Below, piece by piece: positions 1 to 64,000 of a stretch of 64,000 nucleotides of DNA. The stretch covers positions 1 to 64,000 of the forward strand of contig NZ_JASAOF010000021.1 of assembly GCF_029952525.1 (NCBI RefSeq), in the 5' to 3' direction. The notes under the pieces were generated by a model. It did no database searches. It saw only the letters and a list, made by a program, of their open reading frames with translations, and was not told the origin of the DNA. A program made the translations under genes and the position numbers. Positions within the stretch are counted from its first letter, which is position 1; each line of letters starts with the position of its first letter. Source of the DNA: Saccharopolyspora ipomoeae (GTDB lineage: Bacteria; Actinomycetota; Actinomycetes; Mycobacteriales; Pseudonocardiaceae).

Positions 1-325
1 GGTGCTCGTGGCGCTGGCGCACCTCCCAGCCCTCGGCCACCCCGCCCTGCGGCCGACTGCCCCGCACGAACGGCGCGGAACCCGGATACCCAGCGGGCCC
101 AGGCGGTTCTGTGATCAGGTCTGCCGAGTACAGCGGATGCAGCGTGATCCCGTCGTAGGTCGTGGTGGCGAGCACGTCCTCCACAAGTGATGGAGCTGGC
201 GCGTTCTCGTCGAGCATCTTCGACTTCCGAAGGACCTTCTCAACCTGCTGCCGCCACTGCGCAGAGGTTGCCGGGGGAAATTCGCCACCGACGGTGGGAT
301 GTTCCCTACCCACAGATGCTGTCAT
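1..325 (-). CDS. mutA: Methylmalonyl-CoA mutase small (beta) subunit, N-terminal part, cut by window edge
   Basis: The reverse strand is open from an ATG at 325 to the left edge (108 codons, no stop). The translation contains GEFPPATSAQWRQQVEKVL, then TTTYDGITLHPLYSAD, then a G-Y-P-G-S-A-P-F-V-R-G stretch. Together these are the hallmark N-terminus of the non-catalytic small subunit of B12-dependent methylmalonyl-CoA mutase, which pairs with MutB and interconverts succinyl-CoA and methylmalonyl-CoA. An AGGGA about 10 bases upstream of the ATG is a modest ribosome site. Only about a sixth of the usual ~600 residues is visible. A mutase at the border of a catabolic region could feed propionyl-CoA-derived carbon into the TCA cycle, but co-regulation is not shown. 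Confidence 0.85.
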   Translation of the reverse strand, partial: MTASVGREHPTVGGEFPPATSAQWRQQVEKVLRKSKMLDENAPAPSLVEDVLATTTYDGITLHPLYSADLITEPPGPAGYPGSAPFVRGSRPQGGVAEGWEVRQRHEH

Positions 326-790
326 CAGTCCAAGTTCCCTACTTCGATCAGGGCAAACCAGGACCCGCCGCTCTAGCGGTGAACGCCGGCCTCGTCACGC
401 GGTTGCCAGCAGCAAGCTAGAGCGATGCGCAGGCGCGCGTCAACAGGAAAGTGATGTATCCATAGTGTTGGTATTGCTATGGCAAGTCTAGGAAGTGCAG
501 ATTTGCAGTCTAAGTGAACCGTTGGTAGTCCTAGTTCGAGTGCGTCCTGGAGACGTGGGCGCCAGGCCGTCTTGCGGGCTGAGTCATGCCGGTCGAGGCT
601 CGTCACACTGGCCAGAGCGGGCTGCACGCATTTCCGATCGCGCCATCGTTCGACTGAGCCGATGGTCCGACGGTGGCGACCGGCCCATTGGAGCGACGGG
701 CGGCCTGCGCCGCGTCCGGAGTGGCAGCAGAGACGCTGCGGTTGCTCCGGGTGTATTCCTCGCCGACTTGTTGCGGCGTCAAACCACCTG
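326..790. other. Non-coding interval between mutA start and AraC gene end
   Basis: I see no convincing gene here. It must hold the mutA promoter on the minus strand. An inverted repeat CCATAG/CTATGG with an 11-base spacer lies at 460-482, about 135 bases upstream of the mutA ATG. On the minus strand TTGCCA overlaps one arm, so this may be a promoter/operator. Confidence 0.4.
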
Positions 791-1825
791 TCAGAGAGGG
801 GGTGAGCGGCGCGCGGTCTCTGACGGCAGGACGCCGAACCTCTTGCGGTACTGCTCGGCGAATCGGCTCAGGTGGAAGAATCCCCACCGTGTGGCGACGT
901 CGGTCACGGAACCACCTGAGGCGAGTTCGAGGTGCGCGCGATCGAGCCGCACCCCGCGGAGGTAAGCGGTCGGCGACACTCCGACCAGGTCCCGGAAGCC
1001 TGCCTGGAGCGCTCGTGGGCTGAGAGCCGCAACCGCAGCGAGATCAGCAGTGGTGATCTCGTCCTCGGGATGTTCGTTGATGTACTCCACGGCCTGACGG
1101 ATCTTCGCCCGCCGTGTGCGTATCGGCCTGTCGTTCAACGCCGGGCTCAGCTGACTCGGCACTGTCAGGAGAAGCTGGGTCATCAGTGCGGATTCGATCT
1201 CGCGGCAGGCCGCCGGGATGCTGGCGAGCCCGGCAGGGCGACAGCATTCGGTGTACAGGAAGCGAACGGTTTCGATCAGCGCCCGGCTCATCTCGGTCCT
1301 GAGGTTGAAAGCCAGGTCAAATTGGATGTCTTCGCCGAGCGGTGGTCCGACCAGCTTGGCCGCGTGGGAATCGAGCAGCGCTTTTGGCAGCTTGACGTGG
1401 TATTGCCAGGAGTCGGCACTCATGCGGACCATCAGTGGAGCGCAAGGCCCGAAGGCCACTCCGGCTTCGCCGCCGGAGAAGGTTCGGCGGTGGCCACCCT
1501 GTTCTGCGGTGGCTTCGCCTGTGATCGGAATGTTGATGTGATAGCACTGCCGCATCGGCGGGCCCTTGATCGTCACCATTGCGCCATAGGCCAGCTGACC
1601 GATCGTGAGCCGTGGAGACTGCGCTAGCTCGAGTCGAAAGTCCAGGCTGCGCTCGCCGGTGATCTTGACCTCGTGTTGGCTGAACGTCCGGGACGTGTGT
1701 TCCCGGGCAGCATCGAGGTCCGCCGTGTGCAAGCGCAGAGGGGCAGCGGTGCCCGTGGGGAATCGCGCGCCGGAAGCGTTGACCTGATCGCGCTGCGCCG
1801 CCTCGTCATGGTGACGACCGACCAT
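791..1825 (-). CDS. AraC-family transcriptional regulator (first of two paralogues)
   Basis: A 344-residue protein with an N-terminal sensing domain of the AraC-binding type (about residues 40-200, including SPRLTIGQLAYGA and SADSWQYHVKLPKALL). A C-terminal double helix-turn-helix covers about residues 240-340, with TTADLAAVAALSPRALQ as the first HTH and VTDVATRWGFFHLSRFAEQY as the second, the normal AraC/XylS signature. It is divergent from the cytochrome P450 gene at 2035, so that promoter is its most obvious target. The protein is clearly homologous along its whole length to the AraC regulator at 14837-15823, which sits at the far end of the same plus-strand gene run. The ATG at 1825 has no strong Shine-Dalgarno, so the start is uncertain by some tens of codons. 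Effector unknown. Confidence 0.9.
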   Translation of the reverse strand: MVGRHHDEAAQRDQVNASGARFPTGTAAPLRLHTADLDAAREHTSRTFSQHEVKITGERSLDFRLELAQSPRLTIGQLAYGAMVTIKGPPMRQCYHINIPITGEATAEQGGHRRTFSGGEAGVAFGPCAPLMVRMSADSWQYHVKLPKALLDSHAAKLVGPPLGEDIQFDLAFNLRTEMSRALIETVRFLYTECCRPAGLASIPAACREIESALMTQLLLTVPSQLSPALNDRPIRTRRAKIRQAVEYINEHPEDEITTADLAAVAALSPRALQAGFRDLVGVSPTAYLRGVRLDRAHLELASGGSVTDVATRWGFFHLSRFAEQYRKRFGVLPSETARRSPPL

Positions 1826-1968
1826 GGCGGCAGAGTATGGCCCACGTGCGCAGGAGGGTCAACTGACAAGTCACCCGCCCGTTGATCCGACGTCGTTTTG
1901 CGGCTACTCGTCGTCGCCTCGAGGATAGTGGTCCATATCTCATCCAAAATAAAATGTGTCATGTAGCA

Positions 1969-1991
1969 CGTGCACCTGGTTCAGATGCACG
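1969..1991. promoter_or_regulatory. Inverted repeat in AraC/P450 divergent intergenic region
   Basis: CGTGCA and TGCACG are separated by 11 bases, 44 bases before the P450 start codon and just downstream of an AT-rich patch (1945-1960). It is a candidate operator for the divergent AraC regulator. This is inferred from position only. Confidence 0.3.
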
Positions 1992-2034
1992 ACCTGAAGA
2001 TCACGTCAGTTCGGACATCGAGGAGAACCGCCCC

Positions 2035-3228
2035 ATGACAAGCGCAGTCGCGTTCAACCCGCTCACGCCGGACTACCAGCAAAACCCCTACGATTACTAC
2101 CGGACGATGCGCCAGGAGTCGCCCGTCTACTACATCGAGCCGCTCAACCTGTGGGCACTGTTCAGGTATGACGACGTGATCACCACCGTCAAGCGGCCGG
2201 ACCTGTTCTCCTCCAAGGACTGGATCGCGAACACGCTGGGTGAGTTCGACGTGGTGCCCGAGGTGCCGTCGCTGATCTCGATGGATCCGCCGGACCACAC
2301 CCGCCTCCGGAAGCTGGCGAACAAGGCCTTCCTGCCCGGCGTGATCCGGAAGATGGAGGACGGTATCCGGCGGCTGATCAGCGAGCTCCTCGACGAGGTC
2401 CAGGACAAGGATGAGTTCGACTTCGTCAACGACTTCGCCGCGCACGTACCGGTCAACGTCACCGCACAGATCCTCGGGGCTGATCCGGAGATCGCGCGCA
2501 ACGAGTTCAAGCGCTGGACGATGGATCTGCTCCAGGCGCCGAACCGGACCGTGCTGCCCCAGGAGGATCTGGACCGCATCCGGACCAGCGTCAACGAGCT
2601 GCGCGCCTATTTCACCGACCTGATCGCCTACCGGCGGAAGAATCCTTCGAACGACCTGGTCTCGGCCCTGGTTGAGGCTGAGGAGGACAGGCAGGCACTG
2701 ACCTCGGACGAGATCCTCAGCCTGGTGTTCCTGCTGCAGTTCGGTGGCTCGGAGACCCCGTCGCACCTGATCAGCTCGGCGCTGTACGAGTGCTTTCAGA
2801 ATCCCGAGGCACTGGCAGCGGTCAAGTCCGACCCGGCTGCGACTGCGAAGGTGATCGACGAGGCCTTCCGGCACATGTCTCCGGTGCACTTCCTGAGCCG
2901 CACCACCACGCAGGACATCGAAATGCACGGCATCACCATCCCGGCGAACTCGATCGTTCTCTCCTACATCGGCTCGGCCAATCGCGACGAGACGATCTTC
3001 GACGACCCTGACAAGTTCGACATCAACCGCCAGGGTGTCAGCAAGCACCTGGCCTTGGGGCTGGGCACCCACTACTGTATCGGCGCCCTGCTGGGAAAGA
3101 TGATGTGCGGCACGGCTCTCGGTGCGGCCCTGGAGCGAATGCCGAACCTGCGGCCGGTGCACGACACAGTGGAATGGATGCCGTCGTGGTGGGTCCGCGG
3201 CCTCGCCAAGTACCCGGTCCGCCCCTAG
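2035..3228 (+). CDS. Cytochrome P450 monooxygenase
   Basis: A 397-residue soluble bacterial class I P450. The heme-ligand loop LGLGTHYCIGALLG carries the proximal Cys. The K-helix ExxR is present as EAFR. The I-helix oxygen-activation motif reads FGGSETPSH, a variant of AGxDT with Glu-Thr in place of Asp-Thr. The open frame extends back to 1882, but the ATG at 2035 follows GGAGAA and begins where family proteins begin. It is followed after 50 bases by a fused ferredoxin/reductase that can supply electrons from NADPH. The divergent AraC gene is a likely regulator. Substrate unknown; the surrounding genes suggest hydroxylation as an entry step of a degradation pathway. Confidence 0.93.
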   Translation: MTSAVAFNPLTPDYQQNPYDYYRTMRQESPVYYIEPLNLWALFRYDDVITTVKRPDLFSSKDWIANTLGEFDVVPEVPSLISMDPPDHTRLRKLANKAFLPGVIRKMEDGIRRLISELLDEVQDKDEFDFVNDFAAHVPVNVTAQILGADPEIARNEFKRWTMDLLQAPNRTVLPQEDLDRIRTSVNELRAYFTDLIAYRRKNPSNDLVSALVEAEEDRQALTSDEILSLVFLLQFGGSETPSHLISSALYECFQNPEALAAVKSDPAATAKVIDEAFRHMSPVHFLSRTTTQDIEMHGITIPANSIVLSYIGSANRDETIFDDPDKFDINRQGVSKHLALGLGTHYCIGALLGKMMCGTALGAALERMPNLRPVHDTVEWMPSWWVRGLAKYPVRP

Positions 3229-3278
3229 CAGACGCCGTCGATCCATTCCTATCCGCATTCTCCAAGGACGCTCCCACA

Positions 3279-4949
3279 ATGCCGCACGTGATCACGCAGA
3301 ACTGCTGCAACGACGCCTCATGCGTGCCGGTCTGCCCGGTCGACTGCATCCACCCGACGCCGGACGAACCGGAGTACTTCACCGCCGAGATGCTCTACAT
3401 CGATCCTGATGTCTGCATCGACTGCGGAGCCTGCATCGATGTCTGCCCGGTCGGAGCCATCACCCCTGATAGCGACCTCACGCCGGAGATGGCGCCCTAC
3501 GAGCAGATCAACGCCGACTACTACGCCGCGACTGGTTCCGCGGTGGACCGGGACACCGCGGATGAGCCGGCTCCGCCCAGGTGGGACATGTCGGCAGCCT
3601 CGGATGTGGGGCCTCTGAAAGTCGCCATCGTCGGTACTGGTGCAGCGGGCCACTACGCGGCCGAGGCGCTGCTGGAGCAGACCGACGTGCCCGTCCGGGT
3701 CGACATGTTCGAACGCCTGTGCACTCCGGGTGGTCTCGTTCGCTCCGGTGTTGCCCCAGACCATCCGACGACGAAGCAGGTGCAGGAGTCTTTCGACCGG
3801 ATCACGGCGCGCAAGGAGGTGCGCGCCTTCTTCAACGTGGAGGTGGGCAGCGACATCAGCCACAGCGAGTTGCTGCATCGGTACCACGCCGTGGTGTACG
3901 CCGTGGGCGCCATCGAGGGCAAGCGGGTCGGCGTGCCAGGGGAGGAGCTTCCGAACAGCGTCTCGGCGTCAGAGTTCGTCGCGTGGTTCAACGGCCACCC
4001 GGATTTCGCCACCCGCTTCTTCGACCTCTCGCACGAGCGGGCGGTCATCCTTGGCAATGGCAACGTTGCCCTCGACGTGGCGCGCATCCTTGCAGCGGAC
4101 CCCGGCGAGCTGGCGGGTACGGACATCGCTGAACACGCGCTGGACGCGCTTCGAAGTTCTCTGATTCGAGAGGTCGTGATCGTCGCTCGCCGGGGTCCGC
4201 AGGACGCCGCGTTCACCTCCCCGGAGTTGCGTTCATTGATTGAAATGGAGGGTGTCGACGTCGTCGTCGACACGGAACAGCTCGCTTCCCGGCCACTGGA
4301 CGACGACGATTCCCCGCACCGTCGGTTCAGCCGCGATCTGAAGCTCTCGCTGCTGCGCCAGGCCGCCGACACCGTCCCGGAGTCCGACCGCCAAATTGTC
4401 TTGAAGTTCTTCCGAGCACCGGAGGAGATCCTCGGCGAGGACCAGGTGTCGGGCATCCGTCTGCGTCACCGCAAGGTCGCCGACGGCACCACTGGGGAGG
4501 AGACCGACACCCTGGACTGCGGCCTGGTGCTCCGAGCGGTGGGCTACCGCGGAACCCAGATCCCGGAGGTTCCGTTCGACGAGGAACGCGGCACGATGCC
4601 CAACGAAGGCGGGAGAGTTCTGGATTCCGCCGGCGGTGCGGTGACCCCGGGCACCTACACCACGGGATGGATCAAACGCGGCCCGACCGGCGGGATCGGG
4701 ATGAACAGGAAATGCGCCCAGGAGACCGTGCAGTCCCTCTTGGCGGACTTCGTGAACGGTCGGCTGAGCACGCCCACCCACGAAATCGAGGATCTCGCGC
4801 AGCAGCTTCCCGATTCGTTCGATCTGGCCGGAGCTCAGGCGATCGACATGCACGAGGTTGACGAGGGAAACCGCGTTGACCGTCCTCGGGTCAAGGTCGT
4901 CCGGCGCGACGAGCTCCTGACCATTGCGCTTTCCGCCTCGGAGGAATAA
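3279..4949 (+). CDS. Fused 7Fe ferredoxin / FAD-NADP reductase (FprB-like)
   Basis: A 556-residue two-domain electron-transfer protein. Residues 1-110 are a 3Fe-4S/4Fe-4S ferredoxin with NCCNDASCVPVCPVDCIHP and CIDCGACIDVCPVGAI. The rest is an adrenodoxin-reductase-type flavoprotein with the FAD Rossmann motif VAIVGTGAAGHYAAEALL, the family segment GVAPDHPTTKQVQ, the NADP site ILGNGNVALDVARIL and the C-terminal WIKRGPTGGIGMNRKCA. Mycobacterial FprB has the same architecture and similar length. The chosen ATG follows AAGGACG and starts exactly at the ferredoxin domain; the longer frame back to 3105 overlaps the P450 and is rejected. Immediately downstream of the P450, it probably moves electrons from NADPH to the heme. 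Confidence 0.93.
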   Translation: MPHVITQNCCNDASCVPVCPVDCIHPTPDEPEYFTAEMLYIDPDVCIDCGACIDVCPVGAITPDSDLTPEMAPYEQINADYYAATGSAVDRDTADEPAPPRWDMSAASDVGPLKVAIVGTGAAGHYAAEALLEQTDVPVRVDMFERLCTPGGLVRSGVAPDHPTTKQVQESFDRITARKEVRAFFNVEVGSDISHSELLHRYHAVVYAVGAIEGKRVGVPGEELPNSVSASEFVAWFNGHPDFATRFFDLSHERAVILGNGNVALDVARILAADPGELAGTDIAEHALDALRSSLIREVVIVARRGPQDAAFTSPELRSLIEMEGVDVVVDTEQLASRPLDDDDSPHRRFSRDLKLSLLRQAADTVPESDRQIVLKFFRAPEEILGEDQVSGIRLRHRKVADGTTGEETDTLDCGLVLRAVGYRGTQIPEVPFDEERGTMPNEGGRVLDSAGGAVTPGTYTTGWIKRGPTGGIGMNRKCAQETVQSLLADFVNGRLSTPTHEIEDLAQQLPDSFDLAGAQAIDMHEVDEGNRVDRPRVKVVRRDELLTIALSASEE

Positions 4950-5612
4950 CAAGCCGTGGGCCATTCCCTGGTAGGCAGGAGTTGCGAGCGGGGTCCTCTC
5001 GTCTTGGGTCGCCTATGACGACGAACAGGGAACTGCGGCGGGGGCACGCAATTGCGCGCTGATCGCTGCCGAGCTCTTTGACGACCCGGCACTGCTTTGT
5101 GGACCGACCGCGAGCAGTGCCGGAATCGCGGTGCTCGGCGACGCGGGTTGTTCATGACGGAATGAATTCGTGTGGCAGTCGACCCTGCCGCCAGGGGCGT
5201 TGCTCTGGGGGGTCATGACGAAGGGCATCCCCACCGTCTGATCTTGCCGGTTTTTCTTGAGCGAGTCCGGAGCACGGGGATCCCGCTTTGACGGACCGTG
5301 CAGGTGGCACATGCGATGATTGCCGTCCTCTGCATTGTGCACCTTGAGGACGGTCGGGTGCTCTCACGCGTGTCGTAGCCTCCGCGTACTCGTTCTGCGG
5401 CGCTTCCCGGTGAAAAGGCTGTCCTCGTGGGATCAGGTTCGCTGTTCTGAAAGACTCCTCCGGGCCGAGGAACATAGAGCAGTTCTGCTTTCGCTTTCCG
5501 GACTGAACTCTGCGGTGACGGGATGGTGCTCTGTGTGTGCCAGTCCTAGCGTCTTGTCCACAACGGCGCACAAGCGCCTGACCATCGAGCTCAACAGTGG
5601 AGTTGTGCCGAT
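4950..5612. other. Long non-coding interval with a possible gene remnant
   Basis: No complete gene is supported in these 663 bases. A startless open frame at 4975-5157 (+) gives about 60 codons with protein-like composition (for example WVAYDDEQGTAAGARNCALI and LFDDPALLCGPTASSAGIA). It may be the tail of a decayed gene, but I cannot name the family. The rest looks random. Because it separates the P450 pair from the carboxylase genes, it may carry a second promoter. Confidence 0.35.
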
Positions 5613-5834
5613 ATGAACGAGCATTCGAATACCACAAGTCCGCCCTTGTTCCTCGAACGACAGCCGGTCGAAGGAAGCTGTCCCCGTTGTGGTGCTGAGG
5701 AACTCCGCAGTTATCCGGTGAATTCGGAAGGCGGCTGGTTCGACGTCGTGAAGTGCCAGGAGTGCTTGGGCACGGTCAGCCGTGAGCGCGGTCCACTGCT
5801 CGGGCCGATCAAGCTTCTCTCCGACCAGCTGTAG
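5613..5834 (+). CDS. Small zinc-ribbon protein, putative carboxylase accessory subunit
   Basis: A 73-residue protein with one zinc ribbon: CPRC near residue 23 and CQEC near residue 48, joined by an aromatic-containing strand segment (SYPVNSEGGWFDVVKCQEC). A second copy of the same small family is encoded at 19730-19990, also beside a HyuA/HyuB pair; shared features are PVE..CP.C, a YPV segment and VVKCQ.C. Its stop lies 11 bases before the HyuA start. Acetone and acetophenone carboxylases carry a small zinc-containing subunit in addition to HyuA/HyuB-like subunits, so I infer this is a minimal equivalent. The ribosome site is weak (GGAG, 11 bases before ATG). Function is inferred from context; no catalytic residues are visible. 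Confidence 0.75.
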   Translation: MNEHSNTTSPPLFLERQPVEGSCPRCGAEELRSYPVNSEGGWFDVVKCQECLGTVSRERGPLLGPIKLLSDQL

Positions 5835-5845
5835 CGAAGGGATCA

Positions 5846-7894
5846 ATGATGATCGCAGTCGATGTGGGCGGCACGTTCACCGACGTTGTCGCCTTGCGAA
5901 ACGGCCGGATCGAAACGGCGAAGGTGTCGACGGACTACTCCGACGTCAGCCAGCCGGTGATCGAGGGTGCGGCAGCGCTGGGAGTTGAGGACGCGAGCTA
6001 CTTCAACCACGCGAGCACTCACGGACTGAACGCCGTGATCACCCGCCGGTTGCCGAAGATCGGCTTTCTGGCGACAGAAGGCCACCGCGACATCCTCGAC
6101 ATGGGACGCGTGTGGCGCCCGCCGGAGGCCATCCTGGACCCGCGATGGCGCCGGAGCTTCGGGGACGCGTCCCGGCCGCTCGTGCCCAGATACTTGCGGC
6201 GCGGCATCCGCGAGCGCGTCACCGCCGAGGGCGCTGTGCTCTTCGAACTCGACGAGGAGCAGGCAAGGGCGGAGCTGGAGGTCCTGCGCCGGTGCGATGT
6301 CGCCGGCGTGGCGATCTGCCTGATCAACGCGTACGTCAACCGCGCGCACGAGCAGCGCCTGCGGGAGCTCGTGCAAGAGGTCCTCGGGAATGTGCCGTGC
6401 TCCATCTCCAGCGAGGTCTCTCCGCTGGCCAAGGAGTACGCGCGTGCCTCGACTACGGTCGTCGACGCTCTGATGAAGCTGATCTACGCCGACTACACCG
6501 CGAAGTTGGAGAACGGGCTCGCCGAGATCGGCTTCACCGGTCAGTTGAACTTCGCGGACTGCGCTGCGACTTTGGTCCCTTCACAGCGCGCGATGGAGCA
6601 GCCGTTCCGGATCGTCTTCTCCGGCCCGGCAGCCGGCACTGTCGCAAGTGCTCACTTCGGCTCCCTGATCGGCGAGTCGAACCTGCTCTGCGCCGACATC
6701 GGTGGTACCTCCTGTGATATCAGTGTCGTGACCGATGGAGAGCCGTTCGTCAACACGAGTTTTGAACTCGAGCACGATCTCGTGGTCAATGCGCTGGCGA
6801 ACGATGTCAGCGCGATCGGTGCTGGCGGTGGAAGTCTCGTCACCATCGGTCGGACAGGGGAGATCCAGGTCGGTCCCAGCAGTGCGGGGTCCGTTCCCGG
6901 GCCGGCTTGTTACGGGCGAGGCGGTACCCAGCCCACCACCACCGACACGTGTCTGATGATCGGGATCATCGACCCGGACACGTTCGCCGGGGGGAAGCTC
7001 AGCCTCGACCGAGACCTGTCCCGCAAGGCTTTCGAGACCCTCGAGTCGGAGTTCACCCTCGCTCAGCGCGTCCGGTACGCCTACGAGATGGCGGTGCACA
7101 ACATCGCCGAGGGCGTGTTCAACGTGGCGATCAAGAACGGCGTCGATCCCCGGGATTTCAGCCTGATCGCCTACGGGGCGGCAGGGCCGATGTTGCTCCC
7201 GGCTGCAATGGACATGGTGCACTGCAAGCAGGTCGTCGTACCGCCGAACCCGGGCTTGTTCTCCGCGCTGGGACTGCTGTCGGCGGACCAGGTCTACACC
7301 GCCAACCGCAGTGCGTACATGGTGCTCAGCCCGGAGATCGCACCACGCATCGACGCGCTGTTCACCGAGATGGAGAACCAGATCCGGGAGCGGCTCGACC
7401 CGGGCACCGAGGTCACGTTCGAGCGCAGCTACGACGGGCACCTGGTCGGCCAGAGCTGGGAGACCCCGTTCGTCCCCGTTCCCGGCGGCAACATCGATGA
7501 TGACGCCATCGAGGCGATGATCCGCGCTTTCCACGAGGTCTACGAGGAGCGTTCGCACAACCGCTTCGACGCGTTGCCGGTGGAAGGAGTGACCTTCCGG
7601 GTGCGTGCGGTGCTGGATACACCGAAGGTGAGTTACCCGGAAATTCCACGGCGAGCCGCAGACGAGCCGCTCGAGAGGAGCCGCACGGTGACGCTGCGGT
7701 ACCTGGGCGACACCGACGCGGATGATGCCGACGCCGGGCAGCAGGCCGACGTCTACGACCGCGCTGCGCTGCGGGCTGGCGACGAGCTAGAGGGTCCGAT
7801 CATCGTCAACGAGGGGCTGTCGACCAGCCACGTCGCGAAGCACCAGCGCATGACCGTCGGTCCATACGGCGAACTCATCATCCGGAGGAAATGA
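5846..7894 (+). CDS. HyuA-family ATP-dependent subunit (acetone/acetophenone carboxylase or hydantoinase type), copy 1
   Basis: A 682-residue hydantoinase A/oxoprolinase-family protein. The N-terminal phosphate-binding motif is AVDVGGTFTDVVAL. The second ASKHA-type phosphate motif is ADIGGTSCDISVV, with IVFSGPAAGTVASAHFG before it. The C-terminal domain (about residues 500-680) matches the family's usual end. In this family the subunit uses ATP to activate either a cyclic amide or, in acetone/acetophenone carboxylases, the ketone and bicarbonate. It is co-directional with the zinc-ribbon gene (11-base gap) and HyuB (3-base gap). The neighbouring aldehyde dehydrogenase and acyl-CoA synthetase fit a carboxylase better than a hydantoinase, but sequence alone does not exclude N-methylhydantoinase or 5-oxoprolinase activity. 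Two adjacent ATG codons (5846, 5849) follow GAAGGGATCA. Confidence 0.88.
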   Translation: MMIAVDVGGTFTDVVALRNGRIETAKVSTDYSDVSQPVIEGAAALGVEDASYFNHASTHGLNAVITRRLPKIGFLATEGHRDILDMGRVWRPPEAILDPRWRRSFGDASRPLVPRYLRRGIRERVTAEGAVLFELDEEQARAELEVLRRCDVAGVAICLINAYVNRAHEQRLRELVQEVLGNVPCSISSEVSPLAKEYARASTTVVDALMKLIYADYTAKLENGLAEIGFTGQLNFADCAATLVPSQRAMEQPFRIVFSGPAAGTVASAHFGSLIGESNLLCADIGGTSCDISVVTDGEPFVNTSFELEHDLVVNALANDVSAIGAGGGSLVTIGRTGEIQVGPSSAGSVPGPACYGRGGTQPTTTDTCLMIGIIDPDTFAGGKLSLDRDLSRKAFETLESEFTLAQRVRYAYEMAVHNIAEGVFNVAIKNGVDPRDFSLIAYGAAGPMLLPAAMDMVHCKQVVVPPNPGLFSALGLLSADQVYTANRSAYMVLSPEIAPRIDALFTEMENQIRERLDPGTEVTFERSYDGHLVGQSWETPFVPVPGGNIDDDAIEAMIRAFHEVYEERSHNRFDALPVEGVTFRVRAVLDTPKVSYPEIPRRAADEPLERSRTVTLRYLGDTDADDADAGQQADVYDRAALRAGDELEGPIIVNEGLSTSHVAKHQRMTVGPYGELIIRRK

Positions 7895-7897
7895 GCC

Positions 7898-9844
7898 ATG
7901 AGCGACCTCAAGCCCTCATCAGTGGACACGACGCCCCTGATCCGTGAGATCTCCGACGAGCAGTTCCAGGCGGCGTACGGCTGTGATCGGTTCACCGCAG
8001 CGGTGCTGGTGAACCGGCTGAAGTACGCGGTGGGGCACATGGCCACCGCTTTCCTGCGGGAGGCGTTCTCGCCGATCATCCGGGACTGGTACGACTTCGC
8101 CTGCACGATCAGCGGACCACCGGAGCAGGACTACCGGATGGCTGTGGTCAGCAACAGCCTCACCCCGTTCCTCGGGACGATGCCCGATGCCTGCCGCAAT
8201 GCCGTCGAGGAGTTCGGTCCGGAGAACCTCTCGCCAGGTGATGTGTTGATCTGCAACGACCCGTATCGCGGCGGAACTCACGTCAACGACGTGCTGTTCA
8301 CCCGGCCGGTGTTCGTCGACGGCGCCATCGTGGCGTTCGTGAACATGCGCGCCCATCAGCTCGACATGGGCGGCACCGTCCCGGGCGGGTTCTCCGCGAC
8401 CAAGACGAATGTCTACGAGAACGGCGTGGTGATCCCGCCGGTGCTGCTGTGGTCGAAGGATGAGCCGGTGCGCTCGTCCTTCAGCCTCATCTTCGACAAC
8501 ACGCGTTGGGGTTCGATGTTGCTGCCGGACTTCAAGAGCATGCACCAGCAGCTGCAGCTCGGTGAACGGCTGGTGCGCGAGAACATCGACCGGTACGGGC
8601 TCGCCGCCTTTCTCGGGTCGCTGAACTACGCCTGCGACACCTCGGCGGAACGGATGCGCGAAGCGCTCGCCGACATCCCTGACGGGGACTACACCGGTAG
8701 CGCGACCGTTGACGCCGACGGCCTTGACGACACCATCGACTACACCGTGCACGTGACCCTGCGCAAGCGCGGCAAGCACGTCGAGGCGGACCTTTCGGGC
8801 ACTTCCGGACAGGCTCGCACCTGCATCAACTGCGGCATCTCCGACGCGAAAACAGCGTTGGGGGTGGCCTTGACGATGCTGCTCGATCCGGAAATTCCGT
8901 TCACCTCCGGTACCTGGCGCCACGTGGACCTGGTCGCCCCACCCGGAACACTTCTGACGGCCCTGCCTCCAGAAGGCGCTCCCATGATGTTCTGGGAAGC
9001 CTCGGGGGCACTGATCGCAGCCATCTTCAACGCCCTGAACCCGGTGTTGGGCGCCAATGCGGTGGCCGGCGACTACGGCTCGACGAACACGCACAACGCC
9101 AGCGGTGTTCGTCCCGACGGAACGTACTGGACGAGCGCGACGCAGTGCGGCGGCGAACACGGTCCGTGGGGCGCCACCAAGGAGGGCGACGGGGACAGCT
9201 ACACCGTGTTGTTCAACCTGAACAACCTGGATCCGGCGACCGAGACGATCGAGCATGATTCGCCGATCGTGCTGCTCCGCAAGGAGCACGCGATGGACAC
9301 CGGCGGACCCGGGAAGCACCGAGGAGGCGCGGCCAACCTCAAGGACTCGCTGTGGCTGACCGATGCGGAGCAGCACTTGTCGCCATTCCGGACCAAGGAG
9401 CCCAGCGGCGTCGGTGCCAACGGGGGCGAAGCCGGCCCGACCGGCGCGATGTGGGTCTTCCCGCCGGAAGGTGAAGCGCTGGAGGGACTGGTCGGGGTGA
9501 CGCCGGAGATCTACGCCCGCAGCGTGCCGGTGGCCGGTGTCCTCGATCCGGACACGAAGGTGCTGGACCCCGAGAGCGGGAAGTACCACTACTTCGCAAG
9601 CCAGAAGCCTTGGAAGACCAAGGCCGGTTCGGTGCTTCGTTGCTTGACCAACGGAGGCGGAGGTTGGGGCGCTCCGTTCGAGCGCGACCCGCGGAAGGTC
9701 CTCGCTGACGTGCGGGACGAGTACGTCAGTCCCGAAGGCGCGGCTCGTGACTACGGCGTTGTCGTGGTGGGCGATCCCCATTACGACCCCGAAGGGCTCC
9801 GAGTGGATGAGCAGGCCACCGCCGAGCTCCGCTCACGAGGTTGA
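7898..9844 (+). CDS. HyuB-family subunit (acetone/acetophenone carboxylase or hydantoinase type), copy 1
   Basis: A 648-residue hydantoinase B/oxoprolinase family protein. The typical segments are visible: ICNDPYRGGTHVNDVLFTRP, RAHQLDMGGTVPGG, the D-S-P-I-V-L-L-R-K-E-H-A-M-D-T-G-G-P-G-K-H-R-G-G block, and GGGGWGAPFERDPRKVLADV near the end. It forms the catalytic complex with the upstream HyuA, from whose stop it is separated by 3 bases; GGAGGAAATGAGCC supplies the ribosome site. In acetone carboxylase the corresponding alpha subunit holds the metal site where carboxylation occurs. Together with the zinc-ribbon protein this makes a three-gene module repeated at 19730-24006 in a different gene order. 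Confidence 0.88.
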   Translation: MSDLKPSSVDTTPLIREISDEQFQAAYGCDRFTAAVLVNRLKYAVGHMATAFLREAFSPIIRDWYDFACTISGPPEQDYRMAVVSNSLTPFLGTMPDACRNAVEEFGPENLSPGDVLICNDPYRGGTHVNDVLFTRPVFVDGAIVAFVNMRAHQLDMGGTVPGGFSATKTNVYENGVVIPPVLLWSKDEPVRSSFSLIFDNTRWGSMLLPDFKSMHQQLQLGERLVRENIDRYGLAAFLGSLNYACDTSAERMREALADIPDGDYTGSATVDADGLDDTIDYTVHVTLRKRGKHVEADLSGTSGQARTCINCGISDAKTALGVALTMLLDPEIPFTSGTWRHVDLVAPPGTLLTALPPEGAPMMFWEASGALIAAIFNALNPVLGANAVAGDYGSTNTHNASGVRPDGTYWTSATQCGGEHGPWGATKEGDGDSYTVLFNLNNLDPATETIEHDSPIVLLRKEHAMDTGGPGKHRGGAANLKDSLWLTDAEQHLSPFRTKEPSGVGANGGEAGPTGAMWVFPPEGEALEGLVGVTPEIYARSVPVAGVLDPDTKVLDPESGKYHYFASQKPWKTKAGSVLRCLTNGGGGWGAPFERDPRKVLADVRDEYVSPEGAARDYGVVVVGDPHYDPEGLRVDEQATAELRSRG

Positions 9845-9916
9845 TCACGCGGCCGGAGTGGCTCCGAGCGGGCATTCCGGCCGCACTGAGCTGAAACGAA
9901 TTGAGGAGTGAATCCA

Positions 9917-10651
9917 ATGGCTTCCGCAGCCGTTCCCACGTCGAATGATCGGAACCTCTTTTTCGCGTGGAGTACTTACACGTCGGACTACGACACGTAC
10001 GCCAAGTGGTACGACGAGGAGCACATCCCGCAGGTCATGGACGCGCCGGGAATCCTGGGAGCACAGCGGTTCGTGATCGCTGACACCAAACCGCTTCCCG
10101 GGGTGCGTTCGCTGGACTTCGGACATCTTGCGCTCTACGAGATGGAAGGGTCAGCGCAGGGCTTCCGGGAGGAGGTGAAGCGGAAGCTGATCTCGCAGGA
10201 GATGGTCCTTCCCGACTACATGGTGCAGCCCTTCAAAGCATTGTTCCTCAAATCGGTCAGTTCCCCGTTCTACTCCGCCTCGTTCGAAGAGGCTGACAGC
10301 CTCGACGACCGGCACATGTTCTTCGCCTGGAGTCGGCACACAGGAGACGACAAGACGTTCGCGAAGTGGTACGACGAGGAGCACATCCCGCAGATCATGT
10401 CCGCACCTGGTGTGCTGCGTGCTGAGCGCTTCGAGGTTTCCGAGGTGAAACCCCTGCCTGGGGTGGAAGCACTCGATCTGGGACACCTCGCGATCTATGA
10501 GACCGCGGGTGACCTGGGGGGCTTCCGCGAGGAGGTCAAGCGGCAGCTGGTCTCGGGTGAAATGGTGATTCCGGACTTCATGATCAGCCCCTTCTCGACG
10601 ATGTTCCTGAAGCCGGTCAGCCCCTTCTTCCTCCCCAAGACCGGAACCTGA
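9917..10651 (+). CDS. Tandemly duplicated EthD-like (dimeric alpha-beta barrel) protein
   Basis: A 244-residue protein made of two near-identical halves of about 105-110 residues. Each half contains FFAWS, then KWYDEEHIPQ(V/I)M, then LPGV..LD(F/L)GHLA(L/I)YE, then GFREEVKR and a closing F(L)K(S/P)VS. The W-Y-x-x-E-H-x-P pattern is typical of EthD and related ferredoxin-like alpha-beta barrel proteins, which act as accessory factors, isomerases or decarboxylases in degradation pathways. A fused tandem pair mimics the homodimer usually needed to build the barrel. ATG 9917 is chosen because GAGGAG lies 8 bases upstream; the GTG at 9908 overlaps that site. It sits between HyuB and aldehyde dehydrogenase in the same operon. 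No specific activity can be assigned. Confidence 0.8.
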   Translation: MASAAVPTSNDRNLFFAWSTYTSDYDTYAKWYDEEHIPQVMDAPGILGAQRFVIADTKPLPGVRSLDFGHLALYEMEGSAQGFREEVKRKLISQEMVLPDYMVQPFKALFLKSVSSPFYSASFEEADSLDDRHMFFAWSRHTGDDKTFAKWYDEEHIPQIMSAPGVLRAERFEVSEVKPLPGVEALDLGHLAIYETAGDLGGFREEVKRQLVSGEMVIPDFMISPFSTMFLKPVSPFFLPKTGT

Positions 10652-10751
10652 TGGCCGGCTCTGAGCGCGAGTCCTGCCCAAACCGGGTGTGATCACGAAC
10701 AGGCCGCGCCTTCCCGTGTGACGTATCGGCTGAACTGAGGAACGACAACTG

Positions 10752-12218
10752 ATGAGTGAACTGAAGGTAGCCGGGGTGACCGTGCCTCATGCGGATGCGA
10801 TTTATGTCGGTGGTGACTGGATATCCGCCACAGGCCGACCGTTTCACGTCGTCTCGCCCAGTACGGAGGAATCCGTCGGTGAGGTACGGCTGCCTGCAGC
10901 CGAGGAAGCCGACACGGCGGTCGCAGCCGCGCACGAGCAGGGACGTGACGCGTGGGGGAGCATGTCCGTCACCGCTCGGGTAGCGGTCTGCACGCGGTTC
11001 TGCGAGCGCCTGGAGGATCGTCTCGAGGACTTGGGCGCCGTATGGGCCGTCGAGGCCGGGATGCCCGTGCGCTACAGCGGCACCCTTCACAAGTACGGGG
11101 CTGTGGCTGCGTGGCGGTCCGCTCTCGACTCCGCCGAGGACGCTCTGCGGTCCGACGTGCGTTCCTCGCCGTTGGGTGAGGTAGTGGTCCAGCGGGAACC
11201 AGTCGGTGTGGTGCTCGCGATCATGGCCTACAACGGTCCGCTGGTCACGGTTGCGACCAAGGTTCTGCCGGCTCTGCTGGCCGGGTGTCCAGTCATCGTG
11301 AAGGCCGCGGAGGAGTCCCAGCTCACGATGCGGATCGTCGCCGAGTGCGCAGCGGATGCTGGCTTTCCGAGTGGAGTGCTGAGCATCCTGTGCAGCGATG
11401 TCGCGGTAGCGGAAAGGCTCACTGCGGATCCGCGCGTGGACATGGTGTCGTTGACCGGTGGGCGAAACGCAGCTCAGGAGATCATCGAGAACACCCGCGG
11501 TCGTTTCGCCCGCACGCACTTGGAACTCGGTGGGAAGTCCCCGGCGCTGATCCTCGACGACGCACCGATCGATCGGGTGTTGAAATCGTTGGTGCCGGGG
11601 GCCACTGGCGGAACGGGACAGGTCTGCGCGCTGCTGTCTCGAGTGCTCGTGTCCGAACGTCGGCACGATGAGCTCGTCGAACAGATGCGCGCAGCCTGGC
11701 AGGACCTGCGGATCGGTGATCCGCTCGACCCGAAGACCCGGGTGGGGCCCCTGCTGAACCGGGTCGCGCGTGAGCGGACCGAAGGTTTCGTGGAGCGCGC
11801 GATCGCAGCCGGCGGACAGGTCGTCTCCGGCGGTCGTCGGCCTCCTGAGTTGGACAAGGGCTTCTACTACGAGCCCACGCTGGTCACGGAGGTCGCCCCG
11901 GACGCTGAGGTGGTTCAGGACGAGGTGTTCGGGCCGGTCACGGTCGTGCAGACCTATCGGGATTTGGAGGACGGGATCAGGCTGGCCAACGACACCGGTT
12001 TCGGTCTGGCTTCCTCCGTCTACACCACCGACCGGGCGGTCGCGCTGGAGGTGGCTTCAGCGGTCGTGGCGGGCTCGGTGGCGATCAACACCTTCGGGCC
12101 CAGCGTGACCGCCCCCTTCGGCGGGCGGAAGGGATCCGGCTGGGGGCGGGAGTCGGGGCCTGAAGGGATCCAGGAGTTCACCGAGCTCAAACAGGTCGTG
12201 ATCGGCCCAGGTGTATGA
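10752..12218 (+). CDS. NAD(P)-dependent aldehyde dehydrogenase, copy 1
   Basis: A 488-residue member of the aldehyde dehydrogenase superfamily. The catalytic Cys lies in GGTGQVCALLSRVLV. The general-base region is HLELGGKSPALILDD. The cofactor region has AIMAYNGPLVTVATKVLPAL, and the C-terminal FGGRKGSGWGRESGPEG segment is typical. GAGGAA precedes the ATG by 9 bases. It lies in the carboxylase operon ahead of an acyl-CoA synthetase, so oxidation of a semialdehyde or aldehyde to the acid that is then activated is a reasonable pathway reading. Two further aldehyde dehydrogenases (26063 and 46065) lie in this window. Substrate not determinable. Confidence 0.93.
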   Translation: MSELKVAGVTVPHADAIYVGGDWISATGRPFHVVSPSTEESVGEVRLPAAEEADTAVAAAHEQGRDAWGSMSVTARVAVCTRFCERLEDRLEDLGAVWAVEAGMPVRYSGTLHKYGAVAAWRSALDSAEDALRSDVRSSPLGEVVVQREPVGVVLAIMAYNGPLVTVATKVLPALLAGCPVIVKAAEESQLTMRIVAECAADAGFPSGVLSILCSDVAVAERLTADPRVDMVSLTGGRNAAQEIIENTRGRFARTHLELGGKSPALILDDAPIDRVLKSLVPGATGGTGQVCALLSRVLVSERRHDELVEQMRAAWQDLRIGDPLDPKTRVGPLLNRVARERTEGFVERAIAAGGQVVSGGRRPPELDKGFYYEPTLVTEVAPDAEVVQDEVFGPVTVVQTYRDLEDGIRLANDTGFGLASSVYTTDRAVALEVASAVVAGSVAINTFGPSVTAPFGGRKGSGWGRESGPEGIQEFTELKQVVIGPGV

Positions 12219-12287
12219 CACGACCCCGATGACCGCAGTGGCATCGCGGACGTGCACTTCGGAGAATTGGACGGGAGGCGACGCACC

Positions 12288-13865
12288 ATGAGCTTCAACT
12301 GGGTGCTGGACTCCGCGGTTGCCCAGATCCCGACCGCGGGGAGCGAGAATGTCGCGTTGAGCTTCGACGGACGCGACCGGTTGACGTACCGCGAGCTGCG
12401 CGAGAAGTCAATGAGGTACGCGCAGGGGCTGCGTGATCTGGGCCTGGCCGAGGGGGATCGGCTCGGGTTGTTGTTGTACAACGACCCGGAATACCTCCCG
12501 CTCTGCTTCGCAGCCATGCGCCTGGGCGTCATCCTGGTGCGGTTGAACTTTCGACTCGCACCAACTGAGCTCGAGTTCATCCTGAACGACTCCGGAAGCA
12601 AGGCGCTGATCGTCCATAGCAGCCTGCTGGAATCAGTGGAACCGATCCGCGAGACCATCGACGTTGAGACCTTCGTGGTGCTTCCGGACTCCGATCGCGA
12701 ACTTCCGCCTTGGTCTCTGCCGTTCGACGTCGTGCGCGACAAGCCGGTGCTCGAGAAGTGGCTGGATATTGGAGATGACCACGGCATCGCGTTGATCTAC
12801 ACCTCGGGCACCACCGGCTTGCCGAAGGGTGCGCTGTGGAATCACGGGAACACGGTCGGAACGGCTACTCTGCAGGCGTTGAAGTGGAGTTTTTCGCCGC
12901 GAACCGTTGCCCTGGTTCCCGGCCCCCTGTACCACGCCGGGGGCTTCGAGGCGGTGACTGCACCGGCACTGCTGAGTCACGGCAGAGCCGTGAGCCTGCC
13001 GTCCGGTAACTTCTCGATCGAACACCTCTTGGACGTGATCCGGGCTGAGGGGGTGACGGATTGCCTCCTGTTCGCGTTCATGCTCAACGACATGCTGCGG
13101 TTGGATGACCTGGAGGACCGGGTTCCTCCGTCTCTGACGCACCTCATCATCGGCGGGGACACGATGATGCCGTGGACGGTGGCTGAGGTGCGCAAGCGGA
13201 TGCCGCAGGTCCGCCTCACCCAGGTCTACGGGTTGACCGAGGGCGGCGCCATTTCCACGACGCTTGATGACGATGACTTCGATGAGCAGAGCAAGAGCGT
13301 CGGGCGCCCGCTTCCGATGACCGAGGCGAAGGTGATCAACCCCTACGGGGAGCCTGCTGAGGTCGGCGAGGTCGGCGAGATCGTGGTCCGCGGTACGGGC
13401 GTGTGCGCGGGCTACTGGCGACGGCCTGAAGCGACCGAGGCGACATTCGTCGACGGCTGGTGTCGCACGGGTGACTTGGGGTCGGTCAATGCGGAGGGGT
13501 TCCTCAGCCTGGGTGGGCGCGCGAAGGACATGATCCGCAGTGGTGGCGAGAACATCTACCCCGCGGAAGTCGAGCGGGTGCTGACCGCGCATCCCTCCGT
13601 GCAGGATTGCGCAGTGGTGGCGGTACCGGACCCGAAGTACAACGAGGTCGGATGCGCGGTCATCGTTCCAGTGCCGGGATCGGAGATCGACGAGAAGGCG
13701 CTCAGGGAGTTCTGCAGGGCGCAGATGGCCGCGTACAAGATTCCGAAGTACTTCGTGGCGCAGGACGAACTTCCTCGCAACGCTTCGGGAAAGATCCTCA
13801 AATACCGACTTCGCGAGCGGTACGAGAACGTCGTTTCAGAGGGTTCGCGGCCCGCGGGCCTGTGA
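12288..13865 (+). CDS. Acyl-CoA synthetase (AMP-forming ligase), copy 1
   Basis: A 525-residue ANL-superfamily enzyme. The P-loop-like AMP motif is ALIYTSGTTGLPKGALW. The substrate/ATP motif is TQVYGLTEGG. The adenylation hinge segment is WCRTGDLGSVNAEGFLSLGGR, followed by KDMIRSGGENIYPAEVE. The C-terminal lysine motif is LPRNASGKILKYRLRE. It should convert a carboxylic acid, ATP and CoA to acyl-CoA. The frame runs back to 12252, but ATG 12288 has GGGAGG upstream and starts at the usual position. Acetophenone carboxylase gene clusters also encode a ligase for the beta-keto acid product; this gene is in the equivalent position. Confidence 0.93.
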   Translation: MSFNWVLDSAVAQIPTAGSENVALSFDGRDRLTYRELREKSMRYAQGLRDLGLAEGDRLGLLLYNDPEYLPLCFAAMRLGVILVRLNFRLAPTELEFILNDSGSKALIVHSSLLESVEPIRETIDVETFVVLPDSDRELPPWSLPFDVVRDKPVLEKWLDIGDDHGIALIYTSGTTGLPKGALWNHGNTVGTATLQALKWSFSPRTVALVPGPLYHAGGFEAVTAPALLSHGRAVSLPSGNFSIEHLLDVIRAEGVTDCLLFAFMLNDMLRLDDLEDRVPPSLTHLIIGGDTMMPWTVAEVRKRMPQVRLTQVYGLTEGGAISTTLDDDDFDEQSKSVGRPLPMTEAKVINPYGEPAEVGEVGEIVVRGTGVCAGYWRRPEATEATFVDGWCRTGDLGSVNAEGFLSLGGRAKDMIRSGGENIYPAEVERVLTAHPSVQDCAVVAVPDPKYNEVGCAVIVPVPGSEIDEKALREFCRAQMAAYKIPKYFVAQDELPRNASGKILKYRLRERYENVVSEGSRPAGL

Positions 13866-13920
13866 GCGGGTGTAGAGCCTCGCTCGCACAGGCTCGTGAA
13901 GATAGGAAGGTGCTCCTGTT

Positions 13921-14736
13921 ATGACCCGTCCGACTGGAAGAAGGAATTCCGAGCTCGCGCTCGTTACTGGCGCGGCTGGGGGAGTGGGGTCCGCGACCGC
14001 GCGGCGTCTCGCCGAAGATGGTGCACGTGTCGCGATCACCGACATCAACGTCGAACGACTCAAGGTTCTTGCCGACGAGATCGGCGGGATCGCCCTGCCG
14101 GCCGACGGTACCAACGGGGAAGCGGTTCGCGATGTGGTCGCCCAGGCTGTGGCGGAGCTGGGTGGTCTGGACACTGTGATCGCGACTCAGGGAGCGGCGA
14201 TTGCTGGTACCGCGCGTCCGAAGCACGTGGACGCCTACCACAAGGCTCTCGACGTCAACTTGCACGGTTCGTACTACCTGGCCGGTGAGGTCATGCCGCA
14301 CCTGATCGAAAGTCAGGGGTCGTTGGTGCTCTTCGCCTCGACGGCGGGCCTCATCGCAGGCCCGCCCGGCACCGTCGGCTATACGGCGGCGAAGGCGGCC
14401 ATCATCGGTGTCACCCGCTGGTTGGCACGGGAGTACGGACCGCGGGGAGTGCAGGTCAACGCGGTGTGCCCCGGCTGGGTTCGGACGCCGCTCGGCGAAG
14501 GGGCCATGGCGCACCTGTCCGAGCGCGAGGGGATCACGGTCGATGAGGCCTATGCGATGACGGCACAGCACGTGCCCCTTCGTCGGGTGGCCGAGCCTGA
14601 GGAGATCGCCGGGTGCTGCACCTTCCTCGCGTCCGGCGATGCTTCGATGGTTACCGGGCACGTCTTGGTGGCCGATGGTGGTGGTGCTGCGGTCGACGCA
14701 TCAACGGTGGTGTTCGACGAAGCTCCGCAAGGCTAG
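13921..14736 (+). CDS. Short-chain dehydrogenase/reductase
   Basis: A 271-residue classical SDR: cofactor motif LVTGAAGGVGSATARRL, a variant of NNAG reading ATQGAA, a catalytic Ser region LFASTAG and the Tyr-Lys pair in GYTAAKAAIIG. It ends with the PEEIAGCCTFLAS...VTGHVLVADGG tail common to 3-oxoacyl-type reductases. GGAAGG precedes the ATG. Last gene of the plus-strand operon, 8 bases before a 19-bp terminator hairpin. Probably a 3-hydroxyacyl or alcohol dehydrogenase in the pathway; the substrate is not visible. Confidence 0.9.
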   Translation: MTRPTGRRNSELALVTGAAGGVGSATARRLAEDGARVAITDINVERLKVLADEIGGIALPADGTNGEAVRDVVAQAVAELGGLDTVIATQGAAIAGTARPKHVDAYHKALDVNLHGSYYLAGEVMPHLIESQGSLVLFASTAGLIAGPPGTVGYTAAKAAIIGVTRWLAREYGPRGVQVNAVCPGWVRTPLGEGAMAHLSEREGITVDEAYAMTAQHVPLRRVAEPEEIAGCCTFLASGDASMVTGHVLVADGGGAAVDASTVVFDEAPQG

Positions 14737-14743
14737 CGGGGGA

Positions 14744-14798
14744 GAAGCCGAGGCGGGGTTGGGGCGTCGTTGTGAGGCTCCAGCCCCGCCTCGGCTTC
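14744..14798. terminator. Bidirectional hairpin terminator
   Basis: A 19-bp stem (left arm 14744-14762, right arm 14780-14798, one G-U-type pair, core GCCGAGGCGGGG) with a 17-base loop. It lies between the convergent SDR (+) and AraC (-) genes, so it can serve both strands. There is no U-tract, as is common in actinobacteria. Confidence 0.85.
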
Positions 14799-14836
14799 GG
14801 CAGGCCCAGGCTTAGATCTTTCCCGGCAGCCTCAGC

Positions 14837-15823
14837 TCAGCCACGCCCGCTGCGTGCGGTCTCCGAGGGAAGACATCCGAAACGGTCGCGATATTGGTGC
14901 GCGAACCGCCCGGGGTGGTAGAAACCCCACCTCGCGGCGACCTCGGTGACCGACGCCGCGCCTGCTACCAGCTCGCAGTGCACCCGGTCCAGTCGTACTT
15001 CGCGGAGATAGGCAGTCGGCGACATTCCGACCGTTTCGCGGAAGCCCACCTGGAGCGTGCGTGGGCTGAGAGCCGCCATCGCTGCGAGGTCCGCGGTGGT
15101 GATCTGCTGGTCGGGGTTCCGGTCGATGTAGTTGATGATCTCCCGGATCTTCGAGCGGGGGGTGTGCGCGGGCTTGTGATCGAGCTCGGGGGTCAGCTGG
15201 CTCGGGATCGTCATGAGCAGCTGAGTCATGAGGGCGGACTCCAGCTCTTGGCAAGCGGCGGGGAGCGTGCCGAGACCTCCTGGTCTCGCCAGCTCTGCGT
15301 AGAGGAAGCCGGCCGTGGCGACGAGCGCCCGGCCGGTGCTGGAGGTGATGTCGAAGGTGAGATCGAAGTCGACTCCGTTTGCCACCGGGTGCCCTGAGAG
15401 TTTGGCGGCGTGGGTCTCCAGCAGGTTCTTGGGGAGCTTGAGGTGGTACTGCCAGGAGTCCGCGCTCCAGGCCACCATGACGGGAGCCTGTGGCAGGAAA
15501 GCGACTCCGGCCTCTCCGGCTGTGAAGGTTCTGCTGCGGCCGTTCTGCTCAACCGTGCTCACGCCTGACCCGGGCAGGTTGACGTGGTAGCACAGCTGCA
15601 TCGGGGGGCCGTAGAGCACCGCGTCCGCGCCGTAGGTCATGCGTCCGATCGTCAGACGTGGCGACGGGACGACGTCGAGGTGGAAGTCGAGGCTTCGGGA
15701 CCCTTGAATGTGCAGCTCGTGGTTGGCGAAGGTTCTCGTCACGTGATCTTGGGCGAGGTCGAGGTCCGCTGTGTGGAGGTTGAGCGGTCGCCTGTGGTCA
15801 ACCTGCTGCTCCTTCTGGTCCAC
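14837..15823 (-). CDS. AraC-family transcriptional regulator (second paralogue)
   Basis: A 328-residue AraC/XylS regulator with an N-terminal ligand-sensing domain (SPRLTIGRMTYGAD, SADSWQYHLKLPKNLLETHA) and a C-terminal HTH pair (TTADLAAMAALSPRTLQVG and SVTEVAARWGFYHPGRFA). It resembles the regulator at 791-1825 over its full length, pointing to a duplication. The open frame extends to 15865, but GTG 15823 has a strong GGGAGG five bases upstream and is preferred. It is convergent with the carboxylase operon, and an AT-rich palindrome lies 47 bases upstream of its start. Confidence 0.9.
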   Translation of the reverse strand: MDQKEQQVDHRRPLNLHTADLDLAQDHVTRTFANHELHIQGSRSLDFHLDVVPSPRLTIGRMTYGADAVLYGPPMQLCYHVNLPGSGVSTVEQNGRSRTFTAGEAGVAFLPQAPVMVAWSADSWQYHLKLPKNLLETHAAKLSGHPVANGVDFDLTFDITSSTGRALVATAGFLYAELARPGGLGTLPAACQELESALMTQLLMTIPSQLTPELDHKPAHTPRSKIREIINYIDRNPDQQITTADLAAMAALSPRTLQVGFRETVGMSPTAYLREVRLDRVHCELVAGAASVTEVAARWGFYHPGRFAHQYRDRFGCLPSETARSGRG

Positions 15824-15869
15824 GGTGACCTCCCTGCATGACGTGCAAGTGTTCCTCAAAACCATTATC

Positions 15870-15882
15870 GATATAATATATC
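15870..15882. promoter_or_regulatory. AT-rich palindrome (GATAT-AAT-ATATC) upstream of AraC gene
   Basis: A perfect 5-bp inverted repeat with a 3-base spacer in an otherwise GC-rich context, 47 bases upstream of the GTG start of the minus-strand AraC gene. It can supply the -10 region. It is a member of the recurring AT-rich element class seen at many promoters in this window. Confidence 0.5.
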
Positions 15883-16193
15883 CGAGATCAAGCTTGTTGG
15901 CGCTTGTTCGCCGCCAATCCGGGTTGTTCGTTTCCCCAGGTCACGCTCTCGGAAGGCGGTGCGTACTGTGCTGTCAGCGTTGACTGCGTGACCGGGTTCC
16001 ACGTACCCCTTGAACCGCTGAACCGTCGTGGCGGCCGTCGCCCGAGGCCCTGCATCCGTCGGTTGGGTGCGTACGGGCAGTCCTGTCTCTCACGTTGCTC
16101 GACTTCGCGGAGTCTGGCCCGGGAGCTGTCCGGTGTGTCTGAAGTGTGCGCTGGCCCGCGCCACGAGCGAGGGCTGATATCTCATTGTCACGC
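15883..16193. other. Interval without a recognised gene
   Basis: About 310 bases between the AraC promoter and the end of the CoxL-like gene. Frames here have no recognisable motif or ribosome site, so I see nothing that supports a gene. Confidence 0.4.
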
Positions 16194-18557
16194 TCAGGCG
16201 ACCGCTTCGTCGGCGTCGGGGGATGGGCCTGGTTCGCGGAGGGGGAGCGCGTCGAAGGCGGCGGGTGGTTCCTGCCACGGTGACGTGGGGTCACCGGAGC
16301 TGGCGTCCTGGATCGCACGCCACACCCGCTGCGGGGAAGCGGGCAGGTCGATGTGCCGGACACCGAGGTGCTTGAGCGCGTCCACCACGGCGTTCTGCAC
16401 CGCAGGTGTCGATCCGACGGTTGCGGACTCGCCAATGCCCTTGGCACCGAGTGGATTACGCGGAGTCGGTGTCTCGGTGTTGTGCGCCTCGAGTGGTGGT
16501 AGGTCGGCTGCGGACGGCATCGCGTAGTCAGCGAGGGTGCCGGTCATGAGGTTGCCATCCTCGTCGAACGAGACCTGCTCCCACAACGCCTGCGCGATGC
16601 CCTGGGCCACGCCGCCGTGCTGCTGCCCGCGCACGATCAGCGGGTTGAGCACGCGGCCGCAGTCATCGACGGCGATGTGCCGCAAAGGTCGTACGACTCC
16701 CGTTTCAGAGTCGACCTCGACCACGGACACGTGTGCTCCGAACGGGAACGTCGCGCCACCAGAGGTGAAGTCGGTGTCGGCTGCCAAGGGATTGCCATCC
16801 TCAGCGGCTTGATTGGCGATCTCGGCCCAGCTCAGGCCCGTCGTCGGCGCGCCGACCACGCCGAGCCGGCCGTCTTCGGTCAGCTCGATGTCGTCAACCG
16901 CGGCCTCCAGCCGGTCGGCGACGAGCTCCTTCGCCCTGTTCAGCACCTGCTCCGCGGCCTGCCCTACCGCGTTGCCGCCGAGCTGCAATGACCGCGAGCC
17001 ACCGGTTCCGCCGCCTCGCGGCACCTGTGCCGTATCGGATTGGACGAACTCGACGGACTCCATGGGGATGCCGAGACGGTCAGCGACGATCATGGCGAAC
17101 GACGTCGCGTGTCCCTGGCCGTGACTGGAAGTACCGATCTTGATCGTCGCACCGCCGTCGGGGCGGATCTCCACCGAGCCCCACTCACCGGCGGCCCCGC
17201 CGCCGGTGATCTCCACGTACGTGGCAGTGCCGATTCCGAGCAATGCGGTCTCGCCCGCCTCGATCCGTCGTGCCTGCTCGGCGCGCAGCTCATCGTAGCC
17301 GGCCAGTTCCAGAGCTTTCCGCAGCGGCAGGTCGTAATCGCCGGTGTCGTAGCTGGCCCCGGTCGCGGTGGTGTGCGGGAACTGCTCAGGGTGCAAGAAG
17401 TTCCGCCGGCGAAGTTCGACCGGGTCGATGTCCAGCTCGGCGGCGGCCAGGTCCATCAACCGCTCCAGCATCGCGGTAGCTTCCGGACGGCCTGCTCCGC
17501 GGAACGCACCGACGGGTGTGGTGTTGGTCAGCGCGGCGATCCCGGCGAAGCTGAGTTTGGGGATGTCGTACACGCCCTGCGCCATGATGCGCGTCGGCCC
17601 GAGCGCGAGGGCGCCGCCGAAGCCCGCGTACGCCCCCGCGTCGCCGATCACCCGGCACCGGAGCCCGACGATCGCGCCGTCGCGGTTCAGTCCGAGTTCG
17701 GCGTACTGCACCTGAGCCCGGCCGTGCGGTGCTGCCTGCATGTTCTCGGAGCGTGTCTCCGTCCACTTCACCGGCCGTTTCAGTCGTCGGGCCGCTTCGA
17801 TCACCACCGCGTGCTCTGCACGCAGTTCCACCTTGCCGCCGAAGCCCCCGCCGACGTGCGGGGCGACGATCCGGACCTGCTCGAGATCCCAGCCGAACAT
17901 CTGGGACACGGCGGCTTGGAGGCCGTGTGGCATCTGGGTGGAGACGTGGATGGTGGCCGAGTGGTCGCCACCCGGTACTACCGCGATCGCGTTGCCCTCC
18001 ATCGGCACGACCGCGAGCCGCTGGTTCTCGAGCCGGGCGCGGACGACGACGTCGGCCCCGGCCAGGACGTCCTCGTCGTCCCGGTTGCCGCCCGCGATGT
18101 TCGAGCCGAGTTCGGGGAACTGGAGTTCGGCGTCGGGGTCGAGCGCGGCCTCGGGGTCGACCGTGACCGGCAGGGGGTCGTATTCGACGTCGACCAGTTC
18201 CATCGCATCAGCGGCGGCCGATGCTGATTCGGCCACGATCACGGCGACCGGCTCGCCCATGAAGCGCACCCTGGTCGTGGCGAGGGGAAGACGCGCGCAT
18301 CGCGGGTCGAGCTCGATGTAGGGCTTCAGCGTGGGCAGGTCCAGGTCCTGTCCTGTGAACAACGCGACCACGCCAGGAGCTGCCGCGGCCTCGGTCGTGT
18401 CGATCCGTTCTATCGAGGCGTGCGCGAACGGGGAGCGCACGAACGCGGCGTGGAGCACGCCGTCGATCTTGAGGTTGTCGACGAAAGTGCCGCGCCCACG
18501 CAGGAGTTCCGGATCTTCGACCCGGCGCACTTCGGTTCCGATCAGCGACCCTGCCAT
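16194..18557 (-). CDS. Xanthine dehydrogenase/CoxL-family molybdopterin-binding subunit (orphan)
   Basis: A 787-residue large subunit of the molybdenum hydroxylase family. It opens with the family N-terminus IGTEVRRVEDPELLRGRGTF. It carries GGGFGGKVELRAEH, the active-site loop TPVGAFRGAGRPEATAM and, near the C-terminus, NPLGAKGIGESATVG with the catalytic Glu. True aerobic CO dehydrogenase (form I) has AYxCSFR in the loop; here it is AFRGAGR, so another hydroxylation reaction is more likely. The usual FAD (CoxM) and 2Fe-2S (CoxS) subunit genes are absent on both sides. The ATG at 18557 has no Shine-Dalgarno, and a -10-like TATAGT ends 11 bases before it, suggesting a nearly leaderless transcript. 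Confidence 0.92.
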   Translation of the reverse strand: MAGSLIGTEVRRVEDPELLRGRGTFVDNLKIDGVLHAAFVRSPFAHASIERIDTTEAAAAPGVVALFTGQDLDLPTLKPYIELDPRCARLPLATTRVRFMGEPVAVIVAESASAAADAMELVDVEYDPLPVTVDPEAALDPDAELQFPELGSNIAGGNRDDEDVLAGADVVVRARLENQRLAVVPMEGNAIAVVPGGDHSATIHVSTQMPHGLQAAVSQMFGWDLEQVRIVAPHVGGGFGGKVELRAEHAVVIEAARRLKRPVKWTETRSENMQAAPHGRAQVQYAELGLNRDGAIVGLRCRVIGDAGAYAGFGGALALGPTRIMAQGVYDIPKLSFAGIAALTNTTPVGAFRGAGRPEATAMLERLMDLAAAELDIDPVELRRRNFLHPEQFPHTTATGASYDTGDYDLPLRKALELAGYDELRAEQARRIEAGETALLGIGTATYVEITGGGAAGEWGSVEIRPDGGATIKIGTSSHGQGHATSFAMIVADRLGIPMESVEFVQSDTAQVPRGGGTGGSRSLQLGGNAVGQAAEQVLNRAKELVADRLEAAVDDIELTEDGRLGVVGAPTTGLSWAEIANQAAEDGNPLAADTDFTSGGATFPFGAHVSVVEVDSETGVVRPLRHIAVDDCGRVLNPLIVRGQQHGGVAQGIAQALWEQVSFDEDGNLMTGTLADYAMPSAADLPPLEAHNTETPTPRNPLGAKGIGESATVGSTPAVQNAVVDALKHLGVRHIDLPASPQRVWRAIQDASSGDPTSPWQEPPAAFDALPLREPGPSPDADEAVA

Positions 18558-18563
18558 GGGAGA

Positions 18564-18589
18564 ACATTACTATATATTGTGTGTAATGT
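18564..18589 (-). promoter_or_regulatory. Promoter with inverted repeat ACATTAC/GTAATGT before the CoxL-like gene
   Basis: Perfect 7-bp arms at 18564-18570 and 18583-18589 flank an AT-rich 12-base centre. On the minus strand TATAGT (18569-18574) is a good -10 placed 11 bases from the start codon. A regulator bound to the dyad would cover the promoter. It shares GAGAACAT with the AT-rich elements at 41516 and 46010. Confidence 0.65.
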
Positions 18590-18680
18590 GCCACTTTCGT
18601 TGGTGTGAGGAGCGGGTGAGCAGGGGCGGGTGCGTCCTTCAGTCGGTGCGCATCCGGGCAACCTGGAGTTGGTGAAGGCG

Positions 18681-18712
18681 GCGGGGCATCGGTGATTCGG
18701 CCGATGCCCCGC
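18681..18712 (-). terminator. Hairpin terminator after SDR gene
   Basis: A perfect 12-bp stem GCGGGGCATCGG/CCGATGCCCCGC with an 8-base loop. It lies 48 bases beyond the stop of the minus-strand SDR and upstream of the CoxL-like promoter, so it separates the two transcription units. Confidence 0.8.
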
Positions 18713-18759
18713 GAGCCCATTCAGTCGGTCGCAGACCTGGCGGTGTGCGACTGGCCTGG

Positions 18760-19524
18760 TCAACCTGCCATGTAGCCGCCGTCGACGACGAACGGGCTGC
18801 CAGTGGCGTAGGACGAGCGATCGGAGAGCAGCCAGCACACCATCTCGGCGATGTCCTCGGGCTGGCCGAGCGACCCGGAGGGAATGCGCGACATGATGGT
18901 CGCCCCGCTCCTGCTCATCGCGTCCTTCATCAGGTCGGTGTCGGTGTAGCCGGGACACACCGCGTTGACGCGCACGGTCGGCGCGTACTCGATCGCCGCC
19001 GTCTTCGTCAGCCCGATGACGCCGTGCTTGGAGGCTGCGTAGCCCGCGGTGGTCTTGAAGCCGGAGAGTCCAGCGAGCGACGCGGTGTTCACGATCGCAC
19101 CGCCGCCCTGCGCGACCATCTGCTTGAGCTCGGCGCGCATGCATCGCCAGACCCCTTTGAGGTTGACCGCAAGGATCTGGTCGAACGCTTCTTCGTCCCA
19201 GTCGGCGACGAGTTTGCCGCCCTGCCCGATCTGTCCTCCGCTGACGCCCGCGTTGTTGAACGCGCCGTCGAGGCGTCCGAAGTTGTCGACGACGGCGGCG
19301 AACATCGCATCGACGGCAGCCCTGTCAGTGAGGTCCGCTGGCGCTGCGAAGGCTTCCCTGCCCGCATCGCGCACTAACTGCGCCGTCTTGTCCACTGCTT
19401 CCGCGGACACGTCGGTCGCCGCGACCAGCGCGCCTTCCTTGGCTGCTAGCAGGCATGTCGCACGTCCGATCCCGCCTCCGGCGCCGGTGACGAGAACAAC
19501 TTTGCCCTCCAGCAATCTTGACAT
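18760..19524 (-). CDS. Short-chain dehydrogenase/reductase
   Basis: A 254-residue classical SDR with VVLVTGAGGGIGRATCLLA, DGAFNNAGVSGG, the Ser region IVNTASLAGL and the Tyr-Lys pair GYAASKHGVIGL, ending PFVVDGGYMAG. It is probably an NAD-dependent alcohol or hydroxyacyl dehydrogenase. AAGAAGAG lies just upstream of the ATG. It follows the HyuA-HyuB-zinc-ribbon unit on the same strand, but a hairpin at 19714-19743 and a 205-base gap lie between them, so it may be transcribed separately. Confidence 0.9.
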   Translation of the reverse strand: MSRLLEGKVVLVTGAGGGIGRATCLLAAKEGALVAATDVSAEAVDKTAQLVRDAGREAFAAPADLTDRAAVDAMFAAVVDNFGRLDGAFNNAGVSGGQIGQGGKLVADWDEEAFDQILAVNLKGVWRCMRAELKQMVAQGGGAIVNTASLAGLSGFKTTAGYAASKHGVIGLTKTAAIEYAPTVRVNAVCPGYTDTDLMKDAMSRSGATIMSRIPSGSLGQPEDIAEMVCWLLSDRSSYATGSPFVVDGGYMAG

Positions 19525-19713
19525 CTCACTCTTCTTTCTCTGTGCAGTATTGGGGCTGCTGAAGCAATCAAGCGTGGATGACTGGTCTCAGCAGTGGACA
19601 GTTCCCAGCCTGGTTGGAAGCTCGGCGTTGTGTCTGTCCGGTGTTGTTGGTGTTGAGCAGTTCGGCCGAAGCGCCTTCGGGCACGCGCTGGGGTTTGGAT
19701 GGGCCTTCGCACT

Positions 19714-19743
19714 CCCGACTCGGTAGGGGTCAACCGAGTCGGG
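19714..19743 (-). terminator. Hairpin terminator overlapping the stop of the second zinc-ribbon gene
   Basis: Perfect 11-bp arms CCCGACTCGGT/ACCGAGTCGGG with an 8-base loop. The right arm covers the last codons of the zinc-ribbon gene just before its stop, the stop itself falls in the loop, and the hairpin closes the minus-strand HyuA-HyuB-zinc-ribbon operon. Confidence 0.75.
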
Positions 19744-19990
19744 ACGGGGCCCAATCGCGGGTGGGGGAGCGCCATGCCGGCCAGTGGTCCTCGGGCTCAG
19801 GGCGAGTCACCGCGAGGTGGGTGAAGCAGTCCTGGCACTTCACGACCATCCGCGGGCCCTGGTAGTTCGCCACCGGGTAGCGGGCGACGTTCGTTCCGTC
19901 GCAGGACGGGCAGGTGGCCTCCACCGGCGTTCGTTCGACGGAGACCCGCGGGGTCTCCGGACGGGGGAAGAGGAGTCGGTCGAGTGACAT
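19730..19990 (-). CDS. Small zinc-ribbon protein, putative carboxylase accessory subunit, copy 2
   Basis: An 86-residue protein with one zinc ribbon, CPSC and CQDC, spaced by NVARYPVANYQGPRMVVK. It is recognisably the same family as the 73-residue protein at 5613-5834; the copies share PVE..CP.C, a YPV segment and VVKCQ.C. AAGGAGAAACCCG precedes the ATG, and HyuB ends 14 bases upstream. The order here is HyuA-HyuB-ribbon, whereas copy 1 is ribbon-HyuA-HyuB, so the association has survived rearrangement. I infer a structural or regulatory subunit of the adjacent enzyme, comparable in role to the small zinc subunits of acetone and acetophenone carboxylases. Confidence 0.78.
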   Translation of the reverse strand: MSLDRLLFPRPETPRVSVERTPVEATCPSCDGTNVARYPVANYQGPRMVVKCQDCFTHLAVTRPEPEDHWPAWRSPTRDWAPSRLG

Positions 19991-20004
19991 CGGGTTTCTC
20001 CTTC

Positions 20005-21927
20005 TCAGCGGGTCCAGTTCAGCGGGGCGGCGATGGGCACCGACCAGCGTCCCTGCTCGCGGAGTGTGGTGAGCTCCGCGCGACGCTCGGCCGTCGCATC
20101 ACGATCAATGCGTCCATCGGTCAGCACGGCGCCGAACGCACGGGACGCGAACTCCTCGCTGTAGAGCCCGTTGCGCACGTCCTCTTCCAGGTGGTCGAGG
20201 TCGCGCAGCAGCGGATCGCCCCACCCGCCGCCTCCGCCGATGATGAACCGGAACGCGTCCCCGGCCTTGAGGACGATTCCGGAGATCTTGCCGGTGTTGT
20301 AGCGCGCTCCGTTGCAGAACGAGCCGTCGTTGGGGTCAGGCCAGCCGTCGTCGTCGAACATGCCGAACAGGGGTTCGAGCCCGCGCAGGTCGAGCGGGTC
20401 AGAGTGCTTGTCCAGGTTGAAGTCGGGGATGTACCAGCCGAATGCCGGCGCGCCCGCACCCGCTCCGGCAGCCCCCGGCGCACCGGTGCGCACGCGGTCG
20501 CAGGTGACGGTGACCATCGTGTCCGACTGGGCGGTCAACGTGTAGACGGATCCCAGGCCGCCCCGGTACTGGCCGGCACCGGCGGTGTCCAGGACCATCT
20601 CGTGCTGGGCGATGATTAGCGGGCTTTCGATTTCCACGTGCTCCTGCACTGAGGTGCGGCAGTTGCCGATGGGCGTCACGCAGAAGGAGACGCCGTCTTC
20701 CTTCCACGTGCCGCCCCAACCGCCGCCGGTGAGTGCGAACGCGCCCCACGGCATGCCCTCGTGGCCGGGCCGTGTGTCGACGCCACCGAGGCTGATGACC
20801 AGCGCTGTACCCGTGTCGCAGGCGATCGACCGGTCCCCGACAGCTTCGCTCAGGGCGCTGGCGACGGCGTTGATGCACCGCGGGCCGATGTCGGCGTGGT
20901 TGGAGCAGCTGGACGGCGGCAGCACGCACACGACGCTGCCTTGGGGGAGGATGGTTTCGATCGGGCGCAGCGTGCCGCTGTTGACCGGGGTGCTCGGGTC
21001 GACCATCATCTTCACCGCTTCGATGCACCGCACAGCCTCGCACCAGGCCGTACCGCAGTTGCCGAGCGGTTGGCGACCCGAGCCGGAGAAGTCGATCTCC
21101 ATGCTGTCGCCCCGGACCTTCACGGTGACCCGCACGGGGATCGGTTCGTCGGTGACGCCGTCGTCGTCGAGGAAGTCCTCGACCGTGTAGTCACCGTCGG
21201 GGACGGCGGCGATGCCGCGGCGCATGCTCTGCTCGGTGGCCTCGATCGCATACTGCCCGGCGGCTTTGACCTTCTCGAGGCCGCCGCGGGCGATGAGAGC
21301 CTGCAGCTGGCGCTCACCCACCACCAGGCAGCCGTAGAGCGCTCGGAGGTCGCCGAGGACCAGCTGCGGGACCCGGTTGTTCTCCAGCAGGAAGTTGAAC
21401 AGCGGCCGGACCGGGACGTCGTTGGCGTACAGCAACGTCGGCGGGAGCTTGAGCTGCTCCTCGAAGGCCGTTTGCGTGCCGTTGGCGAACCCGCCGGGAA
21501 TCGGGCCGCCGAGGTCGACCAGGTGCGAGGTCGAGTGCAGGATGAACTCGACGCGGCCGTCTACGAAGACGGGGCGGAGCAGGTTGACGTCGGACTGGTG
21601 GATCGTGCCGCGCCAGGGATCGTTGACGAAGATGACGTCGCCGGGTTGCATCGAATCGACGTCGATATCGTCCATGGCGAAGTTGACGATGTGCGGGGAG
21701 GTGAAGGCGTGCTGCATGCAGCCCTCCCACTGAGCCACGGTTTCCCAGCCGTCGCCGCTGCGGACGTGGATCGCGGTCGTGCAGTCGAGGATGTCGCGGC
21801 ACACCGGCGAGAACGCACTGCGCATCAGCGCATCGTTCATCTCACGGGCGACCTCGATCAGGCCGTAGCGGAGAATGTCGAGCTCGAACTCTGCTGGAGC
21901 GGCGGTGTTTTCAGCTTGGATGGTCAT
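20005..21927 (-). CDS. HyuB-family subunit, copy 2
   Basis: A 640-residue hydantoinase B/oxoprolinase family protein. Family blocks seen are FVNDPWRGTIHQSDVNLLRP, STSHLVDLGGPIPGGFANG, CDTGTALVISLGGVDTRPG, MVLDTAGAGQYRGGLG and GGGGGWGDPLLRDLDHLEED. It partners the HyuA at 21940-24006, whose stop is 12 bases upstream; GAGGAGCTACCACC supplies the ribosome site. It is clearly diverged from copy 1 at 7898-9844, so the two enzymes probably handle different substrates. Acetone/acetophenone-type carboxylase is the favoured reading because of the zinc-ribbon partner; hydantoinase remains possible. Confidence 0.87.
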   Translation of the reverse strand: MTIQAENTAAPAEFELDILRYGLIEVAREMNDALMRSAFSPVCRDILDCTTAIHVRSGDGWETVAQWEGCMQHAFTSPHIVNFAMDDIDVDSMQPGDVIFVNDPWRGTIHQSDVNLLRPVFVDGRVEFILHSTSHLVDLGGPIPGGFANGTQTAFEEQLKLPPTLLYANDVPVRPLFNFLLENNRVPQLVLGDLRALYGCLVVGERQLQALIARGGLEKVKAAGQYAIEATEQSMRRGIAAVPDGDYTVEDFLDDDGVTDEPIPVRVTVKVRGDSMEIDFSGSGRQPLGNCGTAWCEAVRCIEAVKMMVDPSTPVNSGTLRPIETILPQGSVVCVLPPSSCSNHADIGPRCINAVASALSEAVGDRSIACDTGTALVISLGGVDTRPGHEGMPWGAFALTGGGWGGTWKEDGVSFCVTPIGNCRTSVQEHVEIESPLIIAQHEMVLDTAGAGQYRGGLGSVYTLTAQSDTMVTVTCDRVRTGAPGAAGAGAGAPAFGWYIPDFNLDKHSDPLDLRGLEPLFGMFDDDGWPDPNDGSFCNGARYNTGKISGIVLKAGDAFRFIIGGGGGWGDPLLRDLDHLEEDVRNGLYSEEFASRAFGAVLTDGRIDRDATAERRAELTTLREQGRWSVPIAAPLNWTR

Positions 21928-21939
21928 GGTGGTAGCTCC

Positions 21940-24006
21940 TCAGCGGTCGCTCTCGATGATCAACAGGCCGTGTTCGTCCACGTGGGCGCGTCGGCCGGGC
22001 AGCACCAAGGTCGTGGCGAACTTCTCCGCGACCAGGGCTGGACCGATTACGGTTTCGTCGTCGTTGAGCCGTTCGCGGACGTACACCGGGACGCTGAGGC
22101 TTTCTCCTGATCCCGGCACGCGAACCTGCCGGTAGCCGAGCAGAGACTCACCTGGTTCCGGTTCCCCGGCGGTAACCTTGTGGGGGCGCGGAATAACGGC
22201 CGTGACTTCGACGGTGGAGATCACCACGGGGATCTCGTGCGCGGAGAACCCGTAGGAATCCTGGTAGAAGGCGTGAAAATCAGAGATGGTCTCGCTGACG
22301 GATTCCGCGGTGATTCGGCCGCTCGGAATGGGTAGGCGGTTGTCCCAGGTTTGCCCCCGGTACATCGCGAACACCGCGCGGTCGAACGTCAACCCCTCGA
22401 TGTCGACGCCCTGCGACTTCAGGTCGTCGGTGAGCTTGCGCTCCAGGGTGGCGAAACCCGCCTCGATCTCGTCGGCGTTGTCCGGCAGGAGAGGGATCAT
22501 CAGCGAGTGCGCGCTCGTCGCGCGCAGGTCGCTCTGGAGCAGTCCCAGTGCCGAGAACTGTCCGGGAGTGCCGGGTACCACGACGCTGTCGAGGCCGAGG
22601 ATCTGGCCGACCCGGTCCGCCAGCATCGGCCCTGCCGAGCCGAAGGGCAGAAGTCCGAACTCGCGGACGTCGAGTCCGCGGTAGACGGAGATCGTGCGGA
22701 TCTTGGCGGCGATGTCTTCGCAGGCGACCTGATAGGCGGCCGCAGCGAGTTCGTCGGCGGACATGTGCCACCGCTTGCCCGCTGCAGCGAGTGCGGCGCG
22801 CGCGGCGTCGACGTCGGGGCGGATCTTGCCGTTGGCGAACAGATCGGGCTGCAGGATGCCGAGAACCAGGCAGGCATCGGTCAGGGTCGGCTCCGTGCCG
22901 CCTCGTCCGTAGCAGACGGGGCCGGGGTTGGACCCGGCGGAGCGCGGCCCGACGGAGATCTGGCCCAGGGTGTTCGGCGCGATGATGCTTCCGGCGCCCG
23001 AACCGACGCTTTCCACGTCGACCAGCGGCAGCGTGAGTGTCAGACCCGTTTCGAGGGTCCACAAGTCCGTCAGCGGGGTTTGGGATCCGACGATAGCCGC
23101 AACGTCCGTGCTGGTGCCTCCCACGTCCATGGTCAGCAGGTCGGTGCGACCCGACTCGCGCGCCAGCTGGATGGTGCCGGTGACGCCACCGACCGGGCCC
23201 GAAACGAGCTGGAAGACCGGCGCTTTTCCAGCGGCCTCGTAGGTCGCTACACCGCCGTTCATCATCATGATCCACAGGGTGCCGCCGAAGCCCTGCGCGG
23301 TCAGGGCCGCCGAGAGCCGCTGCAGGTAACCGACCACTGCTGGTCCCACGTAGGCGTCGAGTGCGACCGTCGTCGTCCGCTCGTGCTCCTTGGAGACCGG
23401 GTAGAGCTGCGAGGTCTGGATGTAGGCGTCGGGGAGCTCCTCGGCGAGAATCTCGACCGCCCGCCGTTCGTGGTCGGCGTTGCGGTAGGAGTTCATGAAG
23501 CAGACTCCCACGGACTCGACGCCCCGGCTGGCGAGATCCTTGCCAGCCGCCCGAACCGCGTCTTCGGACAGATCCAGTCGCACCGAGCCGTCGTAGAGGA
23601 CCCGTTCCGGGATGCCGATGCGGTTCTGCCGCTGAATGACCGGGCGCTCCTGGTGCGGGCGCAGCCAGGTGGGGTCGTAGAAGCGGTTGCCGAACTCGCG
23701 GTGCATCCGGCCCACGTCGAGCAGGTCTCGGTGACCCTGGGTGGCGAGCAACCCGGTCTTCGCACCGGCGCGGCTGAGCAGCGCGTTGATGCCGACGGTG
23801 TGTCCGTGCACGATCTCCGCAACTTCCGGGACGGTCACGTCGATCGCGGAAAGTGCCTGCAGTACACCTACTTCCTGCTCTTTGGTTGACAGCACCTTGC
23901 CGTCGCGGATCTCGCCGGTCGCCCGGTTGAGCCCGATGATGTCGGTGAACGTTCCGCCGACGTCGATGCCGACCATCCAGTCGACGGAGCCTCGTTGCTC
24001 AGTCAC
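21940..24006 (-). CDS. HyuA-family ATP-dependent subunit, copy 2
   Basis: A 688-residue hydantoinase A/oxoprolinase protein with phosphate motif 1 MVGIDVGGTFTDIIGLNR, QLVSGPVGGVTGTIQLA, phosphate motif 2 LTMDVGGTSTDVAAIVG and GLLPFGSAGPMLADRVG. The start is a GTG preceded by GGAGG. It is the first gene of the HyuA-HyuB-zinc-ribbon operon read from right to left. Its divergence from copy 1 indicates an old duplication or separate acquisition. The ATP-dependent activation role is known for the family; the exact substrate is not visible. Confidence 0.88.
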   Translation of the reverse strand: MTEQRGSVDWMVGIDVGGTFTDIIGLNRATGEIRDGKVLSTKEQEVGVLQALSAIDVTVPEVAEIVHGHTVGINALLSRAGAKTGLLATQGHRDLLDVGRMHREFGNRFYDPTWLRPHQERPVIQRQNRIGIPERVLYDGSVRLDLSEDAVRAAGKDLASRGVESVGVCFMNSYRNADHERRAVEILAEELPDAYIQTSQLYPVSKEHERTTTVALDAYVGPAVVGYLQRLSAALTAQGFGGTLWIMMMNGGVATYEAAGKAPVFQLVSGPVGGVTGTIQLARESGRTDLLTMDVGGTSTDVAAIVGSQTPLTDLWTLETGLTLTLPLVDVESVGSGAGSIIAPNTLGQISVGPRSAGSNPGPVCYGRGGTEPTLTDACLVLGILQPDLFANGKIRPDVDAARAALAAAGKRWHMSADELAAAAYQVACEDIAAKIRTISVYRGLDVREFGLLPFGSAGPMLADRVGQILGLDSVVVPGTPGQFSALGLLQSDLRATSAHSLMIPLLPDNADEIEAGFATLERKLTDDLKSQGVDIEGLTFDRAVFAMYRGQTWDNRLPIPSGRITAESVSETISDFHAFYQDSYGFSAHEIPVVISTVEVTAVIPRPHKVTAGEPEPGESLLGYRQVRVPGSGESLSVPVYVRERLNDDETVIGPALVAEKFATTLVLPGRRAHVDEHGLLIIESDR

Positions 24007-24462
24007 CTCACGCCTCCGCGGTCATCATGTTGTGCGCTGCTGACGCGACTGCGTCAGGAGCGGGTTTGGGATTGCAGGGGTCGCCGCAGGGGCGACGAGC
24101 CCGGTGTGGATGCCGCCACCGGGGCCGAACGCGCCGATCGGTGGTGGTGTGTTGCACGTCATTCTGTGAGGGCGATCCGGGAGAGGCGTCCTCAAAAGGT
24201 CCGAGATCTCGTCCGACCTTCGGACAGGTTCGCGCTACGCCGTCAACCTCTGCCGTCGCCATGCGCATCACAGGACGTTTCGTTGAAGGAGGAGGTATCA
24301 CACAACCAGTTGGTCACCCGGCCTGTCGAACTTCTCGAGGAATTGCACGCCAGCGGATCAGCTGGCGGGAAGCATCGCCACGAGTGGTTCGGGTGAGTGC
24401 GAAGCAGCGCACCGCGGGGAAACGTGCGGCATGGGAGATTGAGGGATCCTGATCGTCCGAGG
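24007..24462. other. Interval upstream of HyuA copy 2
   Basis: This should contain the promoter of the minus-strand carboxylase operon. A plus-strand AAGGAGGAGG at 24284-24293 looks like a ribosome site but is followed only by a short frame ending at 24396 without a good start codon. I do not call a gene. Confidence 0.35.
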
Positions 24463-25611
24463 TCAGCGCGCCGCTGCGCCTCGACGTAGCCAGCGCGAGA
24501 TCGCTTCGGCGCGACTGGAGGCGTCGAGCTTGCGCAGGAGGTGGGTGACGTGGGATTTCACGGTGCTCTCCGAGACCAGCAGACGCCGGGCGATGTGCCT
24601 GTTGGAGTGGCCCGCGGCCAGCAGCTCCATGACTTCGACCTCGCGGGCTGTCAGCGGTGGAATTTCTCCGAGCGGCACAGCCGGTGCCGCCTCCGCGGGG
24701 AACATCGGTGGTCGAGTCGCGAGCTGGTCGACGTTCTCACGGAGTGCGTTCAGTCCCTCAACCATGCTGAGTCGTCCAAGCGAGTGGCTGAGCCCTTCGG
24801 CCATCAGCGACAGCAGCGTCAAGTCGGTCTCGTCGACGTCGCGGCGCTGGTGGTAGCAGTCGCCATGGAGGAGGCCGACGACCTTGCCGTGCACGGTGAG
24901 CGGTGCGATGCCGTAGGACGCGGACCTGGTGACCTGGATCAGATTCCGGTCGACCCGGTGGCTGTTCTGCGCGTCGAAGATCAGGCACGGCTTGGCGCGG
25001 TCGGCGACGTCGGCCTCGATGATCCCGCCGTCAAGCTGTGGTGGTCTAGCCTTCCCAGCCGCTACGATCTCGTCGGCCCACCGCGGCTCGCGGACGACGC
25101 ACATCGTGTGCAGCTTCCAGACCGAGTTCTCGATCTGGGATACCAGGACCCGATCGAAGCCGAGCCGGCAGCCCGCTTCGGGGACCCGGCTCAGGAAGTC
25201 ATGGACGGTTCGCGCCTCGCGGACCGAGGCCAACGCGTCCGCGACTAGACGCAGGTCAGTCCGTCCCCGGCGGATCCGGGCCTCGGCGACCTCGGATTCA
25301 ATGCCCCGGATCCGTCCCAGGAGTTCGAGCAGTTCCAGCTGCCGCGCCGGTGACGTCGTGCTTTCTTGAGCGCAGTGCAGCGTCTCGCCGAGTACGGCGC
25401 TCCAGAGCCGTGCCAGTACTGACTGCACCGCACGCACCGGCAGCGTGCTGGCATCGGGCTGAGGGATGTCGATGTCTAGTGCAGCCTTCACGTCGGAGCA
25501 GAGCTCGTGGAATGCCCGGGCCGATGCTGCAGCCATGCCAGGCTCGCGACCGAGCAACGGGCCGTCGGCCGCCCCGCCACGGGGCAGCGAGACGGTCTGT
25601 TCGAGCTCCAT
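24463..25611 (-). CDS. GAF-domain LuxR-family transcriptional regulator
   Basis: About 382 residues from the preferred start. A central GAF-like domain (about residues 120-290) contains GFDRVLVSQIENSVWKLHT and YGIAPLTVHGKVVGLLHGD. The C-terminal LuxR helix-turn-helix (about residues 320-380) reads LTAREVEVMELLAAGHSNRH, then IARRLLVSESTVKSHVTHLL. GAF domains bind small molecules, so it may sense a pathway compound and control the neighbouring HyuA operon. Several in-frame starts exist (25668, 25626, 25614, 25611); the ATG at 25611 has GAGG six bases upstream and is preferred. An AT-rich CATAATATG lies about 80 bases upstream. Confidence 0.88.
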   Translation of the reverse strand: MELEQTVSLPRGGAADGPLLGREPGMAAASARAFHELCSDVKAALDIDIPQPDASTLPVRAVQSVLARLWSAVLGETLHCAQESTTSPARQLELLELLGRIRGIESEVAEARIRRGRTDLRLVADALASVREARTVHDFLSRVPEAGCRLGFDRVLVSQIENSVWKLHTMCVVREPRWADEIVAAGKARPPQLDGGIIEADVADRAKPCLIFDAQNSHRVDRNLIQVTRSASYGIAPLTVHGKVVGLLHGDCYHQRRDVDETDLTLLSLMAEGLSHSLGRLSMVEGLNALRENVDQLATRPPMFPAEAAPAVPLGEIPPLTAREVEVMELLAAGHSNRHIARRLLVSESTVKSHVTHLLRKLDASSRAEAISRWLRRGAAAR

Positions 25612-25688
25612 CATCCACCTCGACATCCCCGACGTGCGGAATCGGCGAGCTCGCGCTGGGCACGGCACTGAGCCCGCAGGAGATTATC

Positions 25689-25697
25689 CATAATATG
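25689..25697 (-). promoter_or_regulatory. AT-rich element CATAATATG upstream of LuxR-type gene
   Basis: Same nine bases as in the dyad at 40604-40620. It lies about 80 bases upstream of the LuxR-type start and can supply a -10 on the minus strand. Member of the recurring element class. Confidence 0.45.
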
Positions 25698-26062
25698 CAG
25701 CTCCTGCGACTGGGGACAACCACTCATCCGTGTCGACGAACCACTCGTGCCTGCACTGATGCGGTCAACCCCCGGCCCGAACGGGTCGGATGGGCAACGT
25801 CTGCTGGGCGCGGTGTCCGGCGTCGCTGGGCATTGACCGGAGATTACGCATGAAATATTTTACTTTGGGTCGTTCGGTGGTGCCCTCATCGCGAGATCGC
25901 GGCGTTCGGCCGCGTCGGTAGGCGCTGCAGCACCCGAAGGCCGTGCGCATTGATGGTGTAGCCGATGTTCGGCACCTCCACTCCGTTCAGGACGGCTCCT
26001 TGCGAGTTCGTCCCTTGCTGATCTGACTCGGATTCCATCCGTTTCGCTTGAAAGGAGCGAAC
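25698..26062. other. Divergent intergenic region between LuxR regulator and aldehyde dehydrogenase
   Basis: No gene is supported. AT-rich stretch TGAAATATTTTACTTT at 25850-25865 is a plausible promoter for the plus-strand aldehyde dehydrogenase. Confidence 0.4.
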
Positions 26063-27529
26063 ATGGCTGCGATTGCGGCGGCGACAGAGGCCGCGTGCTA
26101 CATCGATGGCAAGTGGCAAACGGGGGAGGGTGCGGAGATCCGCTCCGTCGACCCGTCGACCGAGAGGGAGATCGCGGTCTCGCCGTCTGCCAGCCCGGCA
26201 CAGGTCGCCGCTGCCACTGCAGCGGCGCGACGCGCGTTCGACGGCGGCGAGTGGAGCCGGCTCGGCGCGCGCGAGCGCAGCGACTTGTTGCACCGGCTCG
26301 CGGACCTGATGGAACGCGATCGGGAAGAACTCGTGCGCCTCACGGCCATCGAGGTGGGTTCGCCGCTCAGCGGTGCGGAGCTCCACGTGGATGGGCCGAT
26401 CAAGGTCCTGCGGTGGTACGCGGAAACGGCGCGGCGTGGCCCTAGGGACGGGTGGGAACAGCACTTGCCGTTGCACTACGACCCCATCACGTCGAGCAGC
26501 ATGCTGCTGCGCGAGCCAGCTGGTGTGGTCGCGGCGATCACCGCCTACAACGTGCCGCTCGTGCTGGCCGCGTGGAAGTTGGGGCCGGCGTTCGCTGCCG
26601 GCTGCCCGGCAGTCCTGGTGCCGTCACCGAAGGCCGTGTTGTGCACGACCGCCTTCGTGAAGCTCGTGGAGGAGGCCGGGTTCCCGCCGGGTGCGGTCAA
26701 CCTGGTGTTCGGGCCGCCGGCCGTCACCGAACAGGTGGTCGGCGCGGCCGAAGTGGACATGGTGAGCTTCACCGGCTCAGCCACCGTCGGCAGCAAGATC
26801 CTGACACTTGCCGCGCCGTCGCTGAAGAAGGTCGTCCTCGAGCTCGGCGGCAAGTCTCCGAACATCCTGCTGCCCGGGACGAACGTGGAGGCCACCATCA
26901 AGCCATCGGTGCTGCGCTTCTGTCGCAACGCCGGACAGGCCTGCGGGGCGACCACGCGGACGCTAGTACCCGAGGCGGATTTCGACGAGTTCGTCGAAAA
27001 GGCCGCTTCGTTCATGAGTGGCCTCGTCGTCGGTGATCCGCACAATCCGCACACTATGGTGGGGCCGCTGATCACCGGTGAGCATCACCGCAACGTTTCG
27101 GGGTATCTGGCGCGCGCCGTCGAGCAGGGCGCGAATGTGGCGACCGGTGGCGGACGCCCGGCCGGCCTCGACGAGGGCTTCTTCCTCGAACCCACCTTGC
27201 TCACCGACGTCGACAACACCGACGAGATCGCCCAGGAGGAGCTGTTCGCCCCCGTTGGCGTGGTTCTCCCGTACCGCGAGGTCGATGATGCGATCCGGAT
27301 CGCCAACGATTCCAAGTACGGGCTCAACGCCAATGTGTGGGGGCCTACAGCGGAGGCGATCGCCGTCGCGCGCCGCATTCGTTCCGGCACCGTCACGATC
27401 AACGGTGGCGGCGGTAGACGGGATGACGCCCCGTGGGGCGGGCCCGGCCACAGCGGTATCGGGCGAGAAAGCGGCGAGGAGGGATTCCGCGAGTTCTTCG
27501 AGGTGAAGCACGTGCAGTGGCCGCTCTGA
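26063..27529 (+). CDS. NAD(P)-dependent aldehyde dehydrogenase, copy 2
   Basis: A 488-residue aldehyde dehydrogenase. The catalytic Cys is in RNAGQACGATTRTLVPE, the Glu region is VVLELGGKSPNILLPG, the cofactor region includes AAITAYNVPLVLAAWKLGPA, and EELFAPVGVVLPY is the conserved late motif. AAAGGAG lies five bases before ATG 26063; the alternative TTG at 26048 overlaps that site. A hairpin follows at 27569. It is a single-gene unit divergent from the GAF-LuxR regulator, which may control it. Confidence 0.93.
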   Translation: MAAIAAATEAACYIDGKWQTGEGAEIRSVDPSTEREIAVSPSASPAQVAAATAAARRAFDGGEWSRLGARERSDLLHRLADLMERDREELVRLTAIEVGSPLSGAELHVDGPIKVLRWYAETARRGPRDGWEQHLPLHYDPITSSSMLLREPAGVVAAITAYNVPLVLAAWKLGPAFAAGCPAVLVPSPKAVLCTTAFVKLVEEAGFPPGAVNLVFGPPAVTEQVVGAAEVDMVSFTGSATVGSKILTLAAPSLKKVVLELGGKSPNILLPGTNVEATIKPSVLRFCRNAGQACGATTRTLVPEADFDEFVEKAASFMSGLVVGDPHNPHTMVGPLITGEHHRNVSGYLARAVEQGANVATGGGRPAGLDEGFFLEPTLLTDVDNTDEIAQEELFAPVGVVLPYREVDDAIRIANDSKYGLNANVWGPTAEAIAVARRIRSGTVTINGGGGRRDDAPWGGPGHSGIGRESGEEGFREFFEVKHVQWPL

Positions 27530-27568
27530 TCGAGCGCCGAGCCTCGAGCGACGGACCTGAAGCCGTTG

Positions 27569-27603
27569 AGCGGGGACGAGCGGAGTCGCCACTCGTCCCC
27601 GCT
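27569..27603. terminator. Bidirectional hairpin terminator
   Basis: Perfect 12-bp arms AGCGGGGACGAG/CTCGTCCCCGCT with an 11-base loop, between the convergent aldehyde dehydrogenase (+) and alpha/beta hydrolase (-). Confidence 0.85.
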
Positions 27604-27632
27604 GGTCGCGGCTCCGCTGTCAGGACCCAGAG

Positions 27633-28532
27633 CTACCGCTTCGTCTCGCGGCCGCATGTCGCATGCCCGTCGAGGACCTCGGTGGCGAGGAAATCGAAGA
27701 GGTGCGTGGCGAAGATGTCGTTGTCGTCGCCGGCGATCATGTGTCCGGCGGCGACTTCGACAGCCCGTGCGTTTGGGATGAGTTCCAGCAGCTCCGCCAC
27801 GGCTTCCGGTGTCACGATGTTGGACCTGTTGCCCCGCACGAGCAGGGTCGGCGCGGTGACGTTGCGCGCGGCCGCGTTCAGCCTGCCCGTGGCGTCGTCG
27901 AGATCGGTCTCCGCGTATCGCAGGAATTCCGGATCCCAGTGCCAGTACCAGCGTCCGTCGGTGTGCAAGCGGACGTTCTTCTTGAGACCCTCGAGGTTGC
28001 GCGGTCGCGAGCGACGGGGGTTGTATGCGTTCACCGCCTCGGCGACATCTTCCAGAGAGGCGAACCCGTTGGGAGCGCTGGCCATGAAGTCCCGGACCAT
28101 CGAGCGTCCCGATTCTTCGGTTCGGGCCGCGATGTCGACCAGCACGAGACCCGAAATCGAGTCCGGATGATCGCCCGCGAGGGCAAGCGAGGCACGTCCC
28201 CCCAGCGATGCGCCGATCAGCACAGGCGGCTGATCGCAGGCCCGCGCGATGCGGTGGATGTCTCCGACGAAGTGGTCGAGCGTGTAGGCGCCGTCCGGGG
28301 AACGGTCGCTGTCACCGTGCCCTCGGGCGTCCACCGCGATCGCGGTCCATCCCCTATCGGCGAGGACCTGTGCCGTGCGCGCCCACGAGTGTCGCGTCTG
28401 GCCGCCGCCGTGGAGCAGCAGCACCGTTCCGAGTGGGCTTCCCGGGTTCGGATCCCACCGGTCGGCTGCGAGCTCGATGCCGTCCAGCCCGCGGAACTCC
28501 ACGCGGGTACGGCCGCCGTCTGCTTCAACCAC
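27633..28532 (-). CDS. Alpha/beta hydrolase (serine hydrolase)
   Basis: A 299-residue alpha/beta-hydrolase-fold protein. The oxyanion segment is VLLLHGGGQTRHSW, the nucleophile elbow GASLGGRASL holds the catalytic Ser, and the C-terminal catalytic His is in AAGHMIAGDD. No signal peptide, so cytoplasmic. The open frame extends to 28742, but GTG 28532 has AGGAGGAG five bases upstream and is preferred. It is likely to cleave an ester, lactone or C-C bond of a pathway intermediate. It is divergent from the NDMA-type alcohol dehydrogenase, with an AT-rich palindrome between them. Confidence 0.88.
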   Translation of the reverse strand: MVEADGGRTRVEFRGLDGIELAADRWDPNPGSPLGTVLLLHGGGQTRHSWARTAQVLADRGWTAIAVDARGHGDSDRSPDGAYTLDHFVGDIHRIARACDQPPVLIGASLGGRASLALAGDHPDSISGLVLVDIAARTEESGRSMVRDFMASAPNGFASLEDVAEAVNAYNPRRSRPRNLEGLKKNVRLHTDGRWYWHWDPEFLRYAETDLDDATGRLNAAARNVTAPTLLVRGNRSNIVTPEAVAELLELIPNARAVEVAAGHMIAGDDNDIFATHLFDFLATEVLDGHATCGRETKR

Positions 28533-28688
28533 AGCGTCTCCTCCTGCTATTTCTTCATGCGCGTTTTTTGCGGGCGACACCTGCCGACCTGGCGCACGTT
28601 GAATTTGTCCGATATGGAGCGACCTTTTTCGTAGGCCTGGCGGTGAGAGATCGATGCGCAGCGTCTCGGCTAGGCGAGGTGGCACGCG

Positions 28689-28726
28689 TTGAGCATCCCC
28701 TAGCACGCTGTAGTATAATATATTAT
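28689..28726 (+). promoter_or_regulatory. Promoter with perfect AT palindrome before the alcohol dehydrogenase
   Basis: TTGAGC (28689-28694) and a consensus TATAAT (28714-28719) are 19 bases apart. The -10 is overlapped by the perfect 12-bp palindrome ATAATATATTAT (28715-28726), which makes it a promoter that a dimeric repressor could cover. The ADH start is 43 bases downstream. Confidence 0.7.
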
Positions 28727-28768
28727 CTTCACGGGGTTGCACGTTCGCTGATCAAAGGAGATCTTCCG

Positions 28769-29887
28769 ATGCGCACCCGTGGAGCCATCATTCGGCAGGC
28801 GCCGGGCAAGCTGGAGGTCGTGGACCTGGAAGTTGAGGATCCCCGTCCGGACGAGGTCCAGGTCAAGCTCGTCGCCTCCGGTCTCTGCCACTCCGACGAC
28901 CACCACGTTAAGGGAGACATCCCGGTCGGCATGTTCCCCTTCGCCCTCGGCCACGAGGGCGCTGGCGTCGTCACGAAGGCCTTCCCGAACAGCAAGGGAA
29001 TCGAGGAGGGCGACCACGTCGTCCTGACTGCGATTCCGGCGTGCGGGCATTGCCGCTGGTGTGCCACAGGCATGCAGAGCCTGTGCGATCTGGCCGCAGG
29101 CATCCTGGCTGGGCCTCGCTTCACCGACGGCACGTTCCGCCTGCGCACCGAGGACGGAACTCAGGTCGGGCAGATGTGCGGCCTCTCCACCTTCGTGGAG
29201 ACGACGACGGTGTCCTTGGGGTCTGTGGTGAAGATCGACGACGACATCCCGTTGGACAAGGCCTGCCTGGTCGGCTGCGGGGTGAGCACGGGCTGGGGTT
29301 CGGCGGTCAACTCCGCGCAGGTCCAGGCGGGCGACACGATTATCGTGATGGGCATCGGCGGCATCGGTGTGAACGCCATCCAGGGCGCCAAGCACGCCGG
29401 TGCGGAGAACATCATTGCTGTGGACCCGGTGGAGTTCAAGCGGCAGAGTGCTGGCGTGTTCGGTGCGACGCACGCAGTCGCGTCGATGGAAGAAGCAACG
29501 GAGCTAGCCAAGCAGTTCACCAACGGTCAGGGCGCTGACTCGACGATCATCACCGTCGGGGTCGCCCAGCCCGCGTACGTGGCCCAGGGGCTCGCCTCGA
29601 TTCGCAAGGCCGGTACCTGCGTGGTGACCTCGGTGGGCAACCAGGCAGAAATCGGTGCGCCGATCTCGATGTTCGAACTGACTCTGCACCAGAAGCGCTT
29701 GCAGGGCTCGCTCTTCGGCGCCACGAATGGCAACTGGGACATCAAGCGGTTGCTGAACCTCTACCGCGACGGTCTGCTGAAACTGGATGAGCTGGTCACT
29801 CGCAGCTACACCCTTGACGAGGTGAACCAGGGTTATCAGGACATGCACGACGGGAAGAACATCCGCGGCATCATCCGGTACGAGTGA
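28769..29887 (+). CDS. NDMA-type zinc-dependent alcohol dehydrogenase
   Basis: A 372-residue zinc-type MDR alcohol dehydrogenase. Catalytic zinc ligands are in GLCHSDDHHVKGDIP and LGHEGAGVV. The structural-zinc region is IPACGHCRWCATGMQSLC. The cofactor loop is IIVMGIGGIGVNAIQGAKHA, and the tail DMHDGKNIRGIIRYE is typical. The pattern closely follows the actinobacterial NDMA-dependent alcohol dehydrogenases (Rxyl_3153 family), whose bound nicotinamide is thought to be recycled through the mycofactocin system rather than by free NAD. AAAGGAG precedes the ATG. No mycofactocin biosynthesis gene is in this window. The longer frame back to 28208 overlaps the divergent hydrolase and is rejected. 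Confidence 0.92.
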   Translation: MRTRGAIIRQAPGKLEVVDLEVEDPRPDEVQVKLVASGLCHSDDHHVKGDIPVGMFPFALGHEGAGVVTKAFPNSKGIEEGDHVVLTAIPACGHCRWCATGMQSLCDLAAGILAGPRFTDGTFRLRTEDGTQVGQMCGLSTFVETTTVSLGSVVKIDDDIPLDKACLVGCGVSTGWGSAVNSAQVQAGDTIIVMGIGGIGVNAIQGAKHAGAENIIAVDPVEFKRQSAGVFGATHAVASMEEATELAKQFTNGQGADSTIITVGVAQPAYVAQGLASIRKAGTCVVTSVGNQAEIGAPISMFELTLHQKRLQGSLFGATNGNWDIKRLLNLYRDGLLKLDELVTRSYTLDEVNQGYQDMHDGKNIRGIIRYE

Positions 29888-29897
29888 GACGAACCGC

Positions 29898-29946
29898 CGA
29901 ACAGCGGGCCCGGTGCGTCGAAGCTGGCGTGCGGGCCCGCTGTTCG
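29898..29946 (+). terminator. Hairpin terminator after alcohol dehydrogenase
   Basis: Perfect 14-bp arms (CGAACAGCGGGCCC and its complement) with a 21-base loop, 10 bases beyond the stop codon. The following ~270 bases hold no gene. Confidence 0.85.
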
Positions 29947-30217
29947 TGTCCGGTTTCCGCTGGAGGCGGTGTCGCCTACTTCCTCGACAGCGAACAGGTC
30001 TGCCTGGTCACCATTACGTCGATCTTGACTGCTCGCAACCATTCGCGGTGGTAATTGCGGCGCCGTTCATCTTGCCTCGGTTTGCGTGATGAGCTTGTGC
30101 CCGTCATCGCTGGCCGGATGGTTGCAGGTTCAGTCGAGGGAGCGTGAGCCGGTCGAGCAGGCCGGTTGGCCGCTACGGGTGTGGCGGCCAACCGCGTCAT
30201 CCTGGAACGGCAACGCG

Positions 30218-31663
30218 TCACGGAACGCTGATCTCCTGCGTTGCGCGAGCGAGCGGTCCGCCGTTGCAGGTGGTGACCTGGCCGGTGTGGATCAGCTTGA
30301 GCGAGCAGCCTTCGTCATCGGTGACCGTCACGGTGACGGTCCGCATCCCGGGCTGGTCGAAGGTGTGCGTGATTTCGGGTGTCGTCGTGGTGGCAGAGGT
30401 TCCGTCGCCGAAGTCCCAGTCGTAACGGGTAATCGTGCCGTCGGAGTCGGTTGCGCCCGCGGCGGAGAAGGCGTGCGTCGGGCCCTCCGCACCGACGATG
30501 CGCAGTGCCGCCGCCGGCCCCTGGTTGGGAGTGATCTCGCTGGATGGTCCGTCGGAGAACAGCACGCCCGAGTTTGCGGGAGGTTGCCCGGTGGGGGTAG
30601 GAGTTCCGTCGGGTGCGATCGCGTAGCTGTGCACCTTCGAGGTCACGTTAGGTGTGAGGGCTTCGATGACGAACGCTCGACGGGCGTCAGGGCTGAGCAC
30701 GATTCGCCCGGGAATGGCGCCTCCGCCGGGGCCTGGGTGAGGCGAGCCGGCGAGGGGAGTCAGTGCGCCGTCGTCGCCGATCTGGAATCCGTGGATGTTG
30801 CCGTCCGGAGACGCGTCGGGTACGTAGAGGCGGCGTCCGTCGGGGGTGATGGCGGTGCCGTGCGGTGTCCCGCCGGTGGGGTAGCGGCCGCCCGGCGTCG
30901 GAGTCAGCGTGCCGTCCCGAGCGATTGCGTACCCCGACAGATCGCCGGTGCCTTCGTTGCTCACGTACAGGAAGCGGCCGTCGGGTGTGATGCCGGGCAG
31001 TGCCGGTCGGGAGCCCGTGGGAACAGGCTGGCCGACCTGGACGAGGCCGGCATCGGACGCGATCGCGAAAGACGTCACGACGTCGTTCAGGAAGTCGGAT
31101 ACGAACAGATGTCTTCCGTCCGGTGTGATCGCGGGGAGGCTCAGCGTGCTCTGCCCGGGGGCCTGCGTGGCACCGGCGGGCGTCAGAGCACCCGATGACG
31201 CGATCGAGAACGAGCGGACTTCACCGCCGATCGTGGCGAACATGTGTGCCCCGTCCGGAGCCATCGCCAGGCCGGCCACAGGTGAGCCGACGACGATCTG
31301 GGCACCGTCGATCGGGGTGAGGGCGCCGTCGCTGCCGATGTGGTAACCGGTGATCGCCCCGGCCATGCTGGCGACGTACACCGCCCGCGCATCGGGTGTG
31401 ATCACCAACGACAGCCCGGTACCGGTGAGGAACGGCGATCCGGGCACGTTCGACGTCGTGCCCTCACGATCGACGGCGAGCACGCCGACGTTCGCCGAAC
31501 CCATGCCGCCGACGAGGAGGTACCGCGTCGGCGGGACGTGTTCCCGGGGTGAGGAGGCCAGGCTTTCCGTTGCGGGGGCCAGTCCTCCGGTTGTCATCAA
31601 CGCGAGTGCTGTCGACACGCATATCGCCGTACGTCGCGAGCGGTGGAGCACATTTCCATCCAT
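30218..31663 (-). CDS. Secreted beta-propeller (YncE/lactonase-like) protein with C-terminal PKD domain
   Basis: A 481-residue protein that starts with positively charged MDGNVLHRSRR, then a hydrophobic stretch (TAICVSTALALMTTGGLAPA), a probable signal peptide. About residues 45-390 are repeats of the form ITPDGR(R/H/F)L(Y/F)V(S/P), each about 45-50 residues, as in seven-bladed 6-phosphogluconolactonase/YncE propellers. Residues about 400-465 are a PKD domain (RYDWDFGDGTS, PEITHTFDQPG, TVTVTVTDDEG). It is probably extracellular or cell-wall associated and binding rather than catalytic. ATG 31663 follows AAAGGG; the frame extends to 31777. A secreted propeller is unusual among cytoplasmic catabolic genes. 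Confidence 0.85.
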   Translation of the reverse strand: MDGNVLHRSRRTAICVSTALALMTTGGLAPATESLASSPREHVPPTRYLLVGGMGSANVGVLAVDREGTTSNVPGSPFLTGTGLSLVITPDARAVYVASMAGAITGYHIGSDGALTPIDGAQIVVGSPVAGLAMAPDGAHMFATIGGEVRSFSIASSGALTPAGATQAPGQSTLSLPAITPDGRHLFVSDFLNDVVTSFAIASDAGLVQVGQPVPTGSRPALPGITPDGRFLYVSNEGTGDLSGYAIARDGTLTPTPGGRYPTGGTPHGTAITPDGRRLYVPDASPDGNIHGFQIGDDGALTPLAGSPHPGPGGGAIPGRIVLSPDARRAFVIEALTPNVTSKVHSYAIAPDGTPTPTGQPPANSGVLFSDGPSSEITPNQGPAAALRIVGAEGPTHAFSAAGATDSDGTITRYDWDFGDGTSATTTTPEITHTFDQPGMRTVTVTVTDDEGCSLKLIHTGQVTTCNGGPLARATQEISVP

Positions 31664-31873
31664 ACGCCGAACCCTTTCGATCTCCTGAGCCACGCGGCTC
31701 AACGCTGAAGTCGGTTTCTTGCGCGTTGAAAACGGTAGGGAGCGCATGGGAGCTGGAGTGTCCAAGAATCTGGACAACCGCGATCTCGTCGCGCTGCCGC
31801 AGGTTCAAGCCGTCGGGTGTGCTGCCTTCCACCGATCTAGGGACGCAGACTTGTCGGTCACGAGGCGGTGACT

Positions 31874-31910
31874 GTCCTGGGACGGGTGCTTCCTGGGAAG
31901 AAATTGTCCC
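31874..31910. promoter_or_regulatory. Candidate operator upstream of DLH-like hydrolase 1
   Basis: It contains GTCC-TG-GGAC (31874-31883) and CTTCC-TG-GGAAG (31889-31900), then AAATTGTCCC. A very similar 30-base block lies at 44783-44813 upstream of the paralogous hydrolase. It ends 107 bases before the start at 32018. The XRE regulator two genes along is a candidate binder. Confidence 0.5.
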
Positions 31911-32017
31911 TGCCACGCCGGCGCGTACGTGCCAATACTGGGAGCCATCGGGAACGAAGTCGCTGGTGATAGGCCTGGCAAATGGGGTCGCGGCGACTGT
32001 TGTGAGGAGTGAAGAGC

Positions 32018-32953
32018 ATGCCTTCCGGCAATGTCGAGCGTGTGAACATCAAGGCGTTGGCGTGGGATCTGGCGGCGGACATCTATTTCCCGCCGGAGTT
32101 CGACCGCAGTCAGACCTACGCGACGGTGATCAGCGCGCACCCGACCGGCAGCTGCAAGGAGCAGACTTCCGGCAACGTCTACGCCACCGCGTTGGCCGAG
32201 CAGGGTTTCGTCGCGGTCGCCTTCGACGCGAGTTTTCAGGGGGACAGCGGCGGTCAGCCTCGATTCACCGAGGACCCGGCGTTTCGGGTGCAGGACTTCA
32301 GCTACGTGATCGACTACCTGGTGATCCAGCCGTACGTCGATGAGAACCGGATCGGTGTGCTGGGCATCTGCGGTGGTGGCGGGTATGCGATCAACGCGAC
32401 GATGACCGAGCGGCGGATCAAGGCGCTGGGCACGGTGACTGCGGCCAACGTCGGGCGGATGATGCGCGAGGGTTTCGTCAACTACGACCCGATCAGTGCG
32501 CTGGAGGCGATCGCCGCGCAGCGCACTGCCGAGGCTCGTGGGCAGGACGCGGTGGTCAACGACCTGCTGCCGCCGTCGCCGCAGGCCGCCGAGGAGGCGG
32601 GGGTGAGCGACATCGACGTGCGTGAGGCCACCGAGTACTACAAGACCGATCGAGGCCGCGCGGACAACGGTGCGACGAGTTTCCTGTTCTCCCGGCAGGC
32701 GGCGCTGGCGGGCTGGGATGCCTTCGATCGGGCCGAGGTGCTGCTGACCCAGCCGATGTGCGTGGTGGTCGGTGACCGGCCGGGCGGTTTCGGTGCCTAC
32801 CGGGCCGGGTTCGAGATCTACGGGCGTGCGGCCTCGAAGGACAAGGAACTGGTGGTCGTCGAGGGTGCCTCGCACTACGAGCTCTACGACCAGCCCAAGG
32901 CTACGGGCGAGGCGCTGGAGCACCTGGTCCCGTTCTTCCGCAAGCACCTCTGA
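32018..32953 (+). CDS. Dienelactone-hydrolase-like alpha/beta hydrolase, copy 1
   Basis: A 311-residue cytoplasmic alpha/beta-fold protein. The nucleophile elbow reads VLGICGGGGYAIN with Cys at the nucleophile position, as in dienelactone hydrolases. Also visible are FDASFQGDSGGQPRF and the late His region VEGASHYELYD. It belongs with the YcjY-like hydrolases. The protein at 43763-44659 is a paralogue with the same Cys elbow (GICASGGY). GAGGAG lies 8 bases before ATG 32018. A 16-bp hairpin follows, then an XRE regulator. Substrate unknown. Confidence 0.87.
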   Translation: MPSGNVERVNIKALAWDLAADIYFPPEFDRSQTYATVISAHPTGSCKEQTSGNVYATALAEQGFVAVAFDASFQGDSGGQPRFTEDPAFRVQDFSYVIDYLVIQPYVDENRIGVLGICGGGGYAINATMTERRIKALGTVTAANVGRMMREGFVNYDPISALEAIAAQRTAEARGQDAVVNDLLPPSPQAAEEAGVSDIDVREATEYYKTDRGRADNGATSFLFSRQAALAGWDAFDRAEVLLTQPMCVVVGDRPGGFGAYRAGFEIYGRAASKDKELVVVEGASHYELYDQPKATGEALEHLVPFFRKHL

Positions 32954-32959
32954 AACCGA

Positions 32960-33003
32960 TCCGCCGCACCCCGCCCCGAAGTGCCTTGGCGGGGTGCGGC
33001 GGA
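32960..33003 (+). terminator. Hairpin terminator after hydrolase
   Basis: Perfect 16-bp arms (TCCGCCGCACCCCGCC and its complement) with a 12-base loop, 6 bases after the stop. It separates the hydrolase from the XRE regulator, though read-through is possible. Confidence 0.85.
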
Positions 33004-33029
33004 GGCCACACGAGACAAGGATGGGTGTC

Positions 33030-33911
33030 ATGAGCAGCAGGGCGCACCGCAGTGAGCTGGGTGATTTCCTCAAAGCACGACGTGCTGAGCTGAGCCCGCA
33101 GCAGGTGGGGCTGCCCGAGACCGGCAGTCACCGGCGGGTGCCGGGACTCCGGCGTGAGGAGGTCGCTCAGCTGGCGGCGATCAGCACCGACTACTACACG
33201 CGGCTGGAGCAGGGCCGCATCGCCGCCTCGGCGCCGGTGCTCAGCGCTCTGGCCCGGGTGCTGCAGCTGGATGACGGGCAGCGCGAGTACCTGTCCGAAC
33301 TGGCCGGCAAGGACGCCACACGGCCTCGCCGCCGCACGCGCCAGACGGTGCGCTCGTCCCTGCAGCGGGTGCTCGACGACCTGCGGTTCACCCCGGCGTT
33401 CGTACTGGGACGGCGCATGGACGTGCTGGCCTGGAACCCCCTGGCCGCGGCCCTGGTCACCGACTTCGCCCAGCTGCCGGCCAAGCACCGCAACTACGTG
33501 CGGCTGCTGTTTACCGAGCCGCACATGCGCACCCTCTACGCCGACTGGGAATCGGTGGCCCGCACCAGCGTGGCCCTGCTGCGCCACGAAGCCGCCCGCT
33601 ACCCCGACGACCAGCACCTGACCGAACTGGTCGGCGAGCTCTCGGTACGCGATACCGATTTCCGCCAGTGGTGGGCCGAGCACCACGTGGCCAACCAGCG
33701 CATCGGCACCAAAACCCTGCACCACCCCGTCGTCGGCGAACTCACCCTCGACTGGGACACGCTGACCTGCACCAACGACCCCGACCAACACCTGGTCACC
33801 TGGACCGCCGAGCCGGACACCCCCACCCACGACCGCCTGCGCATCCTCGCCTCCTGGGCCGCTCAGCACACCGACACCACCGAACCCACCCGCGACACCC
33901 ACACCCACTAG
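33030..33911 (+). CDS. XRE-family regulator with MmyB-like ligand-binding domain
   Basis: A 293-residue protein. The N-terminal HTH (about residues 5-80) has the arrangement typical of MmyB-type regulators: LGDFLKARRAELSPQQVGLP, RRVPGLRREEVAQLAAIS and YYTRLEQGR. The C-terminal domain (about residues 105-270: VLDDL...PAFVLGRRMDVLAWNPLAAAL and the final HP.VGELTLDWDTL) is the associated ligand-sensing domain. Such regulators often control an adjacent oxidoreductase or hydrolase gene. ATG 33030 has AAGG nine bases upstream; 33021 is an alternative. The last ~60 bases are rich in CAC/ACC, giving a Thr/His-rich tail. Confidence 0.9.
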   Translation: MSSRAHRSELGDFLKARRAELSPQQVGLPETGSHRRVPGLRREEVAQLAAISTDYYTRLEQGRIAASAPVLSALARVLQLDDGQREYLSELAGKDATRPRRRTRQTVRSSLQRVLDDLRFTPAFVLGRRMDVLAWNPLAAALVTDFAQLPAKHRNYVRLLFTEPHMRTLYADWESVARTSVALLRHEAARYPDDQHLTELVGELSVRDTDFRQWWAEHHVANQRIGTKTLHHPVVGELTLDWDTLTCTNDPDQHLVTWTAEPDTPTHDRLRILASWAAQHTDTTEPTRDTHTH

Positions 33912-34019
33912 AGACAGCGGGTCCTTCGTCGTGGCTGGCGGACGTGCATGAGGTTGTCGAGTGCCTGGACCCGCGCCTCGCGGCGAATCCGGAACGCGAT
34001 TTAACCCGGCTGGGTCAAG

Positions 34020-34047
34020 GCGCCCCGAGACGGCGATCTCGGGGCGC
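34020..34047. terminator. Bidirectional hairpin terminator
   Basis: Perfect 11-bp arms GCGCCCCGAGA/TCTCGGGGCGC with a 6-base loop, between the convergent XRE (+) and GntR (-) genes. Confidence 0.85.
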
Positions 34048-34084
34048 TACACCTTGGACTCGGTGGTCCGTTCGATGATCTAGA

Positions 34085-34789
34085 TTAGGGTTCTGTCGCT
34101 TCGTCGTCCCAGAACCCGCTCTGCTCGAGCATCTCGATGACGTAGTCCGCGCTCTCAGTGATGTGCTCTTCCATCAGCGCCCGGGCCTTCCGGGTACTTC
34201 GCTTCCGCAGGGCGTCGACGATCAGCGGGTGCTGCTCCCTGGTCGAGCTCACTCGGGACTCGAGCGAGGCGTAGAAGCGGTTCGGCATGTGCCTGACGAC
34301 CCCTGCGAGCAGAAGAGCCAGGCGGTTCGAATCCGCGGCGAGGTTGATCTCGCGGTGGAAGGCGTGCCCGAGGTCAGCGATGAGGTTCTTGTCGCCGACC
34401 TCGACGGCTTTCTCGAGCTGTTCCATGATCGATTCGAGTATGCTCAGCTGCGCTTGGGTGATGTTCTTGGCGGCGCGGGCCGCGAGCTCACCCGCCAGCT
34501 TGGCCTGTGCCCAGAAGAGATCGCGCACGTCCTGCCTGGTGAACGGCGCGACGACGAAGCCTCGGCGGGGCACGAGCTGGACGAAACCCTCGTTGTGCAG
34601 GGTCAGCAACCCCTCGCGGACAGGTGTGTTGCTGACACCGACTGCTTCGGCGATGGGCTCCATGCGGAGGAAGTCGCCCGGTTTGAAGCGGCCGGACATG
34701 ATCTGCTCGCGGACGTAGCTCGCCACCTCGTCGGGAAGCTGCTTCCGCTTGCTGCTGCGGACCGTGCCCAGGTCGTTCGCAACCGACAT
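34085..34789 (-). CDS. GntR-family regulator, FCD type, paralogue 1
   Basis: A 234-residue FadR-type GntR regulator. The N-terminal winged HTH contains EVASYVREQIMSGRFKPGDF and RMEPIAEAVGVSNTPVREGL. The C-terminal FCD domain has the metal/ligand histidines in DLGHAFHREIN, REQHPLIVDAL and MEEHI. It normally acts as a repressor released by a carboxylate ligand. The frame reaches 34822, but ATG 34789 is preferred: it starts at the usual position and leaves the AT-rich element at 34816-34830 upstream as an autoregulatory operator. Paralogues lie at 35119 and 40784. Confidence 0.92.
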   Translation of the reverse strand: MSVANDLGTVRSSKRKQLPDEVASYVREQIMSGRFKPGDFLRMEPIAEAVGVSNTPVREGLLTLHNEGFVQLVPRRGFVVAPFTRQDVRDLFWAQAKLAGELAARAAKNITQAQLSILESIMEQLEKAVEVGDKNLIADLGHAFHREINLAADSNRLALLLAGVVRHMPNRFYASLESRVSSTREQHPLIVDALRKRSTRKARALMEEHITESADYVIEMLEQSGFWDDEATEP

Positions 34790-34815
34790 TTTGACTCCAC
34801 ATTCTCGAGACTTCC

Positions 34816-34830
34816 GGAACATAATATACC
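34816..34830 (-). promoter_or_regulatory. AT-rich element GGAACATAATATACC upstream of GntR paralogue 1
   Basis: It lies 27 bases upstream of the chosen start and supplies a -10-like TATATT/TATTAT on the minus strand. It shares GAACATAATATA with the elements at 41516 and 46010. It is a likely autoregulatory operator. Confidence 0.6.
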
Positions 34831-35118
34831 GGACCTACATCGTTGCGGCGCAACATCCCTGTGGCGTCGTTGAGCGAGGCCGCCGCAGCGCGGCAGTCGG
34901 GGGATTGTGTCCTGTTGTAAGCCACCTGACCGGGCCGAGAAGGCTGCGCAATGACCTGGTATGCGTCGGTCGCGCGTTGTCGCGTTGCTTGCGTCGGGTC
35001 TTGGGCTTCCCGGGGTCGACGGCCGGGTGAGGCACGTTGGAAAGCCGGCGGACCTCACGTTGATGGCGATGATCGCTGATATCGCTTCGGGTGCTGTTGA
35101 CGAGCGCGAAGCCCATCT
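34831..35118. other. Interval between GntR paralogues 1 and 2
   Basis: Nearly 290 bases with no gene that I can support. Short frames here have no ribosome site or recognisable motif. Confidence 0.4.
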
Positions 35119-35838
35119 TCAGCGTGTCTTCTCCCGGCCGCCCCAGGAGCTGCGTGCCCGCATCGTCCGGATGACGCCGTCGGCCCCGTCGAGGATATGG
35201 TTCTCAGTGAGGGTTCGGGCCAACTCGGGGTCGCGGAACCGCAGTGCTTCGATCAGCTCGGGGTGGTCGCCGCGGGTGGCGGTGACGTGGCCTTCGATCG
35301 AGGCGTAGAAGCGGTTCGGGAGTTGCTTCACCGCAGAGCTGAGCAGAAGGCTCAGTCGCCGGGATTCGGCAGCGCGATTGATCAACCGGTGGAAGGCATG
35401 ACCGAGTTCGGTGATGTCGTTCTGAACGTCGTTGTCGACGGCCTCCTTGAACTGCTCGTTGATCGATTCGAGCCTTGCGATGTCCGCCGGGGTGATCTTG
35501 CTGGCGGCCCTGGCGGCGAGCTCGCCGGCGAACTGCGCTTGCGTCCAGAACAGGTCACGCACGTCTTGCTGGGAAACCGAGGCGGCAACGAAGCCCCTGC
35601 GGGGTATCAGCTTGACGAATCCTTCGTTGCTCAGCGCGAGCAGTCCCTCGCGCACGGGCGTGCTGCTCACGCCCAGGGCCTCGGCAATGGGCTCCATGCG
35701 GAGGAAGTCGCCCGGTTTGACCTGGCTGGACATGATCAGGTCACGGACGTAGCTGGCCACCGCTTCGGGGAGCTGTTCCCGTCGGCTTCGGTTGCTCCGG
35801 AACCGGTCGTGCCCCGTGGTGATCGAGTGGTCGACCAT
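35119..35838 (-). CDS. GntR-family regulator, FCD type, paralogue 2
   Basis: A 239-residue FCD-type GntR regulator. HTH: AVASYVRDLIMSSQVKPGDF and LRMEPIAEALGVSSTPVREG. FCD histidines: ELGHAFHRLIN, RGDHPELIEAL and TENHIL. It is very similar to the neighbours at 34085 and 40784, including RRGFV(A/V)A and RFYAS(I/L)E. ATG 35838 follows GGGAGG by 8 bases and is preferred to 35865. It is divergent from the LtrA gene at 36181. An AT-rich stretch (ATCATATACAAAATTT, 35868-35883) lies upstream. Confidence 0.92.
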   Translation of the reverse strand: MVDHSITTGHDRFRSNRSRREQLPEAVASYVRDLIMSSQVKPGDFLRMEPIAEALGVSSTPVREGLLALSNEGFVKLIPRRGFVAASVSQQDVRDLFWTQAQFAGELAARAASKITPADIARLESINEQFKEAVDNDVQNDITELGHAFHRLINRAAESRRLSLLLSSAVKQLPNRFYASIEGHVTATRGDHPELIEALRFRDPELARTLTENHILDGADGVIRTMRARSSWGGREKTR

Positions 35839-36180
35839 GAGCGTCACCTCCCGTTCAGGTGACATGCATCATATACAAAATTTCCTTGGCGTCACACTTC
35901 ATGCGATCGACTCGTTCGGTGGACGGGACGGCGTTCCACGATCTGCAGCGTCCGTGGGTGGCTAAAGGGGCGCCGCGACCAGCGTCTCCGGCACGCGAGC
36001 CGGCGCCGTCTCGACGTGGCGTTCGAGGGCGCACCGCGTGGTCAAGGGGGTTTAAGTGGGCTGCCGCGATCTCAGCGATCTCCCCGCGACGTCGCGGAGA
36101 ATGAGCTTCGCGCCTGGAGCCTCTTGCCGGCAACGGGACGATGCCGGAGGTTCGCCGAGCAGTCATGTCGAGGAGGAGCG
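35839..36180. other. Divergent intergenic region between GntR paralogue 2 and LtrA gene
   Basis: It contains the AT-rich promoter-like patch at 35868-35883 (TATATGATG on the minus strand). The remainder shows no gene; a plus-strand frame from 36016 runs into the LtrA gene but lacks a ribosome site. Confidence 0.4.
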
Positions 36181-37326
36181 ATGGCCGAACGGCGTTCCCG
36201 GTGGGCTCACCGAGAAGTTTCACCCCTGGAGTTGTTCTTCGACCTGGTCTTCGTGCTGGCCGTTTCGCAGCTGACGCACCACCTCATCGAGCACCTGACG
36301 TGGCACGGGGCGGCCGAGACGTTGCTCCTGCTGGTCGCGGTCTGCGGTGTGTGGGCGTTCACGAGCTTCGAGGTCACGATGCTCGATGTTGAACGCCGGG
36401 CCACCCGGGCTGTGACCGCGGGGGTGATGGGTTGTGGCCTGTTCATGAACGCGGGGATCGCGCATGCCTTCGCCGACGGCCCGTGGCTGTTCGTGATTCC
36501 GATGCTGGCAGCGCTGGCCGGGGCGGCTGGTTTCGCGGCGTTGCGCGCGCCGTCGCCCGAGCTGCGCGAGCACTTCAGGCGAGTGCTGGTCTGGATCGCG
36601 GCGTCCATGCCGTTCTGGCTGGTGGGAGCGGGTCTTGACGCTGAGTGGCGAATGCGGCTGTGGGGCGTCGCTGCGCTCATCGATCTGGTCGGGACCTGGA
36701 CCGCGCATCCAGTGCCGCGCCGTGCGCTGCGGTCGACGAGCGTCCCTTTCGATGCCTCCCACATGCTCGAGCGCATGCGGCTGTTCCTGATCATCTTGCT
36801 GGGCGAAACCGTGCTGACGATCGGCCGGGTCATGTCAGAAGAACACCCCGACGTCCGCACCCTGTTGTCATCACTGGGGGTGTTCGTGGCTCTGGTGTGT
36901 CTGTGGTTGACCTATTTCGGGCGCGGTGAGCAGCAGGTGGCCGACCACATCGCTGCGACCGACGACCCGATCCGGTCCGTGCACTTGGGCATCAACGCCG
37001 TTTACGGCGTGATGGCTGGATTGGTGGTCCTCGCTGCCGGCAGCGAGCTGGTGATCGCGCATGCGGAGGATGCCCATGCGGGAATCGGGGGCGTGCTCCT
37101 GCTCGGTGGACCGACGTTGTACCTGTTGGCGCAGATGTTCTACTTCCGGGCTACCACCGGCATCGTGTGGATCCCGCGAGGGCTGGGCGCGATCGCCCTG
37201 ACGACCGGTGCGGTGGCCGCGTACTGGCTCCCGCCATTGGTAGCGGTGTTGGTGCTCGTGCTGGTCCTGCTCGTTCTGGTGAGCCACATCGCCCGAGAGC
37301 GGGGTGCAGCGGCGGAGGCCGCCTGA
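36181..37326 (+). CDS. Low temperature requirement protein A (LtrA) family membrane protein
   Basis: A 381-residue polytopic membrane protein. It opens with the family signature VSPLELFFDLVFVLAVSQLTHH and has MLERMRLFLIILLGETVLTIGR in the middle. About ten hydrophobic segments can be traced, including LLLLVAVCGVWAFTSFEVTM and VAVLVLVLVLLVLVSHIA near the C-terminus. The molecular role of LtrA proteins is not established; a transport or signalling role has been suggested. ATG 36181 has GAGGAGG just upstream. No clear functional link to the flanking catabolic genes. Confidence 0.88.
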   Translation: MAERRSRWAHREVSPLELFFDLVFVLAVSQLTHHLIEHLTWHGAAETLLLLVAVCGVWAFTSFEVTMLDVERRATRAVTAGVMGCGLFMNAGIAHAFADGPWLFVIPMLAALAGAAGFAALRAPSPELREHFRRVLVWIAASMPFWLVGAGLDAEWRMRLWGVAALIDLVGTWTAHPVPRRALRSTSVPFDASHMLERMRLFLIILLGETVLTIGRVMSEEHPDVRTLLSSLGVFVALVCLWLTYFGRGEQQVADHIAATDDPIRSVHLGINAVYGVMAGLVVLAAGSELVIAHAEDAHAGIGGVLLLGGPTLYLLAQMFYFRATTGIVWIPRGLGAIALTTGAVAAYWLPPLVAVLVLVLVLLVLVSHIARERGAAAEAA

Positions 37327-37352
37327 CGCCCGCCTTGCCGACCCTCTTGGAA

Positions 37353-37381
37353 TTGTCAGCATAATATATAAAACTTGACAA
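37353..37381 (+). promoter_or_regulatory. Dyad TTGTCA/TGACAA around AT-rich core upstream of enoyl-CoA hydratase
   Basis: Perfect 6-bp arms (37353-37358 and 37376-37381) enclose a 17-base spacer containing GCATAATATATAA. It lies 115 bases upstream of the enoyl-CoA hydratase start. Member of the recurring AT-rich element class. Confidence 0.55.
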
Positions 37382-37495
37382 CGGGTGAACGTCAACGGTC
37401 CGGCTTCTCGCTGGGCCATCCGGTCGAGGCCACCGGCAGGGCTCGTCGGCCGTGTTCGAACGGGTCGCCTGACTAGAGAGAAAGGCAGGGCAGCG

Positions 37496-38302
37496 ATGCT
37501 CGAGAAGTACAAGCAGTTCACGGCTCTGACGTTCGAGAACAATCAGCCCGGAGTGCTGGACGTCGTGTTCGACGCTCCGAACCTCAACGCGGTGGATGCG
37601 ACCGCGCACGCGCAGCTCCCGAAGCTGTGGCCCGTCATCGACGCCGATCCCGAGGTGCGGGCGGTCATCGTGCGGGGCAGGGGAAAGGCCTTCTCGGCGG
37701 GTGGCAATTTCGACCTGGTCGAGGAGCAGATCGCGGATTACGACGTGCGGATGCGGGTCATGCGCGAGGCGCGCGATCTGTACTACAACATCCTGGCGTG
37801 CAACAAGCCGATCATCTCCGCCATCCACGGGCCCGCGGTCGGTGCTGGTCTGGTTGTGGCACTGATGGCGGACATTTCGATCGCCGCGCGTGACGCGAAG
37901 ATCGTCGACGGGCACACCCGTCTCGGGGTGGCCGCAGGTGACCACGCGGCGGCCGTGTGGCCTCTGCTGTGCGGCATGGCCAAGGCCAAGTACTTGCTGC
38001 TGACGTGCCGACGGATCTCGGGTGAGGACGCCGAGCGGGCTGGTCTGGTGTCGCTGACCGCCGATGAGGCTGACTTGCTCGACACTGCCCGGGAGATCGC
38101 CGGTGAGCTGAGCTCGGGTGCGCAGGATGCGATCCGGTGGACGAAGTACTCGCTCAACGAGTGGTACCGGCAGGCGGGACCGATCTTCGACGCCTCGCTC
38201 GGCCTGGAGTTCCTCGGCTTCGGCGGTCCGGACGTCGTGGAGGGTGTTGCTTCCTACCGCGAGCGCCGTGCCCCGAACTTCAGCACTGACTCACGCGCCT
38301 GA
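37496..38302 (+). CDS. Enoyl-CoA hydratase/isomerase family protein
   Basis: A 268-residue crotonase-fold protein. The first oxyanion-hole segment is [20 protein letters not shown]. The second is [20 protein letters not shown], followed by [20 protein letters not shown]. In the residues that usually hold the two catalytic glutamates it reads [20 protein letters not shown], so the exact reaction (hydration, isomerisation or C-C/thioester cleavage) is uncertain. AGGCAGGG precedes ATG 37496. Monocistronic, followed by strong hairpins. It fits a beta-oxidation-like step on the CoA esters made by the ligases here. Confidence 0.9.
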
Positions 38303-38418
38303 GCGGCCCCAAGTCGTGGCGGAGGCTCGAATTCGCTGCCCATCCGATCGGACGGCGATCCCGAACCGAGCTGATGACCTCCGGCAGCACTCGAGCACGT
38401 GGGCTCCGTTGCGGTGGT

Positions 38419-38448
38419 GCCGCAGCTCCCCGTGGTGGGAGCTGCGGC
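38419..38448. terminator. Hairpin terminator 1 after enoyl-CoA hydratase
   Basis: Perfect 12-bp arms GCCGCAGCTCCC/GGGAGCTGCGGC with a 6-base loop, 117 bases after the enoyl-CoA hydratase stop. Confidence 0.8.
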
Positions 38449-38623
38449 ATCAACTCCCCGAGCGACGTTTCGAACCTCGACGGGTTCCGGGGCGGCCCCG
38501 GGGGCACCCGTGGCATGGCCATCGCGGGATGGTCGGCATTCGTCCAGGGCACGTCGCCGAGGCCAACGGGATCGCTGCGGCCGATTACTAGTGCCCGCAC
38601 GCGCCGGCTGTGTAGAGCCCGGT

Positions 38624-38648
38624 CCCCCTGCTCGAGGGGAGCAGGGGG
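38624..38648. terminator. Hairpin 2 in convergent interval
   Basis: Perfect 10-bp arms CCCCCTGCTC/GAGCAGGGGG with a 5-base loop. It may terminate the minus-strand activator gene or back up hairpin 1. Confidence 0.65.
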
Positions 38649-38914
38649 CCGAGTGGTCGTCGTCGGGCTGGGCCCCTTCGGATGACCGTCGTGAGCGTCG
38701 GGGACCGCTCACGATCGCTGGACAGCCGCAGTCGCTCGGGCAGTAACTCTTCGGGACACGGCACTGCTCTCGGTCTGACAGCCAGCGCCACCCATCGCCA
38801 GGTCGTGTCGCCGAAACGTTCGGCGGCGTTGTCCCGACCTTAGGAAGTGTCCCTGGGCGGCGGTGTCCAACATTTTGGGCAGTTGGTTCCGGCTTCCTGA
38901 AAGGACCGTCGCGG

Positions 38915-40513
38915 TCAGTGGATGTGCAGGGCCCGCATCCGGTTGTAGAGCGTCGATCGGCTCACACCAAGGGCCCGTGCCGCCTTGAGCTTGTTCCCCC
39001 CGGCCGTCTCGAGCGCCGCGACGATGACTTCGCGTTCGGCGTCCCGGAAGGGCGACGTCTGCTTTCGCACACCGCGGTGCGACTCCGGGAGGTCGGAGGG
39101 GATGATGTCGCCCGCTGAGCGAGCTGCAGCGAGGCTCTGGATCACGCGGCGCAGCTCGGCCAGGTTTCCGGGCCAGGGCTGCGAGGCCAGCACGCTCATG
39201 GTCTCGCAGGTGAGCCGGGTACGTCCGGAGCTACAAATATCGGCCAGCATCTGCTGCGCCAGTTGCGGAATCTCGTGGCTGCGCCGACGCAGGGGGAGAA
39301 GGTCTCGGCGATCGTCGCACAGGGCCACGAGCGGTGCGTGCACACTGTCGAGGTGATCGCCGGGCGTCGAGGTCAGCACCACCTTTCTAGTCGTGCTGCG
39401 GAGGCACTTGGCCAGCAGCGCCGTCATCGGTTCGGATAACAGCTGCACGTCCTCGACGATGACAGCGGGTCCTTCGCCGTCCAACTGCGTGCCCATGCCG
39501 GCTGCCCAGGCCTGCTCGCCCTGCCTCACGATCTCGGGGGCCTCGAGCGTGACGCCGTCAAGACCGATGAGCCGCCGCGCCTCGGTGGTGCGGCCGCTGC
39601 CGGTCTCGCCGACGACCAGCAGCGGCCACCGAGTTGAGGGCTCCGGGGCGTCGTGGTCGCCTTCCCGCTCAGCCACGATGTCGACGAGGGCACCGTCCGT
39701 TCCGTCGATAGGCGTGCACTGGAGCCGGACGGTGCGGCCGGAGGTCAACGTCAGCCGTTGGGTCGTCGTACCGGATCGCGTCTCCTCCGCGCACGTCCGC
39801 ACGACCGCGTGGTCGGTGGGATCGAGCAGATCGAGCGCGGGAGGGGTGGCGAGCACCAAGCCTTGCCCGACCACGACGACGGCACGACCTCGCCGGCGGG
39901 AGGCCGTTTGGAACTCAGCCAGCAACCGCCGTTGGCCGGAACTCGAGTTGAGCTGGAGCCGCGCCTCGATGTCGCGGACCAGGCGGCGGACCAATGCGGG
40001 GAACAGCGGATTCTGCGCGCTCGAACGACCACCGATGTTGAGCACTCCGGCGAGGCGGCGGGTGATCGGGTGGATGATCGGATGTCCGTAGCAGCTGAAG
40101 GACTGGAACGCCGCCATGTAGTGCTCGGGCCCGTGCACCAGCAACCCCTGCTTCGTCTCCAGCGGGGTTCCCACCGCGTTGGTGCCCACCTGATCCTCGC
40201 TGAGCCGGGCACCTGGTACGACGCCGAGCTCGACGACGGCGCGTCTGTCCGAGTGGTCGGCGAAGCGCACGTCCAGGACGTGCGCGGTGTGGTTGGCGAG
40301 CACAAGCCCGACCGGCGCTCCGAGGAGCTCGTTCTGCGCGTGGTCGAGGACCGGCCCGGCTGCGCGGGACAGGGTGCTCTCCGCGTTGACCACGTCCTGG
40401 TCGAGACGTGGTGTGACGTCTTGGCGCAGGCCGTTCAACCGCGATCGTGCCCACGAAGACTCGATCTCGGGGCGCCGTCGTGCGGCAGGGGCGCAAACCG
40501 GATGACTGGGCAC
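38915..40513 (-). CDS. Fis-family activator (AcoR/MimR-like) with GAF and degenerate AAA+ domain
   Basis: A 532-residue regulator. It starts with RPEIESSWARSRLNGL, typical of AcoR-type activators. A GAF domain follows (about residues 60-190, with GTNAVGTPLE and FSCYGHPIIHPITRRLAGVL). Then comes an AAA+ domain with Walker A VVGETGSGRTTEARRL and a weak Walker B (AVIVEDVQLL). The C-terminal Fis HTH reads NKLKAARALGVSRSTLYNRM. The GAFTGA loop that contacts sigma-54 is absent and the AAA+ core is shortened, in line with actinobacteria generally lacking sigma-54. Related actinobacterial proteins such as MimR control ketone and alkane oxidation genes. Start GTG has AGAGGTGG upstream. Confidence 0.88.
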   Translation of the reverse strand: MPSHPVCAPAARRRPEIESSWARSRLNGLRQDVTPRLDQDVVNAESTLSRAAGPVLDHAQNELLGAPVGLVLANHTAHVLDVRFADHSDRRAVVELGVVPGARLSEDQVGTNAVGTPLETKQGLLVHGPEHYMAAFQSFSCYGHPIIHPITRRLAGVLNIGGRSSAQNPLFPALVRRLVRDIEARLQLNSSSGQRRLLAEFQTASRRRGRAVVVVGQGLVLATPPALDLLDPTDHAVVRTCAEETRSGTTTQRLTLTSGRTVRLQCTPIDGTDGALVDIVAEREGDHDAPEPSTRWPLLVVGETGSGRTTEARRLIGLDGVTLEAPEIVRQGEQAWAAGMGTQLDGEGPAVIVEDVQLLSEPMTALLAKCLRSTTRKVVLTSTPGDHLDSVHAPLVALCDDRRDLLPLRRRSHEIPQLAQQMLADICSSGRTRLTCETMSVLASQPWPGNLAELRRVIQSLAAARSAGDIIPSDLPESHRGVRKQTSPFRDAEREVIVAALETAGGNKLKAARALGVSRSTLYNRMRALHIH

Positions 40514-40603
40514 GCGGCACCACCTCTTCTCGCCACGGTTCTCGGCTGCTCGGGCTCACGGCGACCGGAGGAGCCCGGGATGCCACACCCGACAACGTGA
40601 GGA

Positions 40604-40620
40604 GGAGCATAATATGTTCC
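40604..40620 (-). promoter_or_regulatory. Near-perfect dyad GGAGCATAATATGTTCC
   Basis: A 17-base dyad with 8-base arms, one mismatch and a central A. It is the most symmetric copy of the AT-rich element and suggests the full operator GGAACATA-N-TATGTTCC. It lies 91 bases upstream of the Fis-type activator, and a partial second copy (ACATAATGT) follows at 40621-40629. Confidence 0.65.
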
Positions 40621-40783
40621 ACATAATGTCCGCGATCATTCGCTTGAGATCATCGCGAGGCTGGTGGGGAGCGAAGACGAGGTCAGCGGGCTCGAGTGCC
40701 TGAACCTTCGTGCTGTCGACCGGAGGGGTCCGAAGATGTCGAACGTCTCGACTCGCACACGGAACGATTGCCGGGTGTCGGCT

Positions 40784-41488
40784 TCAGGACGCGGACCGGT
40801 CCTCGCTCCAGAGGCCGCGTGCGTCGAGCATTTCGATCAGGTGGTCGGCGCTTTCCAAGACGTGCTGTTCCATGAGCGCCCTTGCTCGCTGTGACTTGCG
40901 GTTCCGGAGGGCTTCGAGGATGAGTGGGTGTTCGTCGTGGGCTGAGGAGATCTTCCCCTCGATCGCTGCGTAGAAGCGGTTGGGGAGCTGTTTGACCACA
41001 GATCCCAACAGCAGGGCGAGGCGGTCGGACTCCGCTGCGAAGTTGATCTCGCGGTGGAAAGTGTGGCCGAGTTCGACGAGGCCTGCCTCGTCATCGTTGG
41101 TGATGGAGGCCGAGTACTGCTCGACGAGCGCCGCGAGCCGGTCCAGTCGGGCAGCGGTGATGTTCTTCGCCGCTCGGGCGGCGAGCTCTCCGGCCAGCTG
41201 GGCCTGGCTCCAGAACAGGTCGTGCACGTCCTGCCGGGAGAAGGGCGCGACGACGAAGCCACGTCTGGGCACCAGCCGGACGAAACCCTCGCCACGCAGT
41301 GAAAGGAGTCCTTCCCGGGCTGGAGTGTTGCTGACGCCGACCGCCTCAGCGATGGGTTCCATGCGCAGGAACTCGCCCGGTCGGGCGGCGCCCGAGACGA
41401 TCAGCTCACGGACGTAGCTCGCCACGTCCTCGGAGAGCTGCTGGCGCCGGGATCCGCGGTCCCGCCCAAGTCCCGTGTCGTGCGCCAT
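40784..41488 (-). CDS. GntR-family regulator, FCD type, paralogue 3
   Basis: A 234-residue FCD-type GntR regulator. HTH: DVASYVRELIVSGAARPGEF and RMEPIAEAVGVSNTPAREGL. FCD histidines: ELGHTFHREIN, HDEHPLILEAL and MEQHVL. It is close to the paralogues at 34085 and 35119 in sequence and length, so the three likely recognise similar DNA. GGAAGGTGG lies upstream of the ATG. The AT-rich element at 41516-41530 is 28 bases upstream, again suggesting autoregulation. Confidence 0.92.
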   Translation of the reverse strand: MAHDTGLGRDRGSRRQQLSEDVASYVRELIVSGAARPGEFLRMEPIAEAVGVSNTPAREGLLSLRGEGFVRLVPRRGFVVAPFSRQDVHDLFWSQAQLAGELAARAAKNITAARLDRLAALVEQYSASITNDDEAGLVELGHTFHREINFAAESDRLALLLGSVVKQLPNRFYAAIEGKISSAHDEHPLILEALRNRKSQRARALMEQHVLESADHLIEMLDARGLWSEDRSAS

Positions 41489-41515
41489 CGTTCAGCCACC
41501 TTCCCCAGAGCATTG

Positions 41516-41530
41516 GAGAACATAATATAT
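41516..41530 (-). promoter_or_regulatory. AT-rich element GAGAACATAATATAT upstream of GntR paralogue 3
   Basis: Fifteen bases identical to the element at 46010-46024 (opposite strand). It lies 28 bases upstream of the start, the same placement as before GntR paralogue 1, and overlaps the -10 region. Confidence 0.65.
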
Positions 41531-41671
41531 GAAGCGTTACGTGCCGCGGTGTGAGGTGATGCGTCGGACCGAGCATGGGCATTATGCATTTTGTATGCAG
41601 CGATCTCAGGCTGAGGCGATAGGAGTTACTCGTCGTCGCGTGAGCTGCTCAGCGCCACTGGCGCTGAACCT

Positions 41672-42925
41672 TCACCTCGTGCGAGCGCGTTTGCGGGCGT
41701 ACATATCGCGGTCGGCTTCGCCGAGCAAGGTGTGCGAAGTGGTCGCAACGTCATTTGTGGTGGCGAGCCCGACACTGGCGGCGAGCGTGATGTGATCTCG
41801 GCCCGGAGCGGTGGCCTGTTTGTTGAGCTGCTGGTCTATCCGCTTGCGCATCCTCTCCGCGCGGTCCTGGTCGGCCACGGTGGCGAGGACGACGAACTCG
41901 TCCCCTCCGATCCGGGCCACGGTATCGTCGGGGCGTACTGCGGAGAGCAACTGTTCGGCTGCCGCCTGCAGGAACGCGTCGCCGGCTAGGTGCCCGTGGG
42001 TGTCGTTGATCGCCTTGAGGCCGTCGAGGTCGATCATGAACAAGGCGAGCAGACCGCGCCGTCCGGTGAGCTCGCCCAGCTGCTTCTGGAACCGGTCGAG
42101 GAACAGGGCGCGGTTGGCCAGGCCGGTGAGCGGGTCGTGCAGCGCTTTGCGAGTCAGCTCGGCCAGGTGTTCTTCGTTGACGCGTGCGGCGCCATTGAGG
42201 GCCTCGTACAGGCAGACAACGGAGGTCGGCCGGTCGTCCGGGCCCCGAATCAGGCTGAAGCGGCCGGCCAGCCAAAACGGGTGTCCATCGCGGTGCCGCA
42301 TGCAGAAGTCCAGGCTCGCCGACTCGACGCGCCCCTCCCGGAACTCCGCGTAGAGCGCTTCGATCCGTTCCTTGTCCGGTTCGTAAGCCAGTTCGGTGCC
42401 GCACCCGATGAGCTCGTCGCGGGAATAGCCGACGAGCTCGCACACCTTGTCGTTGACCGCTGTGGCACGGGCGTAGAGATCGTTCATCGCCATGCCGACC
42501 GGTGCATTGGACAGAACCTGACGCCAGAGCAGGTCGGAGGCCCGCTGCGCGGTGATGTCCTGGAACTGGGAGATGATCAGCTGCTGGCCCCCTGCCCGTG
42601 TCGGGACCGATGCACTACTGATGAGCGCCCAGATGACGCTGCCGTCGGCACGCACGAGCCGCTTTTCCTCTGAGGAGGAGTCTTGCTCCTCCTCGGCCAT
42701 CTTCGCGGCGCTTTCCAGATCCAGTACTGGACCGCGTCCATACGTCACGTCCGAGGGGGACAACTCGAGCAATCGCTCCCGGGCATATCCGAGCATGCGA
42801 CACAGGGAAGGGTTGGCTTCTATGATGCGCCCCTGCAAGTCGACAAGCGCGACCGGACTGGGCACCCGCTTCCACAGTGCTTCCCAGGCAACCGTGTCGA
42901 GGGCGTTGTCTTCCCGATTGTCCAC
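41672..42925 (-). CDS. PAS-PAS-GGDEF diguanylate cyclase
   Basis: A 417-residue signalling protein. Two PAS domains (about residues 12-130 and 135-255; FQDITAQRASDLLWRQVLSN marks the junction) precede a GGDEF domain (about 260-415) with DPLTGLANRALFLDR and ARIGGDEFVVL. The catalytic GGDEF is intact, and the inhibitory I-site RxxD is present as RPDD five residues upstream. It should therefore make cyclic di-GMP under product feedback. No EAL domain, no membrane segment. Starts with GTG. Its relation to the catabolic genes is unclear. Confidence 0.92.
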   Translation of the reverse strand: MDNREDNALDTVAWEALWKRVPSPVALVDLQGRIIEANPSLCRMLGYARERLLELSPSDVTYGRGPVLDLESAAKMAEEEQDSSSEEKRLVRADGSVIWALISSASVPTRAGGQQLIISQFQDITAQRASDLLWRQVLSNAPVGMAMNDLYARATAVNDKVCELVGYSRDELIGCGTELAYEPDKERIEALYAEFREGRVESASLDFCMRHRDGHPFWLAGRFSLIRGPDDRPTSVVCLYEALNGAARVNEEHLAELTRKALHDPLTGLANRALFLDRFQKQLGELTGRRGLLALFMIDLDGLKAINDTHGHLAGDAFLQAAAEQLLSAVRPDDTVARIGGDEFVVLATVADQDRAERMRKRIDQQLNKQATAPGRDHITLAASVGLATTNDVATTSHTLLGEADRDMYARKRARTR

Positions 42926-43144
42926 GGTTCACACGATAGGCGGCCTGGGCCGAACTCGGTCCGTGATCGGTCTGGACCAGCTGGCCGTCCACCTGCGGAA
43001 CGTCCTGGACGGGTGGTTGACACTTGCTGAGCGGGCGAGCATGGGTGGTCGCCTGCGCTCATGGAAGTGGGTCTCTTCGGGCGGCGCCATGCCGCCGGCG
43101 GCTCGGTCGTTCGCCGCCGCCCCTGCCCGGCGCCTCGCGTTCGT

Positions 43145-43670
43145 CACCTCTCGTAGACGGGCGCCATGATCGCCCGCGCTAGCGTGTGGTTGAGCAAGGT
43201 GAAGCTCATGAACGCAGGTGTCGCGGTGTGCGGAATCCCCAGCGACGGACACCGACGGCGTGCACGGCGATGTAGTAGCTGTGCACGCCGTGCCCTTCCG
43301 GCGGCGCCGCACCGAGGTAGTGGCGCAAGCCGGCGTCGTTGGTCAGTGTCAGGGCGTTGTCGGGCAGCTCGCGTCCGCTCGGCTCGCCGGCGCCGGTCGG
43401 CAGTTCGGTAGTCCTGGCCGGAAGGTCGATCACCGCCCAGTGCCAGAAGCCGCTGACGGTCGGGGCATCGGGGTCGTACATGGTCACCACGAAGCTCGCC
43501 GTCTCCGGCGGGAAGCCGGACCAGCTCAGGTGTGGGGAGATGTCGTCGCCTCCCGCGCCGAAGATCCCGCTGCGCTGCGCGGGCGGCAGCGTTTCGCCGT
43601 GCGCGACGTCCTCGCTGACGAGGGTGAACGACGGGGCCTGGGGAAGGTCAACATAGGGGTCACGACTCAT
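43145..43670 (-). pseudogene. YbhB/YbcL-type phosphatidylethanolamine-binding protein gene with a frameshift near the 3' end
   Basis: Read from ATG 43670 (AGGAGG 8 bases upstream), the protein follows the bacterial PEBP family: [59 protein letters not shown]. Directly after VHAVGV it leaves the family pattern and stops at 43206. In the next frame the expected ending appears: [16 protein letters not shown], then LARAIMAPVYER and a stop at 43145. One missing C in GTCCGTCGCTGG (expected GTCCCGTCGCTGG) explains the shift. The gene is either truncated by a real single-base deletion or affected by a sequence error. The intact product would be about 175 residues, cytoplasmic, of poorly known function. 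Confidence 0.85.
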
Positions 43671-43716
43671 CACACGGTCCTCCTGCTCTGCCGAATCGTT
43701 TCGACCTGCTGAAAAA

Positions 43717-43756
43717 GGCGCGTCGACCGCGGTATCGGTGCCGCGACCGACGCGCC
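43717..43756 (-). terminator. Rho-independent terminator after DLH-like hydrolase 2
   Basis: Outer arms GGCGCGTCG/CGACGCGCC (9 bp), then a short mismatch and an inner 5-bp stem. On the minus strand the hairpin is followed by TTTTT. It lies 6 bases beyond the hydrolase stop. Confidence 0.85.
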
Positions 43757-43762
43757 TCCGTG

Positions 43763-44659
43763 TCAGGCCTTGACCAGGTTTCGGTTGAAGAACTCGGTCA
43801 GCTTGGCCACAGCTGGGGTGAGGTACTCGTCCTTGTCGTAGAGGTCCACGTGCGTGGCGCCTTCGATCAGGTGCAGCTCGGCGTTGTCGCCGGCCTTGGC
43901 CACCGCGCCCTCACTGAAGGGCAGGGTCGCCGCTTTGGTGCCGGCGATCATCAGCAGTGGCCGCGGGGCGATCTTGTCGACCTGCGCGTAGGAGTCGTAC
44001 TGGTCGAGCAGGGCGGCGCTGCGCAGCGCCCACGCGTTGGTCGAGCAGGGGTGCTGCCCCCGCGGCGTCTTGTAGTAGTCGACGAACTCCGCCACAGACT
44101 CCGGCGTCGACTCATCCGCGGTCTCCGGCAGTGCAGGCACCATGGGAACCGGCTTACCTGCGACCTCGTCGCTGTACGCCTGACCCGACTGCTTGACCAG
44201 CTCGTTGAAACCGTCCGCGTCGCCTGCGCGGAAGAAGCCGGGCAGGTCCACCGCGCTGACGGTTGCCACGGCCTTCATCCGGTGGTCGGTCTGTGCGGCG
44301 AAGGGCACGTAGCCGCCGGAGGCGCAGATGCCGAGCACGCCGATCCGTTCGGCATCCACATCGTCGCGGTTGGCGAGGTAGGACACGGCCCAGCGGAAGT
44401 CGTCGGCGCGCTGGAACGGATCTTCCAGCCCGCGCGGCTGGCCTTCGCTGTCGCCCTGGTACGCGGCGTCGAAGGTCAGGGCGATGTAGCCCTGGTCTGC
44501 CAGGCGCTGCGCGTACAGGCTGGGAGTCTGCTCCTTGACGCCAGTGGCCGGATGACCGACCACGATGGCCGGCGACCGCTCCGACGACGTGGTGTCAGGG
44601 GTGTAGAGGTGTCCCGCGAGCATCAGGTCGCCGCTCGAAAAGCGCACATCGGTCTTCAT
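43763..44659 (-). CDS. Dienelactone-hydrolase-like alpha/beta hydrolase, copy 2
   Basis: A 298-residue cytoplasmic alpha/beta hydrolase. The elbow [14 protein letters not shown] carries Cys at the nucleophile position. Other family segments are [35 protein letters not shown] and the late His region [16 protein letters not shown]. It is a paralogue of the enzyme at 32018-32953. ATG 44659 ([11 protein letters not shown]) with GAGG upstream is preferred over the long frame start at 44818, because the extra N-terminal residues resemble nothing. A candidate shared operator lies upstream at 44783-44813. Confidence 0.88.
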
Positions 44660-45041
44660 GAAAAACAAACCTCGAAATGGTGCTGAAGTGGTGGCGCGGT
44701 GCCGTGTCGGCTTCCCGGCCAGGGGAGGTTCGTCTGTCTCCCCGTGACTCCAACTGTGCTTCGGAATGGAGAGTGCGAGAAGGGACGGCTCCCTCCTGGG
44801 AAGAAACCATCCCCCCATCCCTCCGCCAGCCGAGTGCGGAATGGTGCGTACTCACGATCGTTCGCGGGTCTTCGGTGTGCCATGGCAGCGAATCAAGAGC
44901 TGCACGCGTCAGACCTCGGGCTCCTCAAGGCGTTGAGCGCCATGGCACGCACTCCGCCTCGTCGGCGATGCGCGACACTGCCTCCGGCGCTGCACGCACC
45001 CCTGTCAGCGTCAAGCGGGACCGAGCCTCGGAGGGACCGAC
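44660..45041. other. Interval upstream of DLH-like hydrolase 2
   Basis: About 380 bases. It holds the hydrolase promoter and the shared operator-like block at 44783-44813. No gene is supported, and the downstream half (44820-45041) looks featureless. Confidence 0.4.
44783..44813. promoter_or_regulatory. Candidate operator upstream of DLH-like hydrolase 2
   Basis: GGGACGG, then TCCTGGGAAGAAA, then TCCC. It matches the block at 31880-31910 in sequence and spacing, and has a loose dyad around CTCC-TG-GGAAG. It lies about 125 bases upstream of the start. Confidence 0.5.
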
Positions 45042-45941
45042 CTAGAGGATGTCGAGAAGGGAGACCTCTCCGTCGCTGCCCACGATGCCGAGCGGCTTGC
45101 TCGTTGCGTCGTCGACGATCGTGTCGAGGTGTTCGGCGATGTCCTCAGGGGTCGTAGCAGGGTTGGCATAGCCTTCGTTCATCGTGAGAGCGATGCGCTG
45201 CATGAGTCCGCCTTGAGTCAGGAAGGTCTCGCCGGTCACGGAGCAGTTTTCGTGAGCGAAGTAGGCGACCATCTGCGAAGCCATCGACGCGGTCATGCTC
45301 TCCTTGAGCGTTGTTTTGAGGGAGTCGGGGAGGTCGGCTTCCTCGACCATGCGGCTGTATGCGGTCGGAGCGATCGCATTCACGCGGATGCCCACCTCCT
45401 TGCCCTCCAGGGAGAGGCACCGGGTGAACCCGAAGATGGCGGCCTTGGAGGTGACGTAAGGGGTCTGGCCCTCCCACCCGACGATGGTCGGCGACGCGGT
45501 GTTGACGACGCGGCCGGAGCCGCTGGCGATCAGGTGAGGCCACGCAGCGGCGGTGATAGCGGCGGTGCCGAAGAAGTTGACCTCCATCTGGCGCCTGATC
45601 TGGTGGACGATGTCGGCCGAGCCGATCGTGGCCGGGACGTTGATGCCGGCGTTGTTCACGACGATGTCGAGCTTGCCGAACGCCTCGATCGCGGCCTGCA
45701 CTACTGCTTCTGCGTTGGTGGCGACATCATCGTGGTTGGCCACGGCCTCTCCGCCGGCCTCCTTGATCTCGGCGACGACTTCGTCCGCCGGGCGCGAACT
45801 GGAGCCCGACCCGAGCGTGTCGCCACCCAGATCATTGACGAGCACACAAGCCCCGCGCGATGCGAGGAGCAGGGCGTGCGAACGTCCCAGGCCGCGCCCG
45901 CCACCAGTTACCAGTGCCACCTTGCCATCGAACCGCATCAT
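45042..45941 (-). CDS. SDR of the MFE-2/HSD17B4 type (3-hydroxyacyl-CoA dehydrogenase-like)
   Basis: A 299-residue SDR. It begins MRFDGKVALVTGGGRGLGRS and has VLVNDLGGDTLGSGSSSRPA, an insertion typical of the dehydrogenase part of peroxisomal-type multifunctional enzyme 2. It continues with IVVNNAGINVPATIG and the Tyr-Lys pair TPYVTSKAAIFGF. It probably oxidises a 3-hydroxyacyl-CoA. Two adjacent ATGs (45941, 45938) follow GGGAGA; the longer frame to 45998 is rejected. It is followed upstream by an AT-rich element at 46010-46024 and then by an aldehyde dehydrogenase on the same strand. Confidence 0.9.
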   Translation of the reverse strand: MMRFDGKVALVTGGGRGLGRSHALLLASRGACVLVNDLGGDTLGSGSSSRPADEVVAEIKEAGGEAVANHDDVATNAEAVVQAAIEAFGKLDIVVNNAGINVPATIGSADIVHQIRRQMEVNFFGTAAITAAAWPHLIASGSGRVVNTASPTIVGWEGQTPYVTSKAAIFGFTRCLSLEGKEVGIRVNAIAPTAYSRMVEEADLPDSLKTTLKESMTASMASQMVAYFAHENCSVTGETFLTQGGLMQRIALTMNEGYANPATTPEDIAEHLDTIVDDATSKPLGIVGSDGEVSLLDIL

Positions 45942-46009
45942 CTTCGGCTTCTCCCTGTTGTCTTCAGGCCAGCGACGGGGATCTCTGCTCGCAGCCAACG
46001 AAATATTGT

Positions 46010-46024
46010 ATATATTATGTTCTC
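46010..46024 (-). promoter_or_regulatory. AT-rich element GAGAACATAATATAT (minus strand) upstream of SDR
   Basis: Identical over 15 bases to 41516-41530. It is followed on the minus strand by ACAATATTTC, giving possible -10 sequences about 65-75 bases before the SDR start. Confidence 0.6.
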
Positions 46025-46064
46025 AGTCAAGGGTGGCCTAGTCCCGTTGCGTGGTCGTCAGGGG

Positions 46065-47501
46065 TCAGGGTCTGAAGATGGTCTTGTAGGTGAGGTACGG
46101 GTCGAGGGCATGCGGCCCCAGCTCAGTGCCGAGCCCGCTGTTCTTGATCCCGCCGAACGGTGCGTCCATGGGGAACGTCGCCGTGTTGACGCCGACGGTG
46201 CCGGACTCGATCCGCTCCGCGACCGCGGTCGCGCGCTCGACGTCCGGCGAGAACACGCCGCCGCCCAGTCCGTACTCGGAGTCGTTGGCGATGGCGACCG
46301 CCTCGTCGATGGTGTCGTAGGGCATCACGGCGATCACGGGGCCGAAGATCTCTTCGCGCGCGATGCGCATGTCGTTGGTGACGTTCCGGAACAGCGTGGG
46401 CTCGACGTAGTACCCGCAGTTGAATCCGGCGGGTCGGCCGCCGCCGGTCACGACCTCTGCGCCTTCCTCGACGCCGATGCGGATGTAGGCCTCCACGCGT
46501 TCGCGCTGTGCGGCGTTGACGAGCGGGCCGTACAGGTTCGCCGGGTCCGACGGGGAGCCGAGCGGGATGGCGCGCAGCGCATCAGCGAGGAACTGCACCA
46601 CTTCCTCGTACCGTGCGCGCGGGGCCAGCACGCGGGTCAGCGCGCGGCAGGTCTGTCCGGTGTTGGGAGTGCATGCCGACAGGACGAACGGGCGGAAGCT
46701 GTCGAGGTCGACGTCGTCGAGGAGGATGCCTGCCGATTTGCCGCCGAGCTCGAGCGTCACGTGCTTGAGTCCTGCGCCGCAGGTGGCGGCGATCGCCTTG
46801 CCTGCCGCGGCCGATCCGGTGAACGCGATCTTGCGCACCGTCGGGTGTTCGACGAGTGCCGCCCCGGTCTGCCGCCCACCCGTGACGACGCCGATAACCC
46901 CTGGTGGCAGGCCGACGGCGTCGAAGACCTCAGTGAGCAGGAGCGCGTCGAGCGACGTCTCCGGGGCGGGCTTGAGCACCACGGTGCAGCCCGCGGCCAG
47001 TGCCGGTCCCACCTTCCACGCGGTGAGCGGTTGCGGCCCGTTCCACGGGACGATGGCGCCGACGACGCCGACCGGTTCGCGGGTGATGATCGCGTCACCG
47101 CCGACCGTGGCCCGTCGTTCCCGCGTCTCGAGTGCGTCGGCCAGCGAAGCGAAGTAGCGGTAGTTCTCCGGGACCATGGCCTGCATCGCCCCGGCCAGGG
47201 CGATGGGGGTGCCGTTCTGCCGGGACACCAGCTCTGACATCTCGTCGATGCGGCGCTCGAACTCGTCCGCGATCGCTCGCAAGAACCCAGCCCGTTGGGC
47301 GGGTGTCAGCTCGCGCCAGGCGGGGAGCGCATCGGACGCGGCCCGGACCGCGCGGTCGACGTCGGTGGCGTCCCCGTCGGCGATGTGGCCGATGACCTCT
47401 TCTGTCGCCGGATCGATCACGTCGATGGCGGCCTGCGAGTGCGCGGGGACCCGCGCACCGGACAGATACATCTCGAGCCGGGAATCGGCTACCACGGTCA
47501 T
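46065..47501 (-). CDS. NAD(P)-dependent aldehyde dehydrogenase, copy 3
   Basis: A 478-residue aldehyde dehydrogenase. The cofactor region is VVGAIVPWNGPQPLTAWKVG, the Glu region is VTLELGGKSAGILLDD, the catalytic Cys is in PNTGQTCRALTRVLAPR, and the late motif is EEIFGPVIAVMPY. ATG 47501 follows AGAGGAAA; the frame to 47768 adds a segment unlike the family. It is the third member of this superfamily in the window and is diverged from the other two. It lies just upstream of the MFE-2-type SDR on the same strand, with 123 bases and a promoter element between. Confidence 0.93.
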   Translation of the reverse strand: MTVVADSRLEMYLSGARVPAHSQAAIDVIDPATEEVIGHIADGDATDVDRAVRAASDALPAWRELTPAQRAGFLRAIADEFERRIDEMSELVSRQNGTPIALAGAMQAMVPENYRYFASLADALETRERRATVGGDAIITREPVGVVGAIVPWNGPQPLTAWKVGPALAAGCTVVLKPAPETSLDALLLTEVFDAVGLPPGVIGVVTGGRQTGAALVEHPTVRKIAFTGSAAAGKAIAATCGAGLKHVTLELGGKSAGILLDDVDLDSFRPFVLSACTPNTGQTCRALTRVLAPRARYEEVVQFLADALRAIPLGSPSDPANLYGPLVNAAQRERVEAYIRIGVEEGAEVVTGGGRPAGFNCGYYVEPTLFRNVTNDMRIAREEIFGPVIAVMPYDTIDEAVAIANDSEYGLGGGVFSPDVERATAVAERIESGTVGVNTATFPMDAPFGGIKNSGLGTELGPHALDPYLTYKTIFRP

Positions 47502-48007
47502 GAAGGATTTCCTCTCGCGACTTGGCGCGCGCCAGTGGTGCGGCGGACCTTGCTCGTCGGGCAGGATGTGGAGAGGCAATGGCGGCCACCTCTCCCGGGC
47601 TTGGGACATGCGCGCGACCGGGCCGGACTCGACGAGCCGGTCCGATCTGATGCCGCCGAATCCTCTACGGCCAAGCAACAGCCCTCGTGCAGGGACCGAG
47701 CGAAGTCCCGTCCTGCTCAGATTCGAAAAAAATATATAATACGGCTTCGGAGGAGGCAATAGGATCACTGCTCACCGTCGCATCGCCGGAGGTGGACCGC
47801 TCGACGAGCATGAGTCCAGGGCAGTGGAGACGCGACCCCTCAGCATGGCGCTTCTGCTGGAGTTCGGTGGTTCGGGACGCCTCGAACTTGATCGCTTCGG
47901 CGCCGTACGAGTGTTCTTCGACCCCATAGCCACTGGCGTCGATCAAGTCCGACCGGCCGCGACTTCGTAGGTGACCGATGAGAACTTCCCGGGCAGTACA
48001 GTGCTGA
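47502..48007. other. Interval with AT-rich promoter patch and a possible small ORF
   Basis: An AT-rich patch at 47727-47741 contains a perfect TATAAT on the plus strand (47735-47740) and TATTAT on the minus strand. A plus-strand GGAGGAGG follows at 47748. A frame from GTG 47824 to 47970 gives 48 codons with protein-like content (MALLLEFGGSGRLELDRFG), but the spacing from the ribosome-like site is wrong. I do not call it a gene. Confidence 0.35.
47727..47741. promoter_or_regulatory. AT-rich promoter patch upstream of aldehyde dehydrogenase copy 3
   Basis: AAAAAAATATATAAT in a GC-rich setting. It holds possible -10 hexamers on both strands. It lies about 225 bases upstream of the aldehyde dehydrogenase start and is the last clear member of the AT-rich series. 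Confidence 0.45.
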
Positions 48008-49288
48008 TCAGTCCTGCTCGGTCATGAGCACCGACTTGCCGAGCCACTGACAGGCCTGTAGCGCCAGTTCGACGTCCAACCTGTCCGTCCCAATTGGACG
48101 TCGGCGTTCATCCTCTGCTTTCTTGATGCGGTATTTCACCGTGTTGTAGTGCAGGTTCAGCACTTCGGCCGCAGCTTTGTGGCTCGATCCTCTGGACAGG
48201 AACTCTCTCAGGGTGCACCGGAGCCGTTGGGCGCTGTCGGTGTTGGCCGCGAGTGGCCCGAGGATCTCTGCGACCCATCTCTTCGTTTCCTCGATGTTCT
48301 TGCTGAGCAGGGCGATCGTCGGCAGCCCGGGCTCGTCGTAGAACGTGATGCGGCGATCAGCAGCGTCGCTGAGGAGCGCGATGTCGTGCGCGAGTTGGGC
48401 ACGCTGGTGACTCTCGCGGAACCCCGAATGGCCGTGTGCCGGGGTACCGACGGCGACCGAGAGCGAGTCGGCGCGTTCGGCCACGCAACTGCGGATCTGG
48501 GAACGATCGATGGTGGACCGTCCACCCAGCGGGATCCATGCCCAGCCCGAAACTCTGTCGAACGCGACGAACAGCGGAGACCGTCGAGCCCCTGCGCAGT
48601 GCGCGATGGCGTGCGCGGCTTGTTCAAGATCCGCGATGCGCTCCTTGCCGGTGTCGGGAAGCCACAGAATCACGGCGAGGTGCTGCTGCCCCATCGCATA
48701 CCCGATGTCCGCTTCGGTTTCCGGAGCCGGCGCGTCCTCCTCGCGGAGGAGTTCGCGCACTCGCACGGTGCGGAGACTGCTGCGGGTGGCGAGCCACCGC
48801 TCTCGCTCGTGCTCGTACACGTCAACCACTTGCTGGGAGATCCAGTCGATGTAGTCGGAGACCACGGAGACGATGCGATGCGCCACCGACAGACGGAGGT
48901 TCGCATCGAGGTTCGTGACCTCCACCTCGGACAGTGCGATGTCCAGCAAGGTCCTCTGGCCGAGCCGGTAGGCCCGCACGAGCGCGTTGACCGGGACACC
49001 GTGTTGGGCGAGGCGTCGTGCGTACTCCATGGCCGCAGCGGGGGCTTCCAGGTGTTCCGCGGCGATGTTGTGCTGGAGCGTGTGCAGGATGGTGTCGAGG
49101 TTGCCTTCGATGCTCGCGCCGAGAAGTTCGAGCAGCCGCGCATCGCCGCGGAGCTCGGTGATGCTTGCTTCGAGCACCTTCTTGATCGCCAGGGTTTCGG
49201 TGGTGAGACGGCGGTTGAGTTCGGCCGCCACGGCGGCCGCCCACCGGTCTACGACGTCCTGGTCGGCGTGCTCCATCCCTGTCCCCAT
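48008..49288 (-). CDS. PucR/CdaR-family transcriptional regulator
   Basis: A 426-residue regulator. The N-terminal helical region (about residues 1-170; RRLAQHGVPVNALVRAYRLG, DWISQQVVDVYEHERERW) and the central GGDEF-like domain are typical of actinobacterial PucR-type proteins. The C-terminal HTH reads HKAAAEVLNLHYNTVKYRIK. The region SLSVAVGTPAHGHSGFRESH is the usual link before the HTH. These proteins normally activate or repress an adjacent catabolic operon in response to its substrate. It is divergent from the CoA ligase/DUF3556 operon at 49567, with direct repeats between them. Start ATG 49288 or 49276. Confidence 0.9.
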   Translation of the reverse strand: MGTGMEHADQDVVDRWAAAVAAELNRRLTTETLAIKKVLEASITELRGDARLLELLGASIEGNLDTILHTLQHNIAAEHLEAPAAAMEYARRLAQHGVPVNALVRAYRLGQRTLLDIALSEVEVTNLDANLRLSVAHRIVSVVSDYIDWISQQVVDVYEHERERWLATRSSLRTVRVRELLREEDAPAPETEADIGYAMGQQHLAVILWLPDTGKERIADLEQAAHAIAHCAGARRSPLFVAFDRVSGWAWIPLGGRSTIDRSQIRSCVAERADSLSVAVGTPAHGHSGFRESHQRAQLAHDIALLSDAADRRITFYDEPGLPTIALLSKNIEETKRWVAEILGPLAANTDSAQRLRCTLREFLSRGSSHKAAAEVLNLHYNTVKYRIKKAEDERRRPIGTDRLDVELALQACQWLGKSVLMTEQD

Positions 49289-49319
49289 CGAACAACGGTA
49301 GCCCGCGGTTGTCGCGCCA

Positions 49320-49360
49320 GGTCAACTACGACACCCGGTAGTCGTGCCGGGTCAACTACG
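49320..49360. promoter_or_regulatory. Direct repeats GGTCAACTACG, candidate PucR operator
   Basis: Two exact 11-base copies at 49320-49330 and 49350-49360 are 30 bases apart (about three helical turns), with CCGGTAGTCG between them as an inverted partial copy. They sit in the divergent region between the PucR gene and the CoA ligase operon. Confidence 0.55.
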
Positions 49361-49566
49361 CAGTCGAGGTGGCAGCCCACCTGACCTGCTTCGACCTTGG
49401 CCAGAGGTCAGCTCGGGGTTTGCAGGGCCAGGTTCCTCCCGTCCGTTTTTGTTTCCCGGAGACGAAGACTCCGAGATTCTTCATGATGGCAAGACATGGT
49501 GCGGATCACAGGTCGCTTCGTATCGTCGAGTTGTCACGGTTACAACGAGGTCACCAGGAAGTTTTC

Positions 49567-51039
49567 ATGCTTCTCCAGACTTTGCCCGGTAGGCGCGCGG
49601 CGCAGGACCCCCACGGACCGGCCATCGCCGATGAATCGGTCGACCTGACGAATGCCGAATTCGCGTCGGCGGTCGCACTGGCAGCAGTTGCACTGCGTTC
49701 TAGGGGGATTTCTTCGGGAGACGTGGTCGCAATTATGATGCCGAACAGCACATCATTCGTGGTGGGCTTGTTCGCCGCATGGCATGTCGGCGCGGTGGTG
49801 ACACCGGTCAACCCATCACTGGCCGCAGGTGAGGTCGCTCATCAGCTCCACGATTCGGCGGCGAAGGTCGTCGTCACGGTCCCGGAGCACCTCGCTGAGA
49901 TACCGAACTCGGTGGAGGCGATCACCGACCTGGCAGCTCATCCGGGCGCGGCAGCCAATGCCCCGGAACAGGAGCTGGATTCCCGGGACTTAGCCCTGCT
50001 GATCTACACGAGCGGCACCACGGGCAGCCCCAAGGGCGTGATGCTCGACCACGGAAACCTCGGCGCGATGTGCACGATGATGATCGAGGCCTTCGGCCTG
50101 GACAGTGGATCGCACAGCTTGCTGGTCCTGCCTTTGTTCCACGTGAACGGCATCGTGGTGAGCATCCTGTCACCGCTGCTGGCGGGAGGCCGGGCCACCA
50201 TCGCGGGACGGTTCGACCCGGCGTCGTTCTTCGACCGTGTCGAGCGAGCCCGCCCAACCTACTTCTCGGGCGTTCCCACGATCTACGCCAAACTGGCTGA
50301 TCTGCCCAGTGGCGTCGCGCCGGACACGTCCTCTCTTGAGTTCGCGGTCTGCGGCGCCGCGCCAGCGAGCGTGGAGCTCCTCAACAAATTCGAACGGCGG
50401 TTCGACGTGCCGATCGTTGAGGGCTACGGTTTGTCCGAGGGGACATGTGCCAGCACGGTCAATCCGCTTCGCGGCATTCGCAAGCCCGGCACCGTTGGAC
50501 TCCCGTTGCCGGGCCAGTCGGTCCGGATCGTCAACGCTGATGGGGAAGACCTGGACAGCGGTGGCCCTGGTGAGGTGCTCATCCACGGGCCGAACGTGAT
50601 GCGTGGCTACCTCAACCGTCCCGAGGAGACCGCCGCGACTGTCACCGACGGTTGGTTGCGGACCGGCGACATCGGGTATCTGGACGATGACGGTTACCTC
50701 ACCCTGGTCGACCGCGCGAAGGACATGTTGATCCGCGGCGGCGAGAACATCTATCCCAAAGAGATCGAGAACGTCGTCTACCAGTTGCCTGAGGTGTTCG
50801 AGGCGGCCGTCGTCGGCCGTCCGCACCCGGTTCTCGGCGAGGAACCCGTGCTGGTCGTCTCCCCGGCCAGCGGCGCGATCCTCGACGAGGGAGAAATTCG
50901 CGACAGCCTGGTCGGAATGATGTCCAAGTTCAAACTTCCTGCCGAGATTATTATCGTGGATTCCTTGCCCAAGAACCCGGTGGGCAAGATTGATAAGCCG
51001 TCTCTCCGGAAGCGTTTTGCGAAAAGCGAGCTGATTTAG
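49567..51039 (+). CDS. Acyl-CoA synthetase (AMP-forming ligase), copy 2
   Basis: A 490-residue ANL-superfamily ligase. AMP motif: LLIYTSGTTGSPKGVML. Then YGLSEGTCASTVN, WLRTGDIGYLDDDGYLTLVD and KDMLIRGGENIYPKEIE, and the catalytic lysine tail LPKNPVGKIDKPSLRK. It forms acyl-CoA from an acid. ATG 49567 follows AGGAAG; the upstream frame to 49369 is not family-like. First gene of an operon with a DUF3556 membrane protein (79 bases downstream), a flavoprotein and an SDR. It is clearly different from the ligase at 12288. Confidence 0.93.
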   Translation: MLLQTLPGRRAAQDPHGPAIADESVDLTNAEFASAVALAAVALRSRGISSGDVVAIMMPNSTSFVVGLFAAWHVGAVVTPVNPSLAAGEVAHQLHDSAAKVVVTVPEHLAEIPNSVEAITDLAAHPGAAANAPEQELDSRDLALLIYTSGTTGSPKGVMLDHGNLGAMCTMMIEAFGLDSGSHSLLVLPLFHVNGIVVSILSPLLAGGRATIAGRFDPASFFDRVERARPTYFSGVPTIYAKLADLPSGVAPDTSSLEFAVCGAAPASVELLNKFERRFDVPIVEGYGLSEGTCASTVNPLRGIRKPGTVGLPLPGQSVRIVNADGEDLDSGGPGEVLIHGPNVMRGYLNRPEETAATVTDGWLRTGDIGYLDDDGYLTLVDRAKDMLIRGGENIYPKEIENVVYQLPEVFEAAVVGRPHPVLGEEPVLVVSPASGAILDEGEIRDSLVGMMSKFKLPAEIIIVDSLPKNPVGKIDKPSLRKRFAKSELI

Positions 51040-51118
51040 AACCGTGCCACGACCATTTCCGCCCATGCGAAAGGTGCATGGGTGGGGCAGTGTCCCCATG
51101 CCACCAAAGGAGTTGATG

Positions 51119-52945
51119 ATGGGGTTCAAGACGGCCGATTTCCCTCCTGTCGATGTCGAGACCTTTCTCGACAAACCGTTGCGGGAACGCATGAAGACGC
51201 TGGCCCTGCACTGGGTCGAGTACGGGTTCGGGTCGCCGAAGATGATTCACACGACCTACGGCCTCAAGGTGCTGCTGCTCTACATCCTGGGTGGAACAGC
51301 GCTGGCGACCTGGACATCAGGTGCTGGGCCGTTCTGGGATGTCCTCGCCTGGTGGGACGAGCCGGTCGTGTACCAGAAGCTCGTCCTGTGGACGGTGCTC
51401 CTCGAGGCCGTCGGTGTCTGCGGGTCGTGGGGGCCGCTGGCCGGCAAGTTCAAGCCCATGACCGGGGGAATCTTGTTCTGGGCTCGTCCCGGCACGATCC
51501 GCCTGCGCCCATGGCGGCGGGTCCCGTTCACCTCCGGTGACCGGCGAACGGGCTTCGACGTCGTCGTCTACCTGGGGTTGCTCGCTTCGCTGATCGTGGC
51601 GATCGTGCAACCCGGTGTGCCGAGTGAATCGCTGTCCGCCGTGCTGCCCGGAAACACGACGGGGCTGGTCAACGCGGTCCCGGTGATCTCAGCGGCTGTC
51701 TTGCTCGTCGTCGCCGGTCTCCGGGACAAGACGATCTTCATCGCCGCCCGCAGCGAGCAGTACCTGCCGGCAATGCTCTTCTTCGCCGTCCTTCCGTTCG
51801 GCGACATGGTGATCGCTCTCAAGCTGCTGATCATCAGCGTGTGGGTCGGGGCAGGGGTGTCGAAGTTCGGCCACCACTTCTCCAACGTCGTCCCTCCGAT
51901 GGTCAGCAACAGCCCCTGCATTCCCAGCCGATGGATCAAGCGGGCGCACTACCGTGATTTCCCACGCGACATCCGCCCCTCGGGCCTCGCCCTCTTCATG
52001 GCTCACGTCGGTGGGACTTGCGTGGAGATCATCACACCACTCGTGCTCTTGTTCTCGACGAACTACTGGGTGACTCTCGGCGCTGTCGCCCTGATGGTGC
52101 TGTTCCACGTGTTCATCACCTCGACATTCCCGCTGGCTGTGCCGCTGGAGTGGAACGTCCTGTTCGCCTACGCCGCGGTGGTCCTGTTCCTGGGTTTCCC
52201 CAACTGGCAGGATCACGCCGTGTGGGACATGTCGTCGCCATGGCTGGCGGCCGGAATTGTCGCCGGCCTTGCGTTCTTCCCGATCTTGGGGAACCTGCGC
52301 CCGGACCTGGTGTCGTTCCTGCCGTCGATGCGCCAGTACGCCGGTAACTGGGCATCTGCGCTGTGGGCCTTCGCGCCGGGCGCTGAGGCCAAGCTCAACG
52401 GCGTGAAGAGGCCCACGACGAACCAGATCGAGCAGCTCGAAATGATGGGCTACCCGCCCAAGGTCGCTGAGATCACCTTGCAGCAGACCATCGGGTGGCG
52501 GTCGCTGCACAGCCAGGGCCGCGGCCTGTTCTCCCTGCTGTACACGCACATTCCCGACATCGACCGCTGGACCGTGCGCGAAGCTGAATTCGCGTGCAAC
52601 TCCCTGGTCGGGTTCAACTTCGGTGATGGCCACCTGCACAACGAGGACCTGCTCGCCGCGGTGCAGAAGCAGTGCCAGTTCGAACCAGGCGAATTCATCG
52701 TGGTCTGGGTCGAATCGCAGGCGATCCACAGCAAGGTCCAGCACTACAAGGTCATCGACGTCGCAGAGGGTGTGATCGAGCGGGGGACGTGGAAGGTGGC
52801 TGACGCAGTGCGGGAGCAGCCCTGGTTGCCGAACGGGCCGATACCGCTGACCGTGACGTGGTCCCGCGCCTCTCGGCCGGCAACAACGACGCACCAGCGA
52901 AGCGGGCAGGCTCAGGACAACGGCACTCCGAGGACGACGGCATGA
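51119..52945 (+). CDS. DUF3556-type polytopic membrane protein
   Basis: A 608-residue protein resembling the DUF3556 transmembrane proteins known mainly from mycobacteria and relatives (from memory of the family). About nine membrane segments lie between residues 45 and 410, for example LKVLLLYILGGTALATW, AVPVISAAVLLVVAGL, MVIALKLLIISVWVGAG and WVTLGAVALMVLFHVF. GAGVSKFGHHF after one of them resembles DoxX/HTTM-type proteins. The last ~200 residues (EQLEMMGYPPKVAEITLQQ onward) look soluble. AAAGGAG lies just before ATG 51119. The stop overlaps the next start (ATGA). Function is unknown; its place between a ligase and a flavoprotein suggests a lipid or hydrophobic-substrate role at the membrane. 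Confidence 0.8.
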   Translation: MGFKTADFPPVDVETFLDKPLRERMKTLALHWVEYGFGSPKMIHTTYGLKVLLLYILGGTALATWTSGAGPFWDVLAWWDEPVVYQKLVLWTVLLEAVGVCGSWGPLAGKFKPMTGGILFWARPGTIRLRPWRRVPFTSGDRRTGFDVVVYLGLLASLIVAIVQPGVPSESLSAVLPGNTTGLVNAVPVISAAVLLVVAGLRDKTIFIAARSEQYLPAMLFFAVLPFGDMVIALKLLIISVWVGAGVSKFGHHFSNVVPPMVSNSPCIPSRWIKRAHYRDFPRDIRPSGLALFMAHVGGTCVEIITPLVLLFSTNYWVTLGAVALMVLFHVFITSTFPLAVPLEWNVLFAYAAVVLFLGFPNWQDHAVWDMSSPWLAAGIVAGLAFFPILGNLRPDLVSFLPSMRQYAGNWASALWAFAPGAEAKLNGVKRPTTNQIEQLEMMGYPPKVAEITLQQTIGWRSLHSQGRGLFSLLYTHIPDIDRWTVREAEFACNSLVGFNFGDGHLHNEDLLAAVQKQCQFEPGEFIVVWVESQAIHSKVQHYKVIDVAEGVIERGTWKVADAVREQPWLPNGPIPLTVTWSRASRPATTTHQRSGQAQDNGTPRTTA

Positions 52946-54363
52946 GCACCGCTGTTGTGGTGGGTGGCGGGCCGAATGGGCTCGCCGCCGCCGTGGCGCT
53001 GGCCAAAGCGGGGGTGCAGGTCACGGTCCTGGAGGCTGCCGACGAAGTCGGAGGCGGTACCCGCTCCGGTGAGGGGATCCTGCCGGGATTGCTGCACGAC
53101 CACTGCTCGGCGTTCCATCCAATGGCGGCAGGCTCGTCGTTTCTCAACAGTCTCGGTCTTGAGCGTTACGGGCTGTCGTGGCGCTGGTCGGAGATCGACT
53201 GCGCACACCCCCTGGACGGTGGCGACGCCGGCGTCCTGTGGCGATCAGTCGATCACACCGCCAGCGGCCTCGGCGCGGACGGAAGCAAGTGGCGGTTCCT
53301 CTTCAGTCAACCTTCTGCCGGTTACGACGCGCTCGCCGAGGACATCACCGGGCCGATGCTGCGGCTGCCCAAGCATCCGTTGCGACTTGCGCGGTTCGGC
53401 CTGCCCACCGTGCTCCCAGGTTCGGCCATCGCCCGCTGCTTCGCGACTGAACGGGCAAAGGCTCTGTTCGGCGGCGTCGCCGCGCACGCATACCAGCCGC
53501 TGCACAGGCCCCTGAGCTCCGCCATCGGGCTGGGCATCCTCACGGCGGGGCATCGGCACGGGTGGCCGGTTGCCGCCGGTGGTTCGCAGTCGATCACCAC
53601 CGCCCTGGCGGCCTTGCTCTCAGATCTCGGCGGCAAGATCGAGACGGGTGTCGCAGTCAGAGACGTGTCGGAGCTGCCCGCAGCCGACGTGACATTGTTC
53701 GACCTCGCGCCCGGTGCGGTCGCGGACATCCTGGGCAACCGACTACCAGGGCGGGTAGCGCGCGCGTACAAGCATTTCCGGCACGGACCGGGAGCCTTCA
53801 AAGTCGATTTCGCAGTCGAGGGCGGAGTGCCCTGGATCAACTCCGAGGCTCGGCGGGCCGGCACGGTTCACGTCGGTGGCAGCTTTGCTGAGATCGCCGC
53901 TGCCGAGCGCGACATTCATGCGGGACGCATGCCTGACCGTCCGTTCGTTCTCGTCGGCCAGCAGTACCTCGCCGACCCGCAGCGTTCGGTGGGAAACACC
54001 CATCCGCTATGGACCTACGCGCACGTTCCGAACGGCTACACCGGTAACGCGACCGAGGCGATCATCGCGCAGATCGAGCGGTTCGCGCCGGGTTTCCGCG
54101 ATCGGATCGTGGGCCAGTCGGCGCGCACGACGACTGCGACAGCTGTTCACAACCCGAACTTCGTCGGCGGGGACATCCTCACGGGCGCCAAGGACATGAC
54201 TCAGCTGATCCTGGGGCCGCGTCCGACGCTCAACCCCTACAGCGCGGGAATACCGGGCGTCTACATCTGCTCAGCGGCCACTCCGCCAGGTCCTGGAGCA
54301 CATGGCATGTGCGGATCACATGCGGCCCGTGAAGCCCTGCATTACCTGGAGCGCCGAAGCTGA
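52942..54363 (+). CDS. FAD-dependent oxidoreductase, phytoene-dehydrogenase (CrtI)-like
   Basis: A 473-residue flavoprotein with the dinucleotide-binding motif AVVVGGGPNGLAAAVALAKA and EAADEVGGGTRSGE, the usual CrtI/amine-oxidase N-terminus. The C-terminus ends in a second FAD-contact region GVYICSAATPPGPGAHGMCG. The start overlaps the DUF3556 stop by four bases (ATGA), which implies translational coupling. The middle of the protein carries WTYAHVPNGYTGNATEAII, found in actinobacterial CrtI-like oxidoreductases. It likely desaturates or oxidises a hydrophobic substrate handled together with the membrane protein; the substrate is unknown. Confidence 0.88.
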   Translation: MSTAVVVGGGPNGLAAAVALAKAGVQVTVLEAADEVGGGTRSGEGILPGLLHDHCSAFHPMAAGSSFLNSLGLERYGLSWRWSEIDCAHPLDGGDAGVLWRSVDHTASGLGADGSKWRFLFSQPSAGYDALAEDITGPMLRLPKHPLRLARFGLPTVLPGSAIARCFATERAKALFGGVAAHAYQPLHRPLSSAIGLGILTAGHRHGWPVAAGGSQSITTALAALLSDLGGKIETGVAVRDVSELPAADVTLFDLAPGAVADILGNRLPGRVARAYKHFRHGPGAFKVDFAVEGGVPWINSEARRAGTVHVGGSFAEIAAAERDIHAGRMPDRPFVLVGQQYLADPQRSVGNTHPLWTYAHVPNGYTGNATEAIIAQIERFAPGFRDRIVGQSARTTTATAVHNPNFVGGDILTGAKDMTQLILGPRPTLNPYSAGIPGVYICSAATPPGPGAHGMCGSHAAREALHYLERRS

Positions 54364-54553
54364 GCGGGAACCAGCACGAGCAGAGTTCATCGACAACGCA
54401 ATCGAAGTGCTTGAGCTGTCGCCGACATCGGTGACGCTTCGAGCCTCACGGTCGACTGGTCGGGTTTGTGTGGGGGTCCCGAGCACGTTGATCGACCGAT
54501 CGCATGCCAGGGCGCTACGGCGCTTGTTCCACGAAGGGAAGGCACATGGCTGA
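54302..54553 (+). CDS. Possible small ORF bridging flavoprotein and SDR genes
   Basis: An 83-codon frame overlaps the end of the flavoprotein by 62 bases and the SDR start by 8 bases (ATGGCTGA). Past the flavoprotein stop the translation keeps protein-like composition (FIDNAIEVLELSPTSVTLRA, DRSHARALRRLFHEGK). No good ribosome site is visible. It could be a translationally coupled small protein, or chance in a GC-rich frame. Confidence 0.3.
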   Translation: MACADHMRPVKPCITWSAEAEREPARAEFIDNAIEVLELSPTSVTLRASRSTGRVCVGVPSTLIDRSHARALRRLFHEGKAHG

Positions 54554-55379
54554 ACTGCCACTGAGCGGACGTACCGTTCTGATGTCGGGTGGAAGCCGCG
54601 GCATCGGTTTGGCAATCGCCGTGCGCGTTGCTCGTGCGGGCGCGAACGTTGCGTTCATCGCTAAGACCGATGAGCCAGATCCGCGCATTCCCGGTACGGT
54701 GCACACCGCAGCGGCGGAGATCGAGGAAGCTGGCGGGAAGGCTCTGCCGATCATCGGTGACATCCGGGACGAGCACGCAGTCCGCGGTGCGGTGACGCAA
54801 GTCGTCGACGCATTCGGAGGCATCGACTTCGTCGTCAACAATGCCTCCGCGATCGCTCTCCAGGGTTTCGGGGAACTACCGATCAAGCGGTACGATCTCA
54901 TGCTCGACGTCAACGCCCGGGGCGCGTTCGTCCTGACTTCTTCTGCGTTGCCGCATTTGCTCCGTTCAGACGACCCGCGAGTATTGACCTTGTCGCCTCC
55001 GATCAACCTGGACCGCAAGTGGTTCGCCGCGCACGCGCCGTACACCGCGAGCAAGTACGCGATGACGATGCTGACCATGGGGCTGGCGGAGGAATATCGG
55101 GATCAAGGCATTGTCGCTAACTGCCTGTGGCCAGCCACGCTCATCGCAACGGCAGCGGTGCGCAATGTCGTTGCTGGGGATGGCGGTGTGCGCTCTTCGC
55201 GCCGACCGGAGATCATGGCGGACGCTGCGGAGGTGCTGCTGACCCAGCCGACCTCCGCAGGGAGCGGCGAGTGCTACATCGACTCCGAGGTTCTGCGAGC
55301 GGCCGGGGTCACCGACCTGTCGGCCTACGCCTACGACGGGGCCAGCGAGGCCGACCTGTCGCCGGATCTTTTCCTTTGA
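54546..55379 (+). CDS. SDR of the HSDL2-like type
   Basis: A 277-residue SDR: RTVLMSGGSRGIGLAIAVRV, then the AKTDEPDPRIPGTVHTAAAE insertion characteristic of hydroxysteroid-dehydrogenase-like 2 proteins. It continues with IDFVVNNASAIALQGFGEL and the Tyr-Lys pair APYTASKYAMTMLTMGLAEE. GAAGGGAAGG precedes ATG 54546. It is the last gene of the ligase-DUF3556-flavoprotein operon, 182 bases after the flavoprotein. HSDL2-type SDRs are associated with lipid metabolism; the substrate here is unknown. Confidence 0.9.
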   Translation: MAELPLSGRTVLMSGGSRGIGLAIAVRVARAGANVAFIAKTDEPDPRIPGTVHTAAAEIEEAGGKALPIIGDIRDEHAVRGAVTQVVDAFGGIDFVVNNASAIALQGFGELPIKRYDLMLDVNARGAFVLTSSALPHLLRSDDPRVLTLSPPINLDRKWFAAHAPYTASKYAMTMLTMGLAEEYRDQGIVANCLWPATLIATAAVRNVVAGDGGVRSSRRPEIMADAAEVLLTQPTSAGSGECYIDSEVLRAAGVTDLSAYAYDGASEADLSPDLFL

Positions 55380-56309
55380 TGCCGTTTTTGACGCGGAATC
55401 ATGCGCTGAGGACTTGATGGAATCCTCGTGTTCCATTTTCTGCTGCTGGAGACGGGTTTGAGCACTTGCTCTTCGAATGACACGGCCGAGCTCATTTCTA
55501 CGCCGCGGGGACATCCACGTACCCGCATATCCCTAAGAGAACTCGTGCCCGAAAGTCGTGATTTCGATCTTTTCCGCACCACCGTGGAGCACGATGATCT
55601 ACGGCGAGCGCTGCGTGAGTGCCCGAGACCGCGGGATCGTCGTTAGCTGCGCGATCCGAGCGAGGACGTCGTCCTGGGTCGCATCCGCGTTCAGGTGCTG
55701 GTGGGAGTAGGGCACTCCGAGTTCGTCGGCGAGGCGGCGCAGGCGACGTTCGTAGGCGGCCGAGCTGTACTCCTCGCCGACCACCACGGTGGCGAGGCCG
55801 ATTCCGAGTCCTTCTGCGCGGAGACGGTGGACGTCTTCTTCCAGGCTCGCCTTGAACCACAGCCGCGCGGTCCGCCGAGCTGCCCTAGACAGCCACCGTG
55901 AGCGATGTCGCCGGAACGCGCTTCGGACCTGCTATGACGGTTGAAACCAGCCCATCCTGAGGAATCACCCTGATGACCGGACCACGACTTGCCGACCGTC
56001 GTGGCCCAGATAGGTCAAGTGACGTAGCCGTGGATTTGGCTTGCGCGATTGGTTCAGTGCATATCGAATTTGATCGAGGTGGTGTTTGCGTCGCTTCGAT
56101 GGATCGCGTGGGCTCTGCGCAGTTAGGTGGCGACCAAGACAACGCCCGCGAAGTGAGGTGGGGAAGTTGGGAGCCGCAGAGCGGTTGGTAGTGGGGCTGC
56201 TGTTGGGTTGGGTGGTGTTGGTTCGGCTGCTCTGTTCGGGTGGACGTGGGGTGGTTCGTTGTCATGGGTGCGGGCGTTGTGTGTCTCGGCTTTGAGGAAA
56301 GGGGCCGAG
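55380..56309. other. Gene-poor junction between the catabolic region and the recombinase
   Basis: About 930 bases. It holds a decayed folD fragment (55600-55863). It also holds a 72-codon plus-strand frame (55973-56191, MTGPRLADRRGPDRSS...) preceded by GAGGA nine bases before ATG, which may or may not be expressed and resembles nothing I know. The rest shows no feature. Gene decay of this kind is common at island edges. Confidence 0.45.
55600..55863 (-). pseudogene. folD: Fragment of folD (methylenetetrahydrofolate dehydrogenase/cyclohydrolase)
   Basis: The minus-strand translation reads KASLEEDVHRLRAEGLGI, then GLATVVVGEEYSSAAYERR, then LADELGVPYSHQHLNADATQ and DDVLARIAQL. This follows the FolD N-terminal domain (LRAxGxxPGLATVLVG.D.AS..Y...K.....GI......L.....). 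The next family residues, DDPAVSG, appear only after a one-base shift (missing A in CAGCTAACGACGAT), and similarity then ends. The first ~10 residues and all of the C-terminal NADP domain are missing. It is therefore a dead remnant, not a working gene. Confidence 0.7.
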
Positions 56310-57803
56310 ATGGGTGGGTTGAGTGGTTCGGGTTTTGTGGATGCTGTGGCGGGCCGTCGTCGTGGGCTGCGCTCGGTGGCGGAGCCTGTGGGTGGTGTGC
56401 GGTTTGCGTTTTATGGGCGGATGTCGACCAGTGAGTTTCAGGATGCGGGGACGTCGCGTGGGTGGCAGCGGGCGGTGGCGGAGGAGTTGGTTGAGGGTGT
56501 CGGTGTGATCGTGGCTGACTTCTTTGATGAGGGCTGGTCGCGGAGGTGGTCGTGGTGGGATCGGCCTGCCGCGGCCGCCCTGTTGACGGCGGCGGAGGAT
56601 CGGGGCCGTGAGTTCGATGCGGTGGTGGTGGGTGAGTACGAGCGTGCTTTCTATGGTGATCAGTTCCGAGACGTTGTGGCCCGGCTAAACGAGCTCGGGG
56701 TGCAAGTCTGGCTACCCGAGGCCGGCGGGCCGGTCGAGCTGGACAGCCCGGTTCATGAGGCGTTGATGGCGTTGCTGGGCGCGCAGGCGCAGCGCGAGGT
56801 GGTGCGGGCTCGGTATCGGGTGAAGGCGTCGATGGCGGCCCAGGTGCGGTCGCAGGGGCGTTTTCTGGGTGGTCGGCCGCCGTATGGGTATCGGTTGGCT
56901 GATGGTGGGCCGCATCCAAACGCGGTGCATGCGCGGTGGGGGCGGTGGGTGCATGTGTTGGAGCCGGATCCGGTGACCGCGCCGTGGGTGCGGTGGATGT
57001 TTGCCGAGCGTGCTCGTGGTCGGTCGGTGGCGTCGTTGGCGCGGGAGCTCAACGAGCGTGGTGTGCCGTGCCCGGCCGGGGCGGATCAGGTCCGGAATCG
57101 GCACCGGGCGGGGCAGCGGTGGATCGCACGAACCGTTGGGGGGATTTTGGAGAATCCGCGGTATACGGGTCGGCAGGTCTGGAACCGGCAGACAACCCAG
57201 GGCCACGGTGCCGGGGGACGGGCAAGCGGCAGGGGCTCAGGGGCGGTGCGTGCGAACTCGGTGAACGACTGGGAGGTATCCGAGGGGTTGGCTCATGCGC
57301 CGTTGGTTGATGAGGCGACGTTTGTCGCCGTTCAGCGGGTACGTGCCGCGCGACCTACCAAGACCGGTGACACGCGTGAGTATGTGCTGGCCGGGTTGGT
57401 GGTGTGTGGTGAGTGCGGTCGTCGGATGGATGCGCACTGGGTGCACGGCCGTGCGGGGTATCGCTGTCGTCATGGTTACACCACCGCCACACCACGGCCG
57501 GAGGAGGCACCCCGCAACGTCTACGTCCGTGAGGACCATCTCCGCGATGTCTTACCAGGGTTGCTTAGCCAGCAAGAGTGGGAACTACCGGAGGATGCTC
57601 TGGGCCTGGAGATCGGTGAGTATCTCGCGAGCAACGGGCTGGAAGTGGTGTGCGGTCACGGAAGCTGGGAGCTCAAGCCGACGCCACACCACGCGACCGC
57701 GGGACCGATGGTGGCACCTGGCCAGATGACCCTAGGGCTCGACATGAACCCTATCCCCAAGTCCTGGGAGAGAAGATCAGCTTTCAGCGATGATGATCCC
57801 TGA
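56310..57803 (+). CDS. Serine recombinase (site-specific integrase family)
   Basis: A 497-residue protein. The resolvase-type catalytic domain (about residues 28-170) begins VRFAFYGRMSTSEFQDAG, with the nucleophile Ser in YGRMSTSE. The recombinase domain (about 185-310) contains GGRPPYGYRLADGG and GGILENPRYTGRQVWNRQ. A zinc-ribbon/coil region follows, with VVCGECGRRMDAHWVHG...YRCRHG. Length is short for a phage large serine integrase, but all three domains are present. ATG 56310 follows AAAGGGG. It ends 34 bases from the 3' end of a tRNA-Leu gene, the position expected for an integrase that uses the tRNA as attachment site. It probably brought in, or remains from, a mobile element. Confidence 0.88.
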   Translation: MGGLSGSGFVDAVAGRRRGLRSVAEPVGGVRFAFYGRMSTSEFQDAGTSRGWQRAVAEELVEGVGVIVADFFDEGWSRRWSWWDRPAAAALLTAAEDRGREFDAVVVGEYERAFYGDQFRDVVARLNELGVQVWLPEAGGPVELDSPVHEALMALLGAQAQREVVRARYRVKASMAAQVRSQGRFLGGRPPYGYRLADGGPHPNAVHARWGRWVHVLEPDPVTAPWVRWMFAERARGRSVASLARELNERGVPCPAGADQVRNRHRAGQRWIARTVGGILENPRYTGRQVWNRQTTQGHGAGGRASGRGSGAVRANSVNDWEVSEGLAHAPLVDEATFVAVQRVRAARPTKTGDTREYVLAGLVVCGECGRRMDAHWVHGRAGYRCRHGYTTATPRPEEAPRNVYVREDHLRDVLPGLLSQQEWELPEDALGLEIGEYLASNGLEVVCGHGSWELKPTPHHATAGPMVAPGQMTLGLDMNPIPKSWERRSAFSDDDP

Positions 57804-57804
57804 T

Positions 57805-57825
57805 CACGGATCTAGAAGATCCGTG
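57805..57825 (+). terminator. Hairpin terminator after recombinase
   Basis: Perfect 9-bp arms CACGGATCT/AGATCCGTG with a 3-base loop, 2 bases after the recombinase stop and 12 bases before the tRNA 3' end. Confidence 0.8.
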
Positions 57826-57836
57826 GGGTAAAAGAG

Positions 57837-57922
57837 TGTCCGAGGGGGGACTTGAACCCCCACGCCCATTAGTAGGGCACTAGCACCTCAAGCTAGCGCG
57901 TCTGCCATTCCGCCACTCGGAC
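57837..57922 (-). tRNA. tRNA-Leu (anticodon GAG)
   Basis: The minus strand begins GTCCGAGTGGCGGAATGGCA. The acceptor stem GTCCGAG/CTCGGAC is perfect. The anticodon arm is CTAGC-TTGAGGT-GCTAG, with anticodon GAG. The long variable arm is typical of tRNA-Leu, and the T-arm is GGGGGTTCAAGTCCCCC. The discriminator is A; CCA is not encoded. The 3' end faces the serine recombinase gene. Confidence 0.95.
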
Positions 57923-57965
57923 ATCTCGGGTCACCGCCGTTTCCGGGGTGTTCCCGCTGTGTTGT

Positions 57966-57979
57966 GCTAATAGATTAGC
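57966..57979. promoter_or_regulatory. Inverted repeat GCTAAT-AG-ATTAGC
   Basis: Perfect 6-bp arms in the divergent gap between tRNA-Leu (-) and the M20 peptidase gene (+). Likely part of the tRNA or peptidase promoter region; the role is not known. Confidence 0.3.
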
Positions 57980-58041
57980 TCATGGTCAACAGGGCCTTGC
58001 AGGGACCCCCCTGTTTGCGCCTCGGGTGATAGAAATGCCTG

Positions 58042-59394
58042 GTGAGCGAGCACAACGGGATCTCCGGTAGTGATCAGGACGCGGGGTTGGCGCTGGCGCA
58101 GGACGAGGTCGTCTCCCTGGCCAGCGACCTGATCCGCATCGACAGCACGAACACGGGTGACGCCGACACCCTGGTTCCCGAGCGGGCCGCGGCCGAGTAC
58201 GTGGCCGAGAAGCTCGGTGAGGTCGGGTACGAGGTGACCTACGTCGAGGCCGGCGACCAGGTGGGGCGGGCGAACGTGGTGGCCCGGCTGCCCGGGGCCG
58301 ACTCGTCGCGAGGCGGGTTGCTGGTGCACGGGCACCTCGACGCCGTGCCCGCGGACCCGGCCGAGTGGTCCGTGCACCCCTTCTCCGGGGCCGTGCAGGA
58401 CGGCTACGTGTGGGGGCGCGGGGCCGTGGACATGAAGGACATGCTGGCGATGAGCCTGGCCATCGCCCGCCGCTACAAGCGCGACGGCATCGTGCCGCCG
58501 CGCGACATCGTCTTCGCGTTCGTCTCCGACGAGGAAGCCGGCGGCTTCCAGGGGGCGCAGTGGCTGGTGGACCACCGGCCGGAGCTGTTCGAGGGCTGCA
58601 CCGAGGCCATCAGTGAGGTCGGCGGCTACTCGCTGACCCTCAAGGACGGGGTGCGCGCCTACCTGGTGCAGACCGCCGAGAAGGGCATCCGCTGGCTGAA
58701 GCTGCGGGTGCGGGCGCGCGCGGGGCACGGGTCGATGGTGCACTCCGACAACGCCGTCACCCAGCTGTCCGAGGCCGTCGCCAAGCTCGGGCAGCACCGG
58801 TTCCCGCTGATCATGAGCGACAGCGTGCAGGAGTTCCTGGACGGGGTCAGCGAGATCACCGGCTGGGACTTCCCGGAGGACGACCTCGAAGGCTCGGTCG
58901 CCAAGCTCGGCAACATCTCCCGCATCATCGGGGCGACGCTGCGCGACACCGCCAACCCGACGATGCTCACCGCCGGGTACAAGCACAACGTCATCCCCTC
59001 GGTCGCCGAGGCCGCCGTGGACTGCCGCATCCTGCCCGCCCGCGAGGAGGCCTTCGACCGGGAGCTCGCCGAGCTGCTGGGCCCGGACGTCGAGCGCGAG
59101 TGGGTCGGGCTGCCGCCGGTGGAGACGAAGTTCGAGGGCCGCCTGGTCGAGCAGATGCAGGCCTCGCTGCTGGCCGAGGACCCGGGCGCCAAGGCGCTGC
59201 CCTACATGATGTCGGGCGGCACCGACGCCAAGTCCTTCGCGCGCCTGGGCATGAACTGCTACGGCTTCGCGCCGCTGCAGCTGCCCGCCGACCTGGACTT
59301 CTCCGCGCTGTTCCACGGCGTCGACGAGCGGGTTCCGGTCGACGCGCTGAAGTTCGGCGTGCGAGTGCTGGACCGGTTCATCCGCAACAGCTGA
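58042..59394 (+). CDS. M20/M25/M40 family metallopeptidase (ArgE/DapE-like)
   Basis: A 450-residue cytoplasmic dizinc hydrolase. Metal and catalytic segments are LLVHGHLDAVPAD, WGRGAVDMKDMLAMSLA, FVSDEEAGGFQG and the late MSGGTDAKSFARLGMNCYG. The dimerisation domain lies between about residues 200 and 330. It should hydrolyse an amide or peptide bond (dipeptidase, deacylase or succinyl-diaminopimelate-desuccinylase-like). Starts at GTG 58042. Third codon positions are almost all G or C, unlike the genes left of the tRNA, indicating host core DNA. Confidence 0.93.
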   Translation: MSEHNGISGSDQDAGLALAQDEVVSLASDLIRIDSTNTGDADTLVPERAAAEYVAEKLGEVGYEVTYVEAGDQVGRANVVARLPGADSSRGGLLVHGHLDAVPADPAEWSVHPFSGAVQDGYVWGRGAVDMKDMLAMSLAIARRYKRDGIVPPRDIVFAFVSDEEAGGFQGAQWLVDHRPELFEGCTEAISEVGGYSLTLKDGVRAYLVQTAEKGIRWLKLRVRARAGHGSMVHSDNAVTQLSEAVAKLGQHRFPLIMSDSVQEFLDGVSEITGWDFPEDDLEGSVAKLGNISRIIGATLRDTANPTMLTAGYKHNVIPSVAEAAVDCRILPAREEAFDRELAELLGPDVEREWVGLPPVETKFEGRLVEQMQASLLAEDPGAKALPYMMSGGTDAKSFARLGMNCYGFAPLQLPADLDFSALFHGVDERVPVDALKFGVRVLDRFIRNS

Positions 59395-59452
59395 CTGTCG
59401 GTGGCGTCTGGTTTGATCTCCCGTAGTTGATCATCGTTTCGGGAGGTGTCGC

Positions 59453-60412
59453 GTGGACCTGGCGCGCTTGGTGGAGAGCTACCTGGAGCACCTGCAGGCT
59501 CGGAAGCTGGCGGCCAACTCGCTGCGCGCCTACCGCCGCGACCTGGAGTCGGTGGCCGGTGAGCTCGCCGAGCTCACCGGCACGCCGTCCGACCGGCTGC
59601 CCGTCGACGACCTCGACGCCTCGGTGCTGCGGTCGGCGTTCGCGCGCTTCGCCGCCAAGCGCTCGGCGGCGACCGTGACGCGGGCCTGGTCGACGTGGAA
59701 CGGGTTGTTCGGGTTCGGCGTCATCGAGGGCGCGGTGGCGGGCAATCCGATGCAGGTGGTGCCCAAGCCGCGCAGCGCCCCGGCCGCGCCCAAGCCGCTG
59801 CAGGGGGAGGAGACCCCGGAGCGCCTGCTCAAGCAGGTGGCCTCCGGGGTCCGGAAGGCCCGCAACCCGTGGCCGGAGCGGGACCTGGCGATCCTGGCGA
59901 CGCTGCTGTGCACGGGTGTGCGCTCGGCGGAGCTGCTGGAGCTGACCGTGGCGTCGCTGGCCGGGCGCGGCGGCGACCGGCGGCTGCACGTGCAGGGCAA
60001 GGGTGGCAAGAGCCGGTCCATCCCGATCGAGGACAGCCTCGACGGGCTGATCCAGACCTACCTGCGCACCCGCAAGCAGCGCTTCGGCAACCGGCTCCCC
60101 GGGGCCGAGCCGCTGTTCGTCGACCACCGCGGCGAGAAGCTGCAGCGCGGCGGCCTGCAGTACCTGGTGCGCCGGTCGCTGCAGGCCGCGGGCGTGTCCG
60201 ATCGGGTGCAGCCCGGGGCGATGGTGCACGCGCTGCGCCACACCTTCGCGACCCGCTTGGCCGAGGACGGGGCGAGCGCCGCCGAGATCGCCAAGCTCCT
60301 CGGGCACTCCTCGATCAACTCCAGCCAGACCTACATCGACGTCACCGCCCGTGAGCAGCGGCTGTCGGTCAAGGCGAACCGGACTCACCGGGTCCTCGGC
60401 GAGCTCGGCTGA
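59453..60412 (+). CDS. Tyrosine recombinase, XerC/XerD type
   Basis: A 319-residue tyrosine recombinase with a SAM-like N-terminal domain (MDLARLVESYLEHLQARKLA). The catalytic set is complete: Arg in CTGVRSAELLEL, Lys in VQGKGGKSRSIPI, His-x-x-Arg in MVHALRHTFATRLA, His in LLGHSSINSS and the nucleophile Tyr in TYIDVT. Length fits Xer proteins. It starts at GTG 59453, right after the M20 gene. Its position in core-like sequence suggests a chromosomal Xer-type enzyme rather than the island integrase, although phage-type function cannot be excluded. Confidence 0.88.
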   Translation: MDLARLVESYLEHLQARKLAANSLRAYRRDLESVAGELAELTGTPSDRLPVDDLDASVLRSAFARFAAKRSAATVTRAWSTWNGLFGFGVIEGAVAGNPMQVVPKPRSAPAAPKPLQGEETPERLLKQVASGVRKARNPWPERDLAILATLLCTGVRSAELLELTVASLAGRGGDRRLHVQGKGGKSRSIPIEDSLDGLIQTYLRTRKQRFGNRLPGAEPLFVDHRGEKLQRGGLQYLVRRSLQAAGVSDRVQPGAMVHALRHTFATRLAEDGASAAEIAKLLGHSSINSSQTYIDVTAREQRLSVKANRTHRVLGELG

Positions 60413-60487
60413 GAGGAGTTCTGGTGCTTGCCCTGCTCGGCGGCGCGGGCTGAGTCCCGCACCTGGAGCAGCGGCTCCGGGAAAGGC

Positions 60488-61120
60488 CTAGCCCCAGGAG
60501 GTCGCTTCGGCGAGCCCGATTCGGGCGCCCCACGGGTCGGTGAGCAGCATCGTCTTGCCCAGCACCGGGTGGGTGCGGCGCTCGACCTCGCCGTCTCGCT
60601 CGGCGGCGTAGCGCTCGATCTCGTCGAGGTCGGCGACCGCGACGTAGCACAGCCAGCCCGTCTCGCCGGTGGCTTCGGTGCGCCCGGCGACCGTCCGGCC
60701 CGCGGAGGTGTAGGCGCCGTCCTGGACCTCCCAGCCCAGGGTGTCGGCCCAGAACGCGTCGGCGCGGGCGGTGTCGGTCGTGGTCAGCTCCGCCCAGCAG
60801 GGTTCGCCCGGGCGCGGTTCCGGGGCCAGCGGACCGTGCTGGGCGCGTCCCTTGGTGACCTGCGCGAGCGCGTCGTCCGGGCCGGTCAGCGAGCAGTCCA
60901 TCGGGGCCCCGGCGAACACCAGCCGGAACCCGGTGGCCTCGTCGGCGCGGGGCTTGCGGATGAACGCGCAGCGGCGGTTGCCGACCCAGCAGTCCAGGCC
61001 GGGACCGGCCGGGACCGGGGACCAGTCGAGCACGGCGCGGTAGAAGAAGGCAGCATCGATCGGGTCGGGACTGAGCAGGTCGACGCGGCGCAAGCCGCGG
61101 ACCGCGGGACGTGCGGACAC
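60488..61120 (-). CDS. VOC superfamily protein (two glyoxalase-like modules)
   Basis: A 210-residue protein made of two vicinal-oxygen-chelate half-modules: LRRVDLLSPDPIDAAFFYRA starts the first, and PCWAELTTTDTARADAFWAD starts the second, which continues YVAVADLDEIERYAAERDGE and TMLLTDPWGARIGL. Such proteins include glyoxalases, dioxygenases and antibiotic-binding proteins; the activity here is not clear. GTG 61120 has GAGGA seven bases upstream and is preferred over the ATG at 61168. Three direct repeats lie upstream (61181-61238). Confidence 0.85.
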   Translation of the reverse strand: MSARPAVRGLRRVDLLSPDPIDAAFFYRAVLDWSPVPAGPGLDCWVGNRRCAFIRKPRADEATGFRLVFAGAPMDCSLTGPDDALAQVTKGRAQHGPLAPEPRPGEPCWAELTTTDTARADAFWADTLGWEVQDGAYTSAGRTVAGRTEATGETGWLCYVAVADLDEIERYAAERDGEVERRTHPVLGKTMLLTDPWGARIGLAEATSWG

Positions 61121-61180
61121 CGTCGTTTCCTCGCCGCCGGGGTTCGTCTCATCTTGCCACCCGGTCATGTCGTCACAATG

Positions 61181-61238
61181 CTCCGTTTGCCGTTCCGGGC
61201 TCCGTTTGCCGTTCGGCAGTGGGCTCCGTTCGCCGTTG
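61181..61238. repeat. Three direct repeats CTCCGTTYGCCGTTS
   Basis: Fifteen-base copies at 61181-61195, 61200-61214 (identical) and 61224-61238 (two changes) lie 61-118 bases upstream of the VOC gene start. On the gene strand they read GAACGGCAAACGGAG. They could be an operator array or a local tandem duplication. Confidence 0.6.
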
Positions 61239-61261
61239 CGGCCGGGCGGGTCCTTCGGTGT

Positions 61262-61633
61262 TCAGCGGAGGCGTTCGAGCTCGGCGGCCACGTCGACGAC
61301 CTGGGCCGCGAGCTTGCGCACGTCCGCGTGGTCGGCATCGTCGTCGACCGCGGTGACCACGTCCTCGGCCGCGCAGCGCAGCTGGAACAGGCGGTCCTGC
61401 AGGTCCGCGAGCTCGACGGCCGAGAGCACCACCGAGTCCTCGGGGAGTCCGCCGCGCTGCACCGCCGTGCGCCGCTCGTAGGCGCGCTGCCTGCACGACT
61501 GGGCGCAGTACAGGCGCGGCCTGCCCTGCCGCCCTGAATCGGGCACGCGCCTGCCGCACCAGGCGCAGTGCCGCACCTGGCGAGCTCGTCGGGTCGGCTC
61601 GACGGGGTTGTCCACGCTGATCACGTTAGTCAA
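61262..61633 (-). CDS. Small protein with zinc-finger-like N-terminus, function unknown
   Basis: A 123-residue protein. The N-terminal half carries HCAWCGRRVPDSG and YCAQSCRQRAYERR, giving a C-x2-C...C-x3-C pattern that probably binds zinc. The C-terminal half (about residues 65-120) is a predicted helix rich in Asp, Ala and Val. Similar short proteins are common in actinobacteria without known function. It is divergent from the GDPD gene. Confidence 0.75.
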   Translation of the reverse strand: MTNVISVDNPVEPTRRARQVRHCAWCGRRVPDSGRQGRPRLYCAQSCRQRAYERRTAVQRGGLPEDSVVLSAVELADLQDRLFQLRCAAEDVVTAVDDDADHADVRKLAAQVVDVAAELERLR

Positions 61634-61722
61634 TCCCGGTGATCTTCACCGACCCGCCACGCCGAGGTCACGTCCACCGGCCGGTTACCCGGGAGTCACC
61701 TGGGTGGGGGACAGTGGTCCTC

Positions 61723-62490
61723 GTGACGCATCCCTTCCTGGACGGGCCGTTGCCGCGCGCGTTCGCCCACCGCGGCTGGCACCTCGGCGAACTCGCCGAC
61801 ATGGAGAACTCGCTCAGCGCCTTCCGCGCCGCCGCGGACGAGGGCTACCGGTACGTCGAGACCGATGTGCACGCCACGGCCGACGGTGTCGTGGTGCTGC
61901 ACCACGACGCGAACCTGCGGCGCACCACCGACCGGGCGGGTGAGATCGCGCGCCTGCCGTTCGCGGAGGTCGCCCGCGCCCGCATCTGCGGCCGGGAACC
62001 GGTGGCGAGCCTGGACGCGGCGCTGGAGGAGTTCCCGGACCTGCTGCTCAACATCGACGTCAAGGCCGACAGCGCCGCCGGACCGGTCCTGCGGACCCTG
62101 CGCAGGCACAACGCCTGGGACCGGGTGTGCCTGGCCTCCTTCGACGACCGGCGGCTGACCCTGCTGCGCAAGGTCGGCGGGGGACGCCTGCTGACCTCCA
62201 CCGGGCAGCGCGGTGTCGCGGCGCTGTGGGCGTGCTCGCGGGCCGGGTCGCTGTTCCGGCGGAAGCTGATCCGGGGAGCGGCCGTGCAGGTCCCCGTGCG
62301 GCACCAGGGGCTGGAGGTCGTCGACGAGCGGTTCGTGGCCCTGGCGCACCGGTGGGGCGTGGAGGTCCACGTGTGGACCGTCGACGACCCCGCGGAGATG
62401 CGGCGGCTGCTGGATCTCGGCGTGGACGGGCTGGTCACCGACCGGCCCGACCTGCTGAACGGGTTGCTGCGGGAACGCGTCGCGGGATAA
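61723..62490 (+). CDS. Glycerophosphodiester phosphodiesterase family protein
   Basis: A 255-residue GDPD-fold protein: AFAHRGWHLGE and MENSLSAFRAA, then GYRYVETDVHATADGVVVLH and HDANLRRTTDRAGEI give the catalytic His-Arg, Glu-Asn, Glu-x-Asp and His-Asp residues. It ends with WTVDDPAEMRRLLDLGVDGL and VTDRPDLL. It hydrolyses glycerophosphodiesters to glycerol-3-phosphate and an alcohol. No signal peptide. GTG 61723 gives the usual MTHPF-type start; GTG 61714 is closer to the GGGGGA site and is an alternative. Confidence 0.9.
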   Translation: MTHPFLDGPLPRAFAHRGWHLGELADMENSLSAFRAAADEGYRYVETDVHATADGVVVLHHDANLRRTTDRAGEIARLPFAEVARARICGREPVASLDAALEEFPDLLLNIDVKADSAAGPVLRTLRRHNAWDRVCLASFDDRRLTLLRKVGGGRLLTSTGQRGVAALWACSRAGSLFRRKLIRGAAVQVPVRHQGLEVVDERFVALAHRWGVEVHVWTVDDPAEMRRLLDLGVDGLVTDRPDLLNGLLRERVAG

Positions 62491-62586
62491 GCGGAAGAAT
62501 CGTGCGCGAGTGCGTCTCACGACCACTCCGGTAGCCAGTATGGTGCCTCCAATCGAGTGATCCACTCCGCCGGAGGACCGAACGGA

Positions 62587-63993
62587 ATGAGCGTGATGGA
62601 CAGCGAAGCGGGACCCGGGACCGCGCAGCGTCGGCGGGAACAACGCGGCTGGTGCTGGTACGACTGGGCGAACTCGGTGTTCCCCACGTCGGTGACCACC
62701 GTCTTCCTCTCGCTGTACCTGACCTCGGTGGCCACCGCCGCGGCCAAGGCCGACGTCGCGCGCAACGGCCTGAACGCCTGCGCCGGCGACAACTCGCTGG
62801 TCAACTGCGACATCTCGATGCTGGGGCTGACGTTCCCTGCCGGGTCGCTGTGGGGTTACCTGCTGTCGGTGGCCACGGTGGTGCAGGTCGTGGTGCTGCC
62901 GATCACCGGCGCCATCGCCGACCGCACCCAGAACAAGCGCATGATGCTGGCGATCTTCGCCTTCGGCGGCGCGTTCACCACCGGGCTGCTCGCGCTGGTC
63001 GCCGGGCAGAACTGGCAGCTGGGCGTGGTGCTGTTCATCATCGGCAACATCTGCTTCGGCGCCTCGATCGTCGTCTACTACTCGTTCCTGCCCGAGATCG
63101 CCGACGCCGACGAGCGCGACCGGGTCTCCACCCGCGGCTGGGCGATCGGCTACCTCGGCGGCGGCACGGCGCTGGCGCTGCACCTGGTCATCTACCTCGG
63201 GCACGACGCCGTGGGCCTGTCGGAGTCGGCGGCCGTCCGGCTGATCTTCTTCTCCTCCGGCGTCTGGTGGGCGGTGTTCACGCTGCTGCCGCTGACCGCG
63301 CTGCGCAGGCACCAGGCGCCCGAGGGCGGGGAGAGGGGAACCGCGGCGGTCACCGCGGGCTTCAAGCAGCTGCTGCACACGCTGCGCGAGGCCAAGCACT
63401 TCCCGCTGACCCTGGCGTTCCTGGGCGCCTACTGGATCTACACCGACGGCATCTCCACGGTCTCCCAGGTCTCGGCGCAGTACGGCAGCCTGGAGCTCAA
63501 GCTGCCGCAGGACTCGCTGATCGTGACGCTGCTGATCGTGCAGTTCATCGCCTTCGTCGGCGGTGTGCTGCACGGGGTGCTGGCCCGCCGGATCGGCGCG
63601 AAGAAGACCATCCTGGTCAGCCTGGCGTTCTGGTTGCTGGTGCTGGTGGCGGCCTACTTCGTGCAGGCCGGGCAGCAGATGCAGTTCTACGGGCTGGCCG
63701 TGGGGATCGGTCTCGTCCTCGGGGGCACCAACGCGCTGTCCCGTTCGTTGTTCAGCCAGATGATTCCGCCGGGCCGCGAGGCCGAGTACTTCTCGCTCTA
63801 CGAGGTGGGGGAGCGCTCGACGTCGTGGCTCGGGCCGCTGGTGTTCGCCGGGGTCGGTCAGGCGACCGGCTCGTTCCGGCTGGCCATCATCTCGCTGGTG
63901 ATCTTCTTCGCGGTCGGCCTGGTGCTGGTCGCGCTGGTGCCGGTCCGCCGGGCCATCGAGGCGGTGGGCAACCGGGCACCGGAGCTGCTCTGA
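62587..63993 (+). CDS. MFS transporter of the UMF1 (Atg22-like) family
   Basis: A 468-residue polytopic membrane protein. The start region GWCWYDWANSVFPTSVTTVF is the UMF1 family signature (YDWANSAF). Around 11-12 membrane segments are visible, for example VATVVQVVVLPITGAIAD, LAFWLLVLVAAYFVQ and IISLVIFFAVGLVLVALVPV. After the fourth segment it has YYSFLPEIADADERDRVS, also typical. Substrate unknown. GGAGG lies ten bases before ATG 62587. It lies directly downstream of the GDPD gene. Confidence 0.9.
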   Translation: MSVMDSEAGPGTAQRRREQRGWCWYDWANSVFPTSVTTVFLSLYLTSVATAAAKADVARNGLNACAGDNSLVNCDISMLGLTFPAGSLWGYLLSVATVVQVVVLPITGAIADRTQNKRMMLAIFAFGGAFTTGLLALVAGQNWQLGVVLFIIGNICFGASIVVYYSFLPEIADADERDRVSTRGWAIGYLGGGTALALHLVIYLGHDAVGLSESAAVRLIFFSSGVWWAVFTLLPLTALRRHQAPEGGERGTAAVTAGFKQLLHTLREAKHFPLTLAFLGAYWIYTDGISTVSQVSAQYGSLELKLPQDSLIVTLLIVQFIAFVGGVLHGVLARRIGAKKTILVSLAFWLLVLVAAYFVQAGQQMQFYGLAVGIGLVLGGTNALSRSLFSQMIPPGREAEYFSLYEVGERSTSWLGPLVFAGVGQATGSFRLAIISLVIFFAVGLVLVALVPVRRAIEAVGNRAPELL

Positions 63994-64000
63994 GTCATGT

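Follow-up and report, generated by a model that had tools for sequence, protein, structure and literature searches.

Gene organisation of the locus

The window, a 64,000-nucleotide stretch of Saccharopolyspora ipomoeae DNA (contig NZ_JASAOF010000021.1, positions 1 to 64,000), contains two modules that each combine a HyuA, a HyuB and a short ribbon protein. The relevant features are listed below, with the basis of each assignment in brackets.

791..1825, − strand: AraC-family regulator (family match)
1882..3228, + strand: cytochrome P450 (family match; open reading frame bounds, with a likelier start inside)
3279..4949, + strand: fusion of a ferredoxin with a pyridine-nucleotide oxidoreductase that is probably a ferredoxin reductase (family match; internal ATG chosen)
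5613..5834, + strand: ZnR1, 73-residue zinc ribbon with C23, C26, C48 and C51, proposed third subunit (open reading frame, AF2 model)
5846..7894, + strand: HyuA1, ATP-binding (ASKHA) subunit, 682 residues (Pfam, motifs)
7898..9844, + strand: HyuB1, metal-site subunit, 648 residues (Pfam, alignment, AF2 model, Foldseek)
9908..10651, + strand: EthD-like protein, 247 residues (family match)
10752..12218, + strand: aldehyde dehydrogenase (ALDH) (family match)
12252..13865, + strand: AMP-forming acyl-CoA ligase (family match)
13921..14736, + strand: short-chain dehydrogenase (SDR) (family match)
14837..15865, − strand: second AraC-family regulator (family match)
19730..19990, − strand: ZnR2, 86-residue ribbon, 14 bases after HyuB2 (ribbon search)
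20005..21927, − strand: HyuB2 (family match)
21940..24006, − strand: HyuA2 (family match)

The ribbon, HyuA and HyuB genes of module 1 lie where an earlier note on this DNA had placed them. They follow one another on the + strand, with gaps of 11 bases between ZnR1 and HyuA1 and 3 bases between HyuA1 and HyuB1. The ALDH and CoA ligase that it had placed nearby were recovered by family matches downstream on the same strand. No alpha' gene of the kind found in Apc lies between or beside ZnR1, HyuA1 and HyuB1. The ferredoxin-oxidoreductase fusion comes after the P450 gene, and the set of P450, ferredoxin-reductase fusion and AraC regulator is also present in a Sinomonas locus (L054), in a different order. 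The two halves of the EthD-like protein resemble each other, and its sequence thus shows an internal duplication.

The second, divergent module (HyuA2-HyuB2-ribbon, 19730-24006, − strand) lies about 10 kb from module 1, with its ribbon downstream of HyuB2. Beside it, at 16194-18557 on the − strand, is a lone large subunit of the xanthine/CO-dehydrogenase type (molybdenum-hydroxylase-like), named from its sequence and not by the family scan.

HyuA1 and HyuB1 carry the ATP and metal sites of the superfamily

HyuA1 matched Hydant_A_N and Hydantoinase_A, and HyuB1 matched Hydantoinase_B, in each case far above the Pfam cut-offs. The phosphate motifs (DxGGTxTD and DxGGT) and the adenosine motif (GxxPGP) of the superfamily are present in HyuA1 as DVGGTFTD at residue 6, DIGGT at 284 and GSVPGP at 348, and the same motifs are reported for CapA in the available text of PMC8453981. 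The Asp-His-Asp-His metal site, which that text describes as essential in caprolactamase, corresponds in HyuB1 to D66, H128, D131 and H153, as read from an alignment to CapB and from the same text (PMC8453981); these residues were invariant in 49/49 aligned sequences.

The AF2 model of HyuB1 (pLDDT 88.7) matched N-methylhydantoinase (E 3.4e-43), acetone carboxylase (1.2e-37), Apc (6.7e-37) and caprolactamase (2.3e-35) in Foldseek. Both subunits found their best structure matches among hydrolases, and their profile scores were likewise highest against hydrolases (CapA 362.8 bits versus ApcC 251.5; CapB 184.8 bits versus ApcD 101.5). The ATP motifs, metal site and fold fit a carboxylase and a hydrolase alike, and the profile scores are nearer to the hydrolases.

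The ribbon is a constant companion of one group of HyuAB proteins

When 61 genomes (the own genome and its relatives) were searched with ZnR1 at a threshold of E 0.01, 14 contained a match. The seven best matches among these genomes adjoin HyuA/HyuB, the second place in the window being one of them; nine weaker ribbon-like matches (E > 0.001) had neither HyuA nor HyuB in their 20-kb stretches. The ribbon is scarce across the phylum (3/396 genomes, own genome counted). Matches were also obtained in five plasmid records, three from Rhodococcus, one from Burkholderia and one from an archaeon (E 0.9); this last match (Halostagnicola, H5) was rejected, there being no annotated HyuAB within 8 kb. 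In two annotated Rhodococcus stretches the ribbon is labelled 'hypothetical protein' beside hydantoinase genes, and the unannotated Burkholderia plasmid stretch has a gene order identical to theirs.

The linkage was next measured from the HyuB side. A six-row HyuB alignment was scanned against genome contigs, and the analysis kept the best 80 of the 104 relatives that this returned; the six seed HyuBs had originally been located via their ribbons, while the scan itself used HyuB alone. By record title, the best 80 belong to Actinomycetota (51), Pseudomonadota (23), Chloroflexota (3) and Bacillota (3), some titles of metagenome-assembled genomes (MAGs) being doubtful, and the soil genera with HyuB relatives include Amycolatopsis, Nocardia and Streptomyces. 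In 75 of these 80 loci a ribbon homologue, with an E of 4e-16 or lower, was found upstream of HyuA, and in 74 of the 75 it lies within about 150 bases. The five loci without a ribbon are L096, L114 and L118, whose contigs start inside HyuA, L108, which starts inside HyuB, and L103. The ribbon was thus present in every one of the 75 loci that keep the 5' end of HyuA, and the two-subunit make-up of hydantoinases and oxoprolinases, with no third gene, was seen in none of them.

Because of this 75/75 occurrence, the linkage between the ribbon and HyuAB is not due to chance. The ribbon is very probably a functional partner of HyuAB and, slightly less surely, a physical subunit. The proposal of the earlier note that it is a third component therefore holds up: in these loci it behaves as obligate. 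No description of such a ribbon with HyuAB was found among the open-licence PMC papers listed.

Several of these loci have peculiarities. L103 holds at 2157-4340 a module-1 HyuB with a HyuA remnant of only 65 residues and no ribbon, and is decayed, rearranged or misassembled. L077, L095, L103 and L115 are MAG contigs titled Klebsiella pneumoniae with modules that resemble those of gammaproteobacterial MAGs, so that the species titles look doubtful. At L101 a second module-1-like HyuB (5756-7780) comes after the first.

The module-2 ribbon was also present within the fetched stretch in eight of the best 80 loci (seven with Nocardia and one with Gordonia as title). Since the modules adjoin in these eight other loci too, they may act in one pathway. 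By hhalign the ribbons of the two modules are related families (probability 99.3%), and a third ribbon type is present in L025.

Ribbon-bearing HyuBs form a branch of their own

Across the phylum, Hydantoinase_B was detected in 78 of 149 genomes, at 141 places, five of them in the own genome. The survey took in 113 regions from other genomes (L169-L281), which contain 117 of the remaining 136 places; the other 19 are near-copies from one genus, additional copies in one genome, or fragments. One surveyed region carried a ribbon, ten a gamma subunit (by profile) and 102 neither, this absence being firm for 91 of the 102 because the other 11 are cut near HyuAB or lack a called HyuA. A search for small adjacent proteins with two CxxC pairs gave ten matches in 116 regions. 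Four of them are three gammas and the L272 ribbon; the other six, judged by eye, look antisense or unrelated, with L204 remaining a candidate.

A careful HyuB tree was built from 53 of 89 rows, with the tag of L063 corrected and L103 omitted. All 29 ribbon-bearing rows fell in one clade (support 100/99; 200/200 bootstrap trees), which takes in both modules and L025. The seven gamma-type rows, ApcD among them, formed a separate clade (100/99), so HyuB1 lies outside the gamma-bearing clade of Acx and Apc; the ribbonless hydantoinases were paraphyletic. The quick 89-row tree agreed (98 and 99), with L025 on a long branch; in it, the ribbonless hydantoinase L063 and the module-1 HyuB of L103, which lies next to a HyuA remnant, were wrongly tagged as bearing the module-2 ribbon, and L103 paired with L080. 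In the trees the ribbon branch falls on the side of the hydantoinases and apart from the carboxylase/gamma clade. We conclude with high confidence that, within the hydantoinase/ketone-carboxylase superfamily, the ribbon-bearing HyuAB proteins form a separate branch.

No detectable kinship between the ribbon and the gamma subunit

The earlier note had suggested that ZnR1 might be a minimal version of the small zinc subunit of acetone and acetophenone carboxylases (Acx and Apc). Its observation that the known small subunits are larger than 73 residues is borne out, as eight free PF08882 (gamma) proteins are 117 to 165 residues in full length. The kinship itself is not. In the profile search that the note had proposed, ZnR1 stayed below every family cut-off, its best match being PF13453 (15.9 bits where 22 are required); PF08882 was not among its matches, nor among the families listed (25 of 30) for 58 ribbons, and was not found in the own genome. 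By these searches ZnR1 does not belong to PF08882. A direct hhalign comparison of the ribbon profile with PF08882 gave 6.9% probability over 7 columns, and the ribbon profile found nothing among PDB sequences up to E 10. With 58 ribbons as input, AF2 modelled a small, well-ordered protein of beta structure (mean pLDDT 88.6); its top-ranked Foldseek matches were ribbons of the TFIIS/Rpb9 type, none under E 0.001, and the gamma of acetone carboxylase appeared only at rank 48 (E 5.7). These comparisons, together with the separate HyuB clades, disfavour the ribbon as a minimal gamma.

A different relative is suggested by VdcD/ShdD, subunit D of the non-oxidative hydroxyarylic acid decarboxylases. 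VdcD was the commonest NCBIfam match of the ribbons (19/58 at E 0.05, best 1.2e-4), with another, generic ribbon family close behind (17/58). Against three VdcD proteins, two of them near-copies, hhalign gave 85-90% for module-1 ribbons and 64% for module 2, and the single ZnR1 sequence found ShdD in the PDB at E 0.4-0.6. As the generic family scores nearly as well and the VdcD set is three proteins, we treat this kinship as a weak lead and not as membership: ZnR1 scores 16.5 bits against the VdcD cut-off of 30, and its adjoining genes are HyuA and HyuB instead of a UbiD-type decarboxylase. The own genome encodes a true VdcD elsewhere (G000:C11:604325-604534, L136; 111.6 bits), so that both ribbon types coexist in one genome.

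The zinc site is lost in some ribbons

Among the module-1 ribbons of the best 80 of 104 HyuB relatives, 58/75 have both CxxC pairs and 17/75 have neither. The cysteine-less ribbons are those of L070, L071, L075, L076, L082-L084, L086, L087, L094, L099, L101, L104, L105, L107, L109 and L119; L023, L037 and L038, outside the 80, also belong to this type. Apart from the cysteines, their sequence is retained. In an alignment of 58 ribbons, with and without the cysteines, E39, G41, W42, K47, R57 and G64 were invariant. On the 53-row HyuB tree the cysteine label changed at least three times, so one clean loss is unsupported. Since 17/75 ribbons do without the four zinc-site cysteines, the zinc is probably structural rather than catalytic, judging from the sequences. 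Those who solved the structures of Apc and acetone carboxylase also doubted, in the available text of their papers, that the gamma zinc is catalytic (PMC5214803, PMC5543143).

Neighbouring genes differ between ribbon and ribbonless loci

Gene neighbourhoods were read with a GC3-based gene caller, which misses some genes. Genes within 2.4 kb were counted at loci flanked on either side by 2.4 kb or more of sequence. The queries were taken from the operon in the window, a choice that favours close relatives. A CoA ligase was found at 29/61 ribbon-branch loci versus 4/81 ribbonless loci, an SDR at 28/61 versus 9/81, and an ALDH at 22/61 versus 1/81. With one ribbon-branch locus per genus the numbers were 13/31, 14/31 and 7/31, respectively. 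A CoA ligase was thus absent within 2.4 kb at 32/61 ribbon-branch loci (18/31 with one per genus). The five gamma loci with enough flank, too few for a positive control, gave one CoA ligase, no SDR and no ALDH; the CoA-ligase marker is therefore not proven for known carboxylases.

Pfam assignments were made for two sets of 116 neighbour genes, taken nearest first from 32 ribbon and 28 ribbonless loci and reaching 1.8 kb and 2.3 kb from HyuAB, respectively, after recognised ribbon, HyuA and HyuB reading frames had been removed by hand (nine from the ribbon list, one from the ribbonless list). The ribbon set contained 15 SDR, 13 AMP-binding and 8 Aldedh genes. The ribbonless set contained 2 SDR, 5 ABC transporter, 4 MFS, 3 isochorismatase and 1 amidase genes, as well as D-glutamate cyclase; AMP-binding and Aldedh occur there at most once each, since they are not among the families listed (25 of 91). 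The neighbouring CoA ligase, SDR and ALDH suggest an alcohol-ketone-acyl-CoA catabolism, unlike the neighbours of ribbonless hydantoinases. Of the earlier proposal of a new ketone or enol carboxylase, the gene context stands, as it fits a ketone-carboxylase-like pathway; the kinship of the ribbon to gamma does not.

Possible function of the ribbon-bearing enzyme

We propose, at about even confidence, that ZnR1, HyuA1 and HyuB1 form a three-subunit, ATP-dependent, ketone-carboxylating enzyme of a separate superfamily branch, in which binding, docking, carboxylation and substrate are all deduced indirectly. HyuA would use ATP to phosphorylate the enolised form of a carbonyl substrate and possibly bicarbonate too. 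The activated species would move to the HyuB metal site, where the bond would be made. The ribbon would be a constant non-catalytic subunit, probably docking on HyuB or at the A/B interface, with its zinc as a staple of the fold. The ketone could be made by P450 hydroxylation followed by SDR oxidation; it would most likely be carboxylated to a beta-keto acid and then activated by the CoA ligase, by analogy with benzoylacetate-CoA ligase after acetophenone carboxylase.

For a branch with its own third subunit, a ketone carboxylase seems more likely than a lactam hydrolase, and the chance that the ribbon-branch enzyme is such a carboxylase is, in our estimate, roughly one of two. The alternative of an ATP-dependent amidohydrolase with a third subunit, which would open a lactam, imide or hydantoin and pass the acid product to CoA activation, is rather unlikely. 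The closest profiles and structures are those of hydrolases, the tree groups the branch with the hydantoinases, caprolactamase is likewise described as bicarbonate-dependent in the available text of PMC8453981, and the molybdenum-hydroxylase-like gene lies by module 2. However, ribbonless loci are the ones neighboured by transporters, isochorismatase-like hydrolases (3/116), amidase and D-glutamate cyclase, while CoA ligase, SDR and ALDH neighbour the ribbon loci. A third subunit is also in itself unusual for hydrolases, gamma being absent from any Hyd complex according to the available text of Weidenweber et al. (PMC5214803).

The ribbon could instead be a separate, co-transcribed maturation factor or regulator that delivers metal to HyuB or binds nucleic acid. 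Zinc ribbons of similar length frequently bind nucleic acid, and folds of the TFIIS/Rpb9 type head the Foldseek list (none under E 0.001). We consider this improbable, as the ribbon keeps its position in 75 loci of four phyla while nearby regulators vary (AraC, TetR, LuxR), is limited to one HyuB clade, and is retained after loss of the metal site. That it is a shortened homologue of the Acx/Apc gamma is very improbable. Both are small four-cysteine zinc proteins beside HyuAB-like subunits, and HyuB-like proteins with a PF08882 domain in the same frame at the C-terminal end (L129, L131, L134) tie gamma to HyuB; against this stand the profile, fold and tree comparisons above, and the spacing of the CxxC pairs, which is 21 residues in the ribbon versus 49 in Apc gamma (zinc cysteines C22, C25, C75 and C78 in the available text of PMC5214803).

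The available text of PMC5214803 and PMC5543143 divides the superfamily into hydrolases of two subunits and carboxylases that bear gamma, and calls the role of gamma unclear. The carboxylase reading allows a wider, tentative proposal, to which we give somewhat less than even weight: biotin-independent, ATP-dependent ketone carboxylases may include a third lineage, found in Actinomycetota, Pseudomonadota, Chloroflexota and Bacillota, that arose on the hydantoinase side, recruited its ribbon independently of gamma, perhaps from the stock of VdcD, and later lost the zinc in some members. A branch whose small subunit has no detectable kinship to gamma, and in part of which the zinc site has been lost, makes it possible to test directly what such a subunit does and whether it needs its metal. 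If ketone carboxylation is true, it adds an uncharacterised biotin-free CO2-fixing enzyme in soil genera (Amycolatopsis, Nocardia, Streptomyces).

Comparison with known systems

The 721-kb plasmid of Rhodococcus GD02 contains the module, and a literature link to acetovanillone was examined for this reason; it was rejected, as the carboxylase there is biotin-dependent and the main text mentions neither hydantoinase nor oxoprolinase (PMC9618137). In a paper on molinate, HyuAB was tested on caprolactam, and the available text does not mention zinc (PMC9477822).

VdcD and ShdD, whose partner is a UbiD-type enzyme, resemble ZnR1 as short zinc ribbons that serve a (de)carboxylase, but ZnR1 is far under the VdcD cut-off. 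The HyuAB of the ARO microcompartment locus is likewise actinobacterial, of unassigned function and compared there to Apc; the main text on it never mentions 'zinc' (PMC10470539). CapAB and the ATP-dependent hydantoinases and oxoprolinases (e.g. N-methylhydantoinase) give the best profile and structure matches and share the D-H-D-H tetrad, but they have no third subunit, the ribbonless survey loci have other neighbour genes, and HyuB1 exceeds CapB in length by 67 residues (648 versus 581). Acx (AcxABC) and Apc (ApcABCDE) share a HyuA/HyuB-like core with ATP and metal sites and a small zinc protein, and Apc also has a CoA ligase in its operon. They differ in that their small subunit (PF08882) is not detectably related to the ribbon and their HyuB lies in another clade, and Apc further has alpha' and epsilon subunits.
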